From: Nitrosopumilus piranensis
GTDB taxonomy: Archaea > Thermoproteota > Nitrososphaeria > Nitrososphaerales > Nitrosopumilaceae
DNA length: 64,000 bases
Assembly: GCF_000875775.1 (NCBI RefSeq)
Contig: NZ_CP010868.1
Coordinates: forward strand, 992,001-1,056,000
Direction: 5' to 3'
Notes under the pieces: generated by a model
The model's database searches: none
What the model was told of the DNA's origin: nothing
Seen by the model: only the letters and a program-made list of their open reading frames with translations
Program-made: the position numbers and the translations under genes
Shown: positions 1-64,000 of the stretch, in pieces
Layout: each line of letters starts with the position of its first letter
Position numbering within the stretch: the first letter of the stretch is position 1

Positions 1-38
1 TTGTAAAAACTGAGAATAAAAATCGTGCCTAAAAATTT

Positions 39-341
39 CTAAATGTCTACGTAGATTCCATCGTCTCTTGCCTCAACAGGATACGTCTCTAATTTGACAT
101 CTTTGAGATAGTCAGTCAGTTCTCCTGTTTTGATGTTGTAGTGCCAGAAATGAAGTGGGCATTCAACGATGTCTCCTTCAAGCTTGCCTGGTGCAATTGA
201 ACCATCTTGATGAACACATAGATCATCCATTGCGTGATATCCATCTTGATTAAAAATTGCAATCTGCTTTCCATCAATTTTGAAGGCTTTGCCTTTTCCT
301 GAATCAATATCTCCTTTTTCTGCAATTTTCTTCCAAGTCAA
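39..341 (-). CDS. Rieske [2Fe-2S] ferredoxin-like protein
   Basis: A 100-residue soluble single-domain Rieske protein. The two cluster-binding boxes are visible: Cys42-x-His44 in LCVHQDG and Cys61-x2-His64 in CPLHFWHY, about 17 residues apart as in NirD/ferredoxin-type Rieske proteins. No signal peptide or membrane anchor is present, so it is probably a cytoplasmic electron carrier rather than a bc1 component. The partner oxidoreductase is not evident; the divergent neighbour is ahcY. The family call is firm, the physiological role unknown. Confidence 0.9.
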   Translation of the reverse strand: MTWKKIAEKGDIDSGKGKAFKIDGKQIAIFNQDGYHAMDDLCVHQDGSIAPGKLEGDIVECPLHFWHYNIKTGELTDYLKDVKLETYPVEARDDGIYVDI

Positions 342-416
342 TGATTTTCTGATAATTTTGTCATTTATTTACATTCGCATGATAAGATTTTATATCTCCA
401 AAAGTGGGATTGTCTT

Positions 417-1658
417 ATGAGTAAAGTAAAGTCTAGTCCAAAACTGATCAAAGAAGGAAAACTATCTTATGAATGGGCAAGATCTCATATGCAAATTTTA
501 GATAATACAATTAACAGATTAAAAAAATCAAAACCTCTCAAAGGCATTACTCTTGGATTCTGTCTTCATATTACAAAAGAGACTTCGGTGCTTTTAATGG
601 GCGCAAAAGAACTTGGTGCAAACGTTGCATGCTGTGGTGGAAATCCTCTTACAACACAAGATAACGTTGCAGCATTTTTAGCCTCTCAAGGAATTCATGT
701 CTATGCATGGAATGGGCAATCTGTTAAAGATTATGATTGGTGCATTGATCAAGTTCTAAAACACAAACCAACAATTCTTACTGATGATGGCGCTGACATG
801 AACATCAAGGCTCACTTTGACAAGCGATTTAAGAACATGAAAATTTTAGGTGCAACTGAAGAGACAACTGCTGGTGTTACAAGAATCAGAGCAGTTGAGA
901 ATCAAGGAAAGTTACGTTACCCTGTAATCTTGGTAAATGAGGCATATACAAAACATATGTTTGATAATCGATATGGCACTGGTCAAAGTACAATTGATGG
1001 ATACCTTCGTGCCATGAATTTACTTATGGCATCAAAACGTGTTGTAGTTGTAGGATATGGTTGGGTTGGACGCGGTGTTGCATCAAGATCCCATGGAATG
1101 GGCTCCAAAGTAATTGTCACAGAGATTGATCCTATAAAAGCACTTGAAGCACATATGGATGGATTTGAGGTAATGCCAATGTCACAAGCTGCCAAGATTG
1201 GTGATATCTTTATCACCTGTACTGGAATGACTAGTGTAATTAGAAAAGAACACATTCTAAATATGAAAGATGGTGCAATTATGGGAAATGTTGGCCACTT
1301 TGATGTAGAAATTGATAGTGAATTTTTGTTAAAGAAATCAAAATCTGTTAAAGAAGTAAGACCCTCGCTTGATGAATGTGTTTTGAAAAACGGAAAGAAA
1401 GTCTATCTGATTGGGCAAGGCCGTCTTGCAAACCTGGTTGCTGCAGAAGGACATCCTCCAGAAGTAATGGCCCAATCATTTTCAAATCAGATTTTATCTG
1501 TGATGTACATCCTCAAAAATCACAAAAAGATGGAAAACAAAATAATCAATGTTCCGCAAGAAATTGATACCCAAGTTGCAGTTGATGCACTAAAGGCCAT
1601 GGATGTAAAAATCGATAAACTTACTCCTGAGCAAGTAAAATATGCAAACAGCTGGTAA
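417..1658 (+). CDS. ahcY: S-adenosylhomocysteine hydrolase
   Basis: Cytoplasmic NAD-dependent enzyme that splits S-adenosylhomocysteine into adenosine and homocysteine, recycling the product of SAM-dependent methylation. The 413-residue length suits the shorter archaeal form. Visible hallmarks are LTDDGADM in the substrate domain, the EETTAGV block, TKHMFDNRYGTGQS carrying the catalytic Lys and Asp, and the Rossmann loop GYGWVGRG near residue 212. The C-terminal VKYANSW is the typical tail that closes the partner's NAD site. It lies about 37 nt upstream of metG in the same direction, which is sensible for methionine and SAM metabolism. Confidence 0.97.
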   Translation: MSKVKSSPKLIKEGKLSYEWARSHMQILDNTINRLKKSKPLKGITLGFCLHITKETSVLLMGAKELGANVACCGGNPLTTQDNVAAFLASQGIHVYAWNGQSVKDYDWCIDQVLKHKPTILTDDGADMNIKAHFDKRFKNMKILGATEETTAGVTRIRAVENQGKLRYPVILVNEAYTKHMFDNRYGTGQSTIDGYLRAMNLLMASKRVVVVGYGWVGRGVASRSHGMGSKVIVTEIDPIKALEAHMDGFEVMPMSQAAKIGDIFITCTGMTSVIRKEHILNMKDGAIMGNVGHFDVEIDSEFLLKKSKSVKEVRPSLDECVLKNGKKVYLIGQGRLANLVAAEGHPPEVMAQSFSNQILSVMYILKNHKKMENKIINVPQEIDTQVAVDALKAMDVKIDKLTPEQVKYANSW

Positions 1659-1695
1659 AACTTCTTAACCCCATCACTGCTTTTGAGAATATCTG

Positions 1696-3351
1696 ATGAA
1701 CAAGAGAGCTATCATTACTAGTGCATTACCTTATGCAAATGGTGAAATTCACCTAGGGCATGTTGCATCTACATATTTGCCTGCAGATGTCACAACTAGA
1801 TTTCTAAAACAAAATGGCGTAGAAGCATACTATGTTTGTGCATCTGATGATTTTGGTACTCCGATTCTAATTCAATCTGAAAAGGAAGGAAAAACTCCTG
1901 CAGAATATGTTGCACATTGGAATAAACGTGATTATGAAGATTTTAGTGCATTCAATATCAATTTTGATTATTTTTACAAAACTAGTTCTCCTGAAAATAT
2001 TAAATTTGTTCAAGATGTGTTCAAAAAATTAAATGCTGCAGGGCATATCTATGAGCAAGAAATTATACAATTTTATTGCAATAATGATAAAAAATTCTTG
2101 CCTGACAGATATGTCAAAGGAGCATGTCCCTACTGCGAGGCTGAAGATCAATACTCTGATCTTTGTGAGAGTTGCGGAAGAGTTCCTGAAGAAATAACAA
2201 ATCCAAAATGTTCTTTATGTGGTCAACCGCCAACAAAGGAAAAAACAACACATTACTTTTTCAAACTTAAAAATTTTGGAGAATCACTTTCTAAATGGCT
2301 AGATGAAAATGAGCATCTTCAAAAAGATGTTAAAAAATATGTCCAAAACTGGATTAAATCTGGACTAATTGATTGGGATATTACAAGAGATATTACTTGG
2401 GGTGTTCCAGTACCACTTGAAGGTGCACATGATAAGGTATTCTATGGATGGTTTGATAACCACTTGGCATACATTTCAACTGCACTAAAATTTCTAAATG
2501 ACAAAGGTATTGATGGAAAAGAATTCTGGAACTCTGCTGACATTTATCATTTTATTGGAAAAGATATTGTTTATCATCATTATCTGTTCTTGCCTGCAAT
2601 GAGACTGGGAATCAACAGTGAGTACAAGCTACCTGACTATATTCCAACAAGAGGTCATCTTACACTTCAAGCAAAAAAAATCTCTAAAAGCAGAAATTGG
2701 TATATTGGACTAAAACAATTCTTAGAGTATTACCCTGCAGATTATCTTAGATTCTACCTAGTGTCTATCAATCCATATTCTCAAGATGATTTGAATTTTG
2801 ATTGGGATGACTTTACGACTAGAATTAATTCTGAATTAATTGGAAATCTTGGAAACTTTGTAAATCGTGCATTAGGATTTACAAAAAAGGCATTTGATGG
2901 AAAAATACCCGAGCCTGAAAAATTTGATGAAAAAGATTTTGAGGCAGAGCAAAAAATCAAAAACTTGGCATCTGAGGTTGGTGCCTTAATGGAGCAAAAT
3001 CATCTTGATAGGGCGCTCAAGAAGATTATGGAATTCTCATCTTTTTTTAACCAATATTTCCAGCATAAGGAACCTTGGAAAAAAGGTTCCGGTACTGTAA
3101 CTTGTGTATATCTTTCAGCCAATGCCGTTCGAAGTTTAGCAATTGCAACATTTCCCTTCATTCCTGAATCTGCCCAAAACATTTGGACTCAATTGGCTTT
3201 GGATGGTAATGTTAATGAACAAAATTGGAATGATATGTCTGTTTTAGGAGTTTCTTCAGATCATGTACTTGGGAATGCATCGCTACTATTTGCTAGAGTT
3301 GAAGAATCTGATATTGAAAAATACAAAAAACAATTAGGACCTTCAGAATGA
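1696..3351 (+). CDS. metG: Methionyl-tRNA synthetase
   Basis: Class I aminoacyl-tRNA synthetase charging tRNA-Met. The HIGH-type signature is HLGH at residues 19-22 and the KMSKS loop is KISKS near residue 330. Between them is a zinc-knuckle insert with four Cys-x2-Cys-type pairs (CPYC, CESC, CSLC region), typical of archaeal and eukaryotic enzymes. At 551 residues it lacks the C-terminal EMAP-like tRNA-binding domain found in many bacterial enzymes. The stop codon overlaps closely with the next start (1 nt between TGA and ATG), suggesting cotranscription. Confidence 0.97.
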   Translation: MNKRAIITSALPYANGEIHLGHVASTYLPADVTTRFLKQNGVEAYYVCASDDFGTPILIQSEKEGKTPAEYVAHWNKRDYEDFSAFNINFDYFYKTSSPENIKFVQDVFKKLNAAGHIYEQEIIQFYCNNDKKFLPDRYVKGACPYCEAEDQYSDLCESCGRVPEEITNPKCSLCGQPPTKEKTTHYFFKLKNFGESLSKWLDENEHLQKDVKKYVQNWIKSGLIDWDITRDITWGVPVPLEGAHDKVFYGWFDNHLAYISTALKFLNDKGIDGKEFWNSADIYHFIGKDIVYHHYLFLPAMRLGINSEYKLPDYIPTRGHLTLQAKKISKSRNWYIGLKQFLEYYPADYLRFYLVSINPYSQDDLNFDWDDFTTRINSELIGNLGNFVNRALGFTKKAFDGKIPEPEKFDEKDFEAEQKIKNLASEVGALMEQNHLDRALKKIMEFSSFFNQYFQHKEPWKKGSGTVTCVYLSANAVRSLAIATFPFIPESAQNIWTQLALDGNVNEQNWNDMSVLGVSSDHVLGNASLLFARVEESDIEKYKKQLGPSE

Positions 3352-3352
3352 A

Positions 3353-4105
3353 ATGAAACATATTCCAAGAATTTCAACTAGGGGATACTATGATCTTAAA
3401 ACTGGAAAAACCCTAAAGAAAAACAACTATTATCTTTATCCAAAAAAAGATTTTCAGAAATTAATTGGCTCAAAAGAATTAACCATAATGATTCACGGGT
3501 TGAGAAATGATAATGCTGGTGCAATTGCAAAAGTTCGTTTGGCTCGTAATCGATTAAGAAAATTGAATTACTATTATCCTGTTGTTGGATTTAGTTATGA
3601 TTCAAACACCACTGGTGCTCATTTAATTAAACATGCAAAACATGCACTTCGTGTGGGACAGATTATTGCAAAAAAGAATGGGCATAATCTTGGACGATTT
3701 GTTGAAGATTTTAAAAAACCCAGTCCTCAAACAAAGATCCGCTTAATGGGACATTCTTTGGGCTCTCAAGTCATTTTAAGTACTGTAGAATATCTTGCAA
3801 AAAAGAAACAAAATTTTGGTATTTTAGAAAGCATCTATCTTTTTGGAGCTTCAATCACAGAAGATGTTCCTTCTTCAAAAAAATATGGTAAACTACTTCA
3901 AAATATTGTTAATAAAAAAATTGTTAATCATTATGCCCCTACTGATGAGGTTCTTAGATGGGCAGATGATAAAAAGTATGTTTTAGGGCCTCTTGGTTTA
4001 CATGGTGCAATTAGAAAACCAATTTCTAAGTATCATCAAAAACTTGTAAAACCAAAAAATCATAGATTTGCAAGTTATGCTACAGTGTTGAATACATTCC
4101 CTTAA
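3353..4105 (+). CDS. Alpha/beta hydrolase-fold protein of unknown substrate
   Basis: A 250-residue protein with an alpha/beta hydrolase layout: an oxyanion strand TIMIHGLRND near residue 45 and the nucleophile elbow GHSLGSQ near residue 137. A late His (in PKNHRFASY) could complete the triad; the acid residue is not certain. No signal peptide is seen, so it is probably cytoplasmic. It starts 1 nt after metG and is likely in the same transcript. The substrate cannot be inferred; lipid or peptide ester hydrolysis are both possible. Confidence 0.7.
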   Translation: MKHIPRISTRGYYDLKTGKTLKKNNYYLYPKKDFQKLIGSKELTIMIHGLRNDNAGAIAKVRLARNRLRKLNYYYPVVGFSYDSNTTGAHLIKHAKHALRVGQIIAKKNGHNLGRFVEDFKKPSPQTKIRLMGHSLGSQVILSTVEYLAKKKQNFGILESIYLFGASITEDVPSSKKYGKLLQNIVNKKIVNHYAPTDEVLRWADDKKYVLGPLGLHGAIRKPISKYHQKLVKPKNHRFASYATVLNTFP

Positions 4106-4139
4106 GTTTCGTATAGTTTTTAGTGCCTATTTTTGAAAT

Positions 4140-5066
4140 TTGATTGTGGTAAAATCAATTAATTTTGTTGTGTTGGGAAAACAAGATATTGCATCTGAAT
4201 TCGGTAAAAAAGGCACTGAAACTGATCTAACTCTTTATGATAGAAAAGAATCTGATGTAATCAAAACATGGGTCATACCTAGTGGATTTCCTGATAAAAT
4301 ACAGCCTTTATTTCAAGCGATTAATCTAGCTGAATATGTAATATTACATGTTGATAAACTAGACAAGTTTACTGGGGAGCAAATCATTGCACTTGATTTA
4401 TTAAAAAAAGAGAAAGGAATATTGTCTCATACATTTGAAGTTGATGAATCTAAACTTGATGCCCTGATTAACGGTACTGTGGTTGAAAAATACATCAAAG
4501 TTGATCAAGACAAAATAAAAGAAGAGATGGATAAACTAGAACCCCTTTCTACTGATGGCTCATCTGAAATGGTAATTGATCACTGTTTTGATGTAAAGGG
4601 GGTTGGCACAGTAATTTTGGGTAAAGTCACTAATGGTAAAGTAAAGCAATATGATAATCTGAAACTATATCCTGCTGGAATTGATGTACTCATAAAATCA
4701 ATACAAATGCATGATGATCCTGTTGAAGAATCCATCTGTCCTGCAAGAGTTGGTTTGGCAGTAAAGGGTGCTAAACCTGATGAGGTTGGGCGTGGTGATG
4801 TTATTTGTGAGGAAGGAACAGTCAATATCAAAACTGAAATTGAAATTGATTTTCAAAAGAATCCTTTTTACAAAAGTGAAATTGCAGAAAATCAAGGTTG
4901 TTTAGTTAACATTGGATTGCAAATCAAAGCTGCAAAGTTTACTTCAATATCTCCTCTTAAACTAACATTTGAAAAACCCATTGTGTGTAAATCTGGGCAA
5001 ATTGCAATTATTCTAAAACCTGAATCCCCTACAATTCGCATTCTTGGTAGTGGCAAAATAAAATAG
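4140..5066 (+). CDS. EF-Tu/SelB-like protein with degenerate GTPase domain
   Basis: A 308-residue protein laid out like a translational GTPase. Residues ~1-110 follow the G-domain pattern but have VLGKQDIASEFGKKG where a P-loop GxxxxGK[S/T] should be, and VIPSGFPDK where DxPGH is expected. Residues ~145-230 match EF-Tu domain 2, including the DHCFDVKGVGTVILGKV strand pair, and ~230-308 match a domain-3-like barrel (IRILGSGKIK end). It probably cannot bind GTP conventionally. Relatives are annotated as SelB-like or EF-Tu domain 2 proteins; no selenoprotein role is implied. The start is TTG. Confidence 0.7.
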   Translation: MIVVKSINFVVLGKQDIASEFGKKGTETDLTLYDRKESDVIKTWVIPSGFPDKIQPLFQAINLAEYVILHVDKLDKFTGEQIIALDLLKKEKGILSHTFEVDESKLDALINGTVVEKYIKVDQDKIKEEMDKLEPLSTDGSSEMVIDHCFDVKGVGTVILGKVTNGKVKQYDNLKLYPAGIDVLIKSIQMHDDPVEESICPARVGLAVKGAKPDEVGRGDVICEEGTVNIKTEIEIDFQKNPFYKSEIAENQGCLVNIGLQIKAAKFTSISPLKLTFEKPIVCKSGQIAIILKPESPTIRILGSGKIK

Positions 5067-5100
5067 TCTAATTTAATAAAATCAAATTTTATAATTTATT

Positions 5101-5631
5101 ATGCGTGGATTAATGATGGGTAGATTTCAACCATTTCATCTTGGTCATTTAGATTTAGCAAAGCAGATTTTAGAACAATGTGATGAGGTAATTATTGCAG
5201 TAACTAGTGCACAATTCAATTATTTGGAAAAAGATCCTTTTACCTCTGGTGAAAGAATTGAGATGATTCATAATTCCCTTAAAGATGAAAATTTGGATTT
5301 GAAAAAATGTTTTGTAATTTCATTAGAAAATCAATTTAATGTTGCAACATGGGCATCATACTTGAAATCTGCTTTACCTCACTTTGATAAAGTGTACAGC
5401 GGAAATGATTATGTTTCAATGCTTCTCTCTGATTCTGGAATTAAAGTGGCAAAACCTAAATTTTTAGATAGAAACCAATTCAATGCTACAAAAATTCGCT
5501 CTATGATAAAATCTGATGAAAACTGGAAAGACTCAGTTCCAAATGCAGTATATGAATTCCTCACAAAAATTAATGCAAAAAATAGACTATCCGTAATTTC
5601 TAAATCTGATACCAACCCCACAAAACACTGA
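5101..5631 (+). CDS. nadM: Nicotinamide-nucleotide adenylyltransferase
   Basis: Archaeal-type NMN adenylyltransferase, making NAD from NMN and ATP. The nucleotidyltransferase signature GRFQPFHLGH occupies residues 7-16, and the second nucleotide-binding block is ATKIRSMI near the C-terminus. The 176-residue size is normal for NadM. The start ATG follows an AT-rich leader. Its TGA overlaps by one base the ATG of a 39-residue zinc-ribbon gene, so the two are translationally coupled or at least cotranscribed. Confidence 0.95.
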   Translation: MRGLMMGRFQPFHLGHLDLAKQILEQCDEVIIAVTSAQFNYLEKDPFTSGERIEMIHNSLKDENLDLKKCFVISLENQFNVATWASYLKSALPHFDKVYSGNDYVSMLLSDSGIKVAKPKFLDRNQFNATKIRSMIKSDENWKDSVPNAVYEFLTKINAKNRLSVISKSDTNPTKH

Positions 5632-5750
5632 TGGATCCCATACGTGCTTGCCCTATTTGCCCTAGTTGTGGATCAAAGAGATTTGTTAGATTGTCTGGTG
5701 ATAAAGTAACTGTACAATGCCGTTCATGCGATAAAATTATTGAAATCTAA
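5631..5750 (+). CDS. 39-residue zinc-ribbon protein
   Basis: A very small gene starting on the last base of nadM (TGATG overlap). The protein has Cys7, Cys10 and Cys13 (CPICPSCG) and Cys30/Cys33 (CRSC) around a short beta segment, the pattern of a zinc ribbon: CxxC, about 16 residues, CxxC. It is complete, with its own stop. Codon use matches the flanking genes. The function is unknown; such ribbons often bind nucleic acid or a protein partner. The coupling to nadM hints at cotranslation only, not at shared chemistry. Confidence 0.75.
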   Translation: MDPIRACPICPSCGSKRFVRLSGDKVTVQCRSCDKIIEI

Positions 5751-5789
5751 GTTTCATAGTTAATATTTGCAAAAGATTCTGCCAAAATC

Positions 5790-6788
5790 ATGGCACAAAC
5801 ATGGAAAGATACTGATATCAGTCTTGATCCAATTAAAGATCAAACCATTGCTGTGATTGGTTATGGAATTCAAGGTGATGCACAAGCAAACAACATGAAA
5901 GACTCTGGTCTAAATGTTATAATCGGTCTTAAGGAAGGCGGAAACAGCTGGAAAAAAGCCGAAGCTGATGGTCACAAAGTAATGTCTGTTGCAGATGCAA
6001 CAAAACAAGCTGACATTATTCACATATTGATTCCAGATATGATTCAAGGTCAAGTATACAAAGATGAAATCGGACCCAATCTTTCAGAAGGAAAAGCATT
6101 GTCATTTTCTCATGCAGCTGCAATCTATTGGAAATGGATTGAAGCCCCAAACAATGTTGATTTAATCATGATTGCACCAAAGGGACCTGGTTCTAAAGTA
6201 AGAGAAACATTTCTTGATAATTTTGGAACTCCTGCCATTGTTGCAGTTGAACAAGACTTTACAGGAAAAGCTTGGGATAAAACATTGGGAATTGCAAAAG
6301 CCATTGGAAGTGCCAGAGCTGGATTGATCAAAACTACTTTCAAAGAAGAGGTAGAAACTGATTGGTTTGGTGAACAGGCAGACCTATGTGGTGGTGCAGC
6401 TTCTATGGTAACAAATGCATTTGAAACTCTAGTTGAAGCAGGATACCAACCAGAAATTGCATACTTTGAAGTCTTACATGAACTCAAACTCATCGTAGAT
6501 ATGATTCAAAGATATGGTATTAATGGAATGTGGAGACGTGTAAGTGAGACTGCAAGATATGGTGGTTTGACTCGTGGACCAATGGTAATGGATGCTGCAA
6601 ACAAAGAGAATATGAAAAAAGTTCTAACAATGATTCAAGATGGAACCTTCAACAAAGAGTGGATTTCTGAATATCAGAAAAGTGGTAAAGATGCATTTGA
6701 CAAATACATGAAACAATATGACGAACACCAAATTGAAAAAGTTGGAAAACAAATGCGTAAAATGATGTGGCCTGATTCCACAGAATAA
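5790..6788 (+). CDS. ilvC: Ketol-acid reductoisomerase (class I)
   Basis: Second step of valine, leucine and isoleucine synthesis: Mg-dependent isomerisation and NAD(P)H reduction of acetolactate or acetohydroxybutyrate. The Rossmann loop is GYGIQGDAQA near residues 24-33, followed by KEGGNSWKKAEADG. The knotted C-terminal domain has the EVETDWFGEQADLCGG metal-binding block and SETARYGG. The 332-residue length is that of the short class I enzyme. The gene is a single unit, with acetolactate synthase genes not in view. It converges on mcmA2. Confidence 0.97.
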   Translation: MAQTWKDTDISLDPIKDQTIAVIGYGIQGDAQANNMKDSGLNVIIGLKEGGNSWKKAEADGHKVMSVADATKQADIIHILIPDMIQGQVYKDEIGPNLSEGKALSFSHAAAIYWKWIEAPNNVDLIMIAPKGPGSKVRETFLDNFGTPAIVAVEQDFTGKAWDKTLGIAKAIGSARAGLIKTTFKEEVETDWFGEQADLCGGAASMVTNAFETLVEAGYQPEIAYFEVLHELKLIVDMIQRYGINGMWRRVSETARYGGLTRGPMVMDAANKENMKKVLTMIQDGTFNKEWISEYQKSGKDAFDKYMKQYDEHQIEKVGKQMRKMMWPDSTE

Positions 6789-6798
6789 TTCTTTTTTC

Positions 6799-7221
6799 TT
6801 ATATTTTTCTTAATTTTGCTACGCCCGTATTGATATGGTTAATTATTGTAGGCAGTGGTGTTCCAGGACCAAATACATGGTCAACTCCAGCTTTAATCAA
6901 TTCTTTATGATCAATTTCAGGAATTACTCCTCCGCCAACAACTAGGACATCGTTGATCTTTTTCTTTTTTAGAGCCTTTACTACTCTTGGAAATAATGTC
7001 CCGTGCGCACCATTAAGTAAACTCATAGCAATTGCATCAACATCTTCGTCTTCTGCAATCTGTGCTACTCTTTCTGGTGTTGCAAAAAGTCCAGAGTAAA
7101 TTACCTCCATTCCTGCATCTCTGAATGCTCTACACAAAACAAGTGCTCCTCTATCATGCCCATCAAGACCTAATTTTGCTACTAAAATCTTGATGTTTCT
7201 TGTTTGTGTTTTTTGTTTCAT
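6799..7221 (-). CDS. mcmA2: Methylmalonyl-CoA mutase, small (B12-binding) subunit
   Basis: Cobalamin-binding subunit of a split methylmalonyl-CoA mutase. The hallmark LDGHDRG (DxHxxG, His being the lower cobalt ligand) is followed by AMSLLNGAH and VVGGGVIP, the other B12-domain blocks. I choose the ATG at 7221 (140 residues), because the further 19 upstream residues need a TTG start and look unlike the family. It is convergent with ilvC and divergent from pepN, and is therefore separated from the large subunit at 11226 by about 4 kb and opposite in strand. It acts with MeaB and the large subunit in the 3HP/4HB cycle. Confidence 0.93.
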   Translation of the reverse strand: MKQKTQTRNIKILVAKLGLDGHDRGALVLCRAFRDAGMEVIYSGLFATPERVAQIAEDEDVDAIAMSLLNGAHGTLFPRVVKALKKKKINDVLVVGGGVIPEIDHKELIKAGVDHVFGPGTPLPTIINHINTGVAKLRKI

Positions 7222-7358
7222 GATGTTATTCGTTATTTTGTATATTTTAAAGGCTTTATTTGATTTTCGAACCCTCAAAACGAGGGGGGTTAAATTTGAT
7301 TTTCTGATTTGTAATTTAATAGAAAATCTACTTAAAGAGTATCAAAATCACCTGAATC

Positions 7359-9851
7359 GTGGACGTTAATCCAATAAATTATGAATTAACATTTGAACCA
7401 GATCTTAAAAAATTTACCTTCTTGGGAACTGAAGTAATCACTGTTTCTTGCAAAAAGGCAACAAATCTTGTCACAATGGATTGCGCAGAACTAAAAATCA
7501 AATCCTGTGATGTTCAATCTGGCACAAAATCTGTTAAATCCTCTGTAAAAACTGATGAGAAAAAAGAAAGACTATCAATTCGATTAGGAGAAAAAATCAA
7601 AGGTAAGGCAACAATACATCTGCAATTTCAAGGGATTCTTAATGATAGATTGTTAGGATTCTATCGCAGTCAATACAAAGAAGGTAGCACTACAAAATAC
7701 CTTGCAACAACTCAATTTGAAGCAGCTGATGCTAGACGCGCATTTCCTTGTTGGGATGAACCTGAAGCAAAGGCAACATTTGAGATTTCAATCATTGCTG
7801 ATAACAAGTTTACTGCAATCTCTAACATGCCTGTAAAATCAACGAAAAAAATTAAAAACAAGACTCAGTATAAATTTGAAAAAACACCTGTTGTTTCAAC
7901 TTACTTGATCTATCTTGGTGTTGGTGAATTTGAATATCTAACCGGAAAAACTGGCAAAGTCCAGATTAGAGTAGTCACTACAAAAGGAAACAAATCAAAA
8001 GGAAAGTATTCTTTAGAACTTGGAAAAAAACTTCTTTCCTCTTATGAAAAATATTTTGGAATAAAATACCCATTACCTAAACTAGATTTAATTGCAATTC
8101 CTGATTTTGCTGCAGGAGCAATGGAGAATTGGGGTGCAATCACATTTAGAGAAACAATCTTGCTTTATGATCCTAAAACATCTTCGACAAGAACAAAACA
8201 GTTCATTGCTGAAGTAATTTCACATGAAATAGCACACCAATGGTTTGGAAACCTTGTTACAATGAAATGGTGGAATGACTTGTGGCTCAATGAAAGTTTT
8301 GCAACATTTATGGCAACAAAATTTGTTGACAAATTTTATCCGGAGTGGAATCTTTGGGATCAATTTATTGAAGATGCAATGAATAATGCAATGGGATTAG
8401 ATGCATTAAAGACAACTCACCCAATTGATGTCAAAGTAAATTCTCCTGCTGAAATCAGAGAAATATTTGATGCTATCTCTTATGATAAGGGTGGATGCAT
8501 TTTGAGAATGCTTGAAAATTATGTTGGTGAGACTAATTTCAGAGCAGGTCTCAAGAAATATCTCTCTACATTCAAGTATGGAAATGCTAAAGGTCAAGAT
8601 TTGTGGGATGCAATTGGCAAGGCATCAAAAATGCCTGTAAGTGCAATGGTAAATTCGTGGCTAAAACAGCCTGGATTTCCTCAAATTGACATATCTCAAA
8701 AGAATAATGATTTGGTCATAAAGCAAAATCGCTTTTTGATGGAGCCTACAAAGAAAACTCAAAAAGGATTGTGGCATGTTCCATTTACTTATGGTTTGGG
8801 AAAAGATACTAAAACCAAACTATTAACAAAAAAATCAACTACTCTAAAAGCCCCCAAGGGACCTGGATTTGTTGCAAACATCGGCCGCACTGGATTTTAT
8901 CGTGTAAAATATGATGATGGAATTTTACTTGATCTTAAAATGCTAGTTGATCAAAAGCAAATTCCTCATGTGGATAGATGGGCTATCCAAAATGACTTGT
9001 TTGCATTGTGTGTTGCAGGAAAAGAGGAAGTTGAAAACTATCTTGATTTCTCTGATGCATATTTTGAAGAAGATTCGTATCTACCACAAACAAATGTTGC
9101 AAATAATCTCAACTTTTTATCACTATTGACTTTCTTTGAAGATTATACCGAGCAAATTAGAAACTATGCAATTAATTACTTTCGAAAGATTTTATCTAAT
9201 CTTGGATGGGTTCCTCAAAAATCAGACAAACATACTGATGCATTCTTGAGAGGTTTTTCAATTTTTGCATTAGGTAAACTTGGAGATGAACATGTACTTG
9301 AACAAGCACAAATTAAATTCAAAGAGTTTTTGAAAAACCCCTCATCACTACATCCTGATATACGTGAACCCGTTTTCTCACTTGTTGCATGGACTGGTAA
9401 TGCAAAAACTCATTCCCAATTAGTAACATTGTACAAAAAAGCAAAAACTACTGAAGAAAAATTACGATTTTTGGGTGCAATGTGCAGCTTTCAAAATGAA
9501 AAATTGCTTGTCAAAACATTACAATTCTCTCAAACCTCTGAGGTTCGTTCTCAAAACATGCAATTGCCAATAATGAAGATTGCAGCCAATCCTTATGGCA
9601 AAAAAATTCTTTGGCCTTGGCTAAAGAAGAACTGGGGAAAATTAAGTAAAAAAGTTGGACATGGAAATCCTTTGTTTAATAGAATTGTAGCAAGTATTGC
9701 ACTAGTAGTTGATGACTCTATGGAAAATGATATCAAGTCATTTTTCAAATCCCACCCAACACCTGGAACTGAAAGAACACAAGCCCAGACAATTGAAAAA
9801 ATTAGAATTTACTCTAAATTCTTACATCAAATGAGAAAAGAATTCAAATAA
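7359..9851 (+). CDS. M1-family zinc aminopeptidase (tricorn-interacting factor type)
   Basis: An 830-residue metallo-aminopeptidase that removes N-terminal residues from peptides, probably downstream of the proteasome. The substrate-anchoring GAMENWG is near residue 253, the zinc site HEIAHQWFGN near 289, and the third ligand Glu in NESFATF about 18 residues later. The C-terminal helical ERAP-like domain extends to the end. The length and domain order resemble archaeal tricorn-interacting factors F2/F3. The start is GTG at 7359. It is the first gene of a plus-strand run that continues into meaB and mcmA1 with 1-43 nt gaps. Confidence 0.93.
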   Translation: MDVNPINYELTFEPDLKKFTFLGTEVITVSCKKATNLVTMDCAELKIKSCDVQSGTKSVKSSVKTDEKKERLSIRLGEKIKGKATIHLQFQGILNDRLLGFYRSQYKEGSTTKYLATTQFEAADARRAFPCWDEPEAKATFEISIIADNKFTAISNMPVKSTKKIKNKTQYKFEKTPVVSTYLIYLGVGEFEYLTGKTGKVQIRVVTTKGNKSKGKYSLELGKKLLSSYEKYFGIKYPLPKLDLIAIPDFAAGAMENWGAITFRETILLYDPKTSSTRTKQFIAEVISHEIAHQWFGNLVTMKWWNDLWLNESFATFMATKFVDKFYPEWNLWDQFIEDAMNNAMGLDALKTTHPIDVKVNSPAEIREIFDAISYDKGGCILRMLENYVGETNFRAGLKKYLSTFKYGNAKGQDLWDAIGKASKMPVSAMVNSWLKQPGFPQIDISQKNNDLVIKQNRFLMEPTKKTQKGLWHVPFTYGLGKDTKTKLLTKKSTTLKAPKGPGFVANIGRTGFYRVKYDDGILLDLKMLVDQKQIPHVDRWAIQNDLFALCVAGKEEVENYLDFSDAYFEEDSYLPQTNVANNLNFLSLLTFFEDYTEQIRNYAINYFRKILSNLGWVPQKSDKHTDAFLRGFSIFALGKLGDEHVLEQAQIKFKEFLKNPSSLHPDIREPVFSLVAWTGNAKTHSQLVTLYKKAKTTEEKLRFLGAMCSFQNEKLLVKTLQFSQTSEVRSQNMQLPIMKIAANPYGKKILWPWLKKNWGKLSKKVGHGNPLFNRIVASIALVVDDSMENDIKSFFKSHPTPGTERTQAQTIEKIRIYSKFLHQMRKEFK

Positions 9852-9852
9852 T

Positions 9853-10260
9853 ATGGCAAAAAAAATCCTTCCCGCAATATCTCTTGGAGTGCTGACCATT
9901 ATTGCATTAGTCTTTTTAACTGGAGGGGGAACTGATGACAAAGATGTACTCCGTCAGACTTTTGAAGTAGATGCTGTGTATTATGATACTGGTCATGTTG
10001 AGATTGCTTTTGTAGACAAGTCAGAAAAAACTAATTCTGTGGTAATGGAGATTCTTGGAATGGATGAAACATTTCAAAAAACATTTTATGATTCTCAGTT
10101 CATTGAGATAGTTCCATTCCCAAATGAACCAAAATATGGATGGGCGGTTCATCCAATTGTACTGGAGATAGAGCATTTAGAATTGGGTCATATTCAACTA
10201 AAGACTGAGATTCATCCGCTAGGAGATTCTATTCCTCCTGTGATTTATTCAAGGCCTTAG
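9853..10260 (+). CDS. Small membrane-anchored protein, unknown function
   Basis: A 135-residue protein with an N-terminal hydrophobic helix (about residues 5-24, LPAISLGVLTIIALVFL) after two lysines, then a soluble beta-rich domain probably outside the cell. No cysteine lipobox follows the helix, so it is an anchor or an uncleaved signal. It begins 1 nt after the aminopeptidase stop, hence cotranscription is likely. I do not recognise the family, and no catalytic motif is visible. Confidence 0.65.
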   Translation: MAKKILPAISLGVLTIIALVFLTGGGTDDKDVLRQTFEVDAVYYDTGHVEIAFVDKSEKTNSVVMEILGMDETFQKTFYDSQFIEIVPFPNEPKYGWAVHPIVLEIEHLELGHIQLKTEIHPLGDSIPPVIYSRP

Positions 10261-10303
10261 ATCGGATACAAGATTTTATTGCACCTCAAAAGATTATTCT
10301 GTA

Positions 10304-11221
10304 TTGGATTTGCTTGTTGACTTGAAGAAAGGAAGACGTGGTGCAATTGCTAAAGCCATAACTATGGTAGAAAATGATCAAAAAGAATCAAAAAAACTCT
10401 TAAAGAAAATTTTCAAAAATACTGGCACTTCTATTATTATTGGAATTACGGGACCTGCTGGTGCTGGAAAAAGCTCGTTGATTAACAAGACTGCTGTGGC
10501 AATGAAAAAACTGGGCACAAAACCTGCTGTTTTGGCAGTTGATCCTACCAGTCATGTTACTGGCGGTGCAATTTTAGGTGACAGAGTTAGGATGACTGAA
10601 TCAACTGACTCTGGAACTTATATTCGAAGTATTGCATCTCGTGGTGCCACTGGTGCAGTATCTCGCTCTTTACGAAACAGTATACGTGTTTTAGAATATG
10701 CAGGATTCAACCCAATTATTATTGAAAGTGTTGGTGCAGGACAAACTGAAGTTGAAATTTCAAATATTGCCGATATCACAGTTGTAGTCTTTAATCCAAA
10801 CACTGGAGACAGCATACAAACAATTAAGGCAGGTCTAACTGAAATTGGAGACATTTATCTTGTAAACAAGAGTGATCTTAGTGGAACAAATCAACTGTTT
10901 GATGCAGTACGTGATTTTATTGGAGACTCTGAACGAAATCCAACAATCCTTAAAACATCTGTAAAAAAGAATACTGGAATTACCGAATTTGCAAAAACTC
11001 TCAAAGATATGATGGCATTAAAAAAGAAATTAAAGAAGCAAAAGGACCAAGAACGATTAGAGGCAGAACTAAAAGATATTGTTTTAAATAACATACGTGA
11101 AAAGATTGATGTCATGTTGGATTCTGATAAAACATTTTCAAAATACCTAAAAAAATTACAATCAAGGGATATGGACCCATTTGACGCAGGAGAAAAAATT
11201 ACAAAATCAATGTTAAAGTGA
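10304..11221 (+). CDS. meaB: Methylmalonyl-CoA mutase-associated GTPase MeaB
   Basis: G3E-family GTPase that loads and protects the cobalamin cofactor of methylmalonyl-CoA mutase. Walker A is GPAGAGKSSL near residues 50-59, followed by the MeaB-type LAVDPTS block, ESVGAGQTE (switch II) and VNKSD (base recognition). The start is TTG at 10304; the protein begins with the standard helical arm (LVDLKKGRRGAIAKAITMVEND). Its stop is 4 nt before the mutase large subunit, a genomic pairing that separates MeaB from the related ArgK label. There is no fused B12 domain. Confidence 0.95.
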   Translation: MDLLVDLKKGRRGAIAKAITMVENDQKESKKLLKKIFKNTGTSIIIGITGPAGAGKSSLINKTAVAMKKLGTKPAVLAVDPTSHVTGGAILGDRVRMTESTDSGTYIRSIASRGATGAVSRSLRNSIRVLEYAGFNPIIIESVGAGQTEVEISNIADITVVVFNPNTGDSIQTIKAGLTEIGDIYLVNKSDLSGTNQLFDAVRDFIGDSERNPTILKTSVKKNTGITEFAKTLKDMMALKKKLKKQKDQERLEAELKDIVLNNIREKIDVMLDSDKTFSKYLKKLQSRDMDPFDAGEKITKSMLK

Positions 11222-11225
11222 TAAT

Positions 11226-12824
11226 ATGGCCACAAAAAAATCAAAACAAAAACAACCCGAGAAGAAGGTCTTTACTGATTCTAATTTTCCGGTAAAACGT
11301 ATCTATCAAAAATCCTCAAAGAAGAAACCTGTAGAAGATGCTGGTAAATATCCATTTACTAGAGGCATTCATCCTGGAATGTTCCGTGATAGATTTTGGA
11401 CCATGAGACAATATTCTGGATTTGGTGATGCCAAGCTTACTAATGAGAGATTCAAATTCATGCTTGAGAAAGGACAAACTGGGCTTTCAATGGCCTTTGA
11501 TCTTCCAACGCAAATTGGTTATGATTCAGATGCTCCACAAGCAGAAGGTGAAGTTGGCAAAGTTGGCGTTTCCATTACATCAATTAAAGACATGATGACT
11601 GCCTTTGATGGGATACCTCTTGGCAAAGTTAGTTCATCTATGACCATTAATTCTACAGCGTCAACACTACTTGCATATTATATTGCAGTTGGAGAATCTC
11701 AGGGATTCAAAAGTCAGGAATTGCGTGGCACAACTCAAAATGACATCCTCAAAGAATACATTGCAAGAAACACCTACATCTATCCACCACAACCATCTAT
11801 GAGATTAATTGGTGACATGATTGGGTATTGTGCAGAAAAAGTTCCTTCATGGTACCCTGTATCTATTTCTGGATATCATATGAGAGAAGCGGGATGTACT
11901 GCAACACAAGAAGTTGCCTTTACTTTGGCAAATGCCATAGCGTACATTCAAACTTGTTTGGATAAGGGACTAAAAATTGATGACTTTGCACCTCGTTTAT
12001 CGTTCTTTTTTTGTTGTACAATAGAATTCTTTGAAGAAGTTGCAAAGTTTAGAGTTGCACGTAAAGTCTATGCAAAAATTCTCAAAGATATGTTCCATGC
12101 AAAAAACCCAAAGTCATTACAATTAAAATTCCATACACAGACAAGTGGCGAATCATTAACTGCCCAACAACCTGACAACAACATTATTCGTGTAGCAATT
12201 CAAACTATGGCCGCAGTTGCCGGTGGTACTCAATCACTTCACACAAATTCAAGAGATGAGGCACTAGCACTCCCAACACAAGAATCTGCAAAAATAGCTT
12301 TGAGAACCCAACAAATTGTTGCACATGAGAGTGGAATTACAAAGACTGCTGATCCTCTTGGTGGCTCCTATTATCTTGAAGAGTTATCTGACCAGATTGA
12401 GGAAGGCGTTTGGAAATATCTCAAGAAAATCCAAAAGATGGGTGGTTCAGTAAAGGCAATTGAGAAAGGATTCTTCCAATCAGAAATTAGACAAAATGCA
12501 TATCGATTAAAGAAAGAAGCAGATAACGGTGAGAGAATCCTAGTTGGTGTTAACAAATATGTCGAAGAAGAAGAACAGCCAGAATTGCTAAGAATTGGCG
12601 GTAAAGTTGAGATTCAGCAGAAAAAGGCATTAAAAAAATTGCGTGCATCCAGAGACAAAAAGAAATGGGAAAAGGCACTATCTGCAATGCAGAGTGCAGC
12701 TGATACTGATGAGAATCTGATGCCTTACATAATTACTGCTGCAAAGGCATATGCTACTACTGGTGAAATTAGCAATACATTCCGTGAAGTATTTGGTGAA
12801 TACCGTCCAAAGGAGGTATTTTAG
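11226..12824 (+). CDS. mcmA1: Methylmalonyl-CoA mutase, large (catalytic) subunit
   Basis: The TIM-barrel substrate-binding subunit of B12-dependent methylmalonyl-CoA mutase, interconverting methylmalonyl-CoA and succinyl-CoA. Signature segments include YPFTRGIHPGMFRDRFWTM, SMAFDLPTQIGYDSD, and QTSGESLTAQQPDNN with the HTNSRDEALALPTQESAKIALRTQQI stretch near the end of the barrel. At 532 residues it ends before the B12 domain, which is supplied by mcmA2. It lies between meaB (4 nt gap) and the epimerase (0 nt gap), a complete functional block of the 3HP/4HB carbon-fixation cycle. Confidence 0.96.
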   Translation: MATKKSKQKQPEKKVFTDSNFPVKRIYQKSSKKKPVEDAGKYPFTRGIHPGMFRDRFWTMRQYSGFGDAKLTNERFKFMLEKGQTGLSMAFDLPTQIGYDSDAPQAEGEVGKVGVSITSIKDMMTAFDGIPLGKVSSSMTINSTASTLLAYYIAVGESQGFKSQELRGTTQNDILKEYIARNTYIYPPQPSMRLIGDMIGYCAEKVPSWYPVSISGYHMREAGCTATQEVAFTLANAIAYIQTCLDKGLKIDDFAPRLSFFFCCTIEFFEEVAKFRVARKVYAKILKDMFHAKNPKSLQLKFHTQTSGESLTAQQPDNNIIRVAIQTMAAVAGGTQSLHTNSRDEALALPTQESAKIALRTQQIVAHESGITKTADPLGGSYYLEELSDQIEEGVWKYLKKIQKMGGSVKAIEKGFFQSEIRQNAYRLKKEADNGERILVGVNKYVEEEEQPELLRIGGKVEIQQKKALKKLRASRDKKKWEKALSAMQSAADTDENLMPYIITAAKAYATTGEISNTFREVFGEYRPKEVF

Positions 12825-13220
12825 ATGAAAATTGATCATATTGCAATTGCAGTAAATGACGTTGAAGAGTCTGCCAAAGTGTATCAACAGGCCTTAGGTG
12901 TTGATTCTGTAGAGTTTGAAACCGTAGAATCTGAGGGTGTCAAAGTTGCAATTATTCATTTAGAAAATGGGCGTGTTGAGCTTATGCAGCCAACAAATGA
13001 TTCTAGTCCAATTAAAAAATTCTTGGAGAAAAAAGGACAAGGACTTCATCACATGGCATTAGAAACTGACAACATTGAAGGTGAGGTGGAAAGAATGGAA
13101 GGATGCGGTGTGCAATTCCTAGGTAAGATTAGACCTGGTTCTGCAGGCACTAAAGTTACTTTTATTCATCCAAAGTCCCTTCATGGTGTTTTGGCAGAAC
13201 TTTGTGCTCATCCAAAATAA
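12825..13220 (+). CDS. mce: Methylmalonyl-CoA epimerase
   Basis: Glyoxalase-fold metalloenzyme racemising (S)- and (R)-methylmalonyl-CoA so that the mutase can use it. The protein (131 residues) opens with KIDHIAIAV carrying the first metal His. It has QGLHHMALE with the second and the HPKSLHGVLAEL C-terminal block with the last Glu ligand. Its ATG directly follows the mcmA1 stop (TAGATG), consistent with a single mRNA meaB-mcmA1-mce. Domain order and length are normal. Confidence 0.95.
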   Translation: MKIDHIAIAVNDVEESAKVYQQALGVDSVEFETVESEGVKVAIIHLENGRVELMQPTNDSSPIKKFLEKKGQGLHHMALETDNIEGEVERMEGCGVQFLGKIRPGSAGTKVTFIHPKSLHGVLAELCAHPK

Positions 13221-13238
13221 TAATATTTTAAAAATAAT

Positions 13239-13796
13239 TTATTCCATCATCTTTAATGTGTCTGATGCAGTAATGATTCCAACAATTTTAGATTTTTTTG
13301 TAACAAGTATGCATTTTGAATATCGAATTAATGGAACAAGTACATTTGCTGGTGTCTCAAAATCAACAATTGGTGGAACAGGATCCATTGTATCTGCAAG
13401 TTTTGCATTCTTTAATTCAGCTTCTCCAATATCTGCCAGATGCTTTACAATTCCATCCTCTGAGACTACTCCTACTATCTCTTTTTCATCAAATACTGGA
13501 ATTTGACTGATTGATAATTGATGCATCTTCTTTATTGCATCATGAAGTGTATTTGATGGTTTCATCTTTACAATATCTTGGCTGCAAAAATCTCCTGCTT
13601 TGTGAGATGATGATCTTCCTTCTAGGTTAGATAAATTCTCAAAAATTTTTTTTGCAGTTTCATAACTTGGCTGACTTCGCCCTGATTCTATTTGATTAAT
13701 CATGGATGTACTTACCCCAGTCATTCCTGCAAGCTTTTTTTGGGTGATGCCTAATTTTTGCCTCATCTGCTTTATTGATTCGATATTTGGTAGCAT
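13239..13796 (-). CDS. XRE-type HTH regulator with two CBS domains
   Basis: A 185-residue fusion of an N-terminal helix-turn-helix (about residues 1-60: GITQKKLAGMTGVSTSMINQIESGRSQPS) with a tandem CBS pair (about 68-125 and 127-185: SISQIPVFDEKEIVGVVSEDGIVKHL and CILVTKKSKIVGIITASD). CBS pairs bind adenine nucleotides, so this looks like an energy- or ligand-sensing transcription factor. It is the last gene of the minus-strand run tpiA-ppdK, 42 nt downstream of ppdK, making control of that gluconeogenic pair a reasonable inference. It converges on mce. Confidence 0.88.
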   Translation of the reverse strand: MLPNIESIKQMRQKLGITQKKLAGMTGVSTSMINQIESGRSQPSYETAKKIFENLSNLEGRSSSHKAGDFCSQDIVKMKPSNTLHDAIKKMHQLSISQIPVFDEKEIVGVVSEDGIVKHLADIGEAELKNAKLADTMDPVPPIVDFETPANVLVPLIRYSKCILVTKKSKIVGIITASDTLKMME

Positions 13797-13838
13797 TTGG
13801 GATTTAGTAAGGCTTAATCTCTATTAAATTATACTGGA

Positions 13839-16502
13839 TTATTTTTTCTTTGAATACTCAATTGATGCTTGTGCTGCTGCAACAATTGCAATAGGAATTC
13901 TATGAGGTGATGCACTAACATAGCTTAATCCTGCTTTATGGCAGAATTTGATAGAACTTGGGTCTCCTCCGTGTTCTCCACAAATCCCAACTTCCATATT
14001 CTTTCTTATTCCTCGACCATTGGCAATTCCAATTTTGATTAAACTACCTACACCGTTAACATCAATTGATTGAAATGGACTTCTTTCTAACAGTTCTTTT
14101 TCCATGTATTCTGGAAGGAACTTTCCTTCTACATCTTCTCTACTGAAACTAAACGTTCCTTGTGTCAAGTCATTAGTACCAAAACTAAAGAATTCTGCAG
14201 TTGTTGCAAGTTCATTGGCTGTTAATGCAGCTCTTACTACCTCAATCATTGTACCAAAGTTAATTGTTAATTTCATTTTGTTTTTTGTCTCAACTTCTTT
14301 TTTTATTTTATCATAAATCTTCTTTATGTGGTTTAATTCTGCAATACTGCTAATTTGTGGAATCATAATTTGTGGATGTGCTTTTACTTTTTTCTTTGTC
14401 AATTCCACTAATGCCTCAAACACTGCACGAATCTGCATCTCATAAATTTCAGGATACGTAATTCCCACTCTTACTCCCCTGTGTCCCATCATTGGATTGA
14501 CTTCTGCCAACTCCCTTGCTCGCTTTAAAATAATTTTGGCCTCCTTGAGTTCTTTTGTTGCCTTTTTCTTCTCTAACTTGTGGATTTTTTCAGCTAGTTC
14601 TTCAGGATTTGGCAAGAATTCATGTAATGGTGGATCTAGTAATCTGATTGTTACTTCGTATCCTTCCATTGCTTTTAGAATTTGAATAAAGTCGCTTTTT
14701 TGTAATTGCCCTAATTTTTTGAGAACTTTTCCTCGTTCTTCAATATTTTCAGCCATGATCATATCGACAAATAGGCCAATCCTGTCACTTGCATTAAACA
14801 TCCTCTCCGTTCTACAAAGACCAATACCTTGAGCACCGAATTGTCTTGCAAGTTTTGCAGCTTCTGGAGTATCTGCATTGGCACGAATGCCTAATGATTT
14901 TGTTTTTTGTGCCCAACTTAAAATCTGCTCAAAGTCCTTTGTTACTTTTGGCTCTACAGTTGGAACTTCTCCAATTAGGACTGTACCTGCACTACCATCA
15001 ATGGTAATAGTTTCACCTTCTTTTACTGTGGTGCCGTTTGCAGCACATGTGTTGTTGTCATAATTGATTTTTAATTCTGAGCATCCTACAATGCATGGTT
15101 TGCCCATTCCTCTTGATACGATTGCAGCATGAGATGATTTTCCACCTAAACTAGTCAAAACTCCTTCTGATGAAAAGAATGCCGGCACATCTTCGGGTTT
15201 TGTTTCTTTTCTAATTAAGATAATTTTTTTTCCTGCCTCTCCTAACTCTATTGCCTTTTTTACATCAAATACTGCAATTCCACTTGCAGCTCCTGGAGAC
15301 GCTGCAATTCCTTTAGCTAATTGCTTGTGATTTTTAACTTTTGATTCATCCATAGTTCTATGAAGTAATGCCTCTAGCTGTTGTGCAGGAATTCTTGTCA
15401 GTGCTTTGTTTTTATCAATTAGTTTTTCTTTTACCATGTCTACTGATGTTTTAATTAATGCCATTGCACTCATCTTTGCAGTTCTTGTTTGCAACAGGTA
15501 AAATTTTCCTTGCTCTATGGTAAATTCAATATCTTGTGGTTCTCTGAAATGTTTTTCTAATTTTGAGCATGCGTTACTTAATTCCTTGTAAGATTTTGGC
15601 ATTTCTTTTTTTAATAGAGAAACATTTTTTCCAGTTCTAACTCCTGCAACCACATCTTCTCCCTGTGCGTTGATAAGATATTCTCCCTCAATCTCTTTTT
15701 TACCATTATGTCCATTTCTTGTAAATACTACTCCAGTTGCACTGTCATCTCCCATGTTTCCAAATACCATGGTAACAACATTGACTGCAGTTCCATTTGC
15801 AATGTCTTTTGTTATGTTGTTTTTTTCACGATAAACAATTGCTCTCTCACCCATCCAACTTTTGAATACGGCCTCAATTGCTAATCCTAACTGCTCATTA
15901 GGTGAATCTGGAAATTTTCTTTTTGTGTGTGATTCGCAGATTTTTTTATACTCTGATACAATTTTCTTTAGTGATTCAACACTTAACTGACTATCATCTT
16001 TTACTTTTTGTTTAGTTTTTGCAGATTCAAGCACATGATCAAATTTTTCATCATTTACTCCAAATACTACTTTACCAAATAATTGAATAAACCTCCTATA
16101 GGAATCCCATGCAAAACGTGGATTCTTTGTTTGCTTTGCTAGGCCTCCTACGGTTTTTTCATTTAACCCTAAATTCAAAATTGTGTCCATCATTCCTGGC
16201 ATTGATATGGCTGCCCCTGAGCGAACTGATACTAGTAATGGGTTTTTAGTTGAGTTCCATTGTTTTCCTGTCTTCTTTTCAATTTTTTCAATATTTTTCA
16301 TAACTAATGGCATTACATCTTTTGGAAGTTTTCTGTTATTATCATAGTATTTGTTACAAACCTCAGTCGTAATTGTAAATCCTGGTGGTACCGGAAGCTT
16401 TAGTCGAGTCATTTCGCTTAATCCTGCGCCTTTCCCGCCTAGAAGCATCCTGTTTTCGCTATCTGCCTCCTCAAATGCATAAACTGGTTTTGTTTTTGCC
16501 AT
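13839..16502 (-). CDS. ppdK: Pyruvate, phosphate dikinase
   Basis: Three-domain enzyme interconverting pyruvate, ATP and Pi with PEP, AMP and PPi; in an autotroph it feeds gluconeogenesis. The N-terminal ATP-grasp domain opens with GGKGAGLSEMTRLKLPVPPGF. The swivelling phosphohistidine is in GGKSSHAAIVSRGMGKP near residue 457, and the C-terminal PEP-binding barrel has GLCRTERMF, the FSFGTNDLTQ block and CGEHGGDPSS with the proton-donor Cys. The 887-residue length is typical of PPDK and longer than PEP synthase. It lies 27 nt downstream of tpiA on the same strand. Confidence 0.97.
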   Translation of the reverse strand: MAKTKPVYAFEEADSENRMLLGGKGAGLSEMTRLKLPVPPGFTITTEVCNKYYDNNRKLPKDVMPLVMKNIEKIEKKTGKQWNSTKNPLLVSVRSGAAISMPGMMDTILNLGLNEKTVGGLAKQTKNPRFAWDSYRRFIQLFGKVVFGVNDEKFDHVLESAKTKQKVKDDSQLSVESLKKIVSEYKKICESHTKRKFPDSPNEQLGLAIEAVFKSWMGERAIVYREKNNITKDIANGTAVNVVTMVFGNMGDDSATGVVFTRNGHNGKKEIEGEYLINAQGEDVVAGVRTGKNVSLLKKEMPKSYKELSNACSKLEKHFREPQDIEFTIEQGKFYLLQTRTAKMSAMALIKTSVDMVKEKLIDKNKALTRIPAQQLEALLHRTMDESKVKNHKQLAKGIAASPGAASGIAVFDVKKAIELGEAGKKIILIRKETKPEDVPAFFSSEGVLTSLGGKSSHAAIVSRGMGKPCIVGCSELKINYDNNTCAANGTTVKEGETITIDGSAGTVLIGEVPTVEPKVTKDFEQILSWAQKTKSLGIRANADTPEAAKLARQFGAQGIGLCRTERMFNASDRIGLFVDMIMAENIEERGKVLKKLGQLQKSDFIQILKAMEGYEVTIRLLDPPLHEFLPNPEELAEKIHKLEKKKATKELKEAKIILKRARELAEVNPMMGHRGVRVGITYPEIYEMQIRAVFEALVELTKKKVKAHPQIMIPQISSIAELNHIKKIYDKIKKEVETKNKMKLTINFGTMIEVVRAALTANELATTAEFFSFGTNDLTQGTFSFSREDVEGKFLPEYMEKELLERSPFQSIDVNGVGSLIKIGIANGRGIRKNMEVGICGEHGGDPSSIKFCHKAGLSYVSASPHRIPIAIVAAAQASIEYSKKK

Positions 16503-16529
16503 GCAAAAATGCGTAAATTTTTTGGCTTT

Positions 16530-17186
16530 TTAAACTAATGCCTTGGCAAATTCCGAAATTATTTTATCCCAATTTTTTGCTTTGATTATACCACTTGCAA
16601 CTAGGATTCCTTTGGAACCTAATTCCACTGCCTTTGAAACATCTTTTCCAGAAACAATTCCTGCTCCACAAAGAAGTTTTGTATTGTTTTGTGCACTTTT
16701 TACAGCAATTGTTGCTTCTGTTATCAATTCTGGTCTTTCAGTTGATACAGCTTTGCCTGATCCTATGAGTTCTGGTGGCTCTATTGCAATATAATCTGGA
16801 TTTAGTTTGGCATATTTTTTTGCCTCTGCCACATCTTTAACACAAACAATTGATGTCATCTTGAGATCTTTTAATTTCAATACTAATTTTTGAATTTCCT
16901 TTGATGTAATTCTGTGTTCACTGTGATTGATTAACGATCCATTCACTTTTGATTTTTTTAACAGTTCTGGAATTACAAAACCTGTTGTGCTTCCCACTTT
17001 GGAATTATCTACATGTTGTGCAAAAATTGGAATTGAACTGGTAGCTACCACTCCAATTAGATGTTGAGGTGGACAGATTGCAATTTTTATTTTAAATTTT
17101 TTTGAAATTTTTTCAGCAGTTTTTACAAATTTTATAATTTTGTCCCCTGAAATTTCTTCATAATTTTTACAATTGATTACAAACAT
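16530..17186 (-). CDS. tpiA: Triosephosphate isomerase (archaeal type)
   Basis: Isomerises dihydroxyacetone phosphate and glyceraldehyde 3-phosphate. The 218-residue length is the compact archaeal form. Active-site residues are visible: Asn5 and Lys7 (NCKNY), His88 in NHSEHR, and catalytic Glu136 in IEPPELIGSG, followed by the phosphate-binding LCGAGI and LVASGI loops. It is transcribed with ppdK, linking triose metabolism and PEP formation. Immediately upstream, on the other strand, the accessory island begins with a recombinase at 17273. Confidence 0.96.
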   Translation of the reverse strand: MFVINCKNYEEISGDKIIKFVKTAEKISKKFKIKIAICPPQHLIGVVATSSIPIFAQHVDNSKVGSTTGFVIPELLKKSKVNGSLINHSEHRITSKEIQKLVLKLKDLKMTSIVCVKDVAEAKKYAKLNPDYIAIEPPELIGSGKAVSTERPELITEATIAVKSAQNNTKLLCGAGIVSGKDVSKAVELGSKGILVASGIIKAKNWDKIISEFAKALV

Positions 17187-17272
17187 CTTCTTTGAGCCTT
17201 CTTGTATTGTATTTAATCTTTAATTAAATGAATCAACTTGACGTTTAAACACCCTTTTTACCATAATATAGC

Positions 17273-18330
17273 GTGAAAAAATCAGGTACATTAAACAAGT
17301 CTCGATCAATCCTTATCTTTGAACAATATGTTCAAAGCCCTAAAACTAGAGAGCAATACCTGTATCATTTAACCAAATTTGCAGAGCATTATCATCTAAA
17401 ATCCATTGATTCTATCTTATTCTTTGACATCAATGATCTAAAGGAGAAAATTGAGGACTATGTTTATTATTCAAGAATGAGGGTAAAAGTGTAAGCTATA
17501 TCCGTTTGATTCTCTTTGCATTACAGTCATTCTGTGATGCTAATGATATTGAGGGGGTTAATTGGAAAAAAATTAGAAGATTACTTGGTAAAAAGCAGAA
17601 ACCAAAGAAATCAAGACCTTTTACAACTGATGAAATCAAACTCATGTTAGGTGTTACAAAAGAACTTAGAAGTAAGGCAATTCTTTTGTTTCTAAGTTCT
17701 TCAGGTGTTAGACGAGAGGCTTTGACAGAATTAAAGATAGGACATCTAAAAGAAATGCCAAATGATTGTCTAGCAGTTACGGTTTATGCTGATACTGATG
17801 AAGAATACATTACTTTCATCAATAAAGAAGCTAAAGAAGCACTACCAAGATACTTTGAAAAAAGAAAGAAGGATGGAGAAAGTTTAGATCCTGATCACCC
17901 TGTATTTAGAACAAAGTACACATTAGCTATTTCAAAACCTAAAGTTGTTTCTGAAAAGACAGTTTCAAATTTAGTTCATAGAGCAAAAACAAATTCTGGA
18001 ATCAATCTAAACGATGAACCAAATATGTTGTGTCATGCCTTTAGACGAAGATTCAACCCAATTCTAAAATTAAACAACAATGCAAACAACCCCTTAATTG
18101 AACGCCTTATGGGCCATGATATGAAGTTGGATAATGCTTATTTTCAACCAACAATAGAAAATCTATTTGAAGAATATCAAAAGGGCGTATCAAATCTAGT
18201 AATCGATGATAAGGAACGAGTCTTAGAAGAAAAGAAGAAAGTAGAACAAGAAAAAGAGGAACTAATCAAAATAAAGGAAGAAAATGAGAATTGGCAAAAG
18301 AAATACGCCCATGAAAGAAGAAAACAGTAA
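17273..18330 (+). pseudogene. Tyrosine recombinase/integrase, frameshifted
   Basis: Two adjacent frames encode one thaumarchaeal-type integrase. The first (17273-17494, GTG start) is the core-binding SAM-like domain with SPKTREQYLYHLTKF. The second, opening around 17482 in the -1 frame, carries the catalytic domain. Catalytic residues are present: Arg in SSSGVRREAL, HAFRRRF (HxxR), MGHD, and the nucleophile Tyr in NAYFQP. The break lies in ATGAGGGTAAAAGTG, where one missing base in the G or A run would restore frame. After the TAA at 18328 the frame continues with YTKEQVDELLKNLKK to 18387, suggesting an added stop. Confidence 0.85.
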
Positions 18331-18397
18331 ACAAAATATTATACAAAAGAACAGGTTGACGAACTACTAAAAAATCTAAAAAAATAATCTGAACTCG

Positions 18398-18417
18398 AAT
18401 GAAGTTTTATCTTCGTT
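18398..18417 (+). terminator. Hairpin after the recombinase
   Basis: AATGAAG and CTTCGTT pair over 7 positions, including one G-T wobble, around a TTTTAT loop. It sits just past the recombinase reading frame and before the next small gene. It may terminate or process the recombinase transcript; archaeal termination depends mainly on T-runs, so this is weak. Confidence 0.3.
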
Positions 18418-18435
18418 AACATCAAAATTATAACA

Positions 18436-18579
18436 ATGAGTTTATTTGTCCAAATGAAAAAAAGTTCAACATTATATTATAGAAAAAAACATCATCTATG
18501 CCGTAACAAAAATGACAAGTGCGGGTGTGATTGTCACCTAGTCGAAAAGAATCAACACAAACTAGACCAGGGGGTCTAA
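18436..18579 (+). CDS. 47-residue basic protein with a CGCDCH cluster
   Basis: A small ORF from ATG at 18436 to TAA at 18579, directly followed (1 nt) by the next small gene. The protein is very basic and has Cys22, Cys29, Cys31, Cys33 and His34 (CRNKNDKCGCDCH), which could bind a metal ion. There is no recognised family. The tight spacing to 18581 and the shared compositional shift (more G+C, use of CGG, CCC and CGT codons) support it being part of a mobile-element operon. Confidence 0.5.
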   Translation: MSLFVQMKKSSTLYYRKKHHLCRNKNDKCGCDCHLVEKNQHKLDQGV

Positions 18580-18580
18580 C

Positions 18581-18796
18581 TTGGGGCGTTTACTAAAAGC
18601 ACGAAAGCGAGCACAAAATAAGGTTAATTCCGCTAATCGAATCAAGCGTGACATCGTTAAACAGGGTGGGCGGTTCATATCTTCAAATGATAGAAGCAAG
18701 CAACAGGCCGACCAACAACTAAAGGACGCCTCGCTTAATGATCCCGTAGCACAGATTAACGCCTTAGAAAACCAATTTGTAGCAAGCGGGGATTAA
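18581..18796 (+). CDS. 71-residue basic protein, N-terminal half of a split reading frame
   Basis: Starts with TTG at 18581, 1 nt after the upstream small gene, preceded by a G-rich stretch that may act as a ribosome site. The product is rich in Arg, Lys and Gln and helical (LLKARKRAQNKVNSANRIKRD). It stops at TAA just after QFVASGD, but the -1 frame continues smoothly as LTPAEIDGINKTRSG, so this is probably the first half of a protein of about 150 residues broken in a GGGG run at 18788-18791. Base composition is clearly unlike the core genes. Function unknown. Confidence 0.5.
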   Translation: MGRLLKARKRAQNKVNSANRIKRDIVKQGGRFISSNDRSKQQADQQLKDASLNDPVAQINALENQFVASGD

Positions 18797-19041
18797 CCCC
18801 GGCAGAAATAGACGGCATCAATAAAACCCGAAGCGGTCAGGGGTTTAGAAAAGGATCCAGTAAGCAAACTATTGAAGTAGTAAAGAAACAAATCCGCGAT
18901 AGGGTATCAAGGGATGCTCAAATAAAACAAGCAAAATTAGATAAAATTAAACAACTAGAATCTGAAATTACAGCATTAAAGAAACCCGCTCGCGCTTCAT
19001 GTCCCGGCCGTATAAGAATCGCAAAATTGCGAAGTCAATAA
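18793..19041 (+). pseudogene. C-terminal half of the split basic protein
   Basis: An 82-codon open frame with no ATG, GTG or TTG start near its beginning. It overlaps the stop of 18581-18796 and reads LTPAEIDGINKTRSGQGF, then a Lys-rich coiled-coil-like stretch (IKQAKLDKIKQLESEITALKK) before a basic tail. It appears to be the continuation of the upstream gene in the -1 frame. One extra G in the GGGG run would join them. It may be decay, a sequencing undercall or recoding. Its end overlaps the next small gene by about 43 nt. Confidence 0.5.
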
Positions 19042-19202
19042 TAAAAGAAAAAGAGCAAGCAATAGTAAATTTATGTGGGGATCTTATAACCATTGATAAA
19101 AACAATAAAATCACATTACAAAAACAACAGGCAAAAATAATGAATGAATATTCTAATCTCCGAGTTGCTTTCTACAGTAACATCAAACCGAATGAACTAT
19201 AA
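18999..19202 (+). CDS. 67-residue small basic protein, unknown
   Basis: ATG at 18999 inside the tail of the preceding frame, stop at 19202. The protein begins SRPYKNRKIAKSIIKEKEQ and is helical and charged, without motifs I recognise. It is the last of four closely packed small frames that share the unusual composition of this stretch; a virus- or plasmid-derived operon is a plausible source. Just downstream are two identical operator-like repeats. Confidence 0.5.
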   Translation: MSRPYKNRKIAKSIIKEKEQAIVNLCGDLITIDKNNKITLQKQQAKIMNEYSNLRVAFYSNIKPNEL

Positions 19203-19211
19203 TTTTTGTAA

Positions 19212-19259
19212 ATGTTTGTTCAAATGAACACATAATTTTGATGTTTGTTCAAATGAACA
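19212..19259. promoter_or_regulatory. Tandem operator-like repeat upstream of the wHTH gene
   Basis: Two identical 19-base direct copies of ATGTTTGTTCAAATGAACA at 19212-19230 and 19241-19259 (29-base period). Each contains the imperfect palindrome TGTTCA-AA-TGAACA. The spacing is close to three helical turns, as expected for cooperative repressor dimers. They lie about 100 bp upstream of a winged-helix regulator, a candidate binder. Confidence 0.55.
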
Positions 19260-19362
19260 TTTTCTAATTTAAATTTCAACTGTAAAATATATTCAATCCA
19301 AATTGAAACAAATAATAAATACCATGAAAATAATAGCATCATACTATAATATTTGATAAATC

Positions 19363-19656
19363 ATGGTAAAAAAGAAACTACAAAGATTTGATCTCAAAGT
19401 TTTACTGCGTCTGCTTACTGTAATGTATGAATCTGGCCATGAAAAGAGGACAAATCTGGCGCTAAATGCAAAGCTTAGCTATGATACATGCGTATCATAT
19501 CTTGAAATGTTAGAGTTTTTGGGATTTGTAACCAAGACCAAGAGATACCCACATCAGGTTTATGACATTACCGCTCATGGAATTTTACTGTGCAAGAAGA
19601 AACTTGATGTAGAGTTTGACAAAAAATATAACGCAATTCCGACAATTTTGGAATGA
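19363..19656 (+). CDS. Winged-helix DNA-binding protein
   Basis: A 97-residue protein resembling archaeal winged-helix regulators: helices RFDLKVLLRLLTVMYESG, then TNLALNAKLSYDTCVSYLEMLEFLGFV as the helix-turn-helix with its recognition helix, and a wing (TKTKRYPHQVYDITAHGILL). No sensor domain is fused. It sits between the tandem TGTTCA-AA-TGAACA repeats upstream and a 22-bp palindrome downstream that precedes the secreted protease gene. It is thus a likely local regulator of itself and of that gene; this is inference from position only. Confidence 0.75.
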   Translation: MVKKKLQRFDLKVLLRLLTVMYESGHEKRTNLALNAKLSYDTCVSYLEMLEFLGFVTKTKRYPHQVYDITAHGILLCKKKLDVEFDKKYNAIPTILE

Positions 19657-19670
19657 CACTCACCATGTAG

Positions 19671-19692
19671 ATACTATCTATGTAGATAGTAT
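19671..19692. promoter_or_regulatory. Perfect 22-bp palindrome upstream of the protease gene
   Basis: ATACTATCTA-TG-TAGATAGTAT: two perfect 10-base arms with a 2-base centre, 59 bp upstream of the protease ATG and 15 bp after the wHTH stop. Its symmetry and position suit a dimeric repressor site; as RNA it could also form a terminator-like hairpin for the wHTH transcript. Confidence 0.5.
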
Positions 19693-19736
19693 GTGATTGA
19701 GTAGTATCCATATAACGAGCGCGGCTTATTAGACTA

Positions 19737-19750
19737 TTCCAATATTGGAA
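19737..19750. promoter_or_regulatory. Perfect 14-bp palindrome abutting the protease start codon
   Basis: TTCCAATATTGGAA is fully self-complementary and ends at the base before the ATG at 19751. A protein bound here would cover the start of a leaderless transcript. A TTG inside it (19745) could also start translation, but the ATGs at 19751 and 19757 fit the signal peptide better. Confidence 0.35.
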
Positions 19751-20950
19751 ATGACAATGACTAGTAAAACGAAAATTTCATTGGCTTTAGTTGCAATTGC
19801 AGCTGCAATTATTCTTCCAGTATCCGCAATCAGTATTGATGCTGCTCCAGATACAGGAAATAATGCAGCCTTGGCAGAAACTGAACGAATCAATAAAATC
19901 GCAGAGCCATATTTTGCAGCAAAAGATCAATTGAATAGAGCCGAATTTGAACTAAAAACACTTCAAGCCAATGGCACATCAGCACAAGTATCTGACAAAC
20001 AAACTCAGATAGATCAACTAAAAGATGAACTAGTTAGTTTGAAAAAAATAATTGCTGAAGCTGAAAGAGAAACAATTGAAAAATACAAAATTGAACCAAT
20101 TCTGGAGAAGAAACTAAGAACAGCACAATCTTCTATTGATCACAAAGATTTGCCAGTTAGTTCTACTTCTGTGAGTGGATTAGAAAAAGTATTAATCATC
20201 AATTTAGATGAATCACGTTTTGAAGAAGGTAAAGATAGAGCATATTATGTTGCTTTATTTGAAGAAAGATTCTCCGACATACCTGTCAAAATAAGATTTA
20301 ATGTTGCTGTGGCTGAAAGTTGTAATGGTGTAGGAAGTAACTGTGATCCATTAGTAGGCGGAATCAAAATTGAAGCAAAAAACCACGGTTATTGCTCAAT
20401 GGCATTACCAATTGAGCGAAATGGTGTTGATGGATTCCTTACTGCTGCTCATTGTGTAGATGATGGTTCAGGTTCAGCTGATGACGTTTTCCAACCAACA
20501 GAAGATTGGCTTGGATGGAACAAAGTTGGAGATGTATCTATCATTGCAGACAATGCAGATTGTGACTGTGCTTGGGTAGATCAAAGCAGTTCTGAAACAA
20601 ATGAAGAAGCTGTTTGGGATGGTTATAACTCATGGGAATATATAACAAGTTATAACAACAGGCCAACAAGTGGAACATATGTTCTAGTTCATGGTGCAAC
20701 AAGCTCTTTAGGTTGGACAACAGTAGATGATCCAAATTCATCATGGTATAACCCTGATACGGGAATTACTTATGATGCAGTTCTTACAGTAGCTCATGTT
20801 ACTGCTGGTGGTGACAGTGGTGGTGCATGGACTAATTGGGATTCTGATGAGTTTATGGGAATTCATGCTGCAGGGGATTCTGCAGGTTCCTATTTCACAC
20901 CTTGGGAAAACGTCAATGATTCAACAACCGGTGTAGGTCCATTAGGATAA
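19751..20950 (+). CDS. Secreted chymotrypsin-like (S1-fold) serine protease
   Basis: About 399 residues. The N-terminal signal peptide (basic TSKTK, hydrophobic LALVAIAAAIILPVSA) is followed by a charged coiled-coil stalk (about residues 45-125), then a protease domain. Catalytic motifs are clear: TAAHC with the His near residue 234, an Asp in the DCDCAWVD region, and GDSGGAW with the Ser near 356. Several Cys residues could form disulfides. It is exported and probably acts on extracellular or envelope proteins. It lies in the accessory island behind palindromic operator-like sites. ATG 19751 or 19757 are both possible; TTG 19745 seems less likely. Confidence 0.88.
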   Translation: MTMTSKTKISLALVAIAAAIILPVSAISIDAAPDTGNNAALAETERINKIAEPYFAAKDQLNRAEFELKTLQANGTSAQVSDKQTQIDQLKDELVSLKKIIAEAERETIEKYKIEPILEKKLRTAQSSIDHKDLPVSSTSVSGLEKVLIINLDESRFEEGKDRAYYVALFEERFSDIPVKIRFNVAVAESCNGVGSNCDPLVGGIKIEAKNHGYCSMALPIERNGVDGFLTAAHCVDDGSGSADDVFQPTEDWLGWNKVGDVSIIADNADCDCAWVDQSSSETNEEAVWDGYNSWEYITSYNNRPTSGTYVLVHGATSSLGWTTVDDPNSSWYNPDTGITYDAVLTVAHVTAGGDSGGAWTNWDSDEFMGIHAAGDSAGSYFTPWENVNDSTTGVGPLG

Positions 20951-20977
20951 ATCACCCTTTCTTTTTTATTTTAAAAT

Positions 20978-21220
20978 ATGAATATTCTAGTTTATATTGC
21001 AATTGCAACAATTACTGTAATAGGTATCGCAATCAGTGTTATTTTCTTTTTGAATTTCACTCCTACTGAAAAATTAGAATTATGTGCCGGAATCTATGAT
21101 GATATGATAAAAAATAAAAATTCTGAAGAATTACGGTGGCAATATGATGCAAATAATTGCTCAGATTCGATCTTGCAGTGGGCACCTCTAGCAGAATCAG
21201 AAGTGACAATTCCAGAGTAA
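20978..21220 (+). CDS. 80-residue single-span membrane protein
   Basis: An N-terminal transmembrane helix (NILVYIAIATITVIGIAISVIFFLNF) and a short acidic extracellular tail with two Cys (LCAGIYDD and NNCSD), perhaps a disulfide. It begins 27 nt after the protease stop in the same direction, so it may be cotranscribed and could be a membrane partner or inhibitor of the protease. That is inference only; no family is recognised. Confidence 0.6.
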   Translation: MNILVYIAIATITVIGIAISVIFFLNFTPTEKLELCAGIYDDMIKNKNSEELRWQYDANNCSDSILQWAPLAESEVTIPE

Positions 21221-21307
21221 AAAGACATCCACGATTATTACGTCAAGGAATAGTATTGGTGTAAGGATGAGCAATAATACCTTAATCCTGACTTGTAACC
21301 ACAAGGC

Positions 21308-21648
21308 ATGGGCAAGAATAAAGTCATACTGCGCAGAAGCAGAATCTCAAATTATCTTGATGAACATGAGACAGTGGGAATTGACCAGCCAAAACCAATT
21401 TCTGAAGAACTTGGAATAAACTATGACACTGTAAAAAATGACCTGCGTTGGTTTGACAACCAGTTAAAGAATAGACTCAAGGGGATAATCTACATGTGTT
21501 TTTGAAAAAGACTTTATCCAAAAGAGACCGCATACACCAAATCCAACTTGAGGTAAAAGAGATTGCAAGAAACAGCGAGGATCCACATGTGCAGCTAAAG
21601 GCATACCATGTTGAACTCAAGGCAATACATGACGAGTTTGATATATAG
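21308..21648 (+). pseudogene. HTH-plus-helical DNA-binding protein, frameshifted
   Basis: The first frame (21308-21505) has an HTH-like segment (PISEELGINYDTVKNDLRWF). It runs out as GIIYMCF and stops, whereas the -1 frame from about 21481 continues GDNLHVFLKKTLSKRDRIHQIQ and ends KAYHVELKAIHDEFDI at a TAG (21646-21648). The switch falls between 21475 and 21505, which contains GGGG and TTTTT runs. The joined product of about 112 residues, HTH then charged helices, recalls phage small-terminase or plasmid proteins, but that likeness is weak. Treat as a broken island gene. Confidence 0.6.
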
Positions 21649-21692
21649 TCTGATGGCATTGCTCTAATCCAAGACGAGTTAGAATCAAGGAA

Positions 21693-21833
21693 ATGTGGCA
21701 GACAAAGCTAAGCAGGAAACTGTCCCAGAATAATGAATACTGCTCCTTTCCAGTACTGACATCCAACCTCTATGACTGGGCAAATACAGTAAGGACAAAC
21801 ATCGGAAACGAAAAAAGAAATTTCAAGAGATGA
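21693..21833 (+). CDS. 46-residue ORF, possible gene fragment
   Basis: ATG at 21693 to TGA at 21833, with LSRKLSQNNEYCSFPVLTSNLYDWANTVRTNIGNEKRNF. The frame is open back to about 21656, so it may be the C-terminal remnant of something larger. There is no recognised family. It lies among degraded genes of the island, so it is listed with low confidence. Confidence 0.25.
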   Translation: MWQTKLSRKLSQNNEYCSFPVLTSNLYDWANTVRTNIGNEKRNFKR

Positions 21834-21860
21834 TTGTTCTATTAGGATTCAAGTATTGAA

Positions 21861-22027
21861 TTGAGAAAGATAAATCTGGACATCAAAGATAAAGATTATC
21901 TTGATTTTCTGCCAATCTGTATCGAGGAGGAATTATCAGTTGAAGATAAACTCAAAAACATCATAAAATATCATCTAATTACCTAAATAGGAATAGAGTA
22001 AAACTAAGGAATCAAAGATTGATGTAA
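21861..22027 (+). pseudogene. Decayed copy of the small gene at 48484-48648
   Basis: TTG at 21861 begins RKINLDIKDKDYLDFLPI, then EEELSVEDKLKNIIKYHLIT and a TAA at 21984. The intact relative at 48484 has the same layout (REIHLKLNDQDYFGFLSV, NLTVEEKLKQIINYHLIVY) and runs on to LKNEHLM. Here the matching tail (NRVKLRNQRLM, stop 22025-22027) is in the -1 frame, so about 2 extra bases, or 1 lost, at TAAAT broke the gene. The comparison gives direct evidence of decay at the right end of the island. Confidence 0.65.
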
Positions 22028-22077
22028 AAGCCGATCAAATGGGGTTTAGCTCGTAAAAGCATTATCATAGCTTTAAT

Positions 22078-22359
22078 TTAACCTCTTAATTTTCTATCGT
22101 ATATTTTCTTCATTCCTAATACTATCATCATCAAGGCAATTGCAGCTACATTTGTTCCAATGATAAACACGTCTTCTACTATTATCCCATAAATCAGCCA
22201 TAAAATTGCACCAGCTGATATGAATATCATCAAAAATTTTGAAACATCTTTGAGACTTTTTGTTTTATACCCCTTGTAGATTTGTTCTACCCATCCTGTT
22301 AGAATAAGAATCCCTGCAGTCACTCCTAGAATGGTAAGTAATGTACTGTCAACTTCCAT
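22078..22359 (-). CDS. SemiSWEET-type (PQ-loop/MtN3) membrane transporter
   Basis: A 93-residue protein with three transmembrane helices, the size of a SemiSWEET protomer, which dimerises to make a sugar or small-solute pore. The loop after helix 1 is GWVEQIYKGYKTKSLKDVS; most relatives have PQ where this protein has EQ, and the K[T/S]KS-D-S tail is retained. It ends 10 nt from polB's end on the same strand, so it is downstream of polB. The substrate is unknown. Confidence 0.8.
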   Translation of the reverse strand: MEVDSTLLTILGVTAGILILTGWVEQIYKGYKTKSLKDVSKFLMIFISAGAILWLIYGIIVEDVFIIGTNVAAIALMMIVLGMKKIYDRKLRG

Positions 22360-22369
22360 TCTATTTTCA

Positions 22370-24928
22370 CTAATTCCAGAAAAACTCGTCTAATCCTGTT
22401 TGCTTTGGTTTTCCCAAAATTGTGTCAAAATCCAAGTCCATTGATGATGTAATTTGCTCAAGTGTTGATTCCATAAATTCCATGTATTTTTTAGAATCAA
22501 TCTCTTCTTTTTTTGCCATTTCTACAGGCTTTACTCCGGGTTTGTTTAGAATTTTGATGTATGATATCCTATCTCCTTTTTTTATTTCTCTTATGGACTC
22601 TAATTGTTTTGCTGCACGGATATGCTGTGGGATTGTCTTGGTGTATTCAGATGGAGCCTTACTAAGCATTACATTAAATGTTAAATCTTCAAGAGGAATT
22701 TCTTTTGACTCGACTTTTTTTCCACATGTTGCAATTTTTTCAGAGATCTGTTTTTTTGCTTTTTCAAAACCCTCCACTGTTTGAACTTCAGATAACACGT
22801 CAAGTAATTCATAAAATAATTTTTTGATAAATGGAGGAGTATGAGACTTTTTTCCTGTCAGTCCTTTAACGTCTACTTTACCTTCTTTAGTAACTCCCAG
22901 ATAGTTTTTCTTTCTGTTACTTAGCACACAATATCTGTATGTTTTATCAATCTCTAAATCAACACCGTGATCTTTTTTTGCTTGTTCAATTACTGTTTGA
23001 ATTTGTTCTTTAGTTGGATTTTTTATAAATAACGAATCTGTATCTCCATAAAGTACTTCAATACCTGCAGATTCACATTTTTTGATTGTCTCTAAAATTG
23101 TATGTCTTCCAATTGCAGTAGTGGCTTCAGCTGCAGGCAGAAAATATAATGGAAATATTTCAGCTCCCATTACCCCATAGCTCGCATTTAGAATTACCTT
23201 AAGTGCTTGACTTACTACTGTGTATTGCTGCCTTTGTTCTTCAGTTAGTGTCTCTTTTTTTGATAAACTCTTGTAGTAATTTACCCTCAGATCTCTTAAT
23301 GAGCCAATAATCATTGATGTCAAGCCATTTCTCTTTGAGCATGTCCAGTGATTTGTTCCTGGGATTGAATTTTTTTTGCATTCTTCATGTGGGCATCTTA
23401 CTGTTTCATACGAAAGGTTTCTGACTTTGATTATGCTTGGATACAGACTTGCAAAATCCATTACAACTACATCAAAATGAATTCCTTCTTTTGGTTCGAC
23501 CACTAACCCTCCTCTGTATTTTTTATCTTTGATTACTGCATCTGACATCACTCCTTCTGATCTTCTTTCAAGTTCCTGCCTTTTTGGAATTAGGCAATTT
23601 CTTTTTCTATGCTCGTAATACAAAAGACTACGAATCCATTGAGATACTCCCATTCTTGCAATATCGTCAATTGGCATTCTTGCAATTCTTGAAATAATGA
23701 CTAGTAACTGCATCAACAATTCACTGTTAAAACTGGTAAGCTCGTACGTCAGCAGGGCATCATTGTAACAATAATTTGCAGTCTGGTAGAGTGATAATTG
23801 ATCAAACTCTAATCCATAGTCTATCTTTTCTTTTCCTAGTAACGCTTTTGAAACTTCGTTTAATGAGAAATTTGTATATTTTTGACTAAAGGCATAGATT
23901 TGAAATGATCTGTTTGAAAATGTTCTATACAAATCAAGATGAACCCCCTCTTTGAGTGTTGCAGAATCCCTCATCATATAAAATGGATTCTCTGAATTTT
24001 TAATCCCTAGTCTCTCTGCTCTGTTGTATAGATATGGCAAATCAAATTCATCTCCGTTGTATGTTACAACAAATGGAAATTCTTTGATTATCTTGAATGC
24101 ATCATAAATCATATCTTTTTCTTTATCTAAATCATAAAATGTCACTTTGATGTTTTGATCTAATTCATTTGTACCTTGTTCTGTTCCTTCTGTTTTGAGC
24201 ACAAAAATTTGGTCAAATCCATCTGTTCCCTTCATACCTATTGCTGTAACTTTTTTTTCTGCAATCTTTGGATCTGGTATTCTGCCAATTTCGGCTTCAA
24301 CTTCTATATCTACACTTAGTCTTTTGATCTTTGGAATTGGTTGGTTAAGTAAATCTGCCCATTCAGAAACAAATTTTTTGAATCCTTCAGCATCTACCAT
24401 GCTTTCACTATCAACCTTATCCCATAGCAAACTCTTTAGTGCAATCTTCACCTCGTCAGAAATTTCTAAATCATGTGGCTTTATCTTCCCACCAATTACT
24501 TCGTAATATTTTCCAACTATTAGCTTTCTATCATACAGATAATTCTCATAATACTTGATATCTGATTCCCATGTTTCAATTACATTTCTTATGCTTTTGT
24601 CTCCTGATGTTCCTCCAATTGCTAGCGGATCTGCTACAGTGATCTTTGACATGTCTATTTCTTTGTCTTTCATCAAATCATATCTCTGAACTGTTTTAAT
24701 TTCTAAAACATCGTCTCTTTCTTGAAGAAATTCTAATTCCTCTGGTGCAAGTCTTGAGTAGCAATATGGTTTATGGCCAATCTCATCTTTCCACAAAAAC
24801 AATTTTTGAGACTCTGGTTCGTAGAATTTTAGAACTGCTGATTTTGAATTGTTATCATACGTAGCTGATACTAACATAGCTGGTGGCATTGATTCAATTC
24901 TTTTTGATTCTTCCATATTGACTTGCAT
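22370..24928 (-). CDS. polB: Family B DNA polymerase
   Basis: An 852-residue replicative-type polymerase with 3'-5' proofreading. Exo I is SVDIEVE near residue 205 and Exo II is YNGDEFDLPYL. Polymerase motif A is DFASLYPSII near 493, motif B includes LKVILNASYGVMGAE, and motif C is YGDTDS near 628. The C-terminus KQTGLDEFFWN is a textbook PCNA-interacting peptide. The dCMP deaminase gene lies 4 nt upstream, so they are cotranscribed. Length and motif order are normal; no intein is present. Confidence 0.97.
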   Translation of the reverse strand: MQVNMEESKRIESMPPAMLVSATYDNNSKSAVLKFYEPESQKLFLWKDEIGHKPYCYSRLAPEELEFLQERDDVLEIKTVQRYDLMKDKEIDMSKITVADPLAIGGTSGDKSIRNVIETWESDIKYYENYLYDRKLIVGKYYEVIGGKIKPHDLEISDEVKIALKSLLWDKVDSESMVDAEGFKKFVSEWADLLNQPIPKIKRLSVDIEVEAEIGRIPDPKIAEKKVTAIGMKGTDGFDQIFVLKTEGTEQGTNELDQNIKVTFYDLDKEKDMIYDAFKIIKEFPFVVTYNGDEFDLPYLYNRAERLGIKNSENPFYMMRDSATLKEGVHLDLYRTFSNRSFQIYAFSQKYTNFSLNEVSKALLGKEKIDYGLEFDQLSLYQTANYCYNDALLTYELTSFNSELLMQLLVIISRIARMPIDDIARMGVSQWIRSLLYYEHRKRNCLIPKRQELERRSEGVMSDAVIKDKKYRGGLVVEPKEGIHFDVVVMDFASLYPSIIKVRNLSYETVRCPHEECKKNSIPGTNHWTCSKRNGLTSMIIGSLRDLRVNYYKSLSKKETLTEEQRQQYTVVSQALKVILNASYGVMGAEIFPLYFLPAAEATTAIGRHTILETIKKCESAGIEVLYGDTDSLFIKNPTKEQIQTVIEQAKKDHGVDLEIDKTYRYCVLSNRKKNYLGVTKEGKVDVKGLTGKKSHTPPFIKKLFYELLDVLSEVQTVEGFEKAKKQISEKIATCGKKVESKEIPLEDLTFNVMLSKAPSEYTKTIPQHIRAAKQLESIREIKKGDRISYIKILNKPGVKPVEMAKKEEIDSKKYMEFMESTLEQITSSMDLDFDTILGKPKQTGLDEFFWN

Positions 24929-24932
24929 TTTA

Positions 24933-25517
24933 TCATCCAGAATTGTATTTGTTAACTAGTTCTTGAGCCCATTTTGCAATTTTTGCTTTATCTAATTGTA
25001 TGACTTCTACACCTGCTTCTTTTAGCAAGTCAAAGTCTGTTTCTGGATAAGAGTCAAGACATACAAATTTTCTAATGCCAATTGTAATTGCCATCTTGGT
25101 ACATTCTAAGCATGGGACAAATGTTGTGTATAGTATGGCTCCCTCTATTCCTGCTTCTATGCCTAAAATTGCACAATGCATTATTGCATTAGCCTCTGCA
25201 TGATTGCATAGACATCTATCAAGTGATGCTCCTGATTCTATTTTTCCCTCCATTCTTAATTGGCATCTTTTACATCCTCCTTCAAAACAATTTTTGATTC
25301 CTGGGGGTGTTCCATTATACCCTGTTGCCAACTGTCTGTGATTTCTGACAATAACTGCTCCTACTTGTCTTGTTACACAATTTGAACGCAGTTTAGCAAG
25401 TTCTGCTTGAAGCATAAAGTATTCATCCCAATTTGGTCTCTCAAAAGTACTCAACACATTTTCTGTTTGTCTGTTCAATATATGGATCGCGTTATGTGTA
25501 AGTGTTTTTGCGATCAA
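24933..25517 (-). CDS. dCMP deaminase (ComE/DCTD family)
   Basis: Zinc-dependent deaminase converting dCMP to dUMP for thymidylate supply. It has the family lead RPNWDEYF, then RQVGAVIVRN and TGYNGTPPG. The catalytic His-Ala-Glu is at 106-108 (NHAEANAI) and PCLEC at 135-139 supplies the two zinc cysteines. Extra cysteines between (CFEGGCKRC and CLC) resemble the second zinc site of T4-type enzymes. It precedes polB by 4 nt, a natural pairing of dNTP supply and DNA synthesis. The N-terminal 25 residues may be too long. Confidence 0.93.
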   Translation of the reverse strand: MIAKTLTHNAIHILNRQTENVLSTFERPNWDEYFMLQAELAKLRSNCVTRQVGAVIVRNHRQLATGYNGTPPGIKNCFEGGCKRCQLRMEGKIESGASLDRCLCNHAEANAIMHCAILGIEAGIEGAILYTTFVPCLECTKMAITIGIRKFVCLDSYPETDFDLLKEAGVEVIQLDKAKIAKWAQELVNKYNSG

Positions 25518-25574
25518 TTCTCTTTAGATAAGTTGTACACAAACTACTTTAGCATCTTTGAAACTGTTGATTTG

Positions 25575-25763
25575 ATGGCAAGCTATACAGCTGAAGTAAA
25601 CGCAATTCATAAAAAATTCAATAATGCTGTCAAGAGAGCAAAAACAAAAAAATCTCTTAACCAAGCATATAGTGCTCATAAAAAAGCACATGAGCGTTTA
25701 TTGAAGAAACACCTCCGTGAGGAGACTGCAATGATTAACAAAGCCAAGAAAAAACTAGACTAG
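25575..25763 (+). CDS. 62-residue charged helical protein
   Basis: Start chosen at the ATG at 25575 (MASYTAEVNAIHKKF), because the longer open frame reaches back into dCMP deaminase on the other strand and has no domain there. The product is Lys/Ala-rich and almost entirely helical, with a possible short coiled coil. It is a small nucleoid- or ribosome-type basic protein in appearance, but no family is recognised. Confidence 0.6.
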   Translation: MASYTAEVNAIHKKFNNAVKRAKTKKSLNQAYSAHKKAHERLLKKHLREETAMINKAKKKLD

Positions 25764-25813
25764 TTTTTCCTGACTTTTTTTATTTTTGTTTACTACCTTA
25801 ATGTTTAAGCATT

Positions 25814-26137
25814 TTATTTTTTGTTCATATTTTGAACTAATTCTAAGAATTTGTCTATGATTATTTTTGGTTGTGAGTCTGCTAATGCAAGCATTGCTCT
25901 TCCCATTTCAGAAATTATAACTTGTTGTTCTTGTGTAAGATCCTTTTTGATTGATTCATATTTTTCCAAATACTCTTCGACAACTCTCCAGTTAGGATCT
26001 TGATTCAAAGATTCAAGTAATGATTGAAAATATTCTTCATTGGAATTTTTATCACTCAACACACCCATCAGGTAATATTGAAATAAAAATGGACTCTTTT
26101 TGTCTAATTTTCTAGTTGAATTGCCGGTCTCAGGCAC
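25814..26137 (-). CDS. Conserved-looking hypothetical protein, 107 residues
   Basis: A GTG-initiated frame (26137) encoding an all-helical soluble protein with a predicted core LFQYYLMGVLSDKNS, acidic middle, and ending KIIIDKFLELVQNMNKK. No motif, metal site or signal peptide is visible. An internal ATG (in YYLMGVL) would make a shorter product. It is convergent with the 62-residue gene and divergent from the Hef helicase. Confidence 0.6.
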   Translation of the reverse strand: MPETGNSTRKLDKKSPFLFQYYLMGVLSDKNSNEEYFQSLLESLNQDPNWRVVEEYLEKYESIKKDLTQEQQVIISEMGRAMLALADSQPKIIIDKFLELVQNMNKK

Positions 26138-26231
26138 AGATTTTCATTAATCTAAATTGAATGGTATATGTTTGTCAATGGTCAACTACACGAAAGCATA
26201 AAATCAACAAATTACAAATTTTCTTTATACT

Positions 26232-27740
26232 TTGACTGAATTTATTGAAAAAAAATATGTAAAAAAAGGCTCTATTGAAAAACGAGATTATCAGGTAAAC
26301 CTTGCAAATCAGGCTATTGATGAAAACTGTATTGTTGTTTTGCCTACTGGTCTTGGAAAAACTGCAATTGCATTACAAGTCATTGCTGAATTTCTATCTC
26401 AAGGAACTGGAGGTGCATTATTTTTAGCCCCTACTAGAGTTCTCGTCAATCAACATTACGAATTCTTAAAAAAAAATCTAGTCCTAGATGATATCTCACT
26501 AATTACTGGCGAAGATACTATTCAAAAAAGAACTAAGCTATGGAGCAATAGTGTAATTTGTGCAACTCCTGAAATTGCTAAAAATGATTTAGACAGGGGC
26601 ATAGTATCATCTAATCAATTCAGTCTTGTAATTTTTGACGAAGTCCATCGAACAATTGGAGATTATGCATATTCTGGAATTGCAGAACGCTTTGTAAATT
26701 CAACTGCCAGAATTGTTGGAATGACTGCTACTTTGCCAAGTGAAAAGGATAAGGCAACTGAGATTCTCACCAAACTCAAAATTGCAAGTGTTGCTGAAAG
26801 AACTGAGAATAGTCCTGATGTAAGACCCTATACCCAAGAAACTAATACTGAATGGATAAATGTTGAACTCCCTCCTGAACTAACATCTATTCAAACATTG
26901 TTGAAATTAGCACTTGATCAAAGATATGAAACATTACGTAACAATGGAATCAAACTTGCTGAACAACAATCTCTTTCTGCATTGTTGAGAATTAGACAAT
27001 TTGTTTTAAATCAAAACCGACGTTCTGCAAAACCATTATTCACTGCAATCCGAATTCATTACGCACTAAATATTTTAGAGGCCCATGGAATCACTCCTTT
27101 TTTGAAGTTTTGTGAACGTGCTCAAGCAAAAAAAGGTGCAGGTGTAAAGGAACTCTTTGAGGTTGATCCAAACTTTACTCGTGCAATACATCTTGCAAAA
27201 GAAGCTCAATCTCGAGGAATCGAGCATTCTAAAATCCCAAAACTAAAAGATATCATAGAATCTGTCCCCGGAAAGGCTTTGATCTTTACTAGTTACCGTG
27301 ATTCTGTTGATTTAATTTTTAACAAATTGACTGAACTTGGAATTTCTGCAGGTATTCTGATTGGCAAAGCAGGTGAAACAGGGTTAAAGCAAAAAAAGCA
27401 AATTGAAACTGTACAGAAATTTCGTGATGGAGTTTTTGATGTTTTAATTGCAACACGTGTCGGTGAGGAAGGACTAGATATTGCAGAGGTAAACCAAGTA
27501 ATTTTTTATGACAATGTCCCCAGTTCTGTCAGATTTATTCAAAGAAGAGGCAGAACTGGCAGAAAGGACACTGGAAAATTAGTAGTATTAATTGCAAAAA
27601 ATACTATTGATGAAACGTATTATTGGATAGGAAAACGAAAGATGACTGCCTCAAAATCAATGGGTGATAAAATGACCAAAGTTTTAGAAAAAAATCAAGA
27701 AGTAACTTCTAAAAAAACAGGCCTTGATGCCTTTATCTAA
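26232..27740 (+). CDS. Hef/FANCM-type SF2 DNA helicase (helicase part only)
   Basis: A 502-residue superfamily 2 helicase of the Hef/Mph1/FANCM group, which remodels stalled forks. Walker A is LPTGLGKT (residues 37-44), motif II is DEVH near 136, motif III is MTATLP, and motif VI is QRRGRTGR. The insert domain between the RecA lobes is the Hef-specific helical one (LRIRQFVLNQNRR). The XPF-like nuclease half of euryarchaeal Hef is absent. The last residues TGLDAFI resemble a PCNA-binding peptide. The start is TTG at 26232. Its stop overlaps the converging gene by 4 nt. Confidence 0.92.
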   Translation: MTEFIEKKYVKKGSIEKRDYQVNLANQAIDENCIVVLPTGLGKTAIALQVIAEFLSQGTGGALFLAPTRVLVNQHYEFLKKNLVLDDISLITGEDTIQKRTKLWSNSVICATPEIAKNDLDRGIVSSNQFSLVIFDEVHRTIGDYAYSGIAERFVNSTARIVGMTATLPSEKDKATEILTKLKIASVAERTENSPDVRPYTQETNTEWINVELPPELTSIQTLLKLALDQRYETLRNNGIKLAEQQSLSALLRIRQFVLNQNRRSAKPLFTAIRIHYALNILEAHGITPFLKFCERAQAKKGAGVKELFEVDPNFTRAIHLAKEAQSRGIEHSKIPKLKDIIESVPGKALIFTSYRDSVDLIFNKLTELGISAGILIGKAGETGLKQKKQIETVQKFRDGVFDVLIATRVGEEGLDIAEVNQVIFYDNVPSSVRFIQRRGRTGRKDTGKLVVLIAKNTIDETYYWIGKRKMTASKSMGDKMTKVLEKNQEVTSKKTGLDAFI

Positions 27741-28012
27741 TTTTGATATTGTTTTGAAATGTTTTGAAAAACTTCTTGCTTTCTTTGAATGATTTTATTT
27801 TTCATTCCTGATTCTAAATGATGTGTACTGCTACCTTTTGCTACAAGTAGGTTTTCTAGTCTAATGTCAAACTGACTTTTTAAAAAATTTATAGCTTCGT
27901 CAAACCCTCCATCTAATTCTAAATTTCCAAATACATCTTTTGCTAAATTATTAATTGATTTTTCTAAATATGTCAAAATTTCATCTATTGTTTCTTGTGT
28001 TAGTATTGTCAC
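27737..28012 (-). CDS. 91-residue helical protein, unknown
   Basis: Starts MTILTQETIDEILTYLEKSINNLAKDVF and is all-helical without cysteines, signal or catalytic motifs. Its 3' end overlaps hef by 4 nt on the opposite strand. A hairpin separates it from the parvulin gene upstream on the same strand. I do not recognise the family. Confidence 0.6.
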   Translation of the reverse strand: MTILTQETIDEILTYLEKSINNLAKDVFGNLELDGGFDEAINFLKSQFDIRLENLLVAKGSSTHHLESGMKNKIIQRKQEVFQNISKQYQN

Positions 28013-28073
28013 TGCATTGTAAGTGTAAAATTAGCGTTTATTTTGTTTTGGTTTTTAATACTCTATGTTGCTA

Positions 28074-28101
28074 AAACAGATCAAAAACTAATCATCTGTT
28101 T
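28074..28101 (-). terminator. 8-bp stem hairpin between parvulin and a hypothetical gene
   Basis: AAACAGAT and ATCTGTTT are perfectly complementary around a 12-base loop. On the minus strand it lies 31 nt past the parvulin stop and is followed by ATAGC rather than a long T-run. A role in ending the parvulin mRNA, or as an operator for the gene at 28012, are equally possible. Confidence 0.35.
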
Positions 28102-28132
28102 GAAAATATTATTAATTAAAATCTAAATGAAC

Positions 28133-28411
28133 TTAGCCAAGTCTTTTGATAATATGATATCCAAATTCTGATTTTACAGGTTCAGATGTCTCGCCAATTT
28201 GGAGTTTAAAGGCTGCATCTTCAAAAGGCTTTACCATCATACCTCTTGTGAAATATCCCAAGTTCCCATCTTTTTTGGCACTTCCTGAATCCATGGATAA
28301 CTCTTTTGCTAATTTTCCAAACTTTTCTCCACTTTTTAGTTTCTCCATTATTGCTAGTGCTTCACTTTGTTTTGAAACAAGAATGTGTGAACATTTGATC
28401 TTATTACTCAT
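28133..28411 (-). CDS. Single-domain parvulin (peptidyl-prolyl isomerase)
   Basis: A 92-residue parvulin with no signal peptide. It opens KCSHILVSK, contains LAKELSMDSGSAKKDGNLGYFTRGMMVKPFEDAAF and ends EFGYHIIKRLG, all hallmark parvulin segments including the two active-site histidines. Its layout is that of the thaumarchaeal Pin-type parvulin described from marine ammonia oxidisers, which has been proposed to associate with the membrane surface. It accelerates cis-trans isomerisation of prolyl bonds. It is transcribed alone on the minus strand, divergent from a secreted protein. Confidence 0.95.
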   Translation of the reverse strand: MSNKIKCSHILVSKQSEALAIMEKLKSGEKFGKLAKELSMDSGSAKKDGNLGYFTRGMMVKPFEDAAFKLQIGETSEPVKSEFGYHIIKRLG

Positions 28412-28518
28412 TTACATTTCTAAATTATTCTACATCTTAATTGTTTAGGAATGGTTTTACAGGTTCACACTGGATATCTTTGATATATGATTATATACAA
28501 CAGAAACTCTATATTTTT

Positions 28519-29808
28519 GTGAATTCCTTACTAGTATTTTCTATAATGGCAATTTTGGCAACTGGTATGGTTGCTCCAGCATTACCATTTTCTCATGCAG
28601 ACATTATCCCACCAAAACATCAAACAAAAATTGGAATATCATCTGAAGATATTGTTTGTGATTCTGGTTTATTCAAGGTAATTCGAACTACAAGTGACTC
28701 TGTAGCATGTGTAAAAGCAAAAAGTGTCTTGAAACTTATTGAAAATGGGTGGGCAAAAACCGTTAATGATAAACAAGTTGATGAAGAACTCTTAAACAAA
28801 ATTATCAATAGAAAAAGCATTGATCTTGCTACAATCAATATTCTTGAAACCGTTCCAATAAAATCTAAAACAGGTACTTCTGCACCTGGAAAATCAATTG
28901 CAAACTATGATGTTGCCTTTGAGATTTGTCCTTCTGTTCCAATCTATGCCCCAGATGTCCATATTTCTTCAGATAGTGAAACAAAGCACTATGAATTACC
29001 TGGATTAGTTGAATCTGGTTCTTGTACTCTTAGTGCAACAAAAATAAAAGCATCTGATGCAAAATCAATCAAAATTACATTATTAAACCAAGGTGACATC
29101 TCTGAAAAAATTGTAACTCTTCAAACTGAACTTGATTCATTAAAAGAACAATTAGCAAAAATCAGACAATCTATTACTCGAGATAACCCTGAAACTCAAA
29201 AACAAGGAACTAAAATTGCTGAACTTCGAAAGCAAATCAATGACAAACGTGAGCAATTACATAGAACCCTATTTGCTATCCATACACCATCTACGGTAAA
29301 AGATAAACTCAATGAGATGACTTTTTCAGGAAAAATAATTGAAGGTAACTCTGCTAGTATCTTGTCTGTCTTAGATTCAACTCCTGGGCTTTATCATACA
29401 GTCTTTGAAGTGTGTGCAGGGCCTACAACAATTAAACTGCCCGTAATCAAAGTTACTTCTGATAAACAGTCTCTAACCCTAAGGTTGGGCGATAAAATCA
29501 CTGCAAACTCTTGTCAAATGACTTATGTAAAAATAGAGGCAGATGACAAAACTTCCATATCAGTTAAACCTGCAGGAAATAGTGATTCATCAAACAAAGC
29601 ATCTGACCTTGAAGTTCAAATCAGCAGTTTGCAGAACTCATTAGTAAAAGAGAGACAAACCCTAAAATCATTAATTCATAATCCTGATAGGCCTGAAGAT
29701 TTTGCAGAATTATTTGATGCACATGTAGTTAAAATCACAGAACTAAGAAACCAAATATCTGTGGCAAAAGCAGAGTTTAGTAAAATTCTATATTTGACAT
29801 ATAATTAG
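28519..29808 (+). CDS. Secreted protein with two repeats of a beta domain and coiled coil
   Basis: A start is proposed at GTG 28519: a TATA-like TTATATA at 28491-28497 lies about 25 bp upstream, fitting a leaderless transcript, and the product opens with a signal peptide (LLVFSIMAILATGMVAPALPFSHA). Then come two copies of one unit. The first has YDVAFEICP and SGSCTLSATKIKASD, followed by a coiled coil. The second has YHTVFEVCAG and ANSCQMTYVKIEADD, followed by another coiled coil. Each unit has a Cys pair that may form a disulfide. It is probably extracellular; function unknown. A frame upstream to 28441 exists but lacks a reason to be used. Confidence 0.7.
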   Translation: MNSLLVFSIMAILATGMVAPALPFSHADIIPPKHQTKIGISSEDIVCDSGLFKVIRTTSDSVACVKAKSVLKLIENGWAKTVNDKQVDEELLNKIINRKSIDLATINILETVPIKSKTGTSAPGKSIANYDVAFEICPSVPIYAPDVHISSDSETKHYELPGLVESGSCTLSATKIKASDAKSIKITLLNQGDISEKIVTLQTELDSLKEQLAKIRQSITRDNPETQKQGTKIAELRKQINDKREQLHRTLFAIHTPSTVKDKLNEMTFSGKIIEGNSASILSVLDSTPGLYHTVFEVCAGPTTIKLPVIKVTSDKQSLTLRLGDKITANSCQMTYVKIEADDKTSISVKPAGNSDSSNKASDLEVQISSLQNSLVKERQTLKSLIHNPDRPEDFAELFDAHVVKITELRNQISVAKAEFSKILYLTYN

Positions 29809-29958
29809 TAAAAGATTCTTTTTGTACTGTATTCTTGGAATGATTTATTCATCTAATGATTTACTTTATTTTGATACTATCTAATTAAGAGATAAACATA
29901 AAATCAAACATTTGAAAATTAAGCTATGATTTTTCTACATCTATCTTTATAATTAGTC

Positions 29959-30156
29959 ATGCATTGTATTGGCTCCTGTAAAAATTACAAAGCAACAAGT
30001 ACAAGTCTTGATGGGGGTCGATATGAATTAGGACAAAAGAGATGTCCTGAATGTGAATTATTCATTAATTGGGAAGGATTGTGGTGTCCTTGTTGTGGTC
30101 GTTTACTTAGAACAAAACCTAGAGCTAAAAAATTAAAAAATCGTCGTAAAAAGTAA
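29959..30156 (+). CDS. 65-residue zinc-binding protein
   Basis: Six cysteines in paired spacing (CIGSC, CPEC, CPCC) with a basic C-terminal tail (KPRAKKLKNRRKK), typical of small treble-clef or ribbon proteins that contact RNA or DNA. The ATG follows a TATA-rich spacer. No specific family is recognised. It stands alone between the secreted repeat protein and a degraded gene. Confidence 0.7.
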   Translation: MHCIGSCKNYKATSTSLDGGRYELGQKRCPECELFINWEGLWCPCCGRLLRTKPRAKKLKNRRKK

Positions 30157-30258
30157 TTTTGAGTATTTTCAATTTCTTCACTTGTTGAATCCTTTTTGGA
30201 ACGCCTAAACAACAAAAATTTCCATCGATTTTAAGATGAAATGCCAATATTGTAATTC

Positions 30259-30469
30259 ATGGGAAATAGAGTTTTGCCTATATTGGGTATTACTAGTATT
30301 GCAATGTTGTTTGGTATGGGTATGGTTTTTCTAGCAATGGCTGAATCCCACCTAATTAAGATAGTATTAGACTCTGGCACCTGAAAGCAAAGTCTATGTC
30401 TCTGTTGATTTTGATAATGATGGCATTTGTGATGAACAAGCAGGTTTTAGTTTCAACTTCAACAATTGA
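30259..30469 (+). pseudogene. Broken secreted protein with a DxDxDG calcium-type loop
   Basis: The first frame (30259-30384) is a signal or membrane peptide (LPILGITSIAMLFGMGMVFLAMA) followed by LIKIVLDSG and a stop. The +1 frame from about 30377 reads APESKVYVSVDFDNDGICDEQAGFSF and ends at TGA 30467-30469. Together they look like one small secreted protein with an EF-hand-like DFDNDG loop, split by a one-base change near GGCACC. No other domain remains. Confidence 0.45.
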
Positions 30470-30497
30470 AAAAATTGGTGTGACTCAACAGTGCTTG

Positions 30498-30902
30498 CTA
30501 TCTAATATCTAAACCCCAACTAACTTTGTTTTTAGGAATGATTTTTAGAAATGGCGCCTCATTTTCTTTCCAGGGTTCTCTTCTAACCCATTCAAATTTC
30601 TCAAAAAACATGTTGTAAAATTTGTTAAATTCTGACCCGTTTTCTATTATCTCTGTTATGCCTTGAATTAATACTGCCTTATGACCTCCAGATTTGTAGA
30701 TGTCGATCACTACACTTGCATTTGGATTTGTTTTTAGATTCATGTATGTTCTTGTATCATAGTCTGTTGCAATAATTATTTCATTTTCACTTAACACAAA
30801 CGAAACTGGTTTTACATGTGGAATATCGTTATGTGATGTAGCTATTCTTGCTTCTTCTAGTGAATTAAGAAACTCTTTTTCTCTTTGATTGAATTTAATC
30901 AA
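30498..30902 (-). CDS. Pyridoxamine 5'-phosphate oxidase-like flavin/F420 protein
   Basis: A 134-residue split-barrel protein of the PNPOx-like superfamily: ARIATSHNDIPHVKPVSFVLSENEIIIATDYDTRTYMNLKTNPNASVVID is the standard run of strands that binds FMN, F420 or heme. Active-site residues of true pyridoxamine oxidase are not evident, so the substrate is open; F420-dependent reductases are a common fate in this clade. Its ATG overlaps the upstream gene's stop by 4 nt (ATGA), so the two form an operon. Confidence 0.85.
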   Translation of the reverse strand: MIKFNQREKEFLNSLEEARIATSHNDIPHVKPVSFVLSENEIIIATDYDTRTYMNLKTNPNASVVIDIYKSGGHKAVLIQGITEIIENGSEFNKFYNMFFEKFEWVRREPWKENEAPFLKIIPKNKVSWGLDIR

Positions 30903-31177
30903 GTGAAAATCCGTTCTCGTATCTCAGGTATGTGTTTGTAGACAATGTCTCTTACTTTGATTTGATCTTCTGGTGTTGGCATCTCTTTTTGTGCACTAAG
31001 TATTGCTCCGCTCATCCCCAATGCCATGCCCATAACAATCCCATACACAAATTCTTTTGGGTCTTCAACTTTTAGCACTTCTTTGTTTTCCTTAATCTCA
31101 TCCAGATATGCTGGAATTGTTGCTACTGCTCCATTTATTGTTTGAATTATTAATGCCTCTAATTGGTCTTCACTCAT
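30899..31177 (-). CDS. 92-residue helical protein coupled to the PNPOx-like gene
   Basis: An all-helical small protein with a Gly/Ala/Met-rich helix (FVYGIVMGMALGMSGAILSAQ) that may lie in or on a membrane or in a dimer core. It is followed directly by the PNPOx-like gene (overlap ATGA). No cysteines or motifs. Unknown function; the coupling suggests it works with that flavin-type protein. Confidence 0.6.
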   Translation of the reverse strand: MSEDQLEALIIQTINGAVATIPAYLDEIKENKEVLKVEDPKEFVYGIVMGMALGMSGAILSAQKEMPTPEDQIKVRDIVYKHIPEIRERIFT

Positions 31178-31249
31178 ATCTGTTCTTCAAAGAGATTTGT
31201 TAATAAATTTGCGCCTAAGATTTTTAATCAAGAAATATTGAGGTGGTAC

Positions 31250-31651
31250 ATGTTCTCATTTTTCACTACAAATGAAGCAAATAATGCCCTTCCTGACGTT
31301 ATTAAAAAATTTGAATATGCTTTGGCAAAAAAGAATGAAGTGACAAAACTTGAGCAGCAATTGCAAATGAGCCTCTCTTCTACCAACTCTTTTGAAGAAT
31401 ATGTTACCCTAAAACAACAACTAAACTCTGCAATCACAAAATTTTATGAAGCGGTTGAAATTCTTGAAAGTACTGGTGTTGTAGTCAAAAGTATTGAGCA
31501 AGGATTACTAGACTTTCCTTCCAAAAGATTTGATGATGAGGTATGGTTATGCTGGAAATATGGTGAAACTGAAATCAAATTTTGGCATGAAAAAGATTCT
31601 GGGTTTATGGGAAGAAAACCTATTGAAGTAAATGATGAATCTCTGGTTTAA
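31250..31651 (+). CDS. DUF2203 family protein
   Basis: A 133-residue protein with the family's C-terminal signature: SIEQGLLDFPSKRFDDEVWLCWKYGE and EIKFWHEKDSGFMGRKPIE. The N-terminal half is a coiled coil (EKKFEYALAK-type helices, VTKLEQQLQ). I start at ATG 31250 because GAGGTGG just upstream is a clear Shine-Dalgarno-like site; an in-frame start at 31163 would add residues that overlap the divergent gene. Function of the family is unknown. Confidence 0.82.
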   Translation: MFSFFTTNEANNALPDVIKKFEYALAKKNEVTKLEQQLQMSLSSTNSFEEYVTLKQQLNSAITKFYEAVEILESTGVVVKSIEQGLLDFPSKRFDDEVWLCWKYGETEIKFWHEKDSGFMGRKPIEVNDESLV

Positions 31652-31717
31652 TTTCTAACAAAATTCTTTACATTTATTGTTTTAAGTGGACTAGATGGTA
31701 GGTAACGTCCAAAAGTG

Positions 31718-32011
31718 ATGAAAGATGATGAAAAATACTTGATCACTCCTACAAACGGATTGATTGCAATTGAAGGACATTCTATCTCATTTGACATTAT
31801 ATCTACTATTGAAGGATGCGCTGAAGGGCAGGATTCTTTTACTGTAAATGTATCTGTCCCACAAAAAACATTTGATGTCATTGATTTGGAATTATCTGAA
31901 TGGATAATTTACATTGTAATTATAGGAATTTTCATGGTCGGTGCTACCGTGCTCATATTCCTAAAGAAATCAAAAGCCAATATTGAAGAAGAATGGGAAG
32001 AGGAACTTTAA
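31718..32011 (+). CDS. 97-residue tail-anchored membrane protein
   Basis: A soluble N-terminal beta-rich part (about residues 1-60), one transmembrane helix (WIIYIVIIGIFMVGATVLIFL) and a short acidic cytosolic or outer tail (NIEEEWEEEL). A GTG one codon upstream (31715) is an alternative start. Its 3' end overlaps the converging zinc protein by 4 nt. No family recognised. Confidence 0.6.
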   Translation: MKDDEKYLITPTNGLIAIEGHSISFDIISTIEGCAEGQDSFTVNVSVPQKTFDVIDLELSEWIIYIVIIGIFMVGATVLIFLKKSKANIEEEWEEEL

Positions 32012-32211
32012 TCCCTTCTTTTCTTATCTCTGCATACTCCACAAAGATAGTTTTTCTTAAAATCCTCTAATTCTGCATGAAATTCTTGTGTTTGATAGTA
32101 TGATTCTCCAGTTTGAAGTCTACCTGGAACCTTTTTTCCACAGTTTGTACAGAAAATATCTAGTTCAAATTTTACCTTTTTTTCATTTTCTAAAACTCTG
32201 CCAATTATCAT
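32008..32211 (-). CDS. 67-residue zinc-binding protein
   Basis: CTNC and CGVC pairs separated by about 32 residues, with a helical acidic middle (ELEDFKKNY) and a basic tail (RDKKRRD), consistent with a zinc ribbon or treble clef. The 3' end overlaps the converging membrane protein gene by 4 nt. No specific family recognised. Confidence 0.65.
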   Translation of the reverse strand: MIIGRVLENEKKVKFELDIFCTNCGKKVPGRLQTGESYYQTQEFHAELEDFKKNYLCGVCRDKKRRD

Positions 32212-32297
32212 AATTGTATTTGATTGAATTTTTTAATAAACAATAGCCTAAAATTCAATGTCATGAATATTATAATGAAAAAATTATATTATTTTTA

Positions 32298-33188
32298 ATG
32301 CTCTCTGTATGGTTTAGGGTTATTAGAATTCGTTTCCTTCTGGCATCTGTAATTGCAGTATCTGTTGGTTTGGCACTTAATTGGTGGCAAAACTCAACAA
32401 TTCAACCCATTGATGCCTTTTTGACATTTGCAGGAGTTATGGCGCTTCATGCCAGTGTTGATCTGCTAAATGATTTTTGGGATTTTAAACGTGGAATTGA
32501 TACAAAGACTCCAAAAACAAAGATGAGCGGGGGAACAGGTGTTCTTCCAGAAGGATTGCTCAAACCATCTAGCGTTTATCGTGCTGGTATTGCTTTTTTG
32601 ATAATTGGTTCAGTCATTGGAGCTTACTTTGTAATTGTTGATGGAATAATTATTGCAATTATTTTGGGATTTGCAATACTTTCAATTTATTTCTACTCTA
32701 CAAAAATTGTAGACTCTGGATTGGGGGAATTCTTTGTTGCAGTAAAAGGTTGCATGATTGTTCTTGGCACGTACTTTATTCAATCTGGATACATAACTGC
32801 AGAATCCATTCTTGCAGGTGTGGTTGTTGGTTCTTTGTCGGCATTGGTTTTGTTCATTGCATCTTTTCCAGATCATGATGCAGACAAATCAAAGGGTAGA
32901 AAGACATTGGTTATTGCAATTGGAAAACAAAAAGCAGCAAGACTGTTTTGGATATTTCCACTTGTTTCTTATGGCGCAATAATTGTAGGTGTGTCTTTGA
33001 ATCTATTTCCATTGATTTCTTTGATAAGCTTTCTTAGTATTCCATTAATGATTAAATCTGGATTTGGGTTGAAGAAAAATTATGATTCAGTTCATGAACT
33101 AGTCCCCTTTATGTCTTCAACTTTGATGTTTAGTCGAATTACTGGTGCATTATTTGTCATCAGTTTCTTAATTGGATTTACAGTTTAA
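32298..33188 (+). CDS. UbiA/MenA-type prenyltransferase
   Basis: A 296-residue multi-span membrane enzyme that transfers a polyprenyl chain to an aromatic or other acceptor. The first Asp-rich motif is NDFWDFKRGID (Asn58, Asp59, Asp62, Asp68) and the second is FPDHDADKSKG near residue 192, both needed for Mg-diphosphate binding. The sequence is closer in feel to MenA/1,4-dihydroxy-2-naphthoate prenyltransferases than to UbiA proper, so a quinone role is likely, but the acceptor cannot be fixed. It stands alone. Confidence 0.88.
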   Translation: MLSVWFRVIRIRFLLASVIAVSVGLALNWWQNSTIQPIDAFLTFAGVMALHASVDLLNDFWDFKRGIDTKTPKTKMSGGTGVLPEGLLKPSSVYRAGIAFLIIGSVIGAYFVIVDGIIIAIILGFAILSIYFYSTKIVDSGLGEFFVAVKGCMIVLGTYFIQSGYITAESILAGVVVGSLSALVLFIASFPDHDADKSKGRKTLVIAIGKQKAARLFWIFPLVSYGAIIVGVSLNLFPLISLISFLSIPLMIKSGFGLKKNYDSVHELVPFMSSTLMFSRITGALFVISFLIGFTV

Positions 33189-33218
33189 ACATAAATTTAG
33201 TTAAAATTAAGACCATAC

Positions 33219-34319
33219 ATGATTTCTGGATGTGCCACTCCTGAAGGAACCAAAAAATTTGCCCAAAATTCAGGTGTAAATCAAGAAAATTTTAAAGAAT
33301 TCCAGCATCTTGTCCTCTCAAACGTTGGTATTGGAACATATCTTGGTGATCCTGATTCAAAAACTGATGAGTTAGTAACTAATGCAGTAAAGCAGTCTAT
33401 CTTGTCTGGTGTTAATGTAGTTGATACCGCTATTAATTACCGCTCTCAAAAGGCAGAACGCTCTGTTGGAAAAGCAATTTCGGAATTAATTCAAGAAAAT
33501 AAAATTTCACGTGATCAAATATTTGTATCAACTAAAAATGGCTATGTCACAAATGATGCTGATGTTCAACTTGGATTTTGGGAATATGTAAAAGAAGAAT
33601 ATACTAAAAAAGGTGTTGTCAAAGAAGGTGATATTACCTCTGGATATCATTGTATGACTCCTAGATATCTTTCAGATCAATTGGATCGCAGTCTAAAAAA
33701 TCTTGACTTGGAATGTGTTGATTTAATGTATCTTCATAATGCAGTGGAAGGCCAAATTAAGGATGTTTCAAAAGAGCAATTCCTACAAAATCTTCAGGCT
33801 GTCTTTGAATTATATGAACAAAAACGTAGTGAAGGAAAAATTAAATTTTATGGAATGGCCACATGGGAATGCTTTAGAGTTTCAAATGATGACCCGCAAT
33901 ATCTTTCCTTAGAAGACACTGTAAACATGGCTCAAAAGGTAGGTGGAGAAAATCATGGCTTCCGTTTTATTCAATTACCTTATAACATGTATTATGATCA
34001 AGCACTTCTTGGAAAAAATCAAATGATTGGAGAAAAAAATATCTCTGCTTTAGAATCTGCAACTAGATTGAATATTGGAGTTTTTACAAGTGTTCCATTC
34101 ATGCAAGGAAGATTACTTGCATCTGGAGCGATGCCTGAATTCAGTGACCTTAAGCCATCTCTGAGAGCATTGCAGTTTATTCGTTCTTCTCCTGGGGTTT
34201 TGGCTCCTTTGATTGGACAAAAGTCCTCTGAGCATGTTTCTGAAAATCTTGAAATTATGCAAATTCCTCCTTTAGGAGAAGATGAATTTCTTAATCTTGT
34301 CAAAAAACTTACTTCTTAA
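33219..34319 (+). CDS. Aldo/keto reductase
   Basis: A 366-residue (beta/alpha)8 NAD(P)H-dependent oxidoreductase. The AKR active-site Asp and Tyr lie in GVNVVDTAINYRSQKAER, the Lys in FVSTKNGYV, and the His in DLMYLHNAVE. The C-terminal NADP-binding segment has SSPGVLAPLIGQKSSEHVSENLEI. The N-terminal extension of about 35 residues is unusual. It is the last of a plus-strand pair after the prenyltransferase, 30 nt away. The substrate is unknown. Confidence 0.88.
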   Translation: MISGCATPEGTKKFAQNSGVNQENFKEFQHLVLSNVGIGTYLGDPDSKTDELVTNAVKQSILSGVNVVDTAINYRSQKAERSVGKAISELIQENKISRDQIFVSTKNGYVTNDADVQLGFWEYVKEEYTKKGVVKEGDITSGYHCMTPRYLSDQLDRSLKNLDLECVDLMYLHNAVEGQIKDVSKEQFLQNLQAVFELYEQKRSEGKIKFYGMATWECFRVSNDDPQYLSLEDTVNMAQKVGGENHGFRFIQLPYNMYYDQALLGKNQMIGEKNISALESATRLNIGVFTSVPFMQGRLLASGAMPEFSDLKPSLRALQFIRSSPGVLAPLIGQKSSEHVSENLEIMQIPPLGEDEFLNLVKKLTS

Positions 34320-34390
34320 GATAACCTTCTCATAATTTTACTGAAAAATTTTATAAAAATATAATAAATGGCATTTTTGAATAGTGATGC

Positions 34391-34756
34391 ATGTCTGCCA
34401 AAATTTATGATTATTCAAAAATTTGTGATTCTGTACTGTTAATTGATCCTAAAATACGATTTGCTGGTGTAATTAATGATAGAGGAAGATTAGTTGCAGG
34501 TGGTATGAAACCAAATGTTGAACCTCTAGAAAGTGAAAAAGACGACGAAATGATATTCATGGAACTTGCATTACGTGTTAAAATGAGAAAAGAATTTGAT
34601 AAACAACTCGGAGTAGTCAATTTTGCAATGGCTTCTCGTGAGCGAGCAATAGCAATTAGTGTTCTTCTTAATGAAGATATTTTGTATGTGGTGTCTGAAC
34701 CCGATTCTGATTATTGTGCACTACCAAAAAAAATCCTTGAAATTGTTAATTCTTAA
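34391..34756 (+). CDS. Thaumarchaeal-type conserved protein (possibly DUF6659)
   Basis: A 121-residue soluble protein with a strand-helix pattern IRFAGVINDRGRLVAGGMKP, acidic helices, and RERAIAISVLLNEDILYVVSEPDSDY. That shape is seen in a small family common in ammonia-oxidising archaea, where it recalls roadblock/profilin-like folds. I cannot assign a role. It is followed 46 nt later by a 45-residue YHS protein on the same strand. Confidence 0.65.
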   Translation: MSAKIYDYSKICDSVLLIDPKIRFAGVINDRGRLVAGGMKPNVEPLESEKDDEMIFMELALRVKMRKEFDKQLGVVNFAMASRERAIAISVLLNEDILYVVSEPDSDYCALPKKILEIVNS

Positions 34757-34802
34757 ACGATCTTTAGTCAATCTATAAATAGAATTTACAGAAGAAAACC
34801 TT

Positions 34803-34940
34803 GTGCCAGTAGATCCTGTTTGTGGAATTGAACTTGATGAAGAATTAGCTTTACTTCATGAACATGATGGAAAAAAATTCTATTTTTGCTGCAATGGCTG
34901 TAGAAGAATATTCATCAAAAAACCTCGTAAATACAAATAA
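34803..34940 (+). CDS. 45-residue YHS-domain protein
   Basis: A GTG-start frame encoding VDPVCGIELDEE, then KKFYFCCNGCRRIF and PRKYK, the complete YHS motif with its metal-binding cysteines (Cys7, Cys29-30, Cys33). YHS domains are usually part of copper or heavy-metal ATPases or TRASH-like sensors; here the domain stands alone. It could act as a metallochaperone or metal sensor. It converges closely (2 nt) on the asparagine-synthetase-like gene. Confidence 0.8.
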   Translation: MPVDPVCGIELDEELALLHEHDGKKFYFCCNGCRRIFIKKPRKYK

Positions 34941-34942
34941 TC

Positions 34943-35887
34943 TCATATGGGGAAAGCCCCGCACATCCTACAGAATTTTGAATTCTCAACTTTGTGTTTA
35001 CAATATGGGCATGTAGTTTTTGCGTTTTTGCTTATAGGCAAGCCATACAATTTCTTGAAAATTTCATAATAATGCATTGACTCTCTACTTCTAATTATTA
35101 CGTCATCTTCTTTTTCCACAGTTAATTTTTTTTCAACATATTTTTCTTCCTCTATGATTGATTCAAATAAATCTGTCAGACCAGATGTTCCTGATCCTTC
35201 TTGCATGGGGGATTTTTCTCTCCAAACAATTTGTTCAGGAAGATAATTTTCAAAAGTTTTACGTAATATCCACTTTCCATGTTTCTTTTTATTCTCTGCT
35301 TTTACCTTCATATTTGCAGGAATTTTTTTGGCCAGATTAATGACTTTTTCATTTAGAAATGGTGACTCTACCTCTATTCCTAGTGCCTTTCCAATTTCTT
35401 GTGTTGGGAAATGCATAATTGAACACACTCTATTAATTTCTGATTCCAACTCATCTTCAGATTTGTGAACAAGAAAATTGTATCCTGCAAATAGTTCATC
35501 TGCACCATCTCCTGTGATGATTGATTTTGCCCCGTTATTTTTTGCCCATTTTATGGCAAGATACATCACAACATTATTCCTGATCTCAATGTCGTTGAAA
35601 TTTTTCAAAATTTTTATTGTCTGCTCAACTGCATCTAAAATTTCTGCTGTCTTTACATTGTAAATTGTTAAAGGTAGATTCATCTCTTTTGAAACTAATT
35701 GGCAATATGTGAGATCTGTTGAAACAAAGTCTTCTGCAATTATTGCTAATGTTTTTGGTTTTCTGTCTTTTAGAAAATATGCAATGATTGAGCTATCCAA
35801 TCCACCAGATAACGAAATTAAATTAGATTTGCACAAATTACAAGATTTTTCTAAAACATCATAAAGTTCCTTAGAAGTCTTATTCAA
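34943..35887 (-). CDS. Asparagine-synthetase C-terminal-type ATP pyrophosphatase with zinc ribbon
   Basis: A 314-residue PP-loop enzyme: SGGLDSS at residues 27-33 binds ATP, GDGADELFAGY carries the second nucleotide block, and WREKSPMQEGSGT lies in the C-terminal part. It lacks the N-terminal glutaminase domain of AsnB, so it would need ammonia or a partner amidotransferase. Instead it ends with a zinc ribbon (Cys293/Cys296 and Cys306/Cys309). An adenylating enzyme for a non-asparagine substrate, such as a carrier protein or tRNA base, is possible. Divergent from an HTH gene. Confidence 0.82.
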   Translation of the reverse strand: MNKTSKELYDVLEKSCNLCKSNLISLSGGLDSSIIAYFLKDRKPKTLAIIAEDFVSTDLTYCQLVSKEMNLPLTIYNVKTAEILDAVEQTIKILKNFNDIEIRNNVVMYLAIKWAKNNGAKSIITGDGADELFAGYNFLVHKSEDELESEINRVCSIMHFPTQEIGKALGIEVESPFLNEKVINLAKKIPANMKVKAENKKKHGKWILRKTFENYLPEQIVWREKSPMQEGSGTSGLTDLFESIIEEEKYVEKKLTVEKEDDVIIRSRESMHYYEIFKKLYGLPISKNAKTTCPYCKHKVENSKFCRMCGAFPI

Positions 35888-35969
35888 TGCAAAACAAATT
35901 ATTTTGAAATTAAAATAGCTATGCCTAATTTAATGAGTAGAATATCCAATATTATAATTGCAAACTTTA

Positions 35970-35995
35970 AATTCTTTATAGAATTCTTGAGAATT
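35970..35995. promoter_or_regulatory. Overlapping palindromes on the TATA region of the HTH gene
   Basis: AATTCT-TTAT-AGAATT (35970-35985) and AATTCT-TG-AGAATT (35982-35995) share a central AGAATTCT. They cover a TTTATA element and end two bases before the ATG at 35997, in the interval between this regulator and the divergent asparagine-synthetase-like gene. They are a likely autoregulatory operator. Confidence 0.5.
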
Positions 35996-35996
35996 A

Positions 35997-36413
35997 ATGC
36001 TACTTCCTGCTGAGATTGAATCTAAAACTCTAATTCCTGCATTACGTGCAATTTTAGCAAAAAAACTTGCAGAAGATCACAACATTAGGGAAGACGAAAT
36101 TTCTAAAATGCTTGGTGTCACACAAGCTGCAGTCAGTAATTACATTCGTGGCACACGAGGTGACCCATCTTTGATTGCAAAACTCTTAGCAGAGAAACAA
36201 GTTTTAGACATGATTAATGAACTTAGTGACAATCTTTCATCTGATATGGCATACACCCCATCTAGCTTGTCCAAATTTATTGGATTGTGCAATTATATCA
36301 AATCAAGCTTGTTGATTTGTGAAATACACCATAACTTGGAATCTGACATTGATGAGCAAGTTTGTAAAGAATGTGAAAACATGCTTCTAAAAGGCCCTGG
36401 CAGTGTTTACTAA
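35997..36413 (+). CDS. HTH transcriptional regulator with C-terminal cysteine cluster
   Basis: A 138-residue protein with an N-terminal helix-turn-helix (LAEDHNIREDEISKMLGVTQAAVSNYIRGTRGD), of the COG2522-like archaeal class, and a C-terminal part containing Cys, His, Cys and Cys (LLICEIHHNLES, VCKECENML) that might hold iron-sulfur or zinc. It is thus a possible redox- or metal-sensing regulator. Its stop overlaps Alba on the opposite strand by 4 nt. Palindromes at 35970-35995 at its own promoter suggest autoregulation. Confidence 0.85.
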   Translation: MLLPAEIESKTLIPALRAILAKKLAEDHNIREDEISKMLGVTQAAVSNYIRGTRGDPSLIAKLLAEKQVLDMINELSDNLSSDMAYTPSSLSKFIGLCNYIKSSLLICEIHHNLESDIDEQVCKECENMLLKGPGSVY

Positions 36414-36724
36414 TTTTTAATTAAAATTATTTCTATAGTTGATGTCATTCTACCAATACCTGCTGCATTCTCTGTATCTAATTTTATTTTTTCAACTTTA
36501 GAATTATCCTTTAACATTTTTTCTGTGATGATGTTTGCAACTGCTACGGCGTTTGGAATTGAATTTCCTTTTGACCTGATTATTACTTTTTTCTTATTTC
36601 CAAGAGTCGATAACACATCAACTGCAGATTGCATTACTGGGTCATTTCCAATATGTATTATGGCTTCATCAGACTTTTTGGTCTGCTCTTGACCATACGG
36701 TTCACTTGTCTCTTCCATGAGCAT
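36410..36724 (-). CDS. albA: Alba-family DNA/RNA-binding protein
   Basis: A 104-residue archaeal chromatin or RNA-binding protein. After an acidic/polar N-terminal tail comes the Alba fold: IIHIGNDPVMQSAVDVLSTLG, the basic loop KKVIIRSKGNSIPNAVAVANII with the conserved Lys and Asn, and GRMTSTIEIIL at the end. It packages DNA or binds RNA non-specifically, usually as a dimer. It is 51 nt downstream of the Rpo6 gene on the same strand. It overlaps the HTH gene by 4 nt at its 3' end. Confidence 0.93.
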   Translation of the reverse strand: MLMEETSEPYGQEQTKKSDEAIIHIGNDPVMQSAVDVLSTLGNKKKVIIRSKGNSIPNAVAVANIITEKMLKDNSKVEKIKLDTENAAGIGRMTSTIEIILIKN

Positions 36725-36775
36725 TATTCAACAATCAGCAATTTTGTCTTCTTTTAAGTTTTATCGACCAATGAT

Positions 36776-37324
36776 TCATTTCTCAAAATAGTCGATTGGA
36801 ATATTTTGGTAATCCCCATTTGGAAGAACTCTTCTAATTGTAATTGGTATTACTCTTTGTTCTAATTCTTCCATTGAAATATCCAATGAGATTCTTGCAG
36901 TTTTTGGAATTGGGATAAATGGTGGTGCTCCTAAAGACAACTGCAATGCTCTAGCGCCCATGATTCTTGCCTTCTCAAATCTAGTTAATGTTGGTGGTCC
37001 TATAGTGATTTTTCCTTTTTCACAAGGAATTTCAGCTGGTTCATGTTCTTCAATATTTTCAACAACTTCTCTAGTTTCAATTTCTTTGATTCTTTTTTCT
37101 AGGTCATCTTGTTCTTTTTCAGTTAATGGTTCTGCATCAACTTTTTTCTCAATTAATTTTCGATAAGTATCAAGTGCTTTGTTTAGTCCTGCATTGGTTT
37201 CAACTTCAGTTTCTGCGATTTCATCGGTTGCAGGAATTTCATCTTCGGCGACTTCTACGACTTTAGTTTTATTGGCATCAGACAAGTACCGATTTTTTCT
37301 TAAAACGTTATATAATCTAATCAT
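36776..37324 (-). CDS. rpo6: RNA polymerase subunit Rpo6 (RpoK/Rpb6)
   Basis: The C-terminal part (about residues 108-182) is the Rpo6 fold: PPTLTRFEKARIMGARALQLSLGAPPFIP followed by ISMEELEQRVIPITIRRVLPNG. It ties the clamp to the rest of RNA polymerase. The protein is 182 residues, against roughly 60-90 for usual archaeal Rpo6. The first about 105 residues are acidic and helical with no fold I recognise, recalling the acidic arm of eukaryotic Rpb6. The annotated ATG (37324) is 13 bp from the divergent start; a TTG at 37285 is an alternative. Confidence 0.92.
   Translation of the reverse strand: MIRLYNVLRKNRYLSDANKTKVVEVAEDEIPATDEIAETEVETNAGLNKALDTYRKLIEKKVDAEPLTEKEQDDLEKRIKEIETREVVENIEEHEPAEIPCEKGKITIGPPTLTRFEKARIMGARALQLSLGAPPFIPIPKTARISLDISMEELEQRVIPITIRRVLPNGDYQNIPIDYFEK
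37308..37315. promoter_or_regulatory. Symmetric TATA box TTATATAA between rpo6 and a divergent gene
   Basis: TTATATAA lies about 26 bp upstream of the TTG at 37338 on the plus strand, suiting a leaderless transcript of the cyclophilin-like gene. Being symmetric, it is also positioned about 25 bp upstream of the in-frame TTG at 37285 of rpo6 on the minus strand. Confidence 0.4.
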
Positions 37325-37337
37325 TTTAAACTACGAA

Positions 37338-37724
37338 TTGAGTACTGCATCTGTATCTAGAAAACAACTAATTTTGGAAATTAAGGGTAAGGCAAAAATT
37401 TCATGTGATCTAAAACGGCATTTGTCTCCTAGAACTGTTGGAACTATTATGAGATCTTTACCATTAGAGGGACATGCCCATCTTCTAGGAAAAAACATTG
37501 TTTACTTTGAAACTTCAGTTGATTCTGGTATTGAGCGTGCAAGATCAGAATTCAAAAAGGGTGATGTTGCATTTTTACCTTCATCGGGAAGTTTTTGTTT
37601 TTTTACCAATGATGTTGTATCTGGCAAAACAATGACTCCTATTGGAAAATTATCTGAAAATATTGATGCATTAAAGGATGTTAAATCTGGTGATGTATTG
37701 TGTATCTATGAAGAAACTGCTTGA
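37338..37724 (+). CDS. Cyclophilin-like fold protein (COG2164-type)
   Basis: A 128-residue single-domain protein: KQLILEIKGKAKISCDLKRHLSPRTVGTIMRSLPLEGHAHLLGKNIVYFE, then GDVAFLPSSGSFCFF, the pattern of small archaeal and bacterial cyclophilin-fold proteins. The cyclophilin catalytic Arg and Phe set is not clear, so isomerase activity is uncertain. I start at TTG 37338; the longer open frame runs back through rpo6 on the other strand. It overlaps the S25e gene by 19 nt at the convergent 3' ends. Confidence 0.8.
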   Translation: MSTASVSRKQLILEIKGKAKISCDLKRHLSPRTVGTIMRSLPLEGHAHLLGKNIVYFETSVDSGIERARSEFKKGDVAFLPSSGSFCFFTNDVVSGKTMTPIGKLSENIDALKDVKSGDVLCIYEETA

Positions 37725-38017
37725 TACAAGTGATGTCCTGAGTAACCGCCAACTTTTTTCACAATTCCTTTTTCTGCTGATTCTTTTAGGAATTTGTTTG
37801 CTGCCGAAATTTTTACTCCTGTCTGTCTTGCCATATCTTGAACAGTAATTACTTTGGCATTTTGGATGATCTTCATTGCTTGTTGCTCATTAACCATTAC
37901 TGTGATCTCTGCTTTCTTTGGACCTCCTTCACCCTTGTCTTTCTTACTTTTTTTAGAGTCTTTAGTATTGGATGATGTATCTTTCTTTGCTGCAGTTGGT
38001 TTTTTTGCTCCACCCAT
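37706..38017 (-). CDS. rps25e: Ribosomal protein S25e
   Basis: A 103-residue small-subunit protein. A Lys/Ser/Thr-rich disordered N-terminus (KKPTAAKKDTSSNTKDSKKSKKDK) leads to a winged-helix-like domain (ITVQDMARQTGVKISAANKFLKESAEKGIVKKVGGYSGHHLY), as in eukaryotic and crenarchaeal/thaumarchaeal S25e. S25e is not found in most euryarchaea, supporting the TACK affiliation. Convergent overlap of 19 nt with the cyclophilin-like gene. Confidence 0.88.
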   Translation of the reverse strand: MGGAKKPTAAKKDTSSNTKDSKKSKKDKGEGGPKKAEITVMVNEQQAMKIIQNAKVITVQDMARQTGVKISAANKFLKESAEKGIVKKVGGYSGHHLYQAVSS

Positions 38018-38118
38018 ATCTTGAGAAAAAAATAATCCTCTTATAAACGATGAACCTGTGAATTAATTTTCTTTTTTAGAATTTTCAAATATAAATAACA
38101 TCCTAGTTATGAAATTGT

Positions 38119-38331
38119 ATGGGTGTAGTATCAAAAGGTGCAAAATGTAATGTTGATGGATGTGACAAAGATGGTGCACGTTCACTAAATACTACCAAAG
38201 TTGAAAATGCCGGTTTACGGGTAAATTCTGCAGGCAAAAAAACAGTTCTCTGCAAAGAACATTACAAAGAATACAAAAAGGAATCTAAAGATGACCGAGA
38301 ACTTGAACGGGCAAGATACGACAGGTTTTAG
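38119..38331 (+). CDS. 70-residue zinc-binding protein
   Basis: CNVDGC and LCKEHYKEY give a Cys-x4-Cys ... Cys-x2-His pattern, with a basic and acidic C-terminal helix (YKKESKDDRELERARYDRF). Such proteins are common as small nucleic-acid binders. Convergent with deoxyhypusine synthase with a 4-nt overlap. No family recognised. Confidence 0.65.
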   Translation: MGVVSKGAKCNVDGCDKDGARSLNTTKVENAGLRVNSAGKKTVLCKEHYKEYKKESKDDRELERARYDRF

Positions 38332-39425
38332 TTTTTCTTTTTTACTCTTTTCTTCTTTACAGGATTTTTGAAATAATCTTTGCTTAACTTTTCATAGAGT
38401 TTATCTAATTTTTTGTATAACCTCTTTGGTTTTCTTGTTTTTTGATTACTTAGAACATATAATGCAAGAATTGGAAATGCAATTGTAGCATCTGCATAAA
38501 CTGTAATCATTCCGTGGTGTGCATCTTGTACTTTGCCCCAGCTTTTTCCTTCTTGTAATGTTGCACCCGATAGTCCTCCAGTATCTGGTCTTGCATCTGT
38601 TATTTGTATGACGTAATCTTGCCCTCCATCGTTTCTTCTTAAAATTTGGTCTAGTAACGGACCTGTTTGCTGAGCTGTGTTTTTTGGAACTCCTCCTCCT
38701 AATTCTAAAATTCCCGATTTTTTTGAATCATACAAAATTGCTGCCTGCTCTATTATCTCTCTAACAAAATCTAGACTGTATGTCTTGTTTTCTAGTCTGT
38801 GCACTGCAAGATTTAGGGCAAGGGACGAGTCTTTCATTGTTGAAATGTATACTGGGACATCATAATCATATGCTGTTGTAATGAAACTTTTTTCAGGATA
38901 CTTTGATTTTTCTTTGCTTATTTTACCCATTAAGTTACAAAATTCAGCTGTGGTAAATGGCTTGTCAATAAATTTGTCTTCAAACATTTTTTGAATAATT
39001 TGATCTTCTGTTTCTAATGTCTCATAGAACTTGATGTAAACATCTCTAATCCTAACAATTTCATTTTCATACAATTTCATATCATCTACATCAAAACTGC
39101 CTTGTTTTACTGGTAAGCCCCATGCAAAATGATCTTCATGATATACATTTGCACCTGTAGTAACTATCCAATCTATGAACCCTCTTTCAATTAGTGTTTT
39201 AATAATTCCACCAAATCCAACTGGTGTCATTGCTCCTGAAACAGTGAGACATATTGTTGCATTTTCTTTGATCATTTTTGCATAAAGTTTTGCTGCTTCG
39301 CCAAGTTGTCTTCCATTAAATCCAGAACTTGCAAAAACATTGACCAAGTCTTCAATGGTCATTTTTGGATCTAGTTTAATGTGAGGAATATCTTTGCCAT
39401 GAAATTTGTGTGGATCCACAACCAA
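38328..39425 (-). CDS. dys: Deoxyhypusine synthase
   Basis: A 365-residue NAD-dependent enzyme that transfers aminobutyl from spermidine to a lysine of aIF5A, the first step of hypusine formation. Signature segments: TVSGAMTPVGFGGI, VTTGANVYHEDHF, LGGGVPKN and ITDARPDTGGLSGA followed by EGKSWGKVQ, with the catalytic Lys in the last. A homospermidine-forming relative cannot be excluded by sequence, but the whole motif set fits DHS. It is convergent with a small zinc protein. Confidence 0.95.
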   Translation of the reverse strand: MVVDPHKFHGKDIPHIKLDPKMTIEDLVNVFASSGFNGRQLGEAAKLYAKMIKENATICLTVSGAMTPVGFGGIIKTLIERGFIDWIVTTGANVYHEDHFAWGLPVKQGSFDVDDMKLYENEIVRIRDVYIKFYETLETEDQIIQKMFEDKFIDKPFTTAEFCNLMGKISKEKSKYPEKSFITTAYDYDVPVYISTMKDSSLALNLAVHRLENKTYSLDFVREIIEQAAILYDSKKSGILELGGGVPKNTAQQTGPLLDQILRRNDGGQDYVIQITDARPDTGGLSGATLQEGKSWGKVQDAHHGMITVYADATIAFPILALYVLSNQKTRKPKRLYKKLDKLYEKLSKDYFKNPVKKKRVKKKN

Positions 39426-39503
39426 AAAACTATCTCCACTCTAAATAATACTTACGTAACATAATCAAAATATTACTTAATTAGGAATGAACTAAAATTA
39501 GTC

Positions 39504-39842
39504 TTGATGGATATTGTTGATTTACATGATCCTCAAAGAGTAAATAGAATTCCTGATAAAACTAAGGTTTTATTTTCATTAGGGAATTTTGTGCAAGATG
39601 AGTTTAAAATTTTAAAAGTAGAACTGCGTCTATATCTTGAAAAAACTGATGAAAATTTAGGAGATTATTCTCTGATAACCTCTTTTGTAGAAACTGACAA
39701 AGGTAGTGTGGAGATGATTTATGATGAAGGGTATAGAGGAGATGATTCTTTAACAAGGGCATCAGAATTTCTTACATCAAATCTGGGTATTTCTGGGCTA
39801 ATTTTACGCTCAGTAATTTCATTACGTGGTAAAACCTCCTAA
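39504..39842 (+). CDS. 112-residue hypothetical protein upstream of thrS
   Basis: A soluble protein with a long beta-rich centre (KVLFSLGNFVQDEFKILKVELRLYLEK, YSLITSFVETDKGSVEMIYDEGY). No motifs or signal. It is 57 nt upstream of thrS on the same strand and may share its promoter. Family not recognised. An alternative start one codon later (ATG at 39507) is possible. Confidence 0.55.
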   Translation: MMDIVDLHDPQRVNRIPDKTKVLFSLGNFVQDEFKILKVELRLYLEKTDENLGDYSLITSFVETDKGSVEMIYDEGYRGDDSLTRASEFLTSNLGISGLILRSVISLRGKTS

Positions 39843-39899
39843 AAAAATTGTAAACTTCTCAGCAAACACTTATTTCAATTGTCTTTTCTGTTTGAAATT

Positions 39900-41765
39900 A
39901 TGCGAATATTGCAATTACATTGTGATAGTATAGAATACACTCCTACAAAAAAGGAGATCAAATCAGCTGAAGACATTGAAAATCCTCAAACTCAAAAATT
40001 AGATGAAATTGTAGTTGCATTTGTTGCAATTGAAGATGGTGATGACTCATCTGTTGCAAAAGATGCCATATCTCAGATAAAAAATTCTATGGAGAAAATT
40101 GGTTGCAAGAAATTATTATTGTATCCATATGCTCATCTTAGCTCAAATCTTGCAAAACCTTCTGTTGCAATATCTTTGTTAAAAGAAATGGAAGAAGGTG
40201 CATCTGAACTTGAGGTTTCTCATTCTCCATTTGGCTGGACAAAATCATACAAGATACAAGTAAAGGGACATCCTTTATCTGAGAGTTCCAAAGTTGTTAC
40301 AAAGGATTCTGCAGATTCTAAGGATGAAGAGATTACTTCTGATGCTCTAAAAGGCGAATCTACTATTCGGTCTTTTTGGAAAATAATGTCTCCTGATGGA
40401 ACAATGGTAAACATTGGAGATTTTGATTTTTCAAATCATAAAAAATTAGAGGTCTTGGCAAAATACGAGTCTGCTAAACAACGCCAAGTTGACGAACCTC
40501 CTCCACATGTTGCATTGATGAAAAAACTAGCGATTGCAGATTATGAACCTGCTTCTGATTCGGGAAATATGCGGTTTTTTCCAAATGGACGTTTGATTAA
40601 ATCCCTAATTGAGAGACATGTTACTGACAGAGTAAAAGAGTATGGAGGTTATGAGGTTGAAACTCCAATTATGTATGATTCAGAGCATCCAAGTATGGTT
40701 AGTTACTTTAATCGATTCCCTGCGCGACAATATAATATTGATTCAGAAGGCAAAAAACTCTTTTTGAGATTTGCAGCATGTTTTGGACAGTTTTTGATGG
40801 CTAACCAATTCCAAATGTCTTACAAAAATTTACCTTACAAACTCTATGAACTTACCAGATATAGCTTTAGACGCGAACAATCAGGCGAATTGGTCGGATT
40901 AAGGAGATTACGTGCATTTACAATGCCTGATTGTCATGCATTCTGCAAAGATATTCCTCAGGCAATAGATGAGATCAAAGTAAGATTTGATTTATCACAA
41001 AATGTTCTAAAGGAATTAGGAATTGATGAATCCGATTATGATATGGCAATAAGATTTACCGAAGACTTTTACAATGAAAATAAATCTGCCATTGAAGAAT
41101 TAGTCAAAAAACATGGTAGGCCTGTTTTAGTTGAGATGTGGAAAGAGAAATTTTTCTATTTTGTTTTAAAATGGGAATTTAACTTTATAGATAATTTAGG
41201 CAAAGCTTCTGCTCTATCTACTGATCAAATAGATGTTGAAAATGGTAGCAGATATGGCATAGAATTTGTTGATGAGAACAACACTGCACAACATCCAATT
41301 ATTTTACATAACTCTCCAAGCGGTGCAATTGAAAGAATAATTTATGCATTATTGGAAAAAGCTGCTGCTGATTCAAAAAAAGGTAAGAAGCCTCAATTTC
41401 CATTGTGGCTTGCACCTACTCAAGTGAGGATCATACCTCTTAAAGAAGAATTTTATGAGTTTTGTGAAAATTTATGTGAAAAAATATCTGCTCAAAATGT
41501 ACGTGTTGATATTGATGATAGAAATGAAAGTATAGGGAAAAGAATTCGTGAAGCAGAAAAAGAATGGATTCAATATATTTTGGTAATAGGGGAAAAGGAG
41601 GCAGGTTCTGAAAATCTTAGTATTCGTGACCGACAAACAGGAAATGTCCGAGAGGTATCTTTTGGTGATTTTATGAATGAAATTAATGAACAAACTTCAG
41701 GAAAGCCCTTTACTGGGCTAAATCAGGCCATGCATCTTTCAAAGAGACCTCAACTAATGGTGTAG
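39900..41765 (+). CDS. thrS: Threonyl-tRNA synthetase (archaeal type)
   Basis: Class II synthetase for tRNA-Thr. I start at ATG 39900 because the product then begins RILQLHCDSIEY, the first strand of the archaeal N-terminal editing domain (D-aminoacyl-tRNA deacylase-like, about residues 1-140) that removes mischarged serine. The catalytic core has the zinc-ligand and class II motif region MYDSEHPSMVSYFNRFPARQY, LTRYSFRREQSGELVGLRRLRAFTMPDCH, and SPSGAIERIIYAL. The C-terminal anticodon domain has LWLAPTQVRIIPL and the typical YILVIGEKEA. It is 3 nt upstream of the agmatinase-like gene. Confidence 0.95.
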   Translation: MRILQLHCDSIEYTPTKKEIKSAEDIENPQTQKLDEIVVAFVAIEDGDDSSVAKDAISQIKNSMEKIGCKKLLLYPYAHLSSNLAKPSVAISLLKEMEEGASELEVSHSPFGWTKSYKIQVKGHPLSESSKVVTKDSADSKDEEITSDALKGESTIRSFWKIMSPDGTMVNIGDFDFSNHKKLEVLAKYESAKQRQVDEPPPHVALMKKLAIADYEPASDSGNMRFFPNGRLIKSLIERHVTDRVKEYGGYEVETPIMYDSEHPSMVSYFNRFPARQYNIDSEGKKLFLRFAACFGQFLMANQFQMSYKNLPYKLYELTRYSFRREQSGELVGLRRLRAFTMPDCHAFCKDIPQAIDEIKVRFDLSQNVLKELGIDESDYDMAIRFTEDFYNENKSAIEELVKKHGRPVLVEMWKEKFFYFVLKWEFNFIDNLGKASALSTDQIDVENGSRYGIEFVDENNTAQHPIILHNSPSGAIERIIYALLEKAAADSKKGKKPQFPLWLAPTQVRIIPLKEEFYEFCENLCEKISAQNVRVDIDDRNESIGKRIREAEKEWIQYILVIGEKEAGSENLSIRDRQTGNVREVSFGDFMNEINEQTSGKPFTGLNQAMHLSKRPQLMV

Positions 41766-41768
41766 ATT

Positions 41769-42644
41769 ATGAGTTTTCTTGATTTATACATGAACAAAAA
41801 TCCTATGATAACTGCTTCAGATGATGACTCTGAACCAGTAGCAACTGTATTTGGAATCCCATTTGATTCTACACATTCTTACAAACCTGGTTGCAGATTT
41901 GGACCTGATGCAATAAGGGATTCATTTAACAATATTGAAATTTTTCATCCTGAACTTTCTGTAGATTTAGAGACTGTAAACATTGAGGATTTGGGTAATG
42001 CACGTCATACAGTTGTAGCCTCTGAAATGATTGAGATGGTAAAGAAAATTACCTCTGAACTTGTTGCAAAAAAAAGACAGTTGTTTATTTTGGGTGGAGA
42101 ACATTCTATTACTTATGGTACTTACACTAGTTTTCCTAAAGAAACTGGTTATGTTGTATTTGATGCACATTATGACTTGAGAGATGAGTTTGCAGACATT
42201 AAACTGAGCCATGCATCATATCTTAGACGAATTGTTGAAGAAAGAGGTGGTGAAAACATTTTGCATGTTGGGGCACGTGCATTTGTCAGAGAAGAATTAG
42301 AATTTCTAACTGAACATAAAATCAAGACTATCTCTGATAAAGAAATTCGTGATGGAAAAGGCCCTCAACTACTAAAGGAATTTGTCTCAACTTTTGATGA
42401 TGTTTATTCTAGTTTTGATCTTGATGTACTTGATCCTGCATTTGCACCTGGTGTTGGTAATCCAGAAGCAGTTGGAATAACTACTCGAGAATTGTTTGAT
42501 ATGATTTACTCCTTCCAGAATACCAAAGTAACTGGTGTTGATATTGTTGAATTAAATCCCTATCATGATAATGGTGCTACAGCTTCTCTTGCAGCAAAGA
42601 TAATGTCTACACTTATTGCAATTAATCTATCTCAGAATTCATAG
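41769..42644 (+). CDS. speB: Agmatinase/ureohydrolase family enzyme
   Basis: A 291-residue manganese ureohydrolase. Metal ligands are visible: the His in GGEHSITYG, DAHYDLRDE (DAHxDxxD), and SFDLDVLDPAFAPG (DxDxxDP). Agmatinase releases urea and putrescine from agmatine; the specificity loop is not diagnostic. With deoxyhypusine synthase 2 kb away, a polyamine supply role is likely. It starts 3 nt after thrS. Confidence 0.88.
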   Translation: MSFLDLYMNKNPMITASDDDSEPVATVFGIPFDSTHSYKPGCRFGPDAIRDSFNNIEIFHPELSVDLETVNIEDLGNARHTVVASEMIEMVKKITSELVAKKRQLFILGGEHSITYGTYTSFPKETGYVVFDAHYDLRDEFADIKLSHASYLRRIVEERGGENILHVGARAFVREELEFLTEHKIKTISDKEIRDGKGPQLLKEFVSTFDDVYSSFDLDVLDPAFAPGVGNPEAVGITTRELFDMIYSFQNTKVTGVDIVELNPYHDNGATASLAAKIMSTLIAINLSQNS

Positions 42645-42722
42645 ATTTTAAAAAAATTGACTCTGATTTGCCTTGATTTTATTTCTGTTCACTTTATTAG
42701 ATAGTACTGTTGGGATTATCAC

Positions 42723-43295
42723 GTGTTAAATAATCTAAGAGATTCCCTCAAGCCTACACTTGAGAAAATTGGTAAAGGATTTGCTGCAACAGGATTGTCT
42801 CCAAACTTTTGGACTGCTGTAGGATTGGGTATTGCGTTACTTTCTGCAATAGTTTATGGACTTGGAATGGAATTTGGATTAATTATTGGTGGATTTTTGT
42901 TACTTGTATCTGGATTCTTTGATATGGTGGATGGCCAAGTAGCAAGAGTTACTGGAAAAACTTCACAAAAGGGCTCGTATCTTGATTCGATGTTTGATAA
43001 AATTGCAGAGACTGCAATATTTTTGGGAATCTTAATTGGAGGATATGCTGAACCATATTTGGTATTACTTGCAATTACTCTGTCTCTGTTGGTAAGCTAT
43101 GCTAGAGCAAAGTCAGATGCAATAAATGTCAAACTCCAAGGTGTTGGAATTGGTGAGCGTGCAGAAAGATTACTTGTAATTGCAATAATTGGGATTATTG
43201 GATATATGGAGATTGCATTAATCATTGTAGTAATAATTGCTGCAATTACACTAATTCAAAGAATGGTTGTTACTGCAAAAAACATTAAAGAATAA
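42723..43295 (+). CDS. CDP-alcohol phosphatidyltransferase (archaetidylinositol-phosphate synthase type)
   Basis: A 190-residue multi-span membrane enzyme making a polar lipid head group from CDP-archaeol. The family signature D-x2-D-G-x2-A-R-x8-G-x3-D-x3-D is exact: Asp67, Asp70, Gly71, Ala74, Arg75, Gly84, Asp88 and Asp92 (DMVDGQVARV, GSYLDSMFD). The fragments around it resemble archaetidylinositol phosphate synthase more than the serine enzymes; this remains a similarity call. The start is GTG at 42723. It converges on S26e with a 2-nt gap. Confidence 0.88.
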   Translation: MLNNLRDSLKPTLEKIGKGFAATGLSPNFWTAVGLGIALLSAIVYGLGMEFGLIIGGFLLLVSGFFDMVDGQVARVTGKTSQKGSYLDSMFDKIAETAIFLGILIGGYAEPYLVLLAITLSLLVSYARAKSDAINVKLQGVGIGERAERLLVIAIIGIIGYMEIALIIVVIIAAITLIQRMVVTAKNIKE

Positions 43296-43297
43296 TA

Positions 43298-43585
43298 CTA
43301 TCGTAATTTTCCGCGTTTTCTTCTATTGTCTGCAGATCTAATTTTTAGAATTTTAAAGTGAATTGCACATGAAATACAATACCATTTTAGAACTGTAGGT
43401 GATGCAATGTATGCTCCTTGCGCACGTAGTTCTTTAGCTAATGTATGTTCGACCAAATTTAATCTGGATGTAACTTTCTTTGCCTTGTCTTTTGGAACTG
43501 TTTGTCCACAGTTTGTACATTGTACAACACCTGAAGATCCTTTTCCTCCTTTTGTACGGCCTCTACTTGCACGTTTAAGTGGCAT
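43298..43585 (-). CDS. rps26e: Ribosomal protein S26e
   Basis: A 95-residue small-subunit protein with the S26e zinc site: CTNCGQTVPKDKA and WYCISCAIHFK, and a basic N-terminus (PLKRASRGRTKGGKG). S26e is found in eukaryotes and TACK archaea but not in most euryarchaea, which supports the lineage call. Transcribed alone. Confidence 0.93.
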   Translation of the reverse strand: MPLKRASRGRTKGGKGSSGVVQCTNCGQTVPKDKAKKVTSRLNLVEHTLAKELRAQGAYIASPTVLKWYCISCAIHFKILKIRSADNRRKRGKLR

Positions 43586-43627
43586 GCACGTAAGCTGATT
43601 TGCCTCTTTATATTCTTGATGGAGATA

Positions 43628-43765
43628 CGATCATTTTTTGAGTATGGCTTACAAGAATCACGATTATTTCTTGGATGTGATCCTGGTTTAGGGTTTGGAA
43701 TTAGTAAAAATATTGTAGAATGGCATGATGGCCAATTCCATATGAAAACAGTTCTGCAACATTAG
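43628..43765 (+). pseudogene. Remnant of a histidine kinase ATPase domain
   Basis: An open frame without a clear start reads RSFFEYGLQESRLFLG, then DPGLGFGISKNIVEWHDGQFHMKT, a decayed G2-box (GLGLGISKNIVEAHGG in intact kinases). The preceding dimerisation, His box, N-box and G1-box are absent and a stop follows at 43763. It is a fossil of a two-component sensor. The other frame from ATG 43644 is not convincing. Confidence 0.5.
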
Positions 43766-43861
43766 CCAACATCCTATCAAAAAATGGAATATTTTCCCTA
43801 AAATTTTGCAAAATATGGTTCATGTTTTAATGTGATAACTAGTAATTTTTATTGATAAATT

Positions 43862-43969
43862 ATGCGGGGTTTGTGTCATGGTTGTTTTACATCTGGTGTT
43901 GAGCTTTTTCTGCTAAAAGGCAATATTTTGTGTAAAGAGTGTTTTGATAAAAATAATGCAAAAAACTAA
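43862..43969 (+). CDS. 35-residue zinc-knuckle protein
   Basis: ATG at 43862 to TAA at 43969: CHGC (Cys5, Cys8) and CKEC (Cys24, Cys27) separated by a hydrophobic strand (VELFLLKGNIL). It is a complete minimal zinc-binding fold. Directly upstream (25 nt) of the PfkB-type kinase on the same strand. The function is unknown. Confidence 0.6.
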   Translation: MRGLCHGCFTSGVELFLLKGNILCKECFDKNNAKN

Positions 43970-43994
43970 ATCTCTTATTATTTGACAAAGAGAA

Positions 43995-44864
43995 ATGAAA
44001 TTAGCTATATTTGCTCACTGTGCAATTGACACAATTACGATTGATGACTCAAATTATGAACAAATTGGTGGTTCTGCATGTTATTGTGGGCTTACTGCAA
44101 GAGAATTTAAATTTGATGTAGATTTGTTTACAAAATTTGGTAATGACTTTCCAAAACAATATCTTTCTGAACAAAAAATTAATTTTGTAAATCCTGATTC
44201 TGCAAACAAAACCACAAAATTTGCAATTTCAATTACTGGTGCTGATAGAACTTTAAAACTTGAAAATGAATGTGATCCGATTGAATATTCTAGTATTGAT
44301 GCGGATGGTCATCTTGTTAGTCCTATTTTTCATGAAATCTCTGATGATACATTAAAAAAAATTAAAGATGATTCAAATTTCTTATTTGTTGATCCTCAAG
44401 GGTTTCTTAGAGAAAAGGATTCTCAAAACAATATTTTCTTACAGAAAAATAATATTGATTTAACAGGAGTTGATGCAATCAAAGTCAATCCTGAAGAGGC
44501 ACAACAACTCGTTAACGGGACTCATGATGAGATGATGGTTGCACTACAGAAAAAAGGTGCAGAGTATATCATACTTACAAATAAAACACAAGTATCAATG
44601 TTGGTCAAAGACAAAGTATATTCTATTACTTTACCTAACAAAGAAATTCATGACACTACTGGAATAGGGGATATTTTTTGTTCTGCGTTTTGTTGTACTA
44701 TGTTAAAAGAAAAGGACTTTTTGTGGGCATTATGCTTTGCTGGTGGAGCCGCACAGGCTGCACTTGATTCTAAAAATATTGGATTACAAAAAATCCCTCG
44801 TAAAGGAACAATTCAAAATAATGCTTCTTATTTTTACAATTTAGTAAAATTTCGTGACTTGTAG
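43995..44864 (+). CDS. PfkB-family carbohydrate/nucleoside kinase
   Basis: A 289-residue ribokinase-fold protein: N-terminal IGGSACYCGLTAREF, and the catalytic block HDTTGIGDIFCSAF with the base Asp, in which the usual GAGD is GIGD. Substrate unclear: ribose, adenosine, sugar phosphates or cytidine are all known in this family. A short length and divergent lid suggest a specialised substrate. It is followed by the NAD kinase fusion gene 39 nt downstream on the same strand. Confidence 0.85.
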   Translation: MKLAIFAHCAIDTITIDDSNYEQIGGSACYCGLTAREFKFDVDLFTKFGNDFPKQYLSEQKINFVNPDSANKTTKFAISITGADRTLKLENECDPIEYSSIDADGHLVSPIFHEISDDTLKKIKDDSNFLFVDPQGFLREKDSQNNIFLQKNNIDLTGVDAIKVNPEEAQQLVNGTHDEMMVALQKKGAEYIILTNKTQVSMLVKDKVYSITLPNKEIHDTTGIGDIFCSAFCCTMLKEKDFLWALCFAGGAAQAALDSKNIGLQKIPRKGTIQNNASYFYNLVKFRDL

Positions 44865-44903
44865 ACATTATTCTTTTATTAAAGTCAATCAAATCTTTAG
44901 TCT

Positions 44904-45902
44904 GTGCAAATAGGAATCTATGGCTCTGGTACTACTAGTAATTCTGCTAAAACTGTAAAGAAAATACTAGATGATGCTGGAATCAAATCATTTACAATAT
45001 CAAAATCCAAGAACAAACAAGCTGACTGTGTTATTGTTTTAGGTGGTGACAAGGGCGTTAGAAATTACTTTCATAGAACATTTGATTCAACATTGCCTAT
45101 TTTAGGAATCAGCGAGGGTGAAACAAGTGGATTTTTAGCACAAATTGATCTTAAGGAATTTTCATCTTATGTTAATGTCTTAAAAAAACAAAAGTATACT
45201 GTAGAAGAAGTTCCACGACTTGGAGTTAAAATTGATGGAAAAAATGTTTATCCAGTTCTCAATGATGTTGCAGTATTTTCCTCTAGAAGCGCAATGTTGA
45301 TGGAACATACTTTGCGTGTTAATGGGGAAGAAGTTTGGCACGATAACAGTGATGGAATAATAGTATCAACTCCTATTGGTTCTTCAGCTTATTCCATGTC
45401 TGCTGGAGGACCGGTTCTGTTTCAAGATTCTTCAGTGTTTGAAATTATTTCAGTAAATTCCCTTGATGTCACAAGACGACCTATCATAGTATCTAATGAC
45501 AGTTCGATAGAAATTGATGATATTTCTGCAAGACTGCACTGTGAAGTTGTACTTGATGGTTTAGACAGATACAAAGTTAACAAAACTGTGGAGTGTACTC
45601 AATTCTTTCCTCCTGCAAAAATAATCCGTCTCAAAAAAGACTCTACTGCAATTTCGGCTCTTGCAAAAAAAGTCCATTTAGCAGAAGAACTACTTAGCAT
45701 GCCTCCTAGCTCAAAATTATTATTGAAAACTTTAGAGTATGAGGGGGCATTGACTCAAAAAGACTTGGCCAACAAGACATTACTTCCAGATAGGACTGTA
45801 AGGTTAGCATTGAGTCATTTACTCAAAAAAGGATATGTCAAAAAGAAGGTATCAATTCGTGATGCAAGACAGAAAATCTATGAGATCTCTAAGATAGAGT
45901 AA
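44904..45902 (+). CDS. NAD kinase-like domain fused to a winged helix
   Basis: A 332-residue fusion. Residues ~1-255 follow the NAD/NADH kinase fold, with LGGDKGVRN (Gly47, Gly48, Asp49) in place of the usual GGDGT, VLNDVAVF, and the strongly conserved SDGIIVSTPIGSSAYSMSAGGP. Residues ~262-332 form a winged-helix domain (LLKTLEYEGALTQKDLANKTLLPDRTVRLALSHLLKKGYVKKKV). It may phosphorylate NAD to NADP and bind DNA, or have become a nucleotide-sensing regulator. The start is GTG. It converges on pyrG. Confidence 0.82.
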   Translation: MQIGIYGSGTTSNSAKTVKKILDDAGIKSFTISKSKNKQADCVIVLGGDKGVRNYFHRTFDSTLPILGISEGETSGFLAQIDLKEFSSYVNVLKKQKYTVEEVPRLGVKIDGKNVYPVLNDVAVFSSRSAMLMEHTLRVNGEEVWHDNSDGIIVSTPIGSSAYSMSAGGPVLFQDSSVFEIISVNSLDVTRRPIIVSNDSSIEIDDISARLHCEVVLDGLDRYKVNKTVECTQFFPPAKIIRLKKDSTAISALAKKVHLAEELLSMPPSSKLLLKTLEYEGALTQKDLANKTLLPDRTVRLALSHLLKKGYVKKKVSIRDARQKIYEISKIE

Positions 45903-45906
45903 TTGA

Positions 45907-47505
45907 TTATTCAGATGCTGCTTTGATAAAAGCTGCAAATGCTTCTTCTGGAAATCCTGGTCTGCTGTTAAACTCTGGGTGAAATTGCACTCCAAAGTAG
46001 AATTTGTGATTGGGAATCTCTAATATCTCCATTCTTTTACCATTGTCGCTATCTGCTGAAAATATCAATCCGTTTTTCTCAAATTCTGAAATGTAATCCT
46101 TGTTGATTTCATATCTATGTCTATGACGTTTACTAATTGTTGCTTTACCGTATATTTTCTGAGCATTTGTTTTTTCTTTGATTATTACATCATTAGCTCC
46201 TAATCTCAGTGATCCTCCCATGTCTGAAATCTCTTTTTGCTCTGGAAGTAAATCGACAATTGGATTTTTTGTGTCAGATTTAATTTCTGTAGAGTTTGCA
46301 TCTTCTAATTTTAGAACACTTCTTCCAAATGCTATTGCAGCCAATTGAAATCCAAAACAAATTCCAAGATATGGTATATTTTTTTCACGTGCATAATTTG
46401 CAGTTTCTATAATTCCTTCAGAACCTCTAGTTCCAAACCCTCCTGGCACTAAAATTCCATCATAGTTTGATAATATAGAATAATCCGTAATTGATTCTGA
46501 GTCAATCCAATCTATATCCACTGATTTTCCTAGTTGTGCTCCTGCATGCTTTAGTGCATGATTTACGCTTACATAACTATCTGGTAATGTAACGTATTTT
46601 CCCACCATTGCAATCTTTACTTTTTGGTCTTCATGATTTACCATATTTTGTGCAATTTTATTCCACTTGTCCCAATTAGCTGACGCATTGACCATTCCAA
46701 CAATTCCAAATTTTGTAAATATTGCATCCATAATTCCTTGATCATAGAGCATTTGTGGTACTTCAAAGATTGATTTTGCATCATGACATGATAGAACATC
46801 TTTTGCAGTTACATTAGTAAACATTGCAATTTTCTTTTTTGTTTTTTCCTCTAATGGCAAAGTACATCTTACTGCCAAAAAGTCTGGTTGAATACCAATT
46901 CTTCTTAACTCCTGTGCACTATGTTGTGTTGGTTTTGTTTTTTGTTCTCCTACTACATCAAGTGATGGTGCTAATGTTACATGAACAAAGATTACTCCTT
47001 GAGGACCTTCCTCCACTCTCATTTGTCTTAATGCTTCTAGAAATGGCAATGATTCAATATCTCCTACTGTCCCGCCACACTCTACAATTAAGAAATCTAG
47101 TTTTTCATCTTCGGCAATTCTCTTAATTCTATTTTTGATTTCATCTGTTATGTGGGGAATGATCTGAACACATGCTCCTAAATATTCTCCTTTTCTTTCT
47201 GCCTCTATTACTGAGGAATAGACTTGGGCAGTCGTAATGTTGTGACTTTTTGGAATATTCTGGTTTAGGAATCTCTCATAGTTTCCAATATCCATATCAC
47301 ACTCCCCTCCATCATCTGTCACAAACACCTCTCCATGCGCTACTGGATTCATAGTCCCTGCATCATAATTCAGGTATGGATCTATCTTAATGCAAGAGAC
47401 CTTTTGATCTGCTAGCTGTAATAATTTTGCAATTGAGGAAGTTGTTACGCCTTTTCCAAGGCCAGACATCACACCACCTGTGACAAAAATAAACTTCGTC
47501 TGCAC
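45907..47505 (-). CDS. pyrG: CTP synthase
   Basis: Makes CTP from UTP, ATP and glutamine. The N-terminal amidoligase domain has GGVMSGLGKGVTTSSIAKLL, SCIKIDPYLNYDAGTMNPVAHGEVFVTDDGGE and the LPFLEALRQ helix. The C-terminal class I glutaminase has its catalytic Cys in GICFGFQLA and His in QFHPEF. The length of 532 residues is standard. Transcribed alone on the minus strand between NAD kinase and the copper protein. Confidence 0.97.
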   Translation of the reverse strand: MQTKFIFVTGGVMSGLGKGVTTSSIAKLLQLADQKVSCIKIDPYLNYDAGTMNPVAHGEVFVTDDGGECDMDIGNYERFLNQNIPKSHNITTAQVYSSVIEAERKGEYLGACVQIIPHITDEIKNRIKRIAEDEKLDFLIVECGGTVGDIESLPFLEALRQMRVEEGPQGVIFVHVTLAPSLDVVGEQKTKPTQHSAQELRRIGIQPDFLAVRCTLPLEEKTKKKIAMFTNVTAKDVLSCHDAKSIFEVPQMLYDQGIMDAIFTKFGIVGMVNASANWDKWNKIAQNMVNHEDQKVKIAMVGKYVTLPDSYVSVNHALKHAGAQLGKSVDIDWIDSESITDYSILSNYDGILVPGGFGTRGSEGIIETANYAREKNIPYLGICFGFQLAAIAFGRSVLKLEDANSTEIKSDTKNPIVDLLPEQKEISDMGGSLRLGANDVIIKEKTNAQKIYGKATISKRHRHRYEINKDYISEFEKNGLIFSADSDNGKRMEILEIPNHKFYFGVQFHPEFNSRPGFPEEAFAAFIKAASE

Positions 47506-47587
47506 ATTAATGAAACGAATATCTGGTTTTTGTATGTTTTGTCGATCAATGGTGTGGTTGAAATACTGTTAATCACATTATACATTC

Positions 47588-48430
47588 ATGAAATCTGCAC
47601 TAACTGTTTTACCCTTGCTTGCAATATTGGTGATGGGATTTACGGGGATTGCTTTTGCTGAAAATTACGAAATAAAAATCCCTTCAGGCGCATCTGATGA
47701 GAATTTCCCTTACTTTTGGTCTCAACAAAACACAGGCATAACCACTGGTGAAATCACTGTTTTTCCAGGAGACTCTGTAACTTGGTCAAACGCTGATACT
47801 GCATTTCATACTGTAACTTCTGTCTCTGCCTCAAGTATTGAAGTTGGTGATTTTGAAGAAGACGGTTTGTTTGATAGTGGATTTTTCTCCCCTGGAAAGT
47901 CATTTACCCAAGAATTTAATGAACTTGGTGATTTTTACTATTATTGTACCATTCATCCTTGGATGAACGGTGTGGTTCATGTGATTAATAATCCTGGAAG
48001 TGTCAAATCAATTGATCGGGTTGCCTCCGGTTTTAGTGAAGATGGATTAGGTTTTGAAGTAAAATACTTTTTAGATGTCTATTTGGCAGATGCTGTACAT
48101 GTTGATCCTGATGAAAAAGCCATCACATTTACAATTTCTGGCAACACAAATAATGAACAAATTGTGTTGACTCTGCCTAATGACCTTATTGAAAATCCCA
48201 CATCTGTATGGGTTGATGGAAAAATGACTGAGTTTCAATCTGATTCAAGCTTAAGCGATGGAGATGTTATTCAATTAATCATTCCACTTGAATCTAATTC
48301 CCGAGAAATCAAAATTATGGGGTCTTATGTAATTCCTGAATTTGGAGGACTATCTTTCCTAATTCTTACAATTTCAATCATTACAATTGTAATCTTTTCA
48401 AAAAGAACCAGTTTGATTGCTCTAAAATAA
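47588..48430 (+). CDS. Secreted plastocyanin-like copper protein with PEFG-CTERM tail
   Basis: A 280-residue envelope protein. Signal peptide (LTVLPLLAILVMGFTGIAFA), then a cupredoxin domain (about residues 25-135) with type I copper ligands His74, Cys120, His123 and Met126 (YYYCTIHPWMN). Next is a beta domain to about 245, and a C-terminal PEFG (residues 250-253), a hydrophobic helix and a basic end (SKRTS), the PEFG-CTERM archaeosortase signal. It is likely anchored to the outside and moves electrons, as abundant copper proteins do in ammonia oxidisers. Confidence 0.92.
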   Translation: MKSALTVLPLLAILVMGFTGIAFAENYEIKIPSGASDENFPYFWSQQNTGITTGEITVFPGDSVTWSNADTAFHTVTSVSASSIEVGDFEEDGLFDSGFFSPGKSFTQEFNELGDFYYYCTIHPWMNGVVHVINNPGSVKSIDRVASGFSEDGLGFEVKYFLDVYLADAVHVDPDEKAITFTISGNTNNEQIVLTLPNDLIENPTSVWVDGKMTEFQSDSSLSDGDVIQLIIPLESNSREIKIMGSYVIPEFGGLSFLILTISIITIVIFSKRTSLIALK

Positions 48431-48483
48431 ACTGATTTTTACAATAACCTCCTCTTTTAGGCTCAATTCCTCTAAATTATCTG

Positions 48484-48648
48484 GTGAGAGAGATTCACCT
48501 TAAACTAAATGACCAAGACTATTTTGGATTTCTAAGTGTTGCAACTGAGGATAACTTGACAGTTGAAGAGAAATTAAAACAAATTATTAACTATCATCTG
48601 ATCGTTTATCGAAACAAGCAGAAATTAAAAAATGAGCACTTGATGTAG
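48484..48648 (+). CDS. 54-residue helical protein, intact member of a small repeated family
   Basis: GTG at 48484 to TAG at 48648: REIHLKLNDQDYFGFLSV, NLTVEEKLKQIINYHLIVYRNKQKLKNEHLM. A decayed relative lies at 21861-22027 with the same layout, showing this is a real protein family. The opening IHLKLNDQDYFGFL is strand-turn, the rest helical. No cysteines or motif. Divergent in age and place from the rest of the neighbourhood. Function unknown. Confidence 0.6.
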   Translation: MREIHLKLNDQDYFGFLSVATEDNLTVEEKLKQIINYHLIVYRNKQKLKNEHLM

Positions 48649-48685
48649 TTCAAAAACTTAAGTTTGTACAAAATCCAAACATTTT

Positions 48686-49372
48686 ATGACAAATAATGTT
48701 GATTCAAACTACAAGGCAATTATAGTAATTCTAAATGACATTGAAAAAAATGGATTATACCATTTTAATCGTCAATACCATGACGAAAAGTTTTTTCTAA
48801 ATTTTATTGGTTTTGAAAAAGGATTTTCTCATTCATTTTCTGAGATTATTAAAAAATTAGATAATTTTGAAAAGCGTGATGATGTAATACTTTTTGCAAT
48901 TTATTCGATGATGTCATATATTAATTCACATCTAAAAGTATTTGAAAAATTTCTAAAAATAATAATTGATCCTACCAAACTCAAAGGTGGGTTTGATGAA
49001 AACACTACATTAAATCAAATTCTTAAAAAAACTTGCAACAAGATGCAATACAACCCAAAATTAAAAAATGCAATTAGAGGTTTGTTTTTAGTTGATTTTG
49101 CAGATGCTGTTGCATACCAACAATATCTGATTCAAAATGATGGATATTTGATAATCTATCCAAATGATGAAACAAAGAAAAAACAGATTACACTAGATGA
49201 ACTATATGATAATTCCTTGCAGGTACGAACCATATTTTGTGCAATGCTTGATTGGGCAGATACCACATATAAGCCAAAAGAGCCTAAAGCAGAGGAAATT
49301 AGTGATATTGTAAAAAAATTGGTTAGCCAGGTTGATTCTTTGGATAAAAAACTAGGTCAAATCTCACACTAG
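48686..49372 (+). CDS. 228-residue helical hypothetical protein
   Basis: A soluble, mostly helical protein with a coiled-coil end (EISDIVKKLVSQVDSLDKKLGQIS) and a hydrophobic stretch around DDVILFAIYSMMSYIN that is too polar for a membrane helix. It starts 37 nt after the small gene on the same strand. No family recognised. Confidence 0.6.
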   Translation: MTNNVDSNYKAIIVILNDIEKNGLYHFNRQYHDEKFFLNFIGFEKGFSHSFSEIIKKLDNFEKRDDVILFAIYSMMSYINSHLKVFEKFLKIIIDPTKLKGGFDENTTLNQILKKTCNKMQYNPKLKNAIRGLFLVDFADAVAYQQYLIQNDGYLIIYPNDETKKKQITLDELYDNSLQVRTIFCAMLDWADTTYKPKEPKAEEISDIVKKLVSQVDSLDKKLGQISH

Positions 49373-49406
49373 TTTTTGATTAAGTTTTTGACTATGTTCT
49401 ATCAAT

Positions 49407-49529
49407 ATGCTTAAGTTACTTGAATGCTCATTTGGTGTTATGGGATTTATGAAGACTCTTGCAAAATTCTGTGTTATGAAAAAAGTAAGAGACAAGGCAA
49501 ATGAGCCAGACGAATCTGATGAAAAATAA
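49407..49529 (+). CDS. 40-residue ORF, possible small protein
   Basis: ATG at 49407 to TAA at 49529: LKLLECSFGVMGFMKTLAKFCVMKKVRDKANE, an amphipathic helix then an acidic tail. A second ATG (49440) is in frame. It may be a short peptide, or chance; no relative is apparent in the window. Confidence 0.25.
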   Translation: MLKLLECSFGVMGFMKTLAKFCVMKKVRDKANEPDESDEK

Positions 49530-49644
49530 CTTAATCTTCAAAATCATACAATTGTAAAAAAAAATCTTGATTTTTGAACATGTATTAGTTTTTGATAAGG
49601 TGAATTTTTTATTTTTCTTTTACTATTATACACTGAGAACATCT

Positions 49645-49710
49645 AGTAGGTGGTCATAACTGAAATTGAGTTTCCCCTCTATGCCAGTTTGTAAACTTGG
49701 CCACCTAACT
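49645..49710. other. Structured element between two converging transcription units
   Basis: AGTAGGTGGTCA (49645-49656) can pair with TGGCCACCTAACT (49698-49710) with one bulge and one wobble, enclosing a second stem CCAGTTTGTAAACTTGG (49684-49700) that shares the TGG. The two foldings exclude each other. The spot is between a plus-strand gene and the 3' end of trpA. It may be a small RNA, a bidirectional terminator or a processing site. No protein frame explains it. Confidence 0.4.
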
Positions 49711-49720
49711 TAGACGGTTC

Positions 49721-50527
49721 TTATTTTTTCTGCAATGTCTGTTTTTTGAGAGATTTAGTAAACGATTCTATTTTTGATTCTAATTTACTTTGAGGAGTTT
49801 TCTCAATTAATTTCAAAAAAGCACTTCCTACAATTACTCCATCTGCTCCTGCCTTGATGTATTTTTTTACGTCATCTGGGGTTGACACTCCAAATCCTAC
49901 TCCAATTGGAATCTTTCCATCGGTTTGTTTCTTTACATTCTTGATTGCCTTTATGGTATAATTTTTAATTCCTGTTTTAACTCCGGTGATTCCATAAATT
50001 GCAACAAGATACAAGAAGCCTGATGATGCTTTTGCGATTTTTTGAATTCTAGTTTTACTGGTGTTAGGAGATATTAGAAAAATAGTGTCCGCAATATTTT
50101 TTGCAGCTTGGAGATATTCTTTTGATTCTTCAACTGACATGTCTGGAAGAATGAATCCATCAATTCCTGCATTTTTTGCATCTTTGATGAATTTTTGATA
50201 TCCCTTATGATATAGAATATTGGTATATGTCATCAGTACTAGTGGAATATCTGTCTCTTTTCTGATTTTTTTTACTAGCGCAAAAAATTTGTCTATTTTT
50301 GTGCCTTTTTTAAGTGAAATTGTGCTCGCATTTTGAATAACAGGACCATCTGCCAGAGGATCTGAGAAAGGAAATCCTAGTTCTATAATGTCTACCCCTC
50401 CTTTTACTAAACCTCTTACAACTGATATGGTTGATTTCTCATTTGGAAATCCTGCCATAATGTATGAAATCAGAGCTTTTTGATTTTTTTCTTGCAACTC
50501 TGCAAATTTTTCACTAATCTTTGACAT
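49721..50527 (-). CDS. trpA: Tryptophan synthase alpha subunit
   Basis: A 268-residue TIM barrel that cleaves indole-3-glycerol phosphate and hands indole to TrpB. Segments: [19 protein letters not shown] with catalytic Glu and Asp, [31 protein letters not shown], and [14 protein letters not shown]. Overlaps trpB by 14 nt; last gene of the operon. Confidence 0.96.
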
Positions 50528-51701
50528 TTTTACTCAAATAGTTTTGTACTTCTTCTACGTCTTTGTCACCTCTTCCAGAAAGTGTCACTACAATTGATTC
50601 AGATTTTTTACTCTTTTTTGCAACTTTGATTGCTTCGGCAATTGCATGAGCTGATTCTAAAGCTGGAATGATTCCCTCTGTTCTAGTTAGCATCAAAAAT
50701 GCTTCAATTACTTCTGTGTCTGTAGCTGAGTGGTATTTTACACGTTTATTGTCTTTGAAATAAGAATGCTCAGGCCCTACTCCTGGATAGTCAAGACCAG
50801 CTGAAATACTGTGTGTCTCTGTAATTTGTCCTTCTTTATCTTGAAGTAAATATGTCATCATTCCATGAAGAACACCTTTGCTTCCAGCTGATAGTGTGGC
50901 AGAATGTTTTTTTGATTTTAAACCGTGACCTGCAGCTTCTACTCCAATGATTTCTGCATTAGAGTCTACTAGCGGATAAAATGTACCAATGGCATTTGAT
51001 CCTCCGCCAACACATGCAATTACACTATCTGGTGTTTTGTTTAGTTTTTTCATCTGTGATTTTATCTCATTACCAATCACACTTTGAAAGTCTCTGACCA
51101 TTACAGGATATGGATGAGGCCCTACTGCTGACCCAAGTAAATAATATGTAGTCTCAACATTTGTGATCCAATCCCTAATTGCTTCATTAATTGCATCTTT
51201 GAGTGTTTTTGAGCCTGATTTGACTGGATGAACCTTTGAACCAAGTAAATTCATTCTAAATACATTTAGCTTTTGCCTAATGGTGTCTTTGTATCCCATG
51301 TACACTTCGGCTTTCATTCCCAGTGCTGCACATGCCATGGCAGTTGCAACCCCGTGTTGTCCTGCACCTGTTTCTGCAATGATTCTCTTCTTCTTCATTT
51401 TTTTTGCAAGAAGTGCTTGCCCAAGTGTGTTGTTTATTTTATGAGCTCCGCCATGCAACAGGTCTTCTCTTTTTAGATAGATTTTTGCCCCTCCTAATTT
51501 TTCTGATAAGTTTTTTGCATAGTATAGTGGTGTTGGACGCCCTGCATAGACTTTGAGATAATAGTCTAATTCTTTTTTGAAATTTTTATCATTTTTGAAT
51601 TTCAGATAGTTTTCTTCTAATTCTTCTATTGCTGGAACTAGTGTTTCTGGAATGTACTTTCCACCAAATTCGCCAAATTTACCATTTTTTGGATATTTCA
51701 A
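50514..51701 (-). CDS. trpB: Tryptophan synthase beta subunit
   Basis: A 395-residue PLP enzyme joining indole and serine. PLP Lys is in [17 protein letters not shown], with [14 protein letters not shown] and the phosphate loop [14 protein letters not shown]. It is the TrpB1 type, which pairs with TrpA, as its neighbour shows. It overlaps trpA by 14 nt and trpC by 4 nt (ATGA), consistent with translational coupling in the operon. Confidence 0.96.
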
Positions 51702-52474
51702 TATGCATTCACCAAATTTCTTACCTGCTCTTCAATGTTGTCACTTTTCATTATACTTGAACCTATTAGAAATGCATCTGCGCCGCACTTTTTTAGATAT
51801 TGAATGTCTTCAGGTGTTTCAATACCACTTTCAGAAAGTATCAGTCTTGTCTTTTCTGTTCCTGACAAAATTGTTTCAGTCGTTTTAAGATTGATCTCTA
51901 ACGTGTCAAGATTTCTGTTATTGATTCCAATCAAATCAGCTTCAGTCTTTAGTGCATTTTCAAACTCCTCTTTTGTATGTACTTCTAGGAGAATCTGCAA
52001 TCCTTGCTTGTGTCCATATGCAATAAAATCATCAATATCTTTTAGGTAATTTTTATCAAACAATGATTGAATTACTAACATAAAATCTGCACCAATTCTT
52101 TTTGCTGCATCTATCTGTACTTTGTCTATCATGATATCTTTCATCAGCATTGGGACGTCTACTGCATGCCTTACCTTCATAAAATATTCTGGTGAGCCAT
52201 GAAACAGATGTGGCTGTGTTAGGACTGATAGTGCTTTTGAGCCTCCTGCTATCATCTGGGATGCAACACTTGCTGGGTCAGTTAGTGTACGTATTTTGCC
52301 CAACGATGGGGATGCAAATTTTATTTCTGTGAGTAGTGGTGCATGGCCACTTGTCTTAATAATTTGAATGAAATCTTTGGTTGATTTTTCTAAGTTAGCT
52401 TCAATTTCGTACACACCATCATCAATTGCCATTTGTGAATTATTGACTAGTTTTCGAAGAATGTTTTCAGCCAT
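51698..52474 (-). CDS. trpC: Indole-3-glycerol-phosphate synthase
   Basis: A 258-residue monofunctional barrel that ring-closes CdRP to indole-3-glycerol phosphate. Segments: [15 protein letters not shown] with the catalytic Lys and Glu, [16 protein letters not shown] with a second Lys, [15 protein letters not shown] and [14 protein letters not shown]. It carries no TrpF domain. It overlaps trpD by 8 nt and trpB by 4 nt. Confidence 0.96.
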
Positions 52475-53513
52475 CTGTTATCTCCTTTAACCTTGAAATG
52501 TCTCCTGTGTCTTGAATAAATTTCTCTAATAATGACATAGCTTTGCCATCTTTAATTGTGTTTGATGCTAACTCTACTGCCTCTTCAAAATTATTTGAGA
52601 TGTTTGCAACAATTAATCCACCAGCTGCATTAAGAACTGTCGTTTCAATCATTGCTTGGTTTGCAGTATTGTTTAAAACATGAACAAATGATTTTACTGC
52701 ATCTTCTTTTGTCTTAATTTGAATGTCTTTTAATGATGATTTGTGTAATCCTACAACTTCAGGATCAATTGCATTCATCAAAACTTTGTCATCTCTTAAA
52801 ACACATACTCTGTTTATTGAACTTGTGGAAAACTCATCCATTCCATCATCTGAGCGAACCGTCATAATGTTTTGAGCACCTTTTCTCTTTAGTATCAGTG
52901 GCAATCTGTCCAAATATTCTGCTGAAAACACACCAACTAGTTGGTTTTTTACCCCTGCAGGATTTGAGAGTGGTCCAAGTAAATTAAATGCTGTTCTTTT
53001 TCCCAATTGTTTTCTTGCTGCAGAAACATGTTTCATTGCAGGGTGAAATTTCTGTGCAAACATAAAGCAGATATTGTGTTTTTCTAAAATTTCTGCAATC
53101 TGTATTGGCTCTAAGTTTAGGTCGTAACCAAAGTATTCAAAAATATCTGCGCTTCCTGAAATCCCTGAACTTGAGCGATTTCCATGTTTGGCAACAATTC
53201 CTCCAGCTGCTGCCACAACAAATGACGCTGTAGTTGATATGTTAAATGTCTGAAGTTTGTCTCCACCTGTCCCACACATGTCAATAATGGTTCCAGTGTT
53301 TTTAGGCTCAATTTTGAGTGAAAACTCTTGTATTTTATCAAGCATTCCTAGCAACTCATCATCTGTCTCACCCTTATCTGCCAGATTTGAGAGAAAATCT
53401 GCATTCTCCATATCAGTTGTCTTGCCAGAAAGAATGTCTGTCATAACTTGATTCATTTCCTCGTATGTTAGATCTATTTTTTCTTGTATTTTTGAAATTA
53501 GTCTTGAAATCAT
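52467..53513 (-). CDS. trpD: Anthranilate phosphoribosyltransferase
   Basis: A 348-residue enzyme joining anthranilate and PRPP. The signature CGTGGDKLQTFNIST with GDK loop, KHGNRSSSG, and HPAMKHVSAARKQLGKRTAFNLLGPLSNP are intact. Starts 4 nt inside trpG's end; ends 8 nt inside trpC. Order E-G-D-C is the usual archaeal style. Confidence 0.96.
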   Translation of the reverse strand: MISRLISKIQEKIDLTYEEMNQVMTDILSGKTTDMENADFLSNLADKGETDDELLGMLDKIQEFSLKIEPKNTGTIIDMCGTGGDKLQTFNISTTASFVVAAAGGIVAKHGNRSSSGISGSADIFEYFGYDLNLEPIQIAEILEKHNICFMFAQKFHPAMKHVSAARKQLGKRTAFNLLGPLSNPAGVKNQLVGVFSAEYLDRLPLILKRKGAQNIMTVRSDDGMDEFSTSSINRVCVLRDDKVLMNAIDPEVVGLHKSSLKDIQIKTKEDAVKSFVHVLNNTANQAMIETTVLNAAGGLIVANISNNFEEAVELASNTIKDGKAMSLLEKFIQDTGDISRLKEITDG

Positions 53514-54106
53514 TTCTTTTTCTCCTTTACTTGATTAATGAAATTCAAAAGAATCTTCTTTCCATCTTCTGTCATTATTGATTCTGGATGAAATTGTACT
53601 CCTTGAATCAGATAGTTTTTGTGTTCTATTGCCATAACTTCGCCGTCATCTGATGCAGTTGCAGTAACTTTTAGAATATCTGGAATAACTGTCTTGTCTC
53701 CAACTAAACTATGATATCTTGTTGCTTTAAATGGATTTTTTACATCTCTGAATAATTTTGAATCTATATGTTTGACGGGACTTGTTTTTCCATGTCTTAC
53801 ACATCCTGCATTAGTTACCTTTCCTCCAAATGCATCAATTATTCCTTGGTGTCCAAGACACACTCCGAGTATGGGTGTACTTGAACCCATTTCTTTGATC
53901 ACATCACTGCACACTCCAAAATATTTTTTGTCTTCAGGTGTTCCTGGACCTGGTGAAATAATTATTGCATCATATCTTTTTTCTTGAATCTCATTTAGAG
54001 TAATCTTATCATTTCTAATTACATCACAGTCTACTCCTAATTCTCCTAGATATTGTGCAATATTGTATACAAATGAATCATAATTATCTATGATTAAAAA
54101 TTTCAT
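53510..54106 (-). CDS. trpG: Anthranilate synthase, glutaminase subunit
   Basis: A 198-residue class I glutamine amidotransferase supplying ammonia to TrpE. Catalytic Cys in GVCLGHQGI, His in GVQFHPESI with Glu following. Overlaps trpE and trpD by 4 nt each. PabA function, sharing with PabB, is possible in principle, but the operon fixes the main role. Confidence 0.95.
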   Translation of the reverse strand: MKFLIIDNYDSFVYNIAQYLGELGVDCDVIRNDKITLNEIQEKRYDAIIISPGPGTPEDKKYFGVCSDVIKEMGSSTPILGVCLGHQGIIDAFGGKVTNAGCVRHGKTSPVKHIDSKLFRDVKNPFKATRYHSLVGDKTVIPDILKVTATASDDGEVMAIEHKNYLIQGVQFHPESIMTEDGKKILLNFINQVKEKKK

Positions 54107-55533
54107 GATGATGCCTCCTTTAGTGCTTGCAGCATCGCTCCAGCTTTGTGTTCTGTTTCTTTGAACTCATTTTCTGGAATCGAATCTGAAACAATTCCTG
54201 CCCCTGACTGGACAAATCCTTTTCCGTCTTCGATGAATATGCTTCTAATGGCAATTGCGAAATCACAGCATCCATTATATGAGAAATATCCTACTGCCCC
54301 TGCATAAGGTCCTCTAGCTTCAGTCTCAAGCTCGTCTATGATCTCCATAGCCCTGACTTTGGGCGCACCTGATACTGTTCCTGCTGGAAACACTGCCTGA
54401 AAAGCATCAAACATGTCATTTTCAGGTGCTAAATTGCCTACCACATGGCTAACAATATGCTGAACATGACTGAACCGTTTTATCTCCATTAATGACTCTG
54501 GATGAACTGTTCCGTATTTGCATACTCTTCCAATATCATTTCTTCCCAAATCCACAAGCATGGTGTGTTCTGCCAACTCTTTTTCATCATGAATTAATTC
54601 ATCAGCTAACTGTTTATTCTTCTCTTCATCAGATGTAATTTTTCTAGTTCCTGCAATTGGAAATGTTTCTACTTTGTCCTCTGTAATTCTAACTAACATT
54701 TCAGGTGAAGCTCCGATTATTGTTTTTTTATCTTGCTTTAGATGGTACATGTATGGTGATGGATTTAGTTTTCTTAATGTTTTGTAAAGTGTAAGATTAT
54801 CTCCGTCTGTATCAAATGCGAATTTACGTGATAATACTACTTGAAAAATATCTCCATCATGAATGTATTTTTTTGCTTTGTTTACAATTTCAGAAAATTT
54901 TGATTCATTCATGTTTGGTTTAACATCACTTGAATGAAATTCACCAAACTTATCATCACTCATTACTAATTTATCAAATCGATTCTCATCGTGATAAAAA
55001 TAAAATAGTTTTTTGTGTACATTATCATATAATAGCCCATCATCATATACTCCAAACTCCATTAACGGTTGTGGCGAATTGTGACTATCTGGAATGTCTT
55101 CGACCATTCTAATTGCATCATAATTTACAACTCCTACTGCTCCTCCAAGATATCTATAGCTCTGATCCTCTGATTTTCCAAGAAGTTTTTTCAACTCTTC
55201 AAATGGATTTCTAGTTTGAATTGTGCTGGTTTTATCATTTTGTATGACTTCAACTTTATCTGAATAGCCTTTTAGAATTATTTTAGGATCAAAACCCATT
55301 ACCGAAGTTTCAGCCAAAACCTCTGGACCTGTTAGTGATTCAAAGAGAAATGAATGAGAATAATTTCTTGAAATTTTATTATAAATTTGAAATTGGTTTT
55401 CAGATAAATCTAGGGGTACTACTTTTGCCTGAGTCTTTCCAAAGGTGTCCACCCATAGACAAAATTCTAGTGGTTTATTATTTAAATTGTAAAGTAGGCT
55501 TTGATGAAACAATTTTTGTCTAAATTGACTCAT
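54103..55533 (-). CDS. trpE: Anthranilate synthase component I
   Basis: A 476-residue chorismate enzyme making anthranilate with TrpG. It retains FLFESLTGPE, matching the LLES-type tryptophan-binding site, so feedback inhibition is likely. The catalytic half has FSEIVNKAKKYIHDGDIFQVVLSR, the HTMLVDLGRNDIGRV block and GTVSGAPKVRAMEII. First gene of the operon. A palindromic operator-like site lies 20-36 bp upstream of its ATG. Confidence 0.96.
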   Translation of the reverse strand: MSQFRQKLFHQSLLYNLNNKPLEFCLWVDTFGKTQAKVVPLDLSENQFQIYNKISRNYSHSFLFESLTGPEVLAETSVMGFDPKIILKGYSDKVEVIQNDKTSTIQTRNPFEELKKLLGKSEDQSYRYLGGAVGVVNYDAIRMVEDIPDSHNSPQPLMEFGVYDDGLLYDNVHKKLFYFYHDENRFDKLVMSDDKFGEFHSSDVKPNMNESKFSEIVNKAKKYIHDGDIFQVVLSRKFAFDTDGDNLTLYKTLRKLNPSPYMYHLKQDKKTIIGASPEMLVRITEDKVETFPIAGTRKITSDEEKNKQLADELIHDEKELAEHTMLVDLGRNDIGRVCKYGTVHPESLMEIKRFSHVQHIVSHVVGNLAPENDMFDAFQAVFPAGTVSGAPKVRAMEIIDELETEARGPYAGAVGYFSYNGCCDFAIAIRSIFIEDGKGFVQSGAGIVSDSIPENEFKETEHKAGAMLQALKEASS

Positions 55534-55552
55534 CTCCCAGGCTTAACTAAAT

Positions 55553-55569
55553 TACCGTATAGTACGGTA
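55553..55569. promoter_or_regulatory. Palindromic operator between trpE and a divergent gene
   Basis: TACCGTA-TAG-TACGGTA is a perfect 7-base inverted repeat with a 3-base centre. It lies next to a TATA element (TATAAAG on the minus strand at 55571-55577) and just upstream of the expected trpE transcription start. It is a candidate site for a tryptophan-responsive repressor. Confidence 0.6.
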
Positions 55570-55570
55570 C

Positions 55571-55577
55571 CTTTATA
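55571..55577 (-). promoter_or_regulatory. TATA box of trpE
   Basis: TATAAAG on the minus strand, about 38 bp from the trpE ATG. Read on the plus strand as CTTTATA it is also about 27 bp upstream of the ATG at 55604, so the divergent gene may use the same element in the other direction. Confidence 0.5.
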
Positions 55578-55603
55578 GGCTAGTTGATCGTAGTATAGTT
55601 ACC

Positions 55604-55792
55604 ATGCAGGGGGTAAATCGAGCAATTATGCACGACATGCAAATTCTCAAAAAACAAAATGTTCAGACATCGGTAAGTAAAGTTGAGTGCTATGTTTGTG
55701 GTAAGGGATTAGAAGATGGTCATTCTATTACTGCAAAAACATTGCCAAACGGAACTGTTCTGTTTTGTGATGTTCATTATTCATTACAGTAA
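55604..55792 (+). CDS. 62-residue zinc-binding protein divergent from trpE
   Basis: CYVCGKGLEDG and LFCDVHYS give two Cys and a Cys-His pair, a compact zinc finger, after a basic N-terminal helix. It shares the trp intergenic region and maybe its operator. Followed 44 nt later by the kinase-like gene. Function unknown. Confidence 0.65.
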   Translation: MQGVNRAIMHDMQILKKQNVQTSVSKVECYVCGKGLEDGHSITAKTLPNGTVLFCDVHYSLQ

Positions 55793-55836
55793 TTGACCAT
55801 AAACGAGATTATTTACTAATACGTTCTGATTTCAAT

Positions 55837-56673
55837 ATGGTCATTCAACATTCTTTGATGATTTTTCAAGATCATGTTGATTTTTACAATCTTGTTTCAA
55901 ATTTTATGGGTGTATTTCTTGATCCTATGGAAGATAATATAGAATTCAAGATGTTAGATCAACCCTGTCGCTGTGGTCCAATGCACATGCTATTAGCCAT
56001 AATTAATCAAAAAAAATGCATTGCTTTCAAAAGATGTTGGGATAATGATCGCTGGATCCGACAAGAATTGATAGTTGCTGATGCCAAAAAGAAATTAGAT
56101 TTTCCTTACTATAAAATTATGAAAATTAATGGATTAAAAATAAAGCATGTTTGGCCCAATTTTGATGTTAGGAAAATTAGAGAATTTTATTCTTTGGATA
56201 CATTGATGATTGATTTTGGAAATTACAATTCATGTAAAAATTTTACAAATTTATGTATAGGTAATATCAAAAATCTTGATAATTTTTGTTATGATTATGG
56301 GAGATGGGCTGCTTTTAATTACCTGTTAGGTGTAAACGATAGAAAAGAGGAAAATTTCATCTTCGATATTGATAATCAAGTTCTTCATTCAGTTGATAAT
56401 GAAGAAGGACCACTTGAACCTAATAGAAGACATCAAATAGGTACTTCTAATATCTTGATTAAAACACAGAGAAATATCTCAAAGTTTATCGAAGGGAAAG
56501 ATAAAAAAGAACTTGTTGCATGCTTACAGAGAGGATTTTTGGATGGATTTTACCAAGTTTCAAAAAACTTGTCATTACTGCACATGTTTACAGAAAATGA
56601 ACGTCAATTAATGTATCAAAAAGCATCTGTTCCCCCTAGAATTATTTCTGAAACATTATTCAGCGTATCATAA
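55837..56673 (+). CDS. PI3/4-kinase-like or HipA-like fold protein
   Basis: A 278-residue protein. A catalytic-loop-like GVNDRKEENFIFD (Asp168, Arg169, Asn173) and a second Asp-Asn in SVDNEEG (Asp187) match the atypical kinase layout (GxDR...N, then D-N/F-G), as in PI4K type II and HipA. Lys65 in IAFKRCWDND might be the ATP-binding Lys. A Cys-rich patch (PCRCGPMH) lies before it. The target is unknown: lipid, nucleotide or protein. No membrane segment is seen. Family identity is a structural-motif inference. Confidence 0.5.
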   Translation: MVIQHSLMIFQDHVDFYNLVSNFMGVFLDPMEDNIEFKMLDQPCRCGPMHMLLAIINQKKCIAFKRCWDNDRWIRQELIVADAKKKLDFPYYKIMKINGLKIKHVWPNFDVRKIREFYSLDTLMIDFGNYNSCKNFTNLCIGNIKNLDNFCYDYGRWAAFNYLLGVNDRKEENFIFDIDNQVLHSVDNEEGPLEPNRRHQIGTSNILIKTQRNISKFIEGKDKKELVACLQRGFLDGFYQVSKNLSLLHMFTENERQLMYQKASVPPRIISETLFSVS

Positions 56674-56732
56674 ACATTTTAGATGCTTTTTCAAGGTATT
56701 TTTAGAAAGTTTTTATTTGAGCACATATTTTT

Positions 56733-56846
56733 TGTACGAGAAAATATGTCTGGTAATATGGTTGACAAGTCAGGTTTTGGATGCAGTTAGATTACGATAC
56801 AAAACATCAGAAGCATTTTTCAATGACTGGGATTGATTTTCGTACA
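56733..56846. repeat. Widely spaced inverted repeat before a secreted protein gene
   Basis: TGTACGAGAAAA at 56733-56744 and TTTTCGTACA at 56837-56846 are complementary apart from one extra G, separated by about 92 bp, with the second arm 2 bp from the ATG at 56849. Significance is uncertain; it might be chance or mark looping operators. Confidence 0.25.
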
Positions 56847-56848
56847 GT

Positions 56849-57835
56849 ATGAGATATGTTGTAATCTTGCTTATTGTTTTGAGTATTGTTTTTGTTTTAC
56901 CTGCTCAATCTTTTGCATTGTCTTGTGCCATTCCTCCCTTTGATGAAGCATTCAAAAGACATGACTTGTTATTACACGGAAAACTAGTTGAAAAGACGAC
57001 TCCTCCATTGGCAACAAAGGAGACTACTTTGGTTTTTGAGACAATTAATGTCTACAAGGGAGAGTCTCAGAACCAATTCACAGTAAAGGCTGATTTGAGC
57101 TGGGATGACTATTACCGAGAAGGTGAAGAATACATATTGTTTGCAGACAAAATGGAAGATCATTATTTCAGAGATCTCTGTGTTGGCAACTATATTGCAA
57201 CAAACGACATTCTGAAATTTCTAGATGACTATGTTGCAGGCAAATCCACAGGGAACAATGTGAATGGATTGTACGATGTAGTTTCAATCTTTGAGATGAA
57301 TCAACTTGAATCAAAAATGAATCTTTATACTAAAATCAACAGAGGTAATGTCTTGTTAAATAATCTCATAAACGATAAAACAGAATATGACTATTCTTGT
57401 AACTTTGAAGAAGATTTGAAACAAGTAGAGAATCTATTTGCAGATAACGTGTATGTCTTTAACAAACTAAGGGATACCAGTCATGATTACACCATCACAA
57501 CTGATGCAACATTATCTACAAACCCGCAGACAGGTCTTGTGGTAATTGAAAGCCCAGAACATAAAGCCATTATAAGCATACTAAACAGTCAACACTTTGA
57601 AAATTGCTTTTTTGTATATAATCAGAAACTAATTGACAAGACAACAGGAGAACTGGATGTGCACAGAGACAGTTTGGAGAAAATGTGCAATGCAGAAAAT
57701 TCAACTGCAATACTGCCTGATTTGTGCAAACCTCTCAACACTTTTGACATAAATGATATTTTGTATATTGTTGTCCCGCTTGTAGTGTTTGGAGTGATAT
57801 CTTTAGTTTTTATTATTTATAAGAGAAGAAAATGA
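56849..57835 (+). CDS. Secreted TIMP/NTR-like protein with C-terminal membrane anchor
   Basis: A 328-residue exported protein. The signal peptide (VVILLIVLSIVFVLPAQSFA) leads to a domain beginning at a Cys (LSCAIPPFDEAF), then HGKLVEKT, NVYKGE, EGEEYILFAD and DLCVGNY, which resembles netrin/TIMP-like folds that begin with a Cys near the mature N-terminus. A C-terminal helix (ILYIVVPLVVFGVISLVFII) and KRRK tail anchor it in the membrane. Several Cys may form disulfides. Unknown role at the cell surface. The next secreted protein follows 73 nt later. Confidence 0.7.
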   Translation: MRYVVILLIVLSIVFVLPAQSFALSCAIPPFDEAFKRHDLLLHGKLVEKTTPPLATKETTLVFETINVYKGESQNQFTVKADLSWDDYYREGEEYILFADKMEDHYFRDLCVGNYIATNDILKFLDDYVAGKSTGNNVNGLYDVVSIFEMNQLESKMNLYTKINRGNVLLNNLINDKTEYDYSCNFEEDLKQVENLFADNVYVFNKLRDTSHDYTITTDATLSTNPQTGLVVIESPEHKAIISILNSQHFENCFFVYNQKLIDKTTGELDVHRDSLEKMCNAENSTAILPDLCKPLNTFDINDILYIVVPLVVFGVISLVFIIYKRRK

Positions 57836-57908
57836 AAACTAGACTTTTGGTAATTGTTGGAAATTGTTATAATGGGACTGATTATGATTTTAAGAGTTGA
57901 ATACCGTA

Positions 57909-58823
57909 ATGAAAGTCAGTATTATCAGTGGTACAATAAGCGTAATAATATTGGCTTTTGTCTTTGTAAATGCTGATGGTTTTTTTGTAAATGTTGTAAA
58001 AGAGTTTTCAAGTGATGCTGATGTTACTGCTGTTGTCTATTCAAATAAGATCAATACCGAATGTGAGTTGGTTAATTTTATCAACAAAGGAGACAATCTA
58101 TCCAGCATTCAGAATTTCATAAAATCAAATGAAGACTTGTACCAAGATAGGTTTGAGGAATTATACAGTGAACAAACAAATCAGTCTGATTCACAAAGCA
58201 TGATAAAAGATGAAGAAATTGCAAAAATAGTTTTTGCAGAGATGATAATTGAAGGATTTTCGATTAATCCTGACTTGAGAGATTTTATAATTGCCAGTTC
58301 CAATGACCCTTCTCAACAACTTGTTGAACGAGTAAGGGAAATCGATCCTGATTGCAAGATTGACCAAGGGCAGTTGAATCCAAAATCTACTCCAATACCT
58401 TCCCCCGAAGGTGTGGGAAAGATAGGTAGTGAGCATTCTCACGCTGGAATTTTGGTGAAAATTTTTGGAGACAAGTTTGATTTTTCAGCACCTGCATACC
58501 AAATCAAAGCAAGTTGGATTCACTTTGAGGCAGGAGATGGCACCACCATTCACAAGCATGCTACAGGCGTTACATTGGGTTATCTATTTAAAACACTGGG
58601 ATTGGGTTTGACGGATCATTGTTTTGTATTTCAGGATGGAAGGAGTTTTTGCACAAATGATGAGTACTCCCTTAAATTCTTTGTAAATGAAAGTCAAGTG
58701 GATGATCTTAGTCAATATGAAATCAATGATGGTGATAAAATTCTAATTTCGTACGGAGGAGAAACTCCTCAAGAAATTAAACGCCAATTGACAGAACTGG
58801 ACAAGCAGCCAATAATTGTATAA
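57909..58823 (+). CDS. Secreted protein with a His-rich C-terminal domain
   Basis: A 304-residue protein with a membrane-anchor-like N-terminal helix (VSIISGTISVIILAFVFV), a helical middle (about residues 40-165), and a C-terminal domain (HSHAGILVKIFGDKFDF, IHKHATGVTLGYLF, CFVFQDGRSFC, NDGDKILISYG). That C-terminal module recurs in thaumarchaeal exported proteins; the His cluster may bind metal. I start at ATG 57909; TTG 57897 gives four more residues. It may form an operon with 56849-57835. Confidence 0.65.
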   Translation: MKVSIISGTISVIILAFVFVNADGFFVNVVKEFSSDADVTAVVYSNKINTECELVNFINKGDNLSSIQNFIKSNEDLYQDRFEELYSEQTNQSDSQSMIKDEEIAKIVFAEMIIEGFSINPDLRDFIIASSNDPSQQLVERVREIDPDCKIDQGQLNPKSTPIPSPEGVGKIGSEHSHAGILVKIFGDKFDFSAPAYQIKASWIHFEAGDGTTIHKHATGVTLGYLFKTLGLGLTDHCFVFQDGRSFCTNDEYSLKFFVNESQVDDLSQYEINDGDKILISYGGETPQEIKRQLTELDKQPIIV

Positions 58824-58968
58824 GCATAACTCAAAGCTTAATTACAAAATATTTTATTTGCTAGTCTTGGAATAAACCAATAAAAAATTAATGTAAAAAT
58901 AAAAACTATGTCAAAACTCATCTGTTGGTAGTAAATAAGTAACATCATTTTTATTTTAAAATTATTTC

Positions 58969-59301
58969 TTATACTCCGTATTTTCTTCGATGATTGCTTT
59001 GCCATGTATTTGCAATTTCTTTTTCCTGTTTTGTAATGTCATCAATAATTAAAGGGGGTTCTGGCAAAACACCATATCTTATCAAAACTGTTCGGTATTT
59101 CCTATAATATACTTCAATCTCTTTTAGTAATAGTTCTACTAACTCTTGAAATTTTTTTGATTCTTTGTGCATCTCTTGATCACGTAGCCTGCTTGCTTTT
59201 TTCTGAGTAATTTTCATTTGTTTGAATCTTCTGTTATACTCTGCAAGTATTCTCAACTCTGAGGTATTTTCTAATGATTTTGAATTTCTCTTAAACTTCA
59301 T
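58969..59301 (-). CDS. 110-residue basic helical hypothetical protein
   Basis: A basic, all-helical soluble protein with long charged helices (LRILAEYNRRFKQMKITQKKASRLRDQEM) and a C-terminal proline turn (YGVLPEPPLIIDD). No cysteines. It is the upstream member of a run of minus-strand small genes. Unrecognised. Confidence 0.6.
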   Translation of the reverse strand: MKFKRNSKSLENTSELRILAEYNRRFKQMKITQKKASRLRDQEMHKESKKFQELVELLLKEIEVYYRKYRTVLIRYGVLPEPPLIIDDITKQEKEIANTWQSNHRRKYGV

Positions 59302-59365
59302 AACCTTTTGATTCCATTTGCTAATTTACTACAGCAATCAAATATGTGATAAATTTTAAAATCCA

Positions 59366-59578
59366 TTATCTTGATTCTATCTTTTTGATCTCTTTTTTAA
59401 TTTTTTCAATATTTTGTGTCCAGATTTTTATCATTTTTTTATGGTTTTTAATTCCTTTTGAATCACCTGTATTTTCAAACTCTTTCATTTCTTGAATGTA
59501 CTTTTTCAATGTCCCTTCAGCTAAGTCTAGTTTCTTTTTTTGAAAGTCTACCACTTTTTTTGAAAGAAAATTCAACAA
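59366..59578 (-). CDS. 70-residue coiled-coil protein
   Basis: A charged helical protein with heptad-like patterns (VVDFQKKKLDLAEGTLKKYIQEMKEFENTG, IWTQNIEKIKKEIKKIE). Possibly part of an oligomer. It sits next to another short helical gene; no signal peptide. Confidence 0.55.
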   Translation of the reverse strand: MLNFLSKKVVDFQKKKLDLAEGTLKKYIQEMKEFENTGDSKGIKNHKKMIKIWTQNIEKIKKEIKKIESR

Positions 59579-59637
59579 GAATAGTTCTTACTCATTCAAT
59601 AAAAAATTAGATATTTCAAAACAATCAAAGTTTGAGC

Positions 59638-59742
59638 CTATAATTTCCGTTTTTGACCCCATTTGTGTTCGATTTGAAGATGATCCTCTAATTTTCTAGG
59701 AGTTCCTAAAATCACGTTGCAAATAAGACATCTGTATCCCAA
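59638..59742 (-). CDS. 34-residue C2H2 zinc-finger protein
   Basis: TTG at 59742 to TAG at 59638: YRCLICNVILGTPRKLEDHLQIEHKWGQKRK. The Cys-x2-Cys-x12-His-x4-His spacing is a classic C2H2 finger (Cys5, Cys8, His21, His26), followed by a basic tail. It is complete in one short frame. A start codon other than TTG is not available. An isolated finger may be a regulator or a nucleic-acid binder. Confidence 0.6.
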   Translation of the reverse strand: MGYRCLICNVILGTPRKLEDHLQIEHKWGQKRKL

Positions 59743-59793
59743 GAAGATAACCTATGGTAATTTTTGTTTAAAACCCACGGTTATTATGAAAAT

Positions 59794-59991
59794 CTATTCA
59801 CTGTCAATTTTTTTGTTATATTCATCTACTTTTTTGTTATATTCTTCAATCTCCTTGTTTTCTGAATCTCCATCTTCAAACAACTCTGGATTATCTTGTT
59901 GTGCTTTTTTCATTAATTTTGCAAATGTCTCTGGATCATCTTTTTGTAACTCCTGTAATATTTTTCCAATTGACTCATCTAGGTCGCTCAT
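59794..59991 (-). CDS. 65-residue acidic helical protein
   Basis: An acidic soluble protein (DESIGKILQELQKDDPETFAKLMKKAQQDNPELFEDGDSENKEI) with a coiled-coil end. Divergent from 60045. No motif or family recognised. Confidence 0.55.
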   Translation of the reverse strand: MSDLDESIGKILQELQKDDPETFAKLMKKAQQDNPELFEDGDSENKEIEEYNKKVDEYNKKIDSE

Positions 59992-60044
59992 AATTTGAAT
60001 GATAAATCGTGATACTTAACAATACTAAAACTCTTTGTAAAAAT

Positions 60045-60446
60045 ATGCCCTTAGACAAAATGACCAACACTGAAGATTTTGTACCAACCCACAAATCGGT
60101 CATTTTACATGTTAAAGGAAAACCGGTTGCATGCCTAATTGATACTCAAAATAATTATGATGTGATCAAAAATGATCCTTCTCTTAGATCTAGTCTTGTG
60201 GGATTTTTAAACAAAGATGACGAATTAGGTCTTTTTATGGGATTTCAATTAAAAATTAAAACTGCTGAGCAATTCCTTCAATTCACAGTATATCCTAATA
60301 AGGAATTTATTGAAACGCTAATCTTTGATGAACAAATTTTCATAATTAATAAAAAAATGGATCTTTTATTTGCTCTGAAAATTAATACAGATCAATTCGT
60401 AAAGACAAAATCTGAATTTGACAAATTTCAAAAAATGATTAAATGA
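60045..60446 (+). CDS. 133-residue hypothetical protein
   Basis: Started at ATG 60045 (PLDKMTNTEDFV); a GTG at 60009 would add 12 residues. The rest is alpha/beta with a long beta segment (SVILHVKGKPVACLIDTQNNYDVIK, EQFLQFTVYPNKEFIETLIFDE). It precedes the PD-(D/E)XK nuclease by 35 nt and may be cotranscribed. Unrecognised. Confidence 0.6.
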   Translation: MPLDKMTNTEDFVPTHKSVILHVKGKPVACLIDTQNNYDVIKNDPSLRSSLVGFLNKDDELGLFMGFQLKIKTAEQFLQFTVYPNKEFIETLIFDEQIFIINKKMDLLFALKINTDQFVKTKSEFDKFQKMIK

Positions 60447-60481
60447 CTTAGCATTAAATTACTAGTATTCTAAATTTATTC

Positions 60482-61153
60482 ATGCCCAATTTTGCCCAGA
60501 TGCTAAAAATGCGAGAGCCTACATTGCTTGATAGAGAAGATGGACACTGGTATCAAACAAAATTTGATAAAATCTATCCTTCGATAAGTACAATTTTATC
60601 TTCAACTGCATCTGACGAAAAGAAAAATGGCTTGTCTGCCTGGAGGGAAAATGAACCTGCTCATGAATACATCACCACACAGTCTCAACACATTGGAACT
60701 CAATCTCATAAAATTATTGAAGATTATTTGAGCAGAAATTTGAATTTAGAAGAATTTGATTTACTTCCAATTGCTCATTTTAATAATTTAAAGCCCTTCT
60801 TAGAAAATATTTCAGATGTAATATGTATTGAACAACGAATGTATTCTGACAAGCTAAAGGTTGCAGGAACAAGTGATCTAATAGCAAGATACAATGGAAA
60901 ATTATCTATTATTGATTATAAGACAAAAAGAAAACCCCAAGTTGATGAATACATGTATGAATATTACCTACAAACTACCTGTTATGCCAAAATGTTTCAA
61001 GAAGTTACGGGAGAAAAAATTAACCAAATAGTAATTCTTGTAAGCAGTGAAAAAAACACTCGTCAGGAATTCATTAAAACATGTGATGATTATGTTGAAC
61101 CCATGAATGAAAGAATAGAAAAATACTATCTAAACAATGAGATGATCTCATGA
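60482..61153 (+). CDS. PD-(D/E)XK nuclease (RecB/Cas4-like fold)
   Basis: A 223-residue nuclease of the PDDEXK_1-like group. The acid in AGTSDLIARYNGKLSIIDYKTKRKPQ, with IIDYKTK as the D-x-K core, and the later Tyr/Gln in YYLQTTCYAKMF are the known helical motif. A conserved Glu earlier in ISDVICIEQRMYS is also present. No helicase or Cas partner is adjacent, so a DNA-processing role such as end trimming is the best guess. The ATGA overlap couples it to a 25-residue membrane peptide. Confidence 0.82.
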   Translation: MPNFAQMLKMREPTLLDREDGHWYQTKFDKIYPSISTILSSTASDEKKNGLSAWRENEPAHEYITTQSQHIGTQSHKIIEDYLSRNLNLEEFDLLPIAHFNNLKPFLENISDVICIEQRMYSDKLKVAGTSDLIARYNGKLSIIDYKTKRKPQVDEYMYEYYLQTTCYAKMFQEVTGEKINQIVILVSSEKNTRQEFIKTCDDYVEPMNERIEKYYLNNEMIS

Positions 61154-61227
61154 AATCATGGGTTCCACCAGCAATTTTGATTGTGATTTTATCTGGAGTT
61201 TTAATCTACATGTCAAGTGGAAGTTAA
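61150..61227 (+). CDS. 25-residue membrane peptide coupled to the nuclease
   Basis: ATGA overlap with the nuclease stop, then KSWVPPAILIVILSGVLIYMSSGS: one hydrophobic helix preceded by a basic residue. It is exactly 77 nt to the next convergent gene. A small membrane protein or a toxin-like peptide; also possibly chance. Confidence 0.4.
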   Translation: MKSWVPPAILIVILSGVLIYMSSGS

Positions 61228-61422
61228 TTACTCTCTTGCGCATCCGCACTTTACATAGACTACTTTGAATTCCCCTTCACTTTTTATGTTGTGTGACATT
61301 GGTCTTCTACAATGTTGGCATTCTGTATATCCGTGATATTCTTCAACAGGAACAACTTTGTATTGCCATGATTTTGTTTTTTCATCCCAATAGACTGAAT
61401 TTATCTCAGTTGGGTTTCCCAT
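61228..61422 (-). CDS. 64-residue zinc-binding protein
   Basis: Start at ATG 61422 (GNPTEINSVYWDE); a TTG start at 61443 would add 7 residues. A zinc site is suggested by CQHC and the C-terminal KCGCARE (Cys-x-Cys). The N-terminal half is beta-rich with Trp and Tyr (YWDEKTKSWQYKVVPVEEYHG). It converges on the nuclease operon with no gap. Unrecognised. Confidence 0.6.
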   Translation of the reverse strand: MGNPTEINSVYWDEKTKSWQYKVVPVEEYHGYTECQHCRRPMSHNIKSEGEFKVVYVKCGCARE

Positions 61423-61531
61423 GATGTGTTTTTTAGATAACAATATTTGAGAATTTCTAGGCTCAATCTATGTGGAATCGTAGATAACCATAATTTTATC
61501 AAATGTTGTGATGATAGTTATTTTTGATAAT

Positions 61532-61642
61532 TTACTCATCAATCTCTTTAATTAATTCCTCAACAAATTTGATCTTTTGTTCCAATTCTGTAAACTCTAC
61601 TTCAGAATGTTCTAGGAGTCTGTGATTTGGAACATCATCCAT
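61532..61642 (-). CDS. 36-residue acidic coiled-coil-type protein
   Basis: ATG at 61642 to TAA at 61532: VPNHRLLEHSEVEFTELEQKIKFVEELIKEIDE, a helix with heptads. Small but with the coding look of the neighbours. Unknown. Confidence 0.4.
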   Translation of the reverse strand: MDDVPNHRLLEHSEVEFTELEQKIKFVEELIKEIDE

Positions 61643-61728
61643 TTAGGTTATAATATGAATTTAATACATAAAAGCAGTTTTAGAATTTCCAAAAATTAGA
61701 ATGATTATGGAATTTCAGAAATAGTTTT

Positions 61729-62028
61729 TTATTTTCTAGGTCTTTTACGAGGATTTTTCTCATAATATTTTTCCACATTCTCATTCCACTCTTTGTTTTC
61801 TGGTAAGCGTGAACGTGGATGTGGGCGTTTTCCTTTTTTAGATAAAAGATCACTGTTCTCTTCATAAAATCGGTCTATTTCAGAAATTAATACATCTAGA
61901 AACTTTGATGCATCTATTGCTTCTTGACTTTTTGGTTCTCTATGAGTCATAATTGATTTTACAAGAGTATCCACTTTGGCAGTCTTGATTTTGTATTCAT
62001 AACGGACTCTATTTTCAAATGTAATCAT
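61729..62028 (-). CDS. 99-residue basic hypothetical protein
   Basis: A helical protein with a basic, proline-rich C-terminal tail (KKGKRPHPRSRLPENKEWNENVEKYYEKNPRKRPRK), N-terminal beta strand (ITFENRVRYEYKIK). It could bind nucleic acid through the tail. Divergent from the CBS gene. No cysteines or known domain. Confidence 0.55.
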   Translation of the reverse strand: MITFENRVRYEYKIKTAKVDTLVKSIMTHREPKSQEAIDASKFLDVLISEIDRFYEENSDLLSKKGKRPHPRSRLPENKEWNENVEKYYEKNPRKRPRK

Positions 62029-62142
62029 TAGGCTTTTTTGTGTAATCTCCTAGTGTATATTCATTTCATTTTCAACCCATAATTGATTTTCATTGTTGGT
62101 AATTAGACTGCATTTTTTATTACTCATTGACTTTTTGAAATT

Positions 62143-62991
62143 ATGAAATATGCTAAGGATTACATGCATTCTCCTAGAACCATCAAGTATGAGTCAAATC
62201 TTGATGATGTACTTAAAAAAATCATTGATGAGAAAAAAAGTAGATTACTTGTTACTCAAAATGACAAAATTACCGGTTTAGTGTCTGAAAAAGATCTTGG
62301 ATTGTTTCTTCTTACTGATAATTCTGAAAGAAAACTCAATGACATCCCATTATCTGAAATTTATAAAAAAATAATTAGCGTTAATGAAAAAACGGAATTG
62401 ACAGAATGTGCTGAACTTATGCTTAGACAGGGCATTGGTTCTTTGGTTGTGACTACAAATAATGAGGTGTCTGGAATCATAACAAAAACAGATCTAGTGA
62501 GATTCTTTACAAAAATACATGCTAATCAAAAGACTGTGGGTGAATACATGTCTCCTTATTATGCGTGGCAATATTCAGACACTCCTCTTTACAAAGTTGT
62601 ACTCAAAATGATTGATGACAAAATTTCTCGTGTAATTATTCGTGATCATAATGAAACTCCTGTTGGAATTGTAACTTTTCGTGATTTGTTTAATCTGGTA
62701 CTAAAATTAGGACAGCAAGATGATGTTCTTGATAACAGTGATCCTCTCATCTCAGTAATTTTTCCAAGAAAAGGATTTGTTTCTGATTCTGGATTTGGGG
62801 GCAGTACAAAAATTGATGAAATAATGAGTAAGGATATTGTATCTGTGATCTATGATGATGATTTGGCAAAAACTGGACAAATTTTTTTGGATAAAAACAT
62901 TAACGGTGCAGGTGTTTTGTCTGGTCACAATAATATTATCGGCATAATTAGCAAGACTGATATTGTCAAGGCATTGGCATTTTTAAAATAA
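62143..62991 (+). CDS. Protein with four CBS domains
   Basis: A 282-residue protein made only of CBS domains, in two Bateman pairs: MHSPRTIKYESNLDDVLKKIIDEKKSRLLVTQNDKITGLVSEKD, GSLVVTTNNEVSGIITKTDLVRFF, ISRVIIRDHNETPVGIVTFRDLFNL, and INGAGVLSGHNNIIGIISKTDIVKAL. Such proteins bind AMP, ADP, ATP or SAM. No catalytic or DNA-binding part is attached, so it is a free-standing ligand sensor that must partner another protein. Promoter-proximal and alone on the plus strand. Confidence 0.9.
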   Translation: MKYAKDYMHSPRTIKYESNLDDVLKKIIDEKKSRLLVTQNDKITGLVSEKDLGLFLLTDNSERKLNDIPLSEIYKKIISVNEKTELTECAELMLRQGIGSLVVTTNNEVSGIITKTDLVRFFTKIHANQKTVGEYMSPYYAWQYSDTPLYKVVLKMIDDKISRVIIRDHNETPVGIVTFRDLFNLVLKLGQQDDVLDNSDPLISVIFPRKGFVSDSGFGGSTKIDEIMSKDIVSVIYDDDLAKTGQIFLDKNINGAGVLSGHNNIIGIISKTDIVKALAFLK

Positions 62992-63047
62992 TTTTATGTC
63001 AAATTTTATATCTACTAGTTTAAATCAACTAAACTGGAAATAAAATT

Positions 63048-63455
63048 ATGAGTGATAAACCCAAACATAGTGATTTTGAATTATTTGAAAAAATTAGTAA
63101 AAAATATTTTTTAGAACTTGAACAAAACGTTCCACATATTCAACAAACACTATTTGATTTGCAAAATGAATATTATAAAGTATGGAAGAATTTTGTAAAT
63201 TCTAATCTTTCTCTTCAAAAAGAATTCCTAACCACATCTGGGCTTGATTCTAAATTACCTGATGCTACCAAAGATATTATTGAAAACATCGCTGATGAAA
63301 CAATCCAATTTCGTTCAATATTGCATAAAATTACTATCAGCAATATTGAGTATGGAAAAAACTATGCAAAAAAACTCAATGATAATGCTGATGCATTTGT
63401 TGATCTTAATAGAAAAATAACCCAGTATTGGACATCTGCATTTATTCCACGCTAA
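63048..63455 (+). CDS. 135-residue helical protein, phasin-like in shape
   Basis: An amphipathic helical protein (FELFEKISKKYFLELEQNVPHIQQTLFDLQNEYYKVWKNFVNSNLSLQKEF). The look recalls phasins that coat PHA granules, which some thaumarchaea are thought to make, but no phasin signature is certain. It starts 56 nt after the CBS gene in the same direction. Function unassigned. Confidence 0.55.
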   Translation: MSDKPKHSDFELFEKISKKYFLELEQNVPHIQQTLFDLQNEYYKVWKNFVNSNLSLQKEFLTTSGLDSKLPDATKDIIENIADETIQFRSILHKITISNIEYGKNYAKKLNDNADAFVDLNRKITQYWTSAFIPR

Positions 63456-63544
63456 GATATTTGATGTGAAAAAATCTATTGCTAGATATTACTGATTATT
63501 GTCTCAGTCTTGTGATGGTGTTATGGCATATGGGATATCTTATT

Positions 63545-63961
63545 CTAAATCTTTGATAATATCTTCTTTTTAGTTTCTTGAAATTCTTTTGCAGTGATTA
63601 ATCCTTGTTTCCTTAATTTCCCAAGTTTTTCTAATTCATCAAGATGATTTTGAGTTGAGGTTTTTAGTTTCTTTGAAATCCTTTTTCTAACTGTGCCTGA
63701 TTTTGCTGTTTTCTTAATCTGTGTCTCCAAATTTGCTTTTTTCCTTGAAATTATTTTACCTATCTCAAACCCTTTCTTTTTTGCGTGATTTATGATCTCT
63801 TCTGATTTTTGTTTGGTTACATCATCTACAAGCTTTCGTTTTTTTGCCATTTTCCCCAATTCTCGAGTTTTTTTGCGGGCTAGTCTGGCTTGATATTTTA
63901 AATCTTTGATAATCTCATCTTTTGTTTTTCTCTTGAATCGCTGTGTATATTCTTCAATCAC
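63545..63961 (-). CDS. Basic helical protein with a C-terminal SHOCT domain
   Basis: A 138-residue, very Lys-rich protein. The C-terminal about 30 residues form a SHOCT domain (LDELEKLGKLRKQGLITAKEFQETKKKIL), a short oligomerisation motif at the ends of many unrelated proteins. The rest (KKTRELGKMAKKRKLVDDVTKQKSEEIINHAKKKGFE) is helical and basic, perhaps nucleic-acid binding. Beyond it, to the window end, no gene is seen. Confidence 0.72.
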   Translation of the reverse strand: MIEEYTQRFKRKTKDEIIKDLKYQARLARKKTRELGKMAKKRKLVDDVTKQKSEEIINHAKKKGFEIGKIISRKKANLETQIKKTAKSGTVRKRISKKLKTSTQNHLDELEKLGKLRKQGLITAKEFQETKKKILSKI

Positions 63962-64000
63962 TAGTATTGGAAATGGACTGTATTCTACATCCAGATAGTA

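What the first reader, a model, noticed from the sequence alone, without database searches (positions are those of the whole stretch)
18436..19202. Compact cluster of four small basic frames with unlike composition
Frames at 18436, 18581, 18793 and 18999 are packed with 1-base gaps or overlaps, are richer in G+C and in CGN/CCC codons than the core genes, and match no family I know. One has a CGCDCH metal-type motif. This is the most foreign-looking piece of the window and may be the cargo or structural genes of an undescribed thaumarchaeal mobile element or virus.
Basis: partly seen in the sequence, partly recalled or inferred. Interest (0 to 1): 0.6.

Follow-up and report, generated by a model that had tools for sequence, protein, structure and literature searches.

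The report
Decaying integrated element in ammonia-oxidising archaeon
The odd-looking little genes are the broken cargo of a small piece of mobile DNA that once inserted itself next to a sugar-transporter gene in a marine ammonia-oxidising archaeon; the insertion is clear-cut, but it is an ordinary kind of element and appears dead.

Summary
The frames exist and their composition really is unusual, but they are not four working genes. They lie inside a 4.85-kb insertion (17218-22081) between tpiA and a SemiSWEET gene. It is bounded by an 8-bp direct repeat (CTTTAATT), and the site is empty in all 14 other Nitrosopumilus loci compared. The insertion carries a tyrosine recombinase, the cassette, a winged-helix protein and a secreted trypsin-like protease. 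It fits the known class of thaumarchaeal cryptic integrated elements. The recombinase is split by a frameshift also present in the only other carrier found, MAG PfA. Frame 18793 has no usable start codon and is best read as the broken continuation of frame 18581. In PfA the cassette has a further frameshift and a nonsense change, and 7 of 8 scored substitutions alter the protein. PfA carries the locus in an ~11.4-kb tract of 99% identity inside 87-90% flanks, so the element probably moved by homologous recombination. Only frame 18436 (CGCDCH) has a relative elsewhere. There it is coupled to an intact 197-aa gene related to the start of a 1050-residue collagen-like protein in an integrase/primase-bearing region of a third species. 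No match was found in the phage, plasmid or IMG/VR searches that could be run.

The parts
17218..17228 (.). Left direct repeat (attL-like), CTTTAATTAAA; first 8 bases identical to the right copy
   Evidence: homology to 14 empty-site relatives ends at about this point
17273..17494 (+). Tyrosine recombinase, N-terminal fragment (73 aa), ended by a frameshift
   Evidence: 56-62% identity to N-termini of the closest Nitrosopumilus integrases; same frameshift in PfA
17506..18330 (+). Tyrosine recombinase, catalytic fragment (274 aa); SGVRRE, HAFR, GH and Y motifs present
   Evidence: Pfam Phage_integrase 6e-10; PHROG integrase 2e-12; 58% identity to an intact integrase in G058; motifs
18436..18579 (+). 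o1: 47-aa CGCDCH protein, likely small zinc-binding protein
   Evidence: 47% identity and a shared C-x6-CGCxCH pattern with a 43-aa ORF in G015
18558..18583 (.). Inverted repeat (11 pairs) over the end of o1 and start of o2
   Evidence: consensus match only
18581..18796 (+). o2: N-terminal part of a ~150-codon basic protein, TTG start 1 nt after o1
   Evidence: frameshifted to 46 aa in PfA
   Evidence: nonsense change Q18919* in PfA; predicted 40-residue helix
18999..19202 (+). o4: 67-aa frame overlapping o3 by about 43 nt; no relatives; possibly a third fragment of the same gene
   Evidence: both PfA differences change the protein
19212..19259 (.). Two exact 19-nt repeats containing the dyad TGTTCA-AA-TGAACA, upstream of the winged-helix gene; operator-like
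   Evidence: the only two exact copies of TGTTCAAATGAACA in the genome
19363..19656 (+). Winged-helix (HTH_45 / Sso10a-like) protein
   Evidence: Pfam 1.7e-8, NCBIfam Sso10a_fam 1.7e-7, below cut-off; 82% identical protein beside a tRNA-Ser in G100
19745..20950 (+). Predicted secreted trypsin-like protease (401 aa)
   Evidence: Pfam Trypsin 0.0017, just under cut-off; distant relatives in 6 other Nitrosopumilus genomes and elsewhere in its own
20978..21220 (+). 80-aa small membrane-type protein, no family
22071..22081 (.). Right direct repeat (attR-like), CTTTAATTTAA, overlapping the SemiSWEET stop codon (22078-22080, minus strand)

Best explanation
The cluster is the decaying cargo of a 4.85-kb integrated mobile element. 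Shown by comparison: an element inserted at CTTTAATT at the 3' end of the SemiSWEET gene and duplicated the 8-bp core. Inferred: the insertion was catalysed by the element's own tyrosine recombinase. The cargo originally held o1, a small Cys/His-rich protein, closely followed by a basic helical protein of about 150 residues (o2 plus o3, possibly also o4), then a winged-helix gene with operator-like dyads and a secreted protease. A frameshift then split the recombinase, fixing the element in place, and the cassette gene broke up without selection; hence several small overlapping frames. Its G+C-rich codon usage is left from the source replicon (inferred). The only other copy, in MAG PfA, most likely arrived by homologous recombination of flanking chromosome, not by the recombinase.
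For: Empty site in 14 of 14 other Nitrosopumilus loci, with homology resuming at 22071-22121; short direct repeat 4853 bp apart; integrase family and motifs with intact homologues next to variable genes in other Nitrosopumilus; shared frameshift in the integrase; o3 without a start codon; PfA has a 1-nt deletion in o2, a stop in o3 and 7 nonsynonymous to 1 synonymous change over o1-o4, at 10.4 substitutions per kb against 3-4 in the two adjacent genes PPDK and tpiA; ~11.4-kb tract of 99% identity inside 87-90% flanks; foreign-type codons.
Against: Only eight substitutions support loss of constraint, and the polB part has a similar rate (11.5 per kb), so the rate alone is not diagnostic. No intact homologue of o2/o3 was found, so the single-gene reading rests on frame geometry. 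The 8-bp repeat alone would not be significant without the empty sites. PfA is a MAG; a chimeric assembly of the tract cannot be excluded.
Confidence: 0.82

Rival explanations
1. The cassette is a functional set of small genes (for example DNA-binding or virion proteins) still expressed from an immobile element, with o2 and o3 joined by programmed -1 frameshifting.
For: o1 is open in both carriers and homologous to a gene in G015; o2 starts 1 nt after o1, as in coupled operons; o3 contains a confidently predicted 40-residue helix.
Against: In PfA o2 has a different 1-nt deletion and o3 a stop codon; 7 of 8 changes are nonsynonymous. I saw no classical slippery heptamer at the o2/o3 junction (read by eye, not computed).
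Confidence: 0.1
2. The cassette is the truncated remnant of a structural or surface-fibre gene of an unknown thaumarchaeal virus or satellite. In G015 an o1 homologue is coupled to a 197-aa gene related to the N-terminus of a 1050-aa collagen-like protein located near an integrase and a D5-like primase in G007. (This would add to the best explanation rather than replace it.)
For: o1-G015 homology; 197-aa versus 1050-aa protein: 37% over 174 residues, E 1.7e-17; collagen repeat, hits to phage tail fibres confined to that repeat, and a D5 primase; the length of 18581-19202 (about 207 codons) is close to 197.
Against: No significant similarity of o2/o3 to the 197-aa or 1050-aa proteins: Smith-Waterman p 0.46, HMM score below most shuffles, HHalign probability 0.2%. 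No phage or IMG/VR match for the 197-aa or 1050-aa proteins. G007 itself lacks an o1 homologue.
Confidence: 0.2
3. The four frames are chance ORFs in noncoding element DNA.
For: Shuffles give three or more such ORFs in 5.6% of cases, and an open run as long as o3 in 9%.
Against: o1 is conserved at 47% identity in another species; G+C by codon position is highest at position 1 in o2 (0.58/0.37/0.41) and falls as in core genes in o3 (0.48/0.45/0.29); ORF coverage p about 0.01.
Confidence: 0.12

Closest known systems
Thaumarchaeal cryptic integrated elements (Krupovic et al. 2019, PMC6563490), in particular the 2.6-kb NitUzo-E2
   Same: Integrase plus winged-helix protein plus a few unknown genes; short att repeat (their range begins at 8 bp); insertion at an intergenic site or 3' end of a protein gene; no recognisable replication gene
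   Different: Integrase frameshifted and cargo disrupted; carries a trypsin-like protease; second carrier best explained by homologous recombination. Whether this locus is in their Table S2 could not be checked (supplements not available)
Integrase-bearing region of Nitrosopumilus G007 (L139)
   Same: Integrase region; a small Cys-rich protein directly precedes a gene whose N-terminus is related to the gene coupled to o1 in G015
   Different: Carries a D5-like primase and a 1050-aa collagen-like protein; no o1 homologue; no detectable o2/o3 similarity; its ends were not mapped

Membership tests
Thaumarchaeal cryptic integrated element | Integrase gene | tested here: met
   gene is frameshifted
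Thaumarchaeal cryptic integrated element | Direct repeats bounding the insert, verified against empty sites in relatives | tested here: met
   8-bp exact core, 10 of 11 positions
Thaumarchaeal cryptic integrated element | No capsid, casposase or conjugation genes (otherwise another class) | tested here: met
   Pfam, PHROGs and NCBIfam on the main element ORFs
Thaumarchaeal cryptic integrated element | Listed in the published catalogue | not testable with these tools
   Supplementary tables not readable; term searches of the main text found no mention of a triosephosphate isomerase site or of a named element for this strain
Provirus | Major capsid protein, terminase or other virion hallmark | tested here: not met
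Virus of the phage or IMG/VR collections | Cassette proteins encoded in viral records | tested here: not met
   Phages by tblastn; IMG/VR close relatives only, for o2, o3 and o4; o1 too short for IMG/VR

The most novel reading that the evidence does not exclude
o1 plus a coupled basic helical protein is a two-gene module of an undescribed group of Nitrosopumilus viruses or satellites whose full-length form encodes a large collagen-like virion or surface fibre, and the window holds a collapsed copy.
Probability: 0.15. Interest if true: 0.5.

Novelty: new member of a known kind. Interest (0 to 1): 0.27.

Why it matters
Small broken elements are easily read as novel gene clusters. This one gives a mapped integration site (3' end of a SemiSWEET gene), a likely route of spread after integrase loss (homologous recombination between species differing by about 13%), and a lead to a poorly known family of thaumarchaeal element proteins.

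Tried and rejected
Structured RNA: no Rfam family in 17200-22200 beyond a sub-threshold snoRNA match at 17416. DNA matches of 77-82% at 18411-18462 in several genomes: in the two read (L004, L006) they fall on what looks like an aminotransferase coding sequence, out of register with o1; treated as chance. DNA matches at 18932-18962 are short and A-rich (coiled-coil codons of o3), also treated as chance. o2/o3 as homologue of the G015 197-aa protein: looked plausible by eye, not supported by statistics. Profile search of o1 in 250 family genomes: only G000, PfA and G015 convincing. AlphaFold of o1: pLDDT 50, uninformative.

Full report
The window is G000 contig 1, 992001-1056000, of a 1.713-Mb single-contig Nitrosopumilus genome (the genus follows from the PfA record title, and the 'same genus' kinship of G113). 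From its size it may be N. piranensis; this is from memory and was not verified.

The frames. Three of the four frames are start-to-stop ORFs and one is only an open run. The run called 18793 is open from 18760 to 19038 in the -1 frame relative to 18581, and no ATG, GTG or TTG in it starts an ORF of 30 aa or more. Frame 18999 overlaps its end by about 43 nt and lies one frame further back. Composition is unusual in the middle of the cluster, not throughout. The patch 18560-18880 has G+C 0.455, and the window's highest-GC 321-nt stretch starts at 18521. Codon usage of 18581 is far outside the core range. Frame 18436 is average and 18999 is AT-rich. The frames are more than chance, but moderately so.

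The surroundings. Fourteen homologous loci from other Nitrosopumilus genomes all join the tpiA upstream region directly to the SemiSWEET 3' end, with homology stopping at 17186-17241 and resuming at 22071-22121. The window has 4853 bp more. CTTTAATT stands at 17218 and again at 22071; the closest empty site (G020) reads ATCTTTAATTTAAC, the left half matching the window's left end and the right half its right end. The right copy overlaps the SemiSWEET stop codon. This fits tyrosine-recombinase integration into the 3' end of a protein gene, as catalogued for thaumarchaea with att sites from 8 bp and a median of 17 bp (PMC6563490).

The recombinase. Fragments 17273-17494 and 17506-18330 align to the N-terminal and catalytic parts of intact integrases, best match 58% identity in G058. 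The catalytic motifs are present, but the reading frame is broken near 17470. Half of the 100 relatives searched contain matches to this integrase, and 12 of 27 genera do.

The second carrier. Among 95 Nitrosopumilus genomes, only G113 (MAG PfA, JAEFCZ010000037.1) besides the window's own encodes the 18581+18793 protein. There the whole locus is 99.1% identical and shares the integrase frameshift. It has an added 1-nt deletion at 18626 (frame 18581 becomes 46 aa), a stop at 18919, and a 751-bp deletion (window 19391-20141) across a 10-bp microhomology that removes most of the winged-helix gene and the start of the protease gene. Over the four frames 7 changes are nonsynonymous and 1 synonymous; this is few data but fits no constraint. 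The 99% identity spans roughly 13390 to 24850; on both sides identity falls to 87-90%. The simplest reading is that one lineage acquired the element with its flanks from the other by homologous recombination. Because PfA is a MAG, assembly error is not excluded.

What the cassette was. o1 has one real homologue outside these two genomes, a 43-aa ORF in G015 with the same CGCxCH motif. It overlaps the start of an intact 197-aa basic ORF there. That ORF is 37% identical over 174 residues to the N-terminus of a 1050-aa protein in G007, which ends in a collagen-like repeat and lies in a region with integrase-like genes and a D5-like primase; a small Cys-rich ORF precedes it too. So the slot after o1 is, in a relative, filled by a gene related to a large fibre-like protein. 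I tested whether o2+o3 is a diverged member: it is not supported. The link is therefore positional only. The o3 part is predicted to contain a 40-residue helix. No relatives of o2, o3 or o4 were found in phage, IMG/VR or genome collections; the genome-contig scan and the plasmid search covered o2+o3 only. IMG/VR scans need near-exact 8-residue matches, so distant relatives would be missed.

The rest of the element. A block of 481 bp (19283-19763) with the winged-helix gene and the start of the protease gene is 82% identical to a block next to tRNA-Ser in G100, where a different secreted protein follows. This points to a reusable module. Two dyads (TGTTCAAATGAACA) 29 bp apart lie upstream of the winged-helix gene and are the only exact copies in the genome. 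Autoregulation by that protein is a guess.

Verdict. A foreign, integrated, now immobile and eroding element of a known class. The finding is right about foreignness and wrong about four intact genes; a viral nature is unproven.

Noticed in passing
window 13390-24850 versus G113 contig 25 (L037, L160, L161): About 11.4 kb at 99% identity between two Nitrosopumilus genomes whose flanks are 87-90% identical; looks like an interspecies recombination tract carrying the element.
   Followed up: yes
L037 reverse complement 841-1840 (between window 13219 and 13240): PfA has a 1-kb insert with what look like broken sensor-histidine-kinase pieces at the left edge of the recombination tract.
   Followed up: no
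window 19283-19763 and L110 8986-9466: Winged-helix gene plus start of a secreted-protein gene is 82% identical to a block beside tRNA-Ser in G100, where another secreted protein follows: a swappable module.
   Followed up: partly
L139 (reverse complement) 7035-15680: G007 has an integrase/D5-like primase region with a 1050-aa collagen-like protein preceded by a small Cys-rich ORF; no relatives of the 1050-aa protein in phage records or IMG/VR.
   Followed up: partly
window 18558-18583: 11-pair inverted repeat covering the stop of o1 and the TTG start of o2; could be a terminator or a start-masking hairpin.
   Followed up: no
G000 C1:819951-820727 (L041): A second, intact integrase gene of the same family (44% identity) elsewhere in the same genome, with variable genes downstream.
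   Followed up: no
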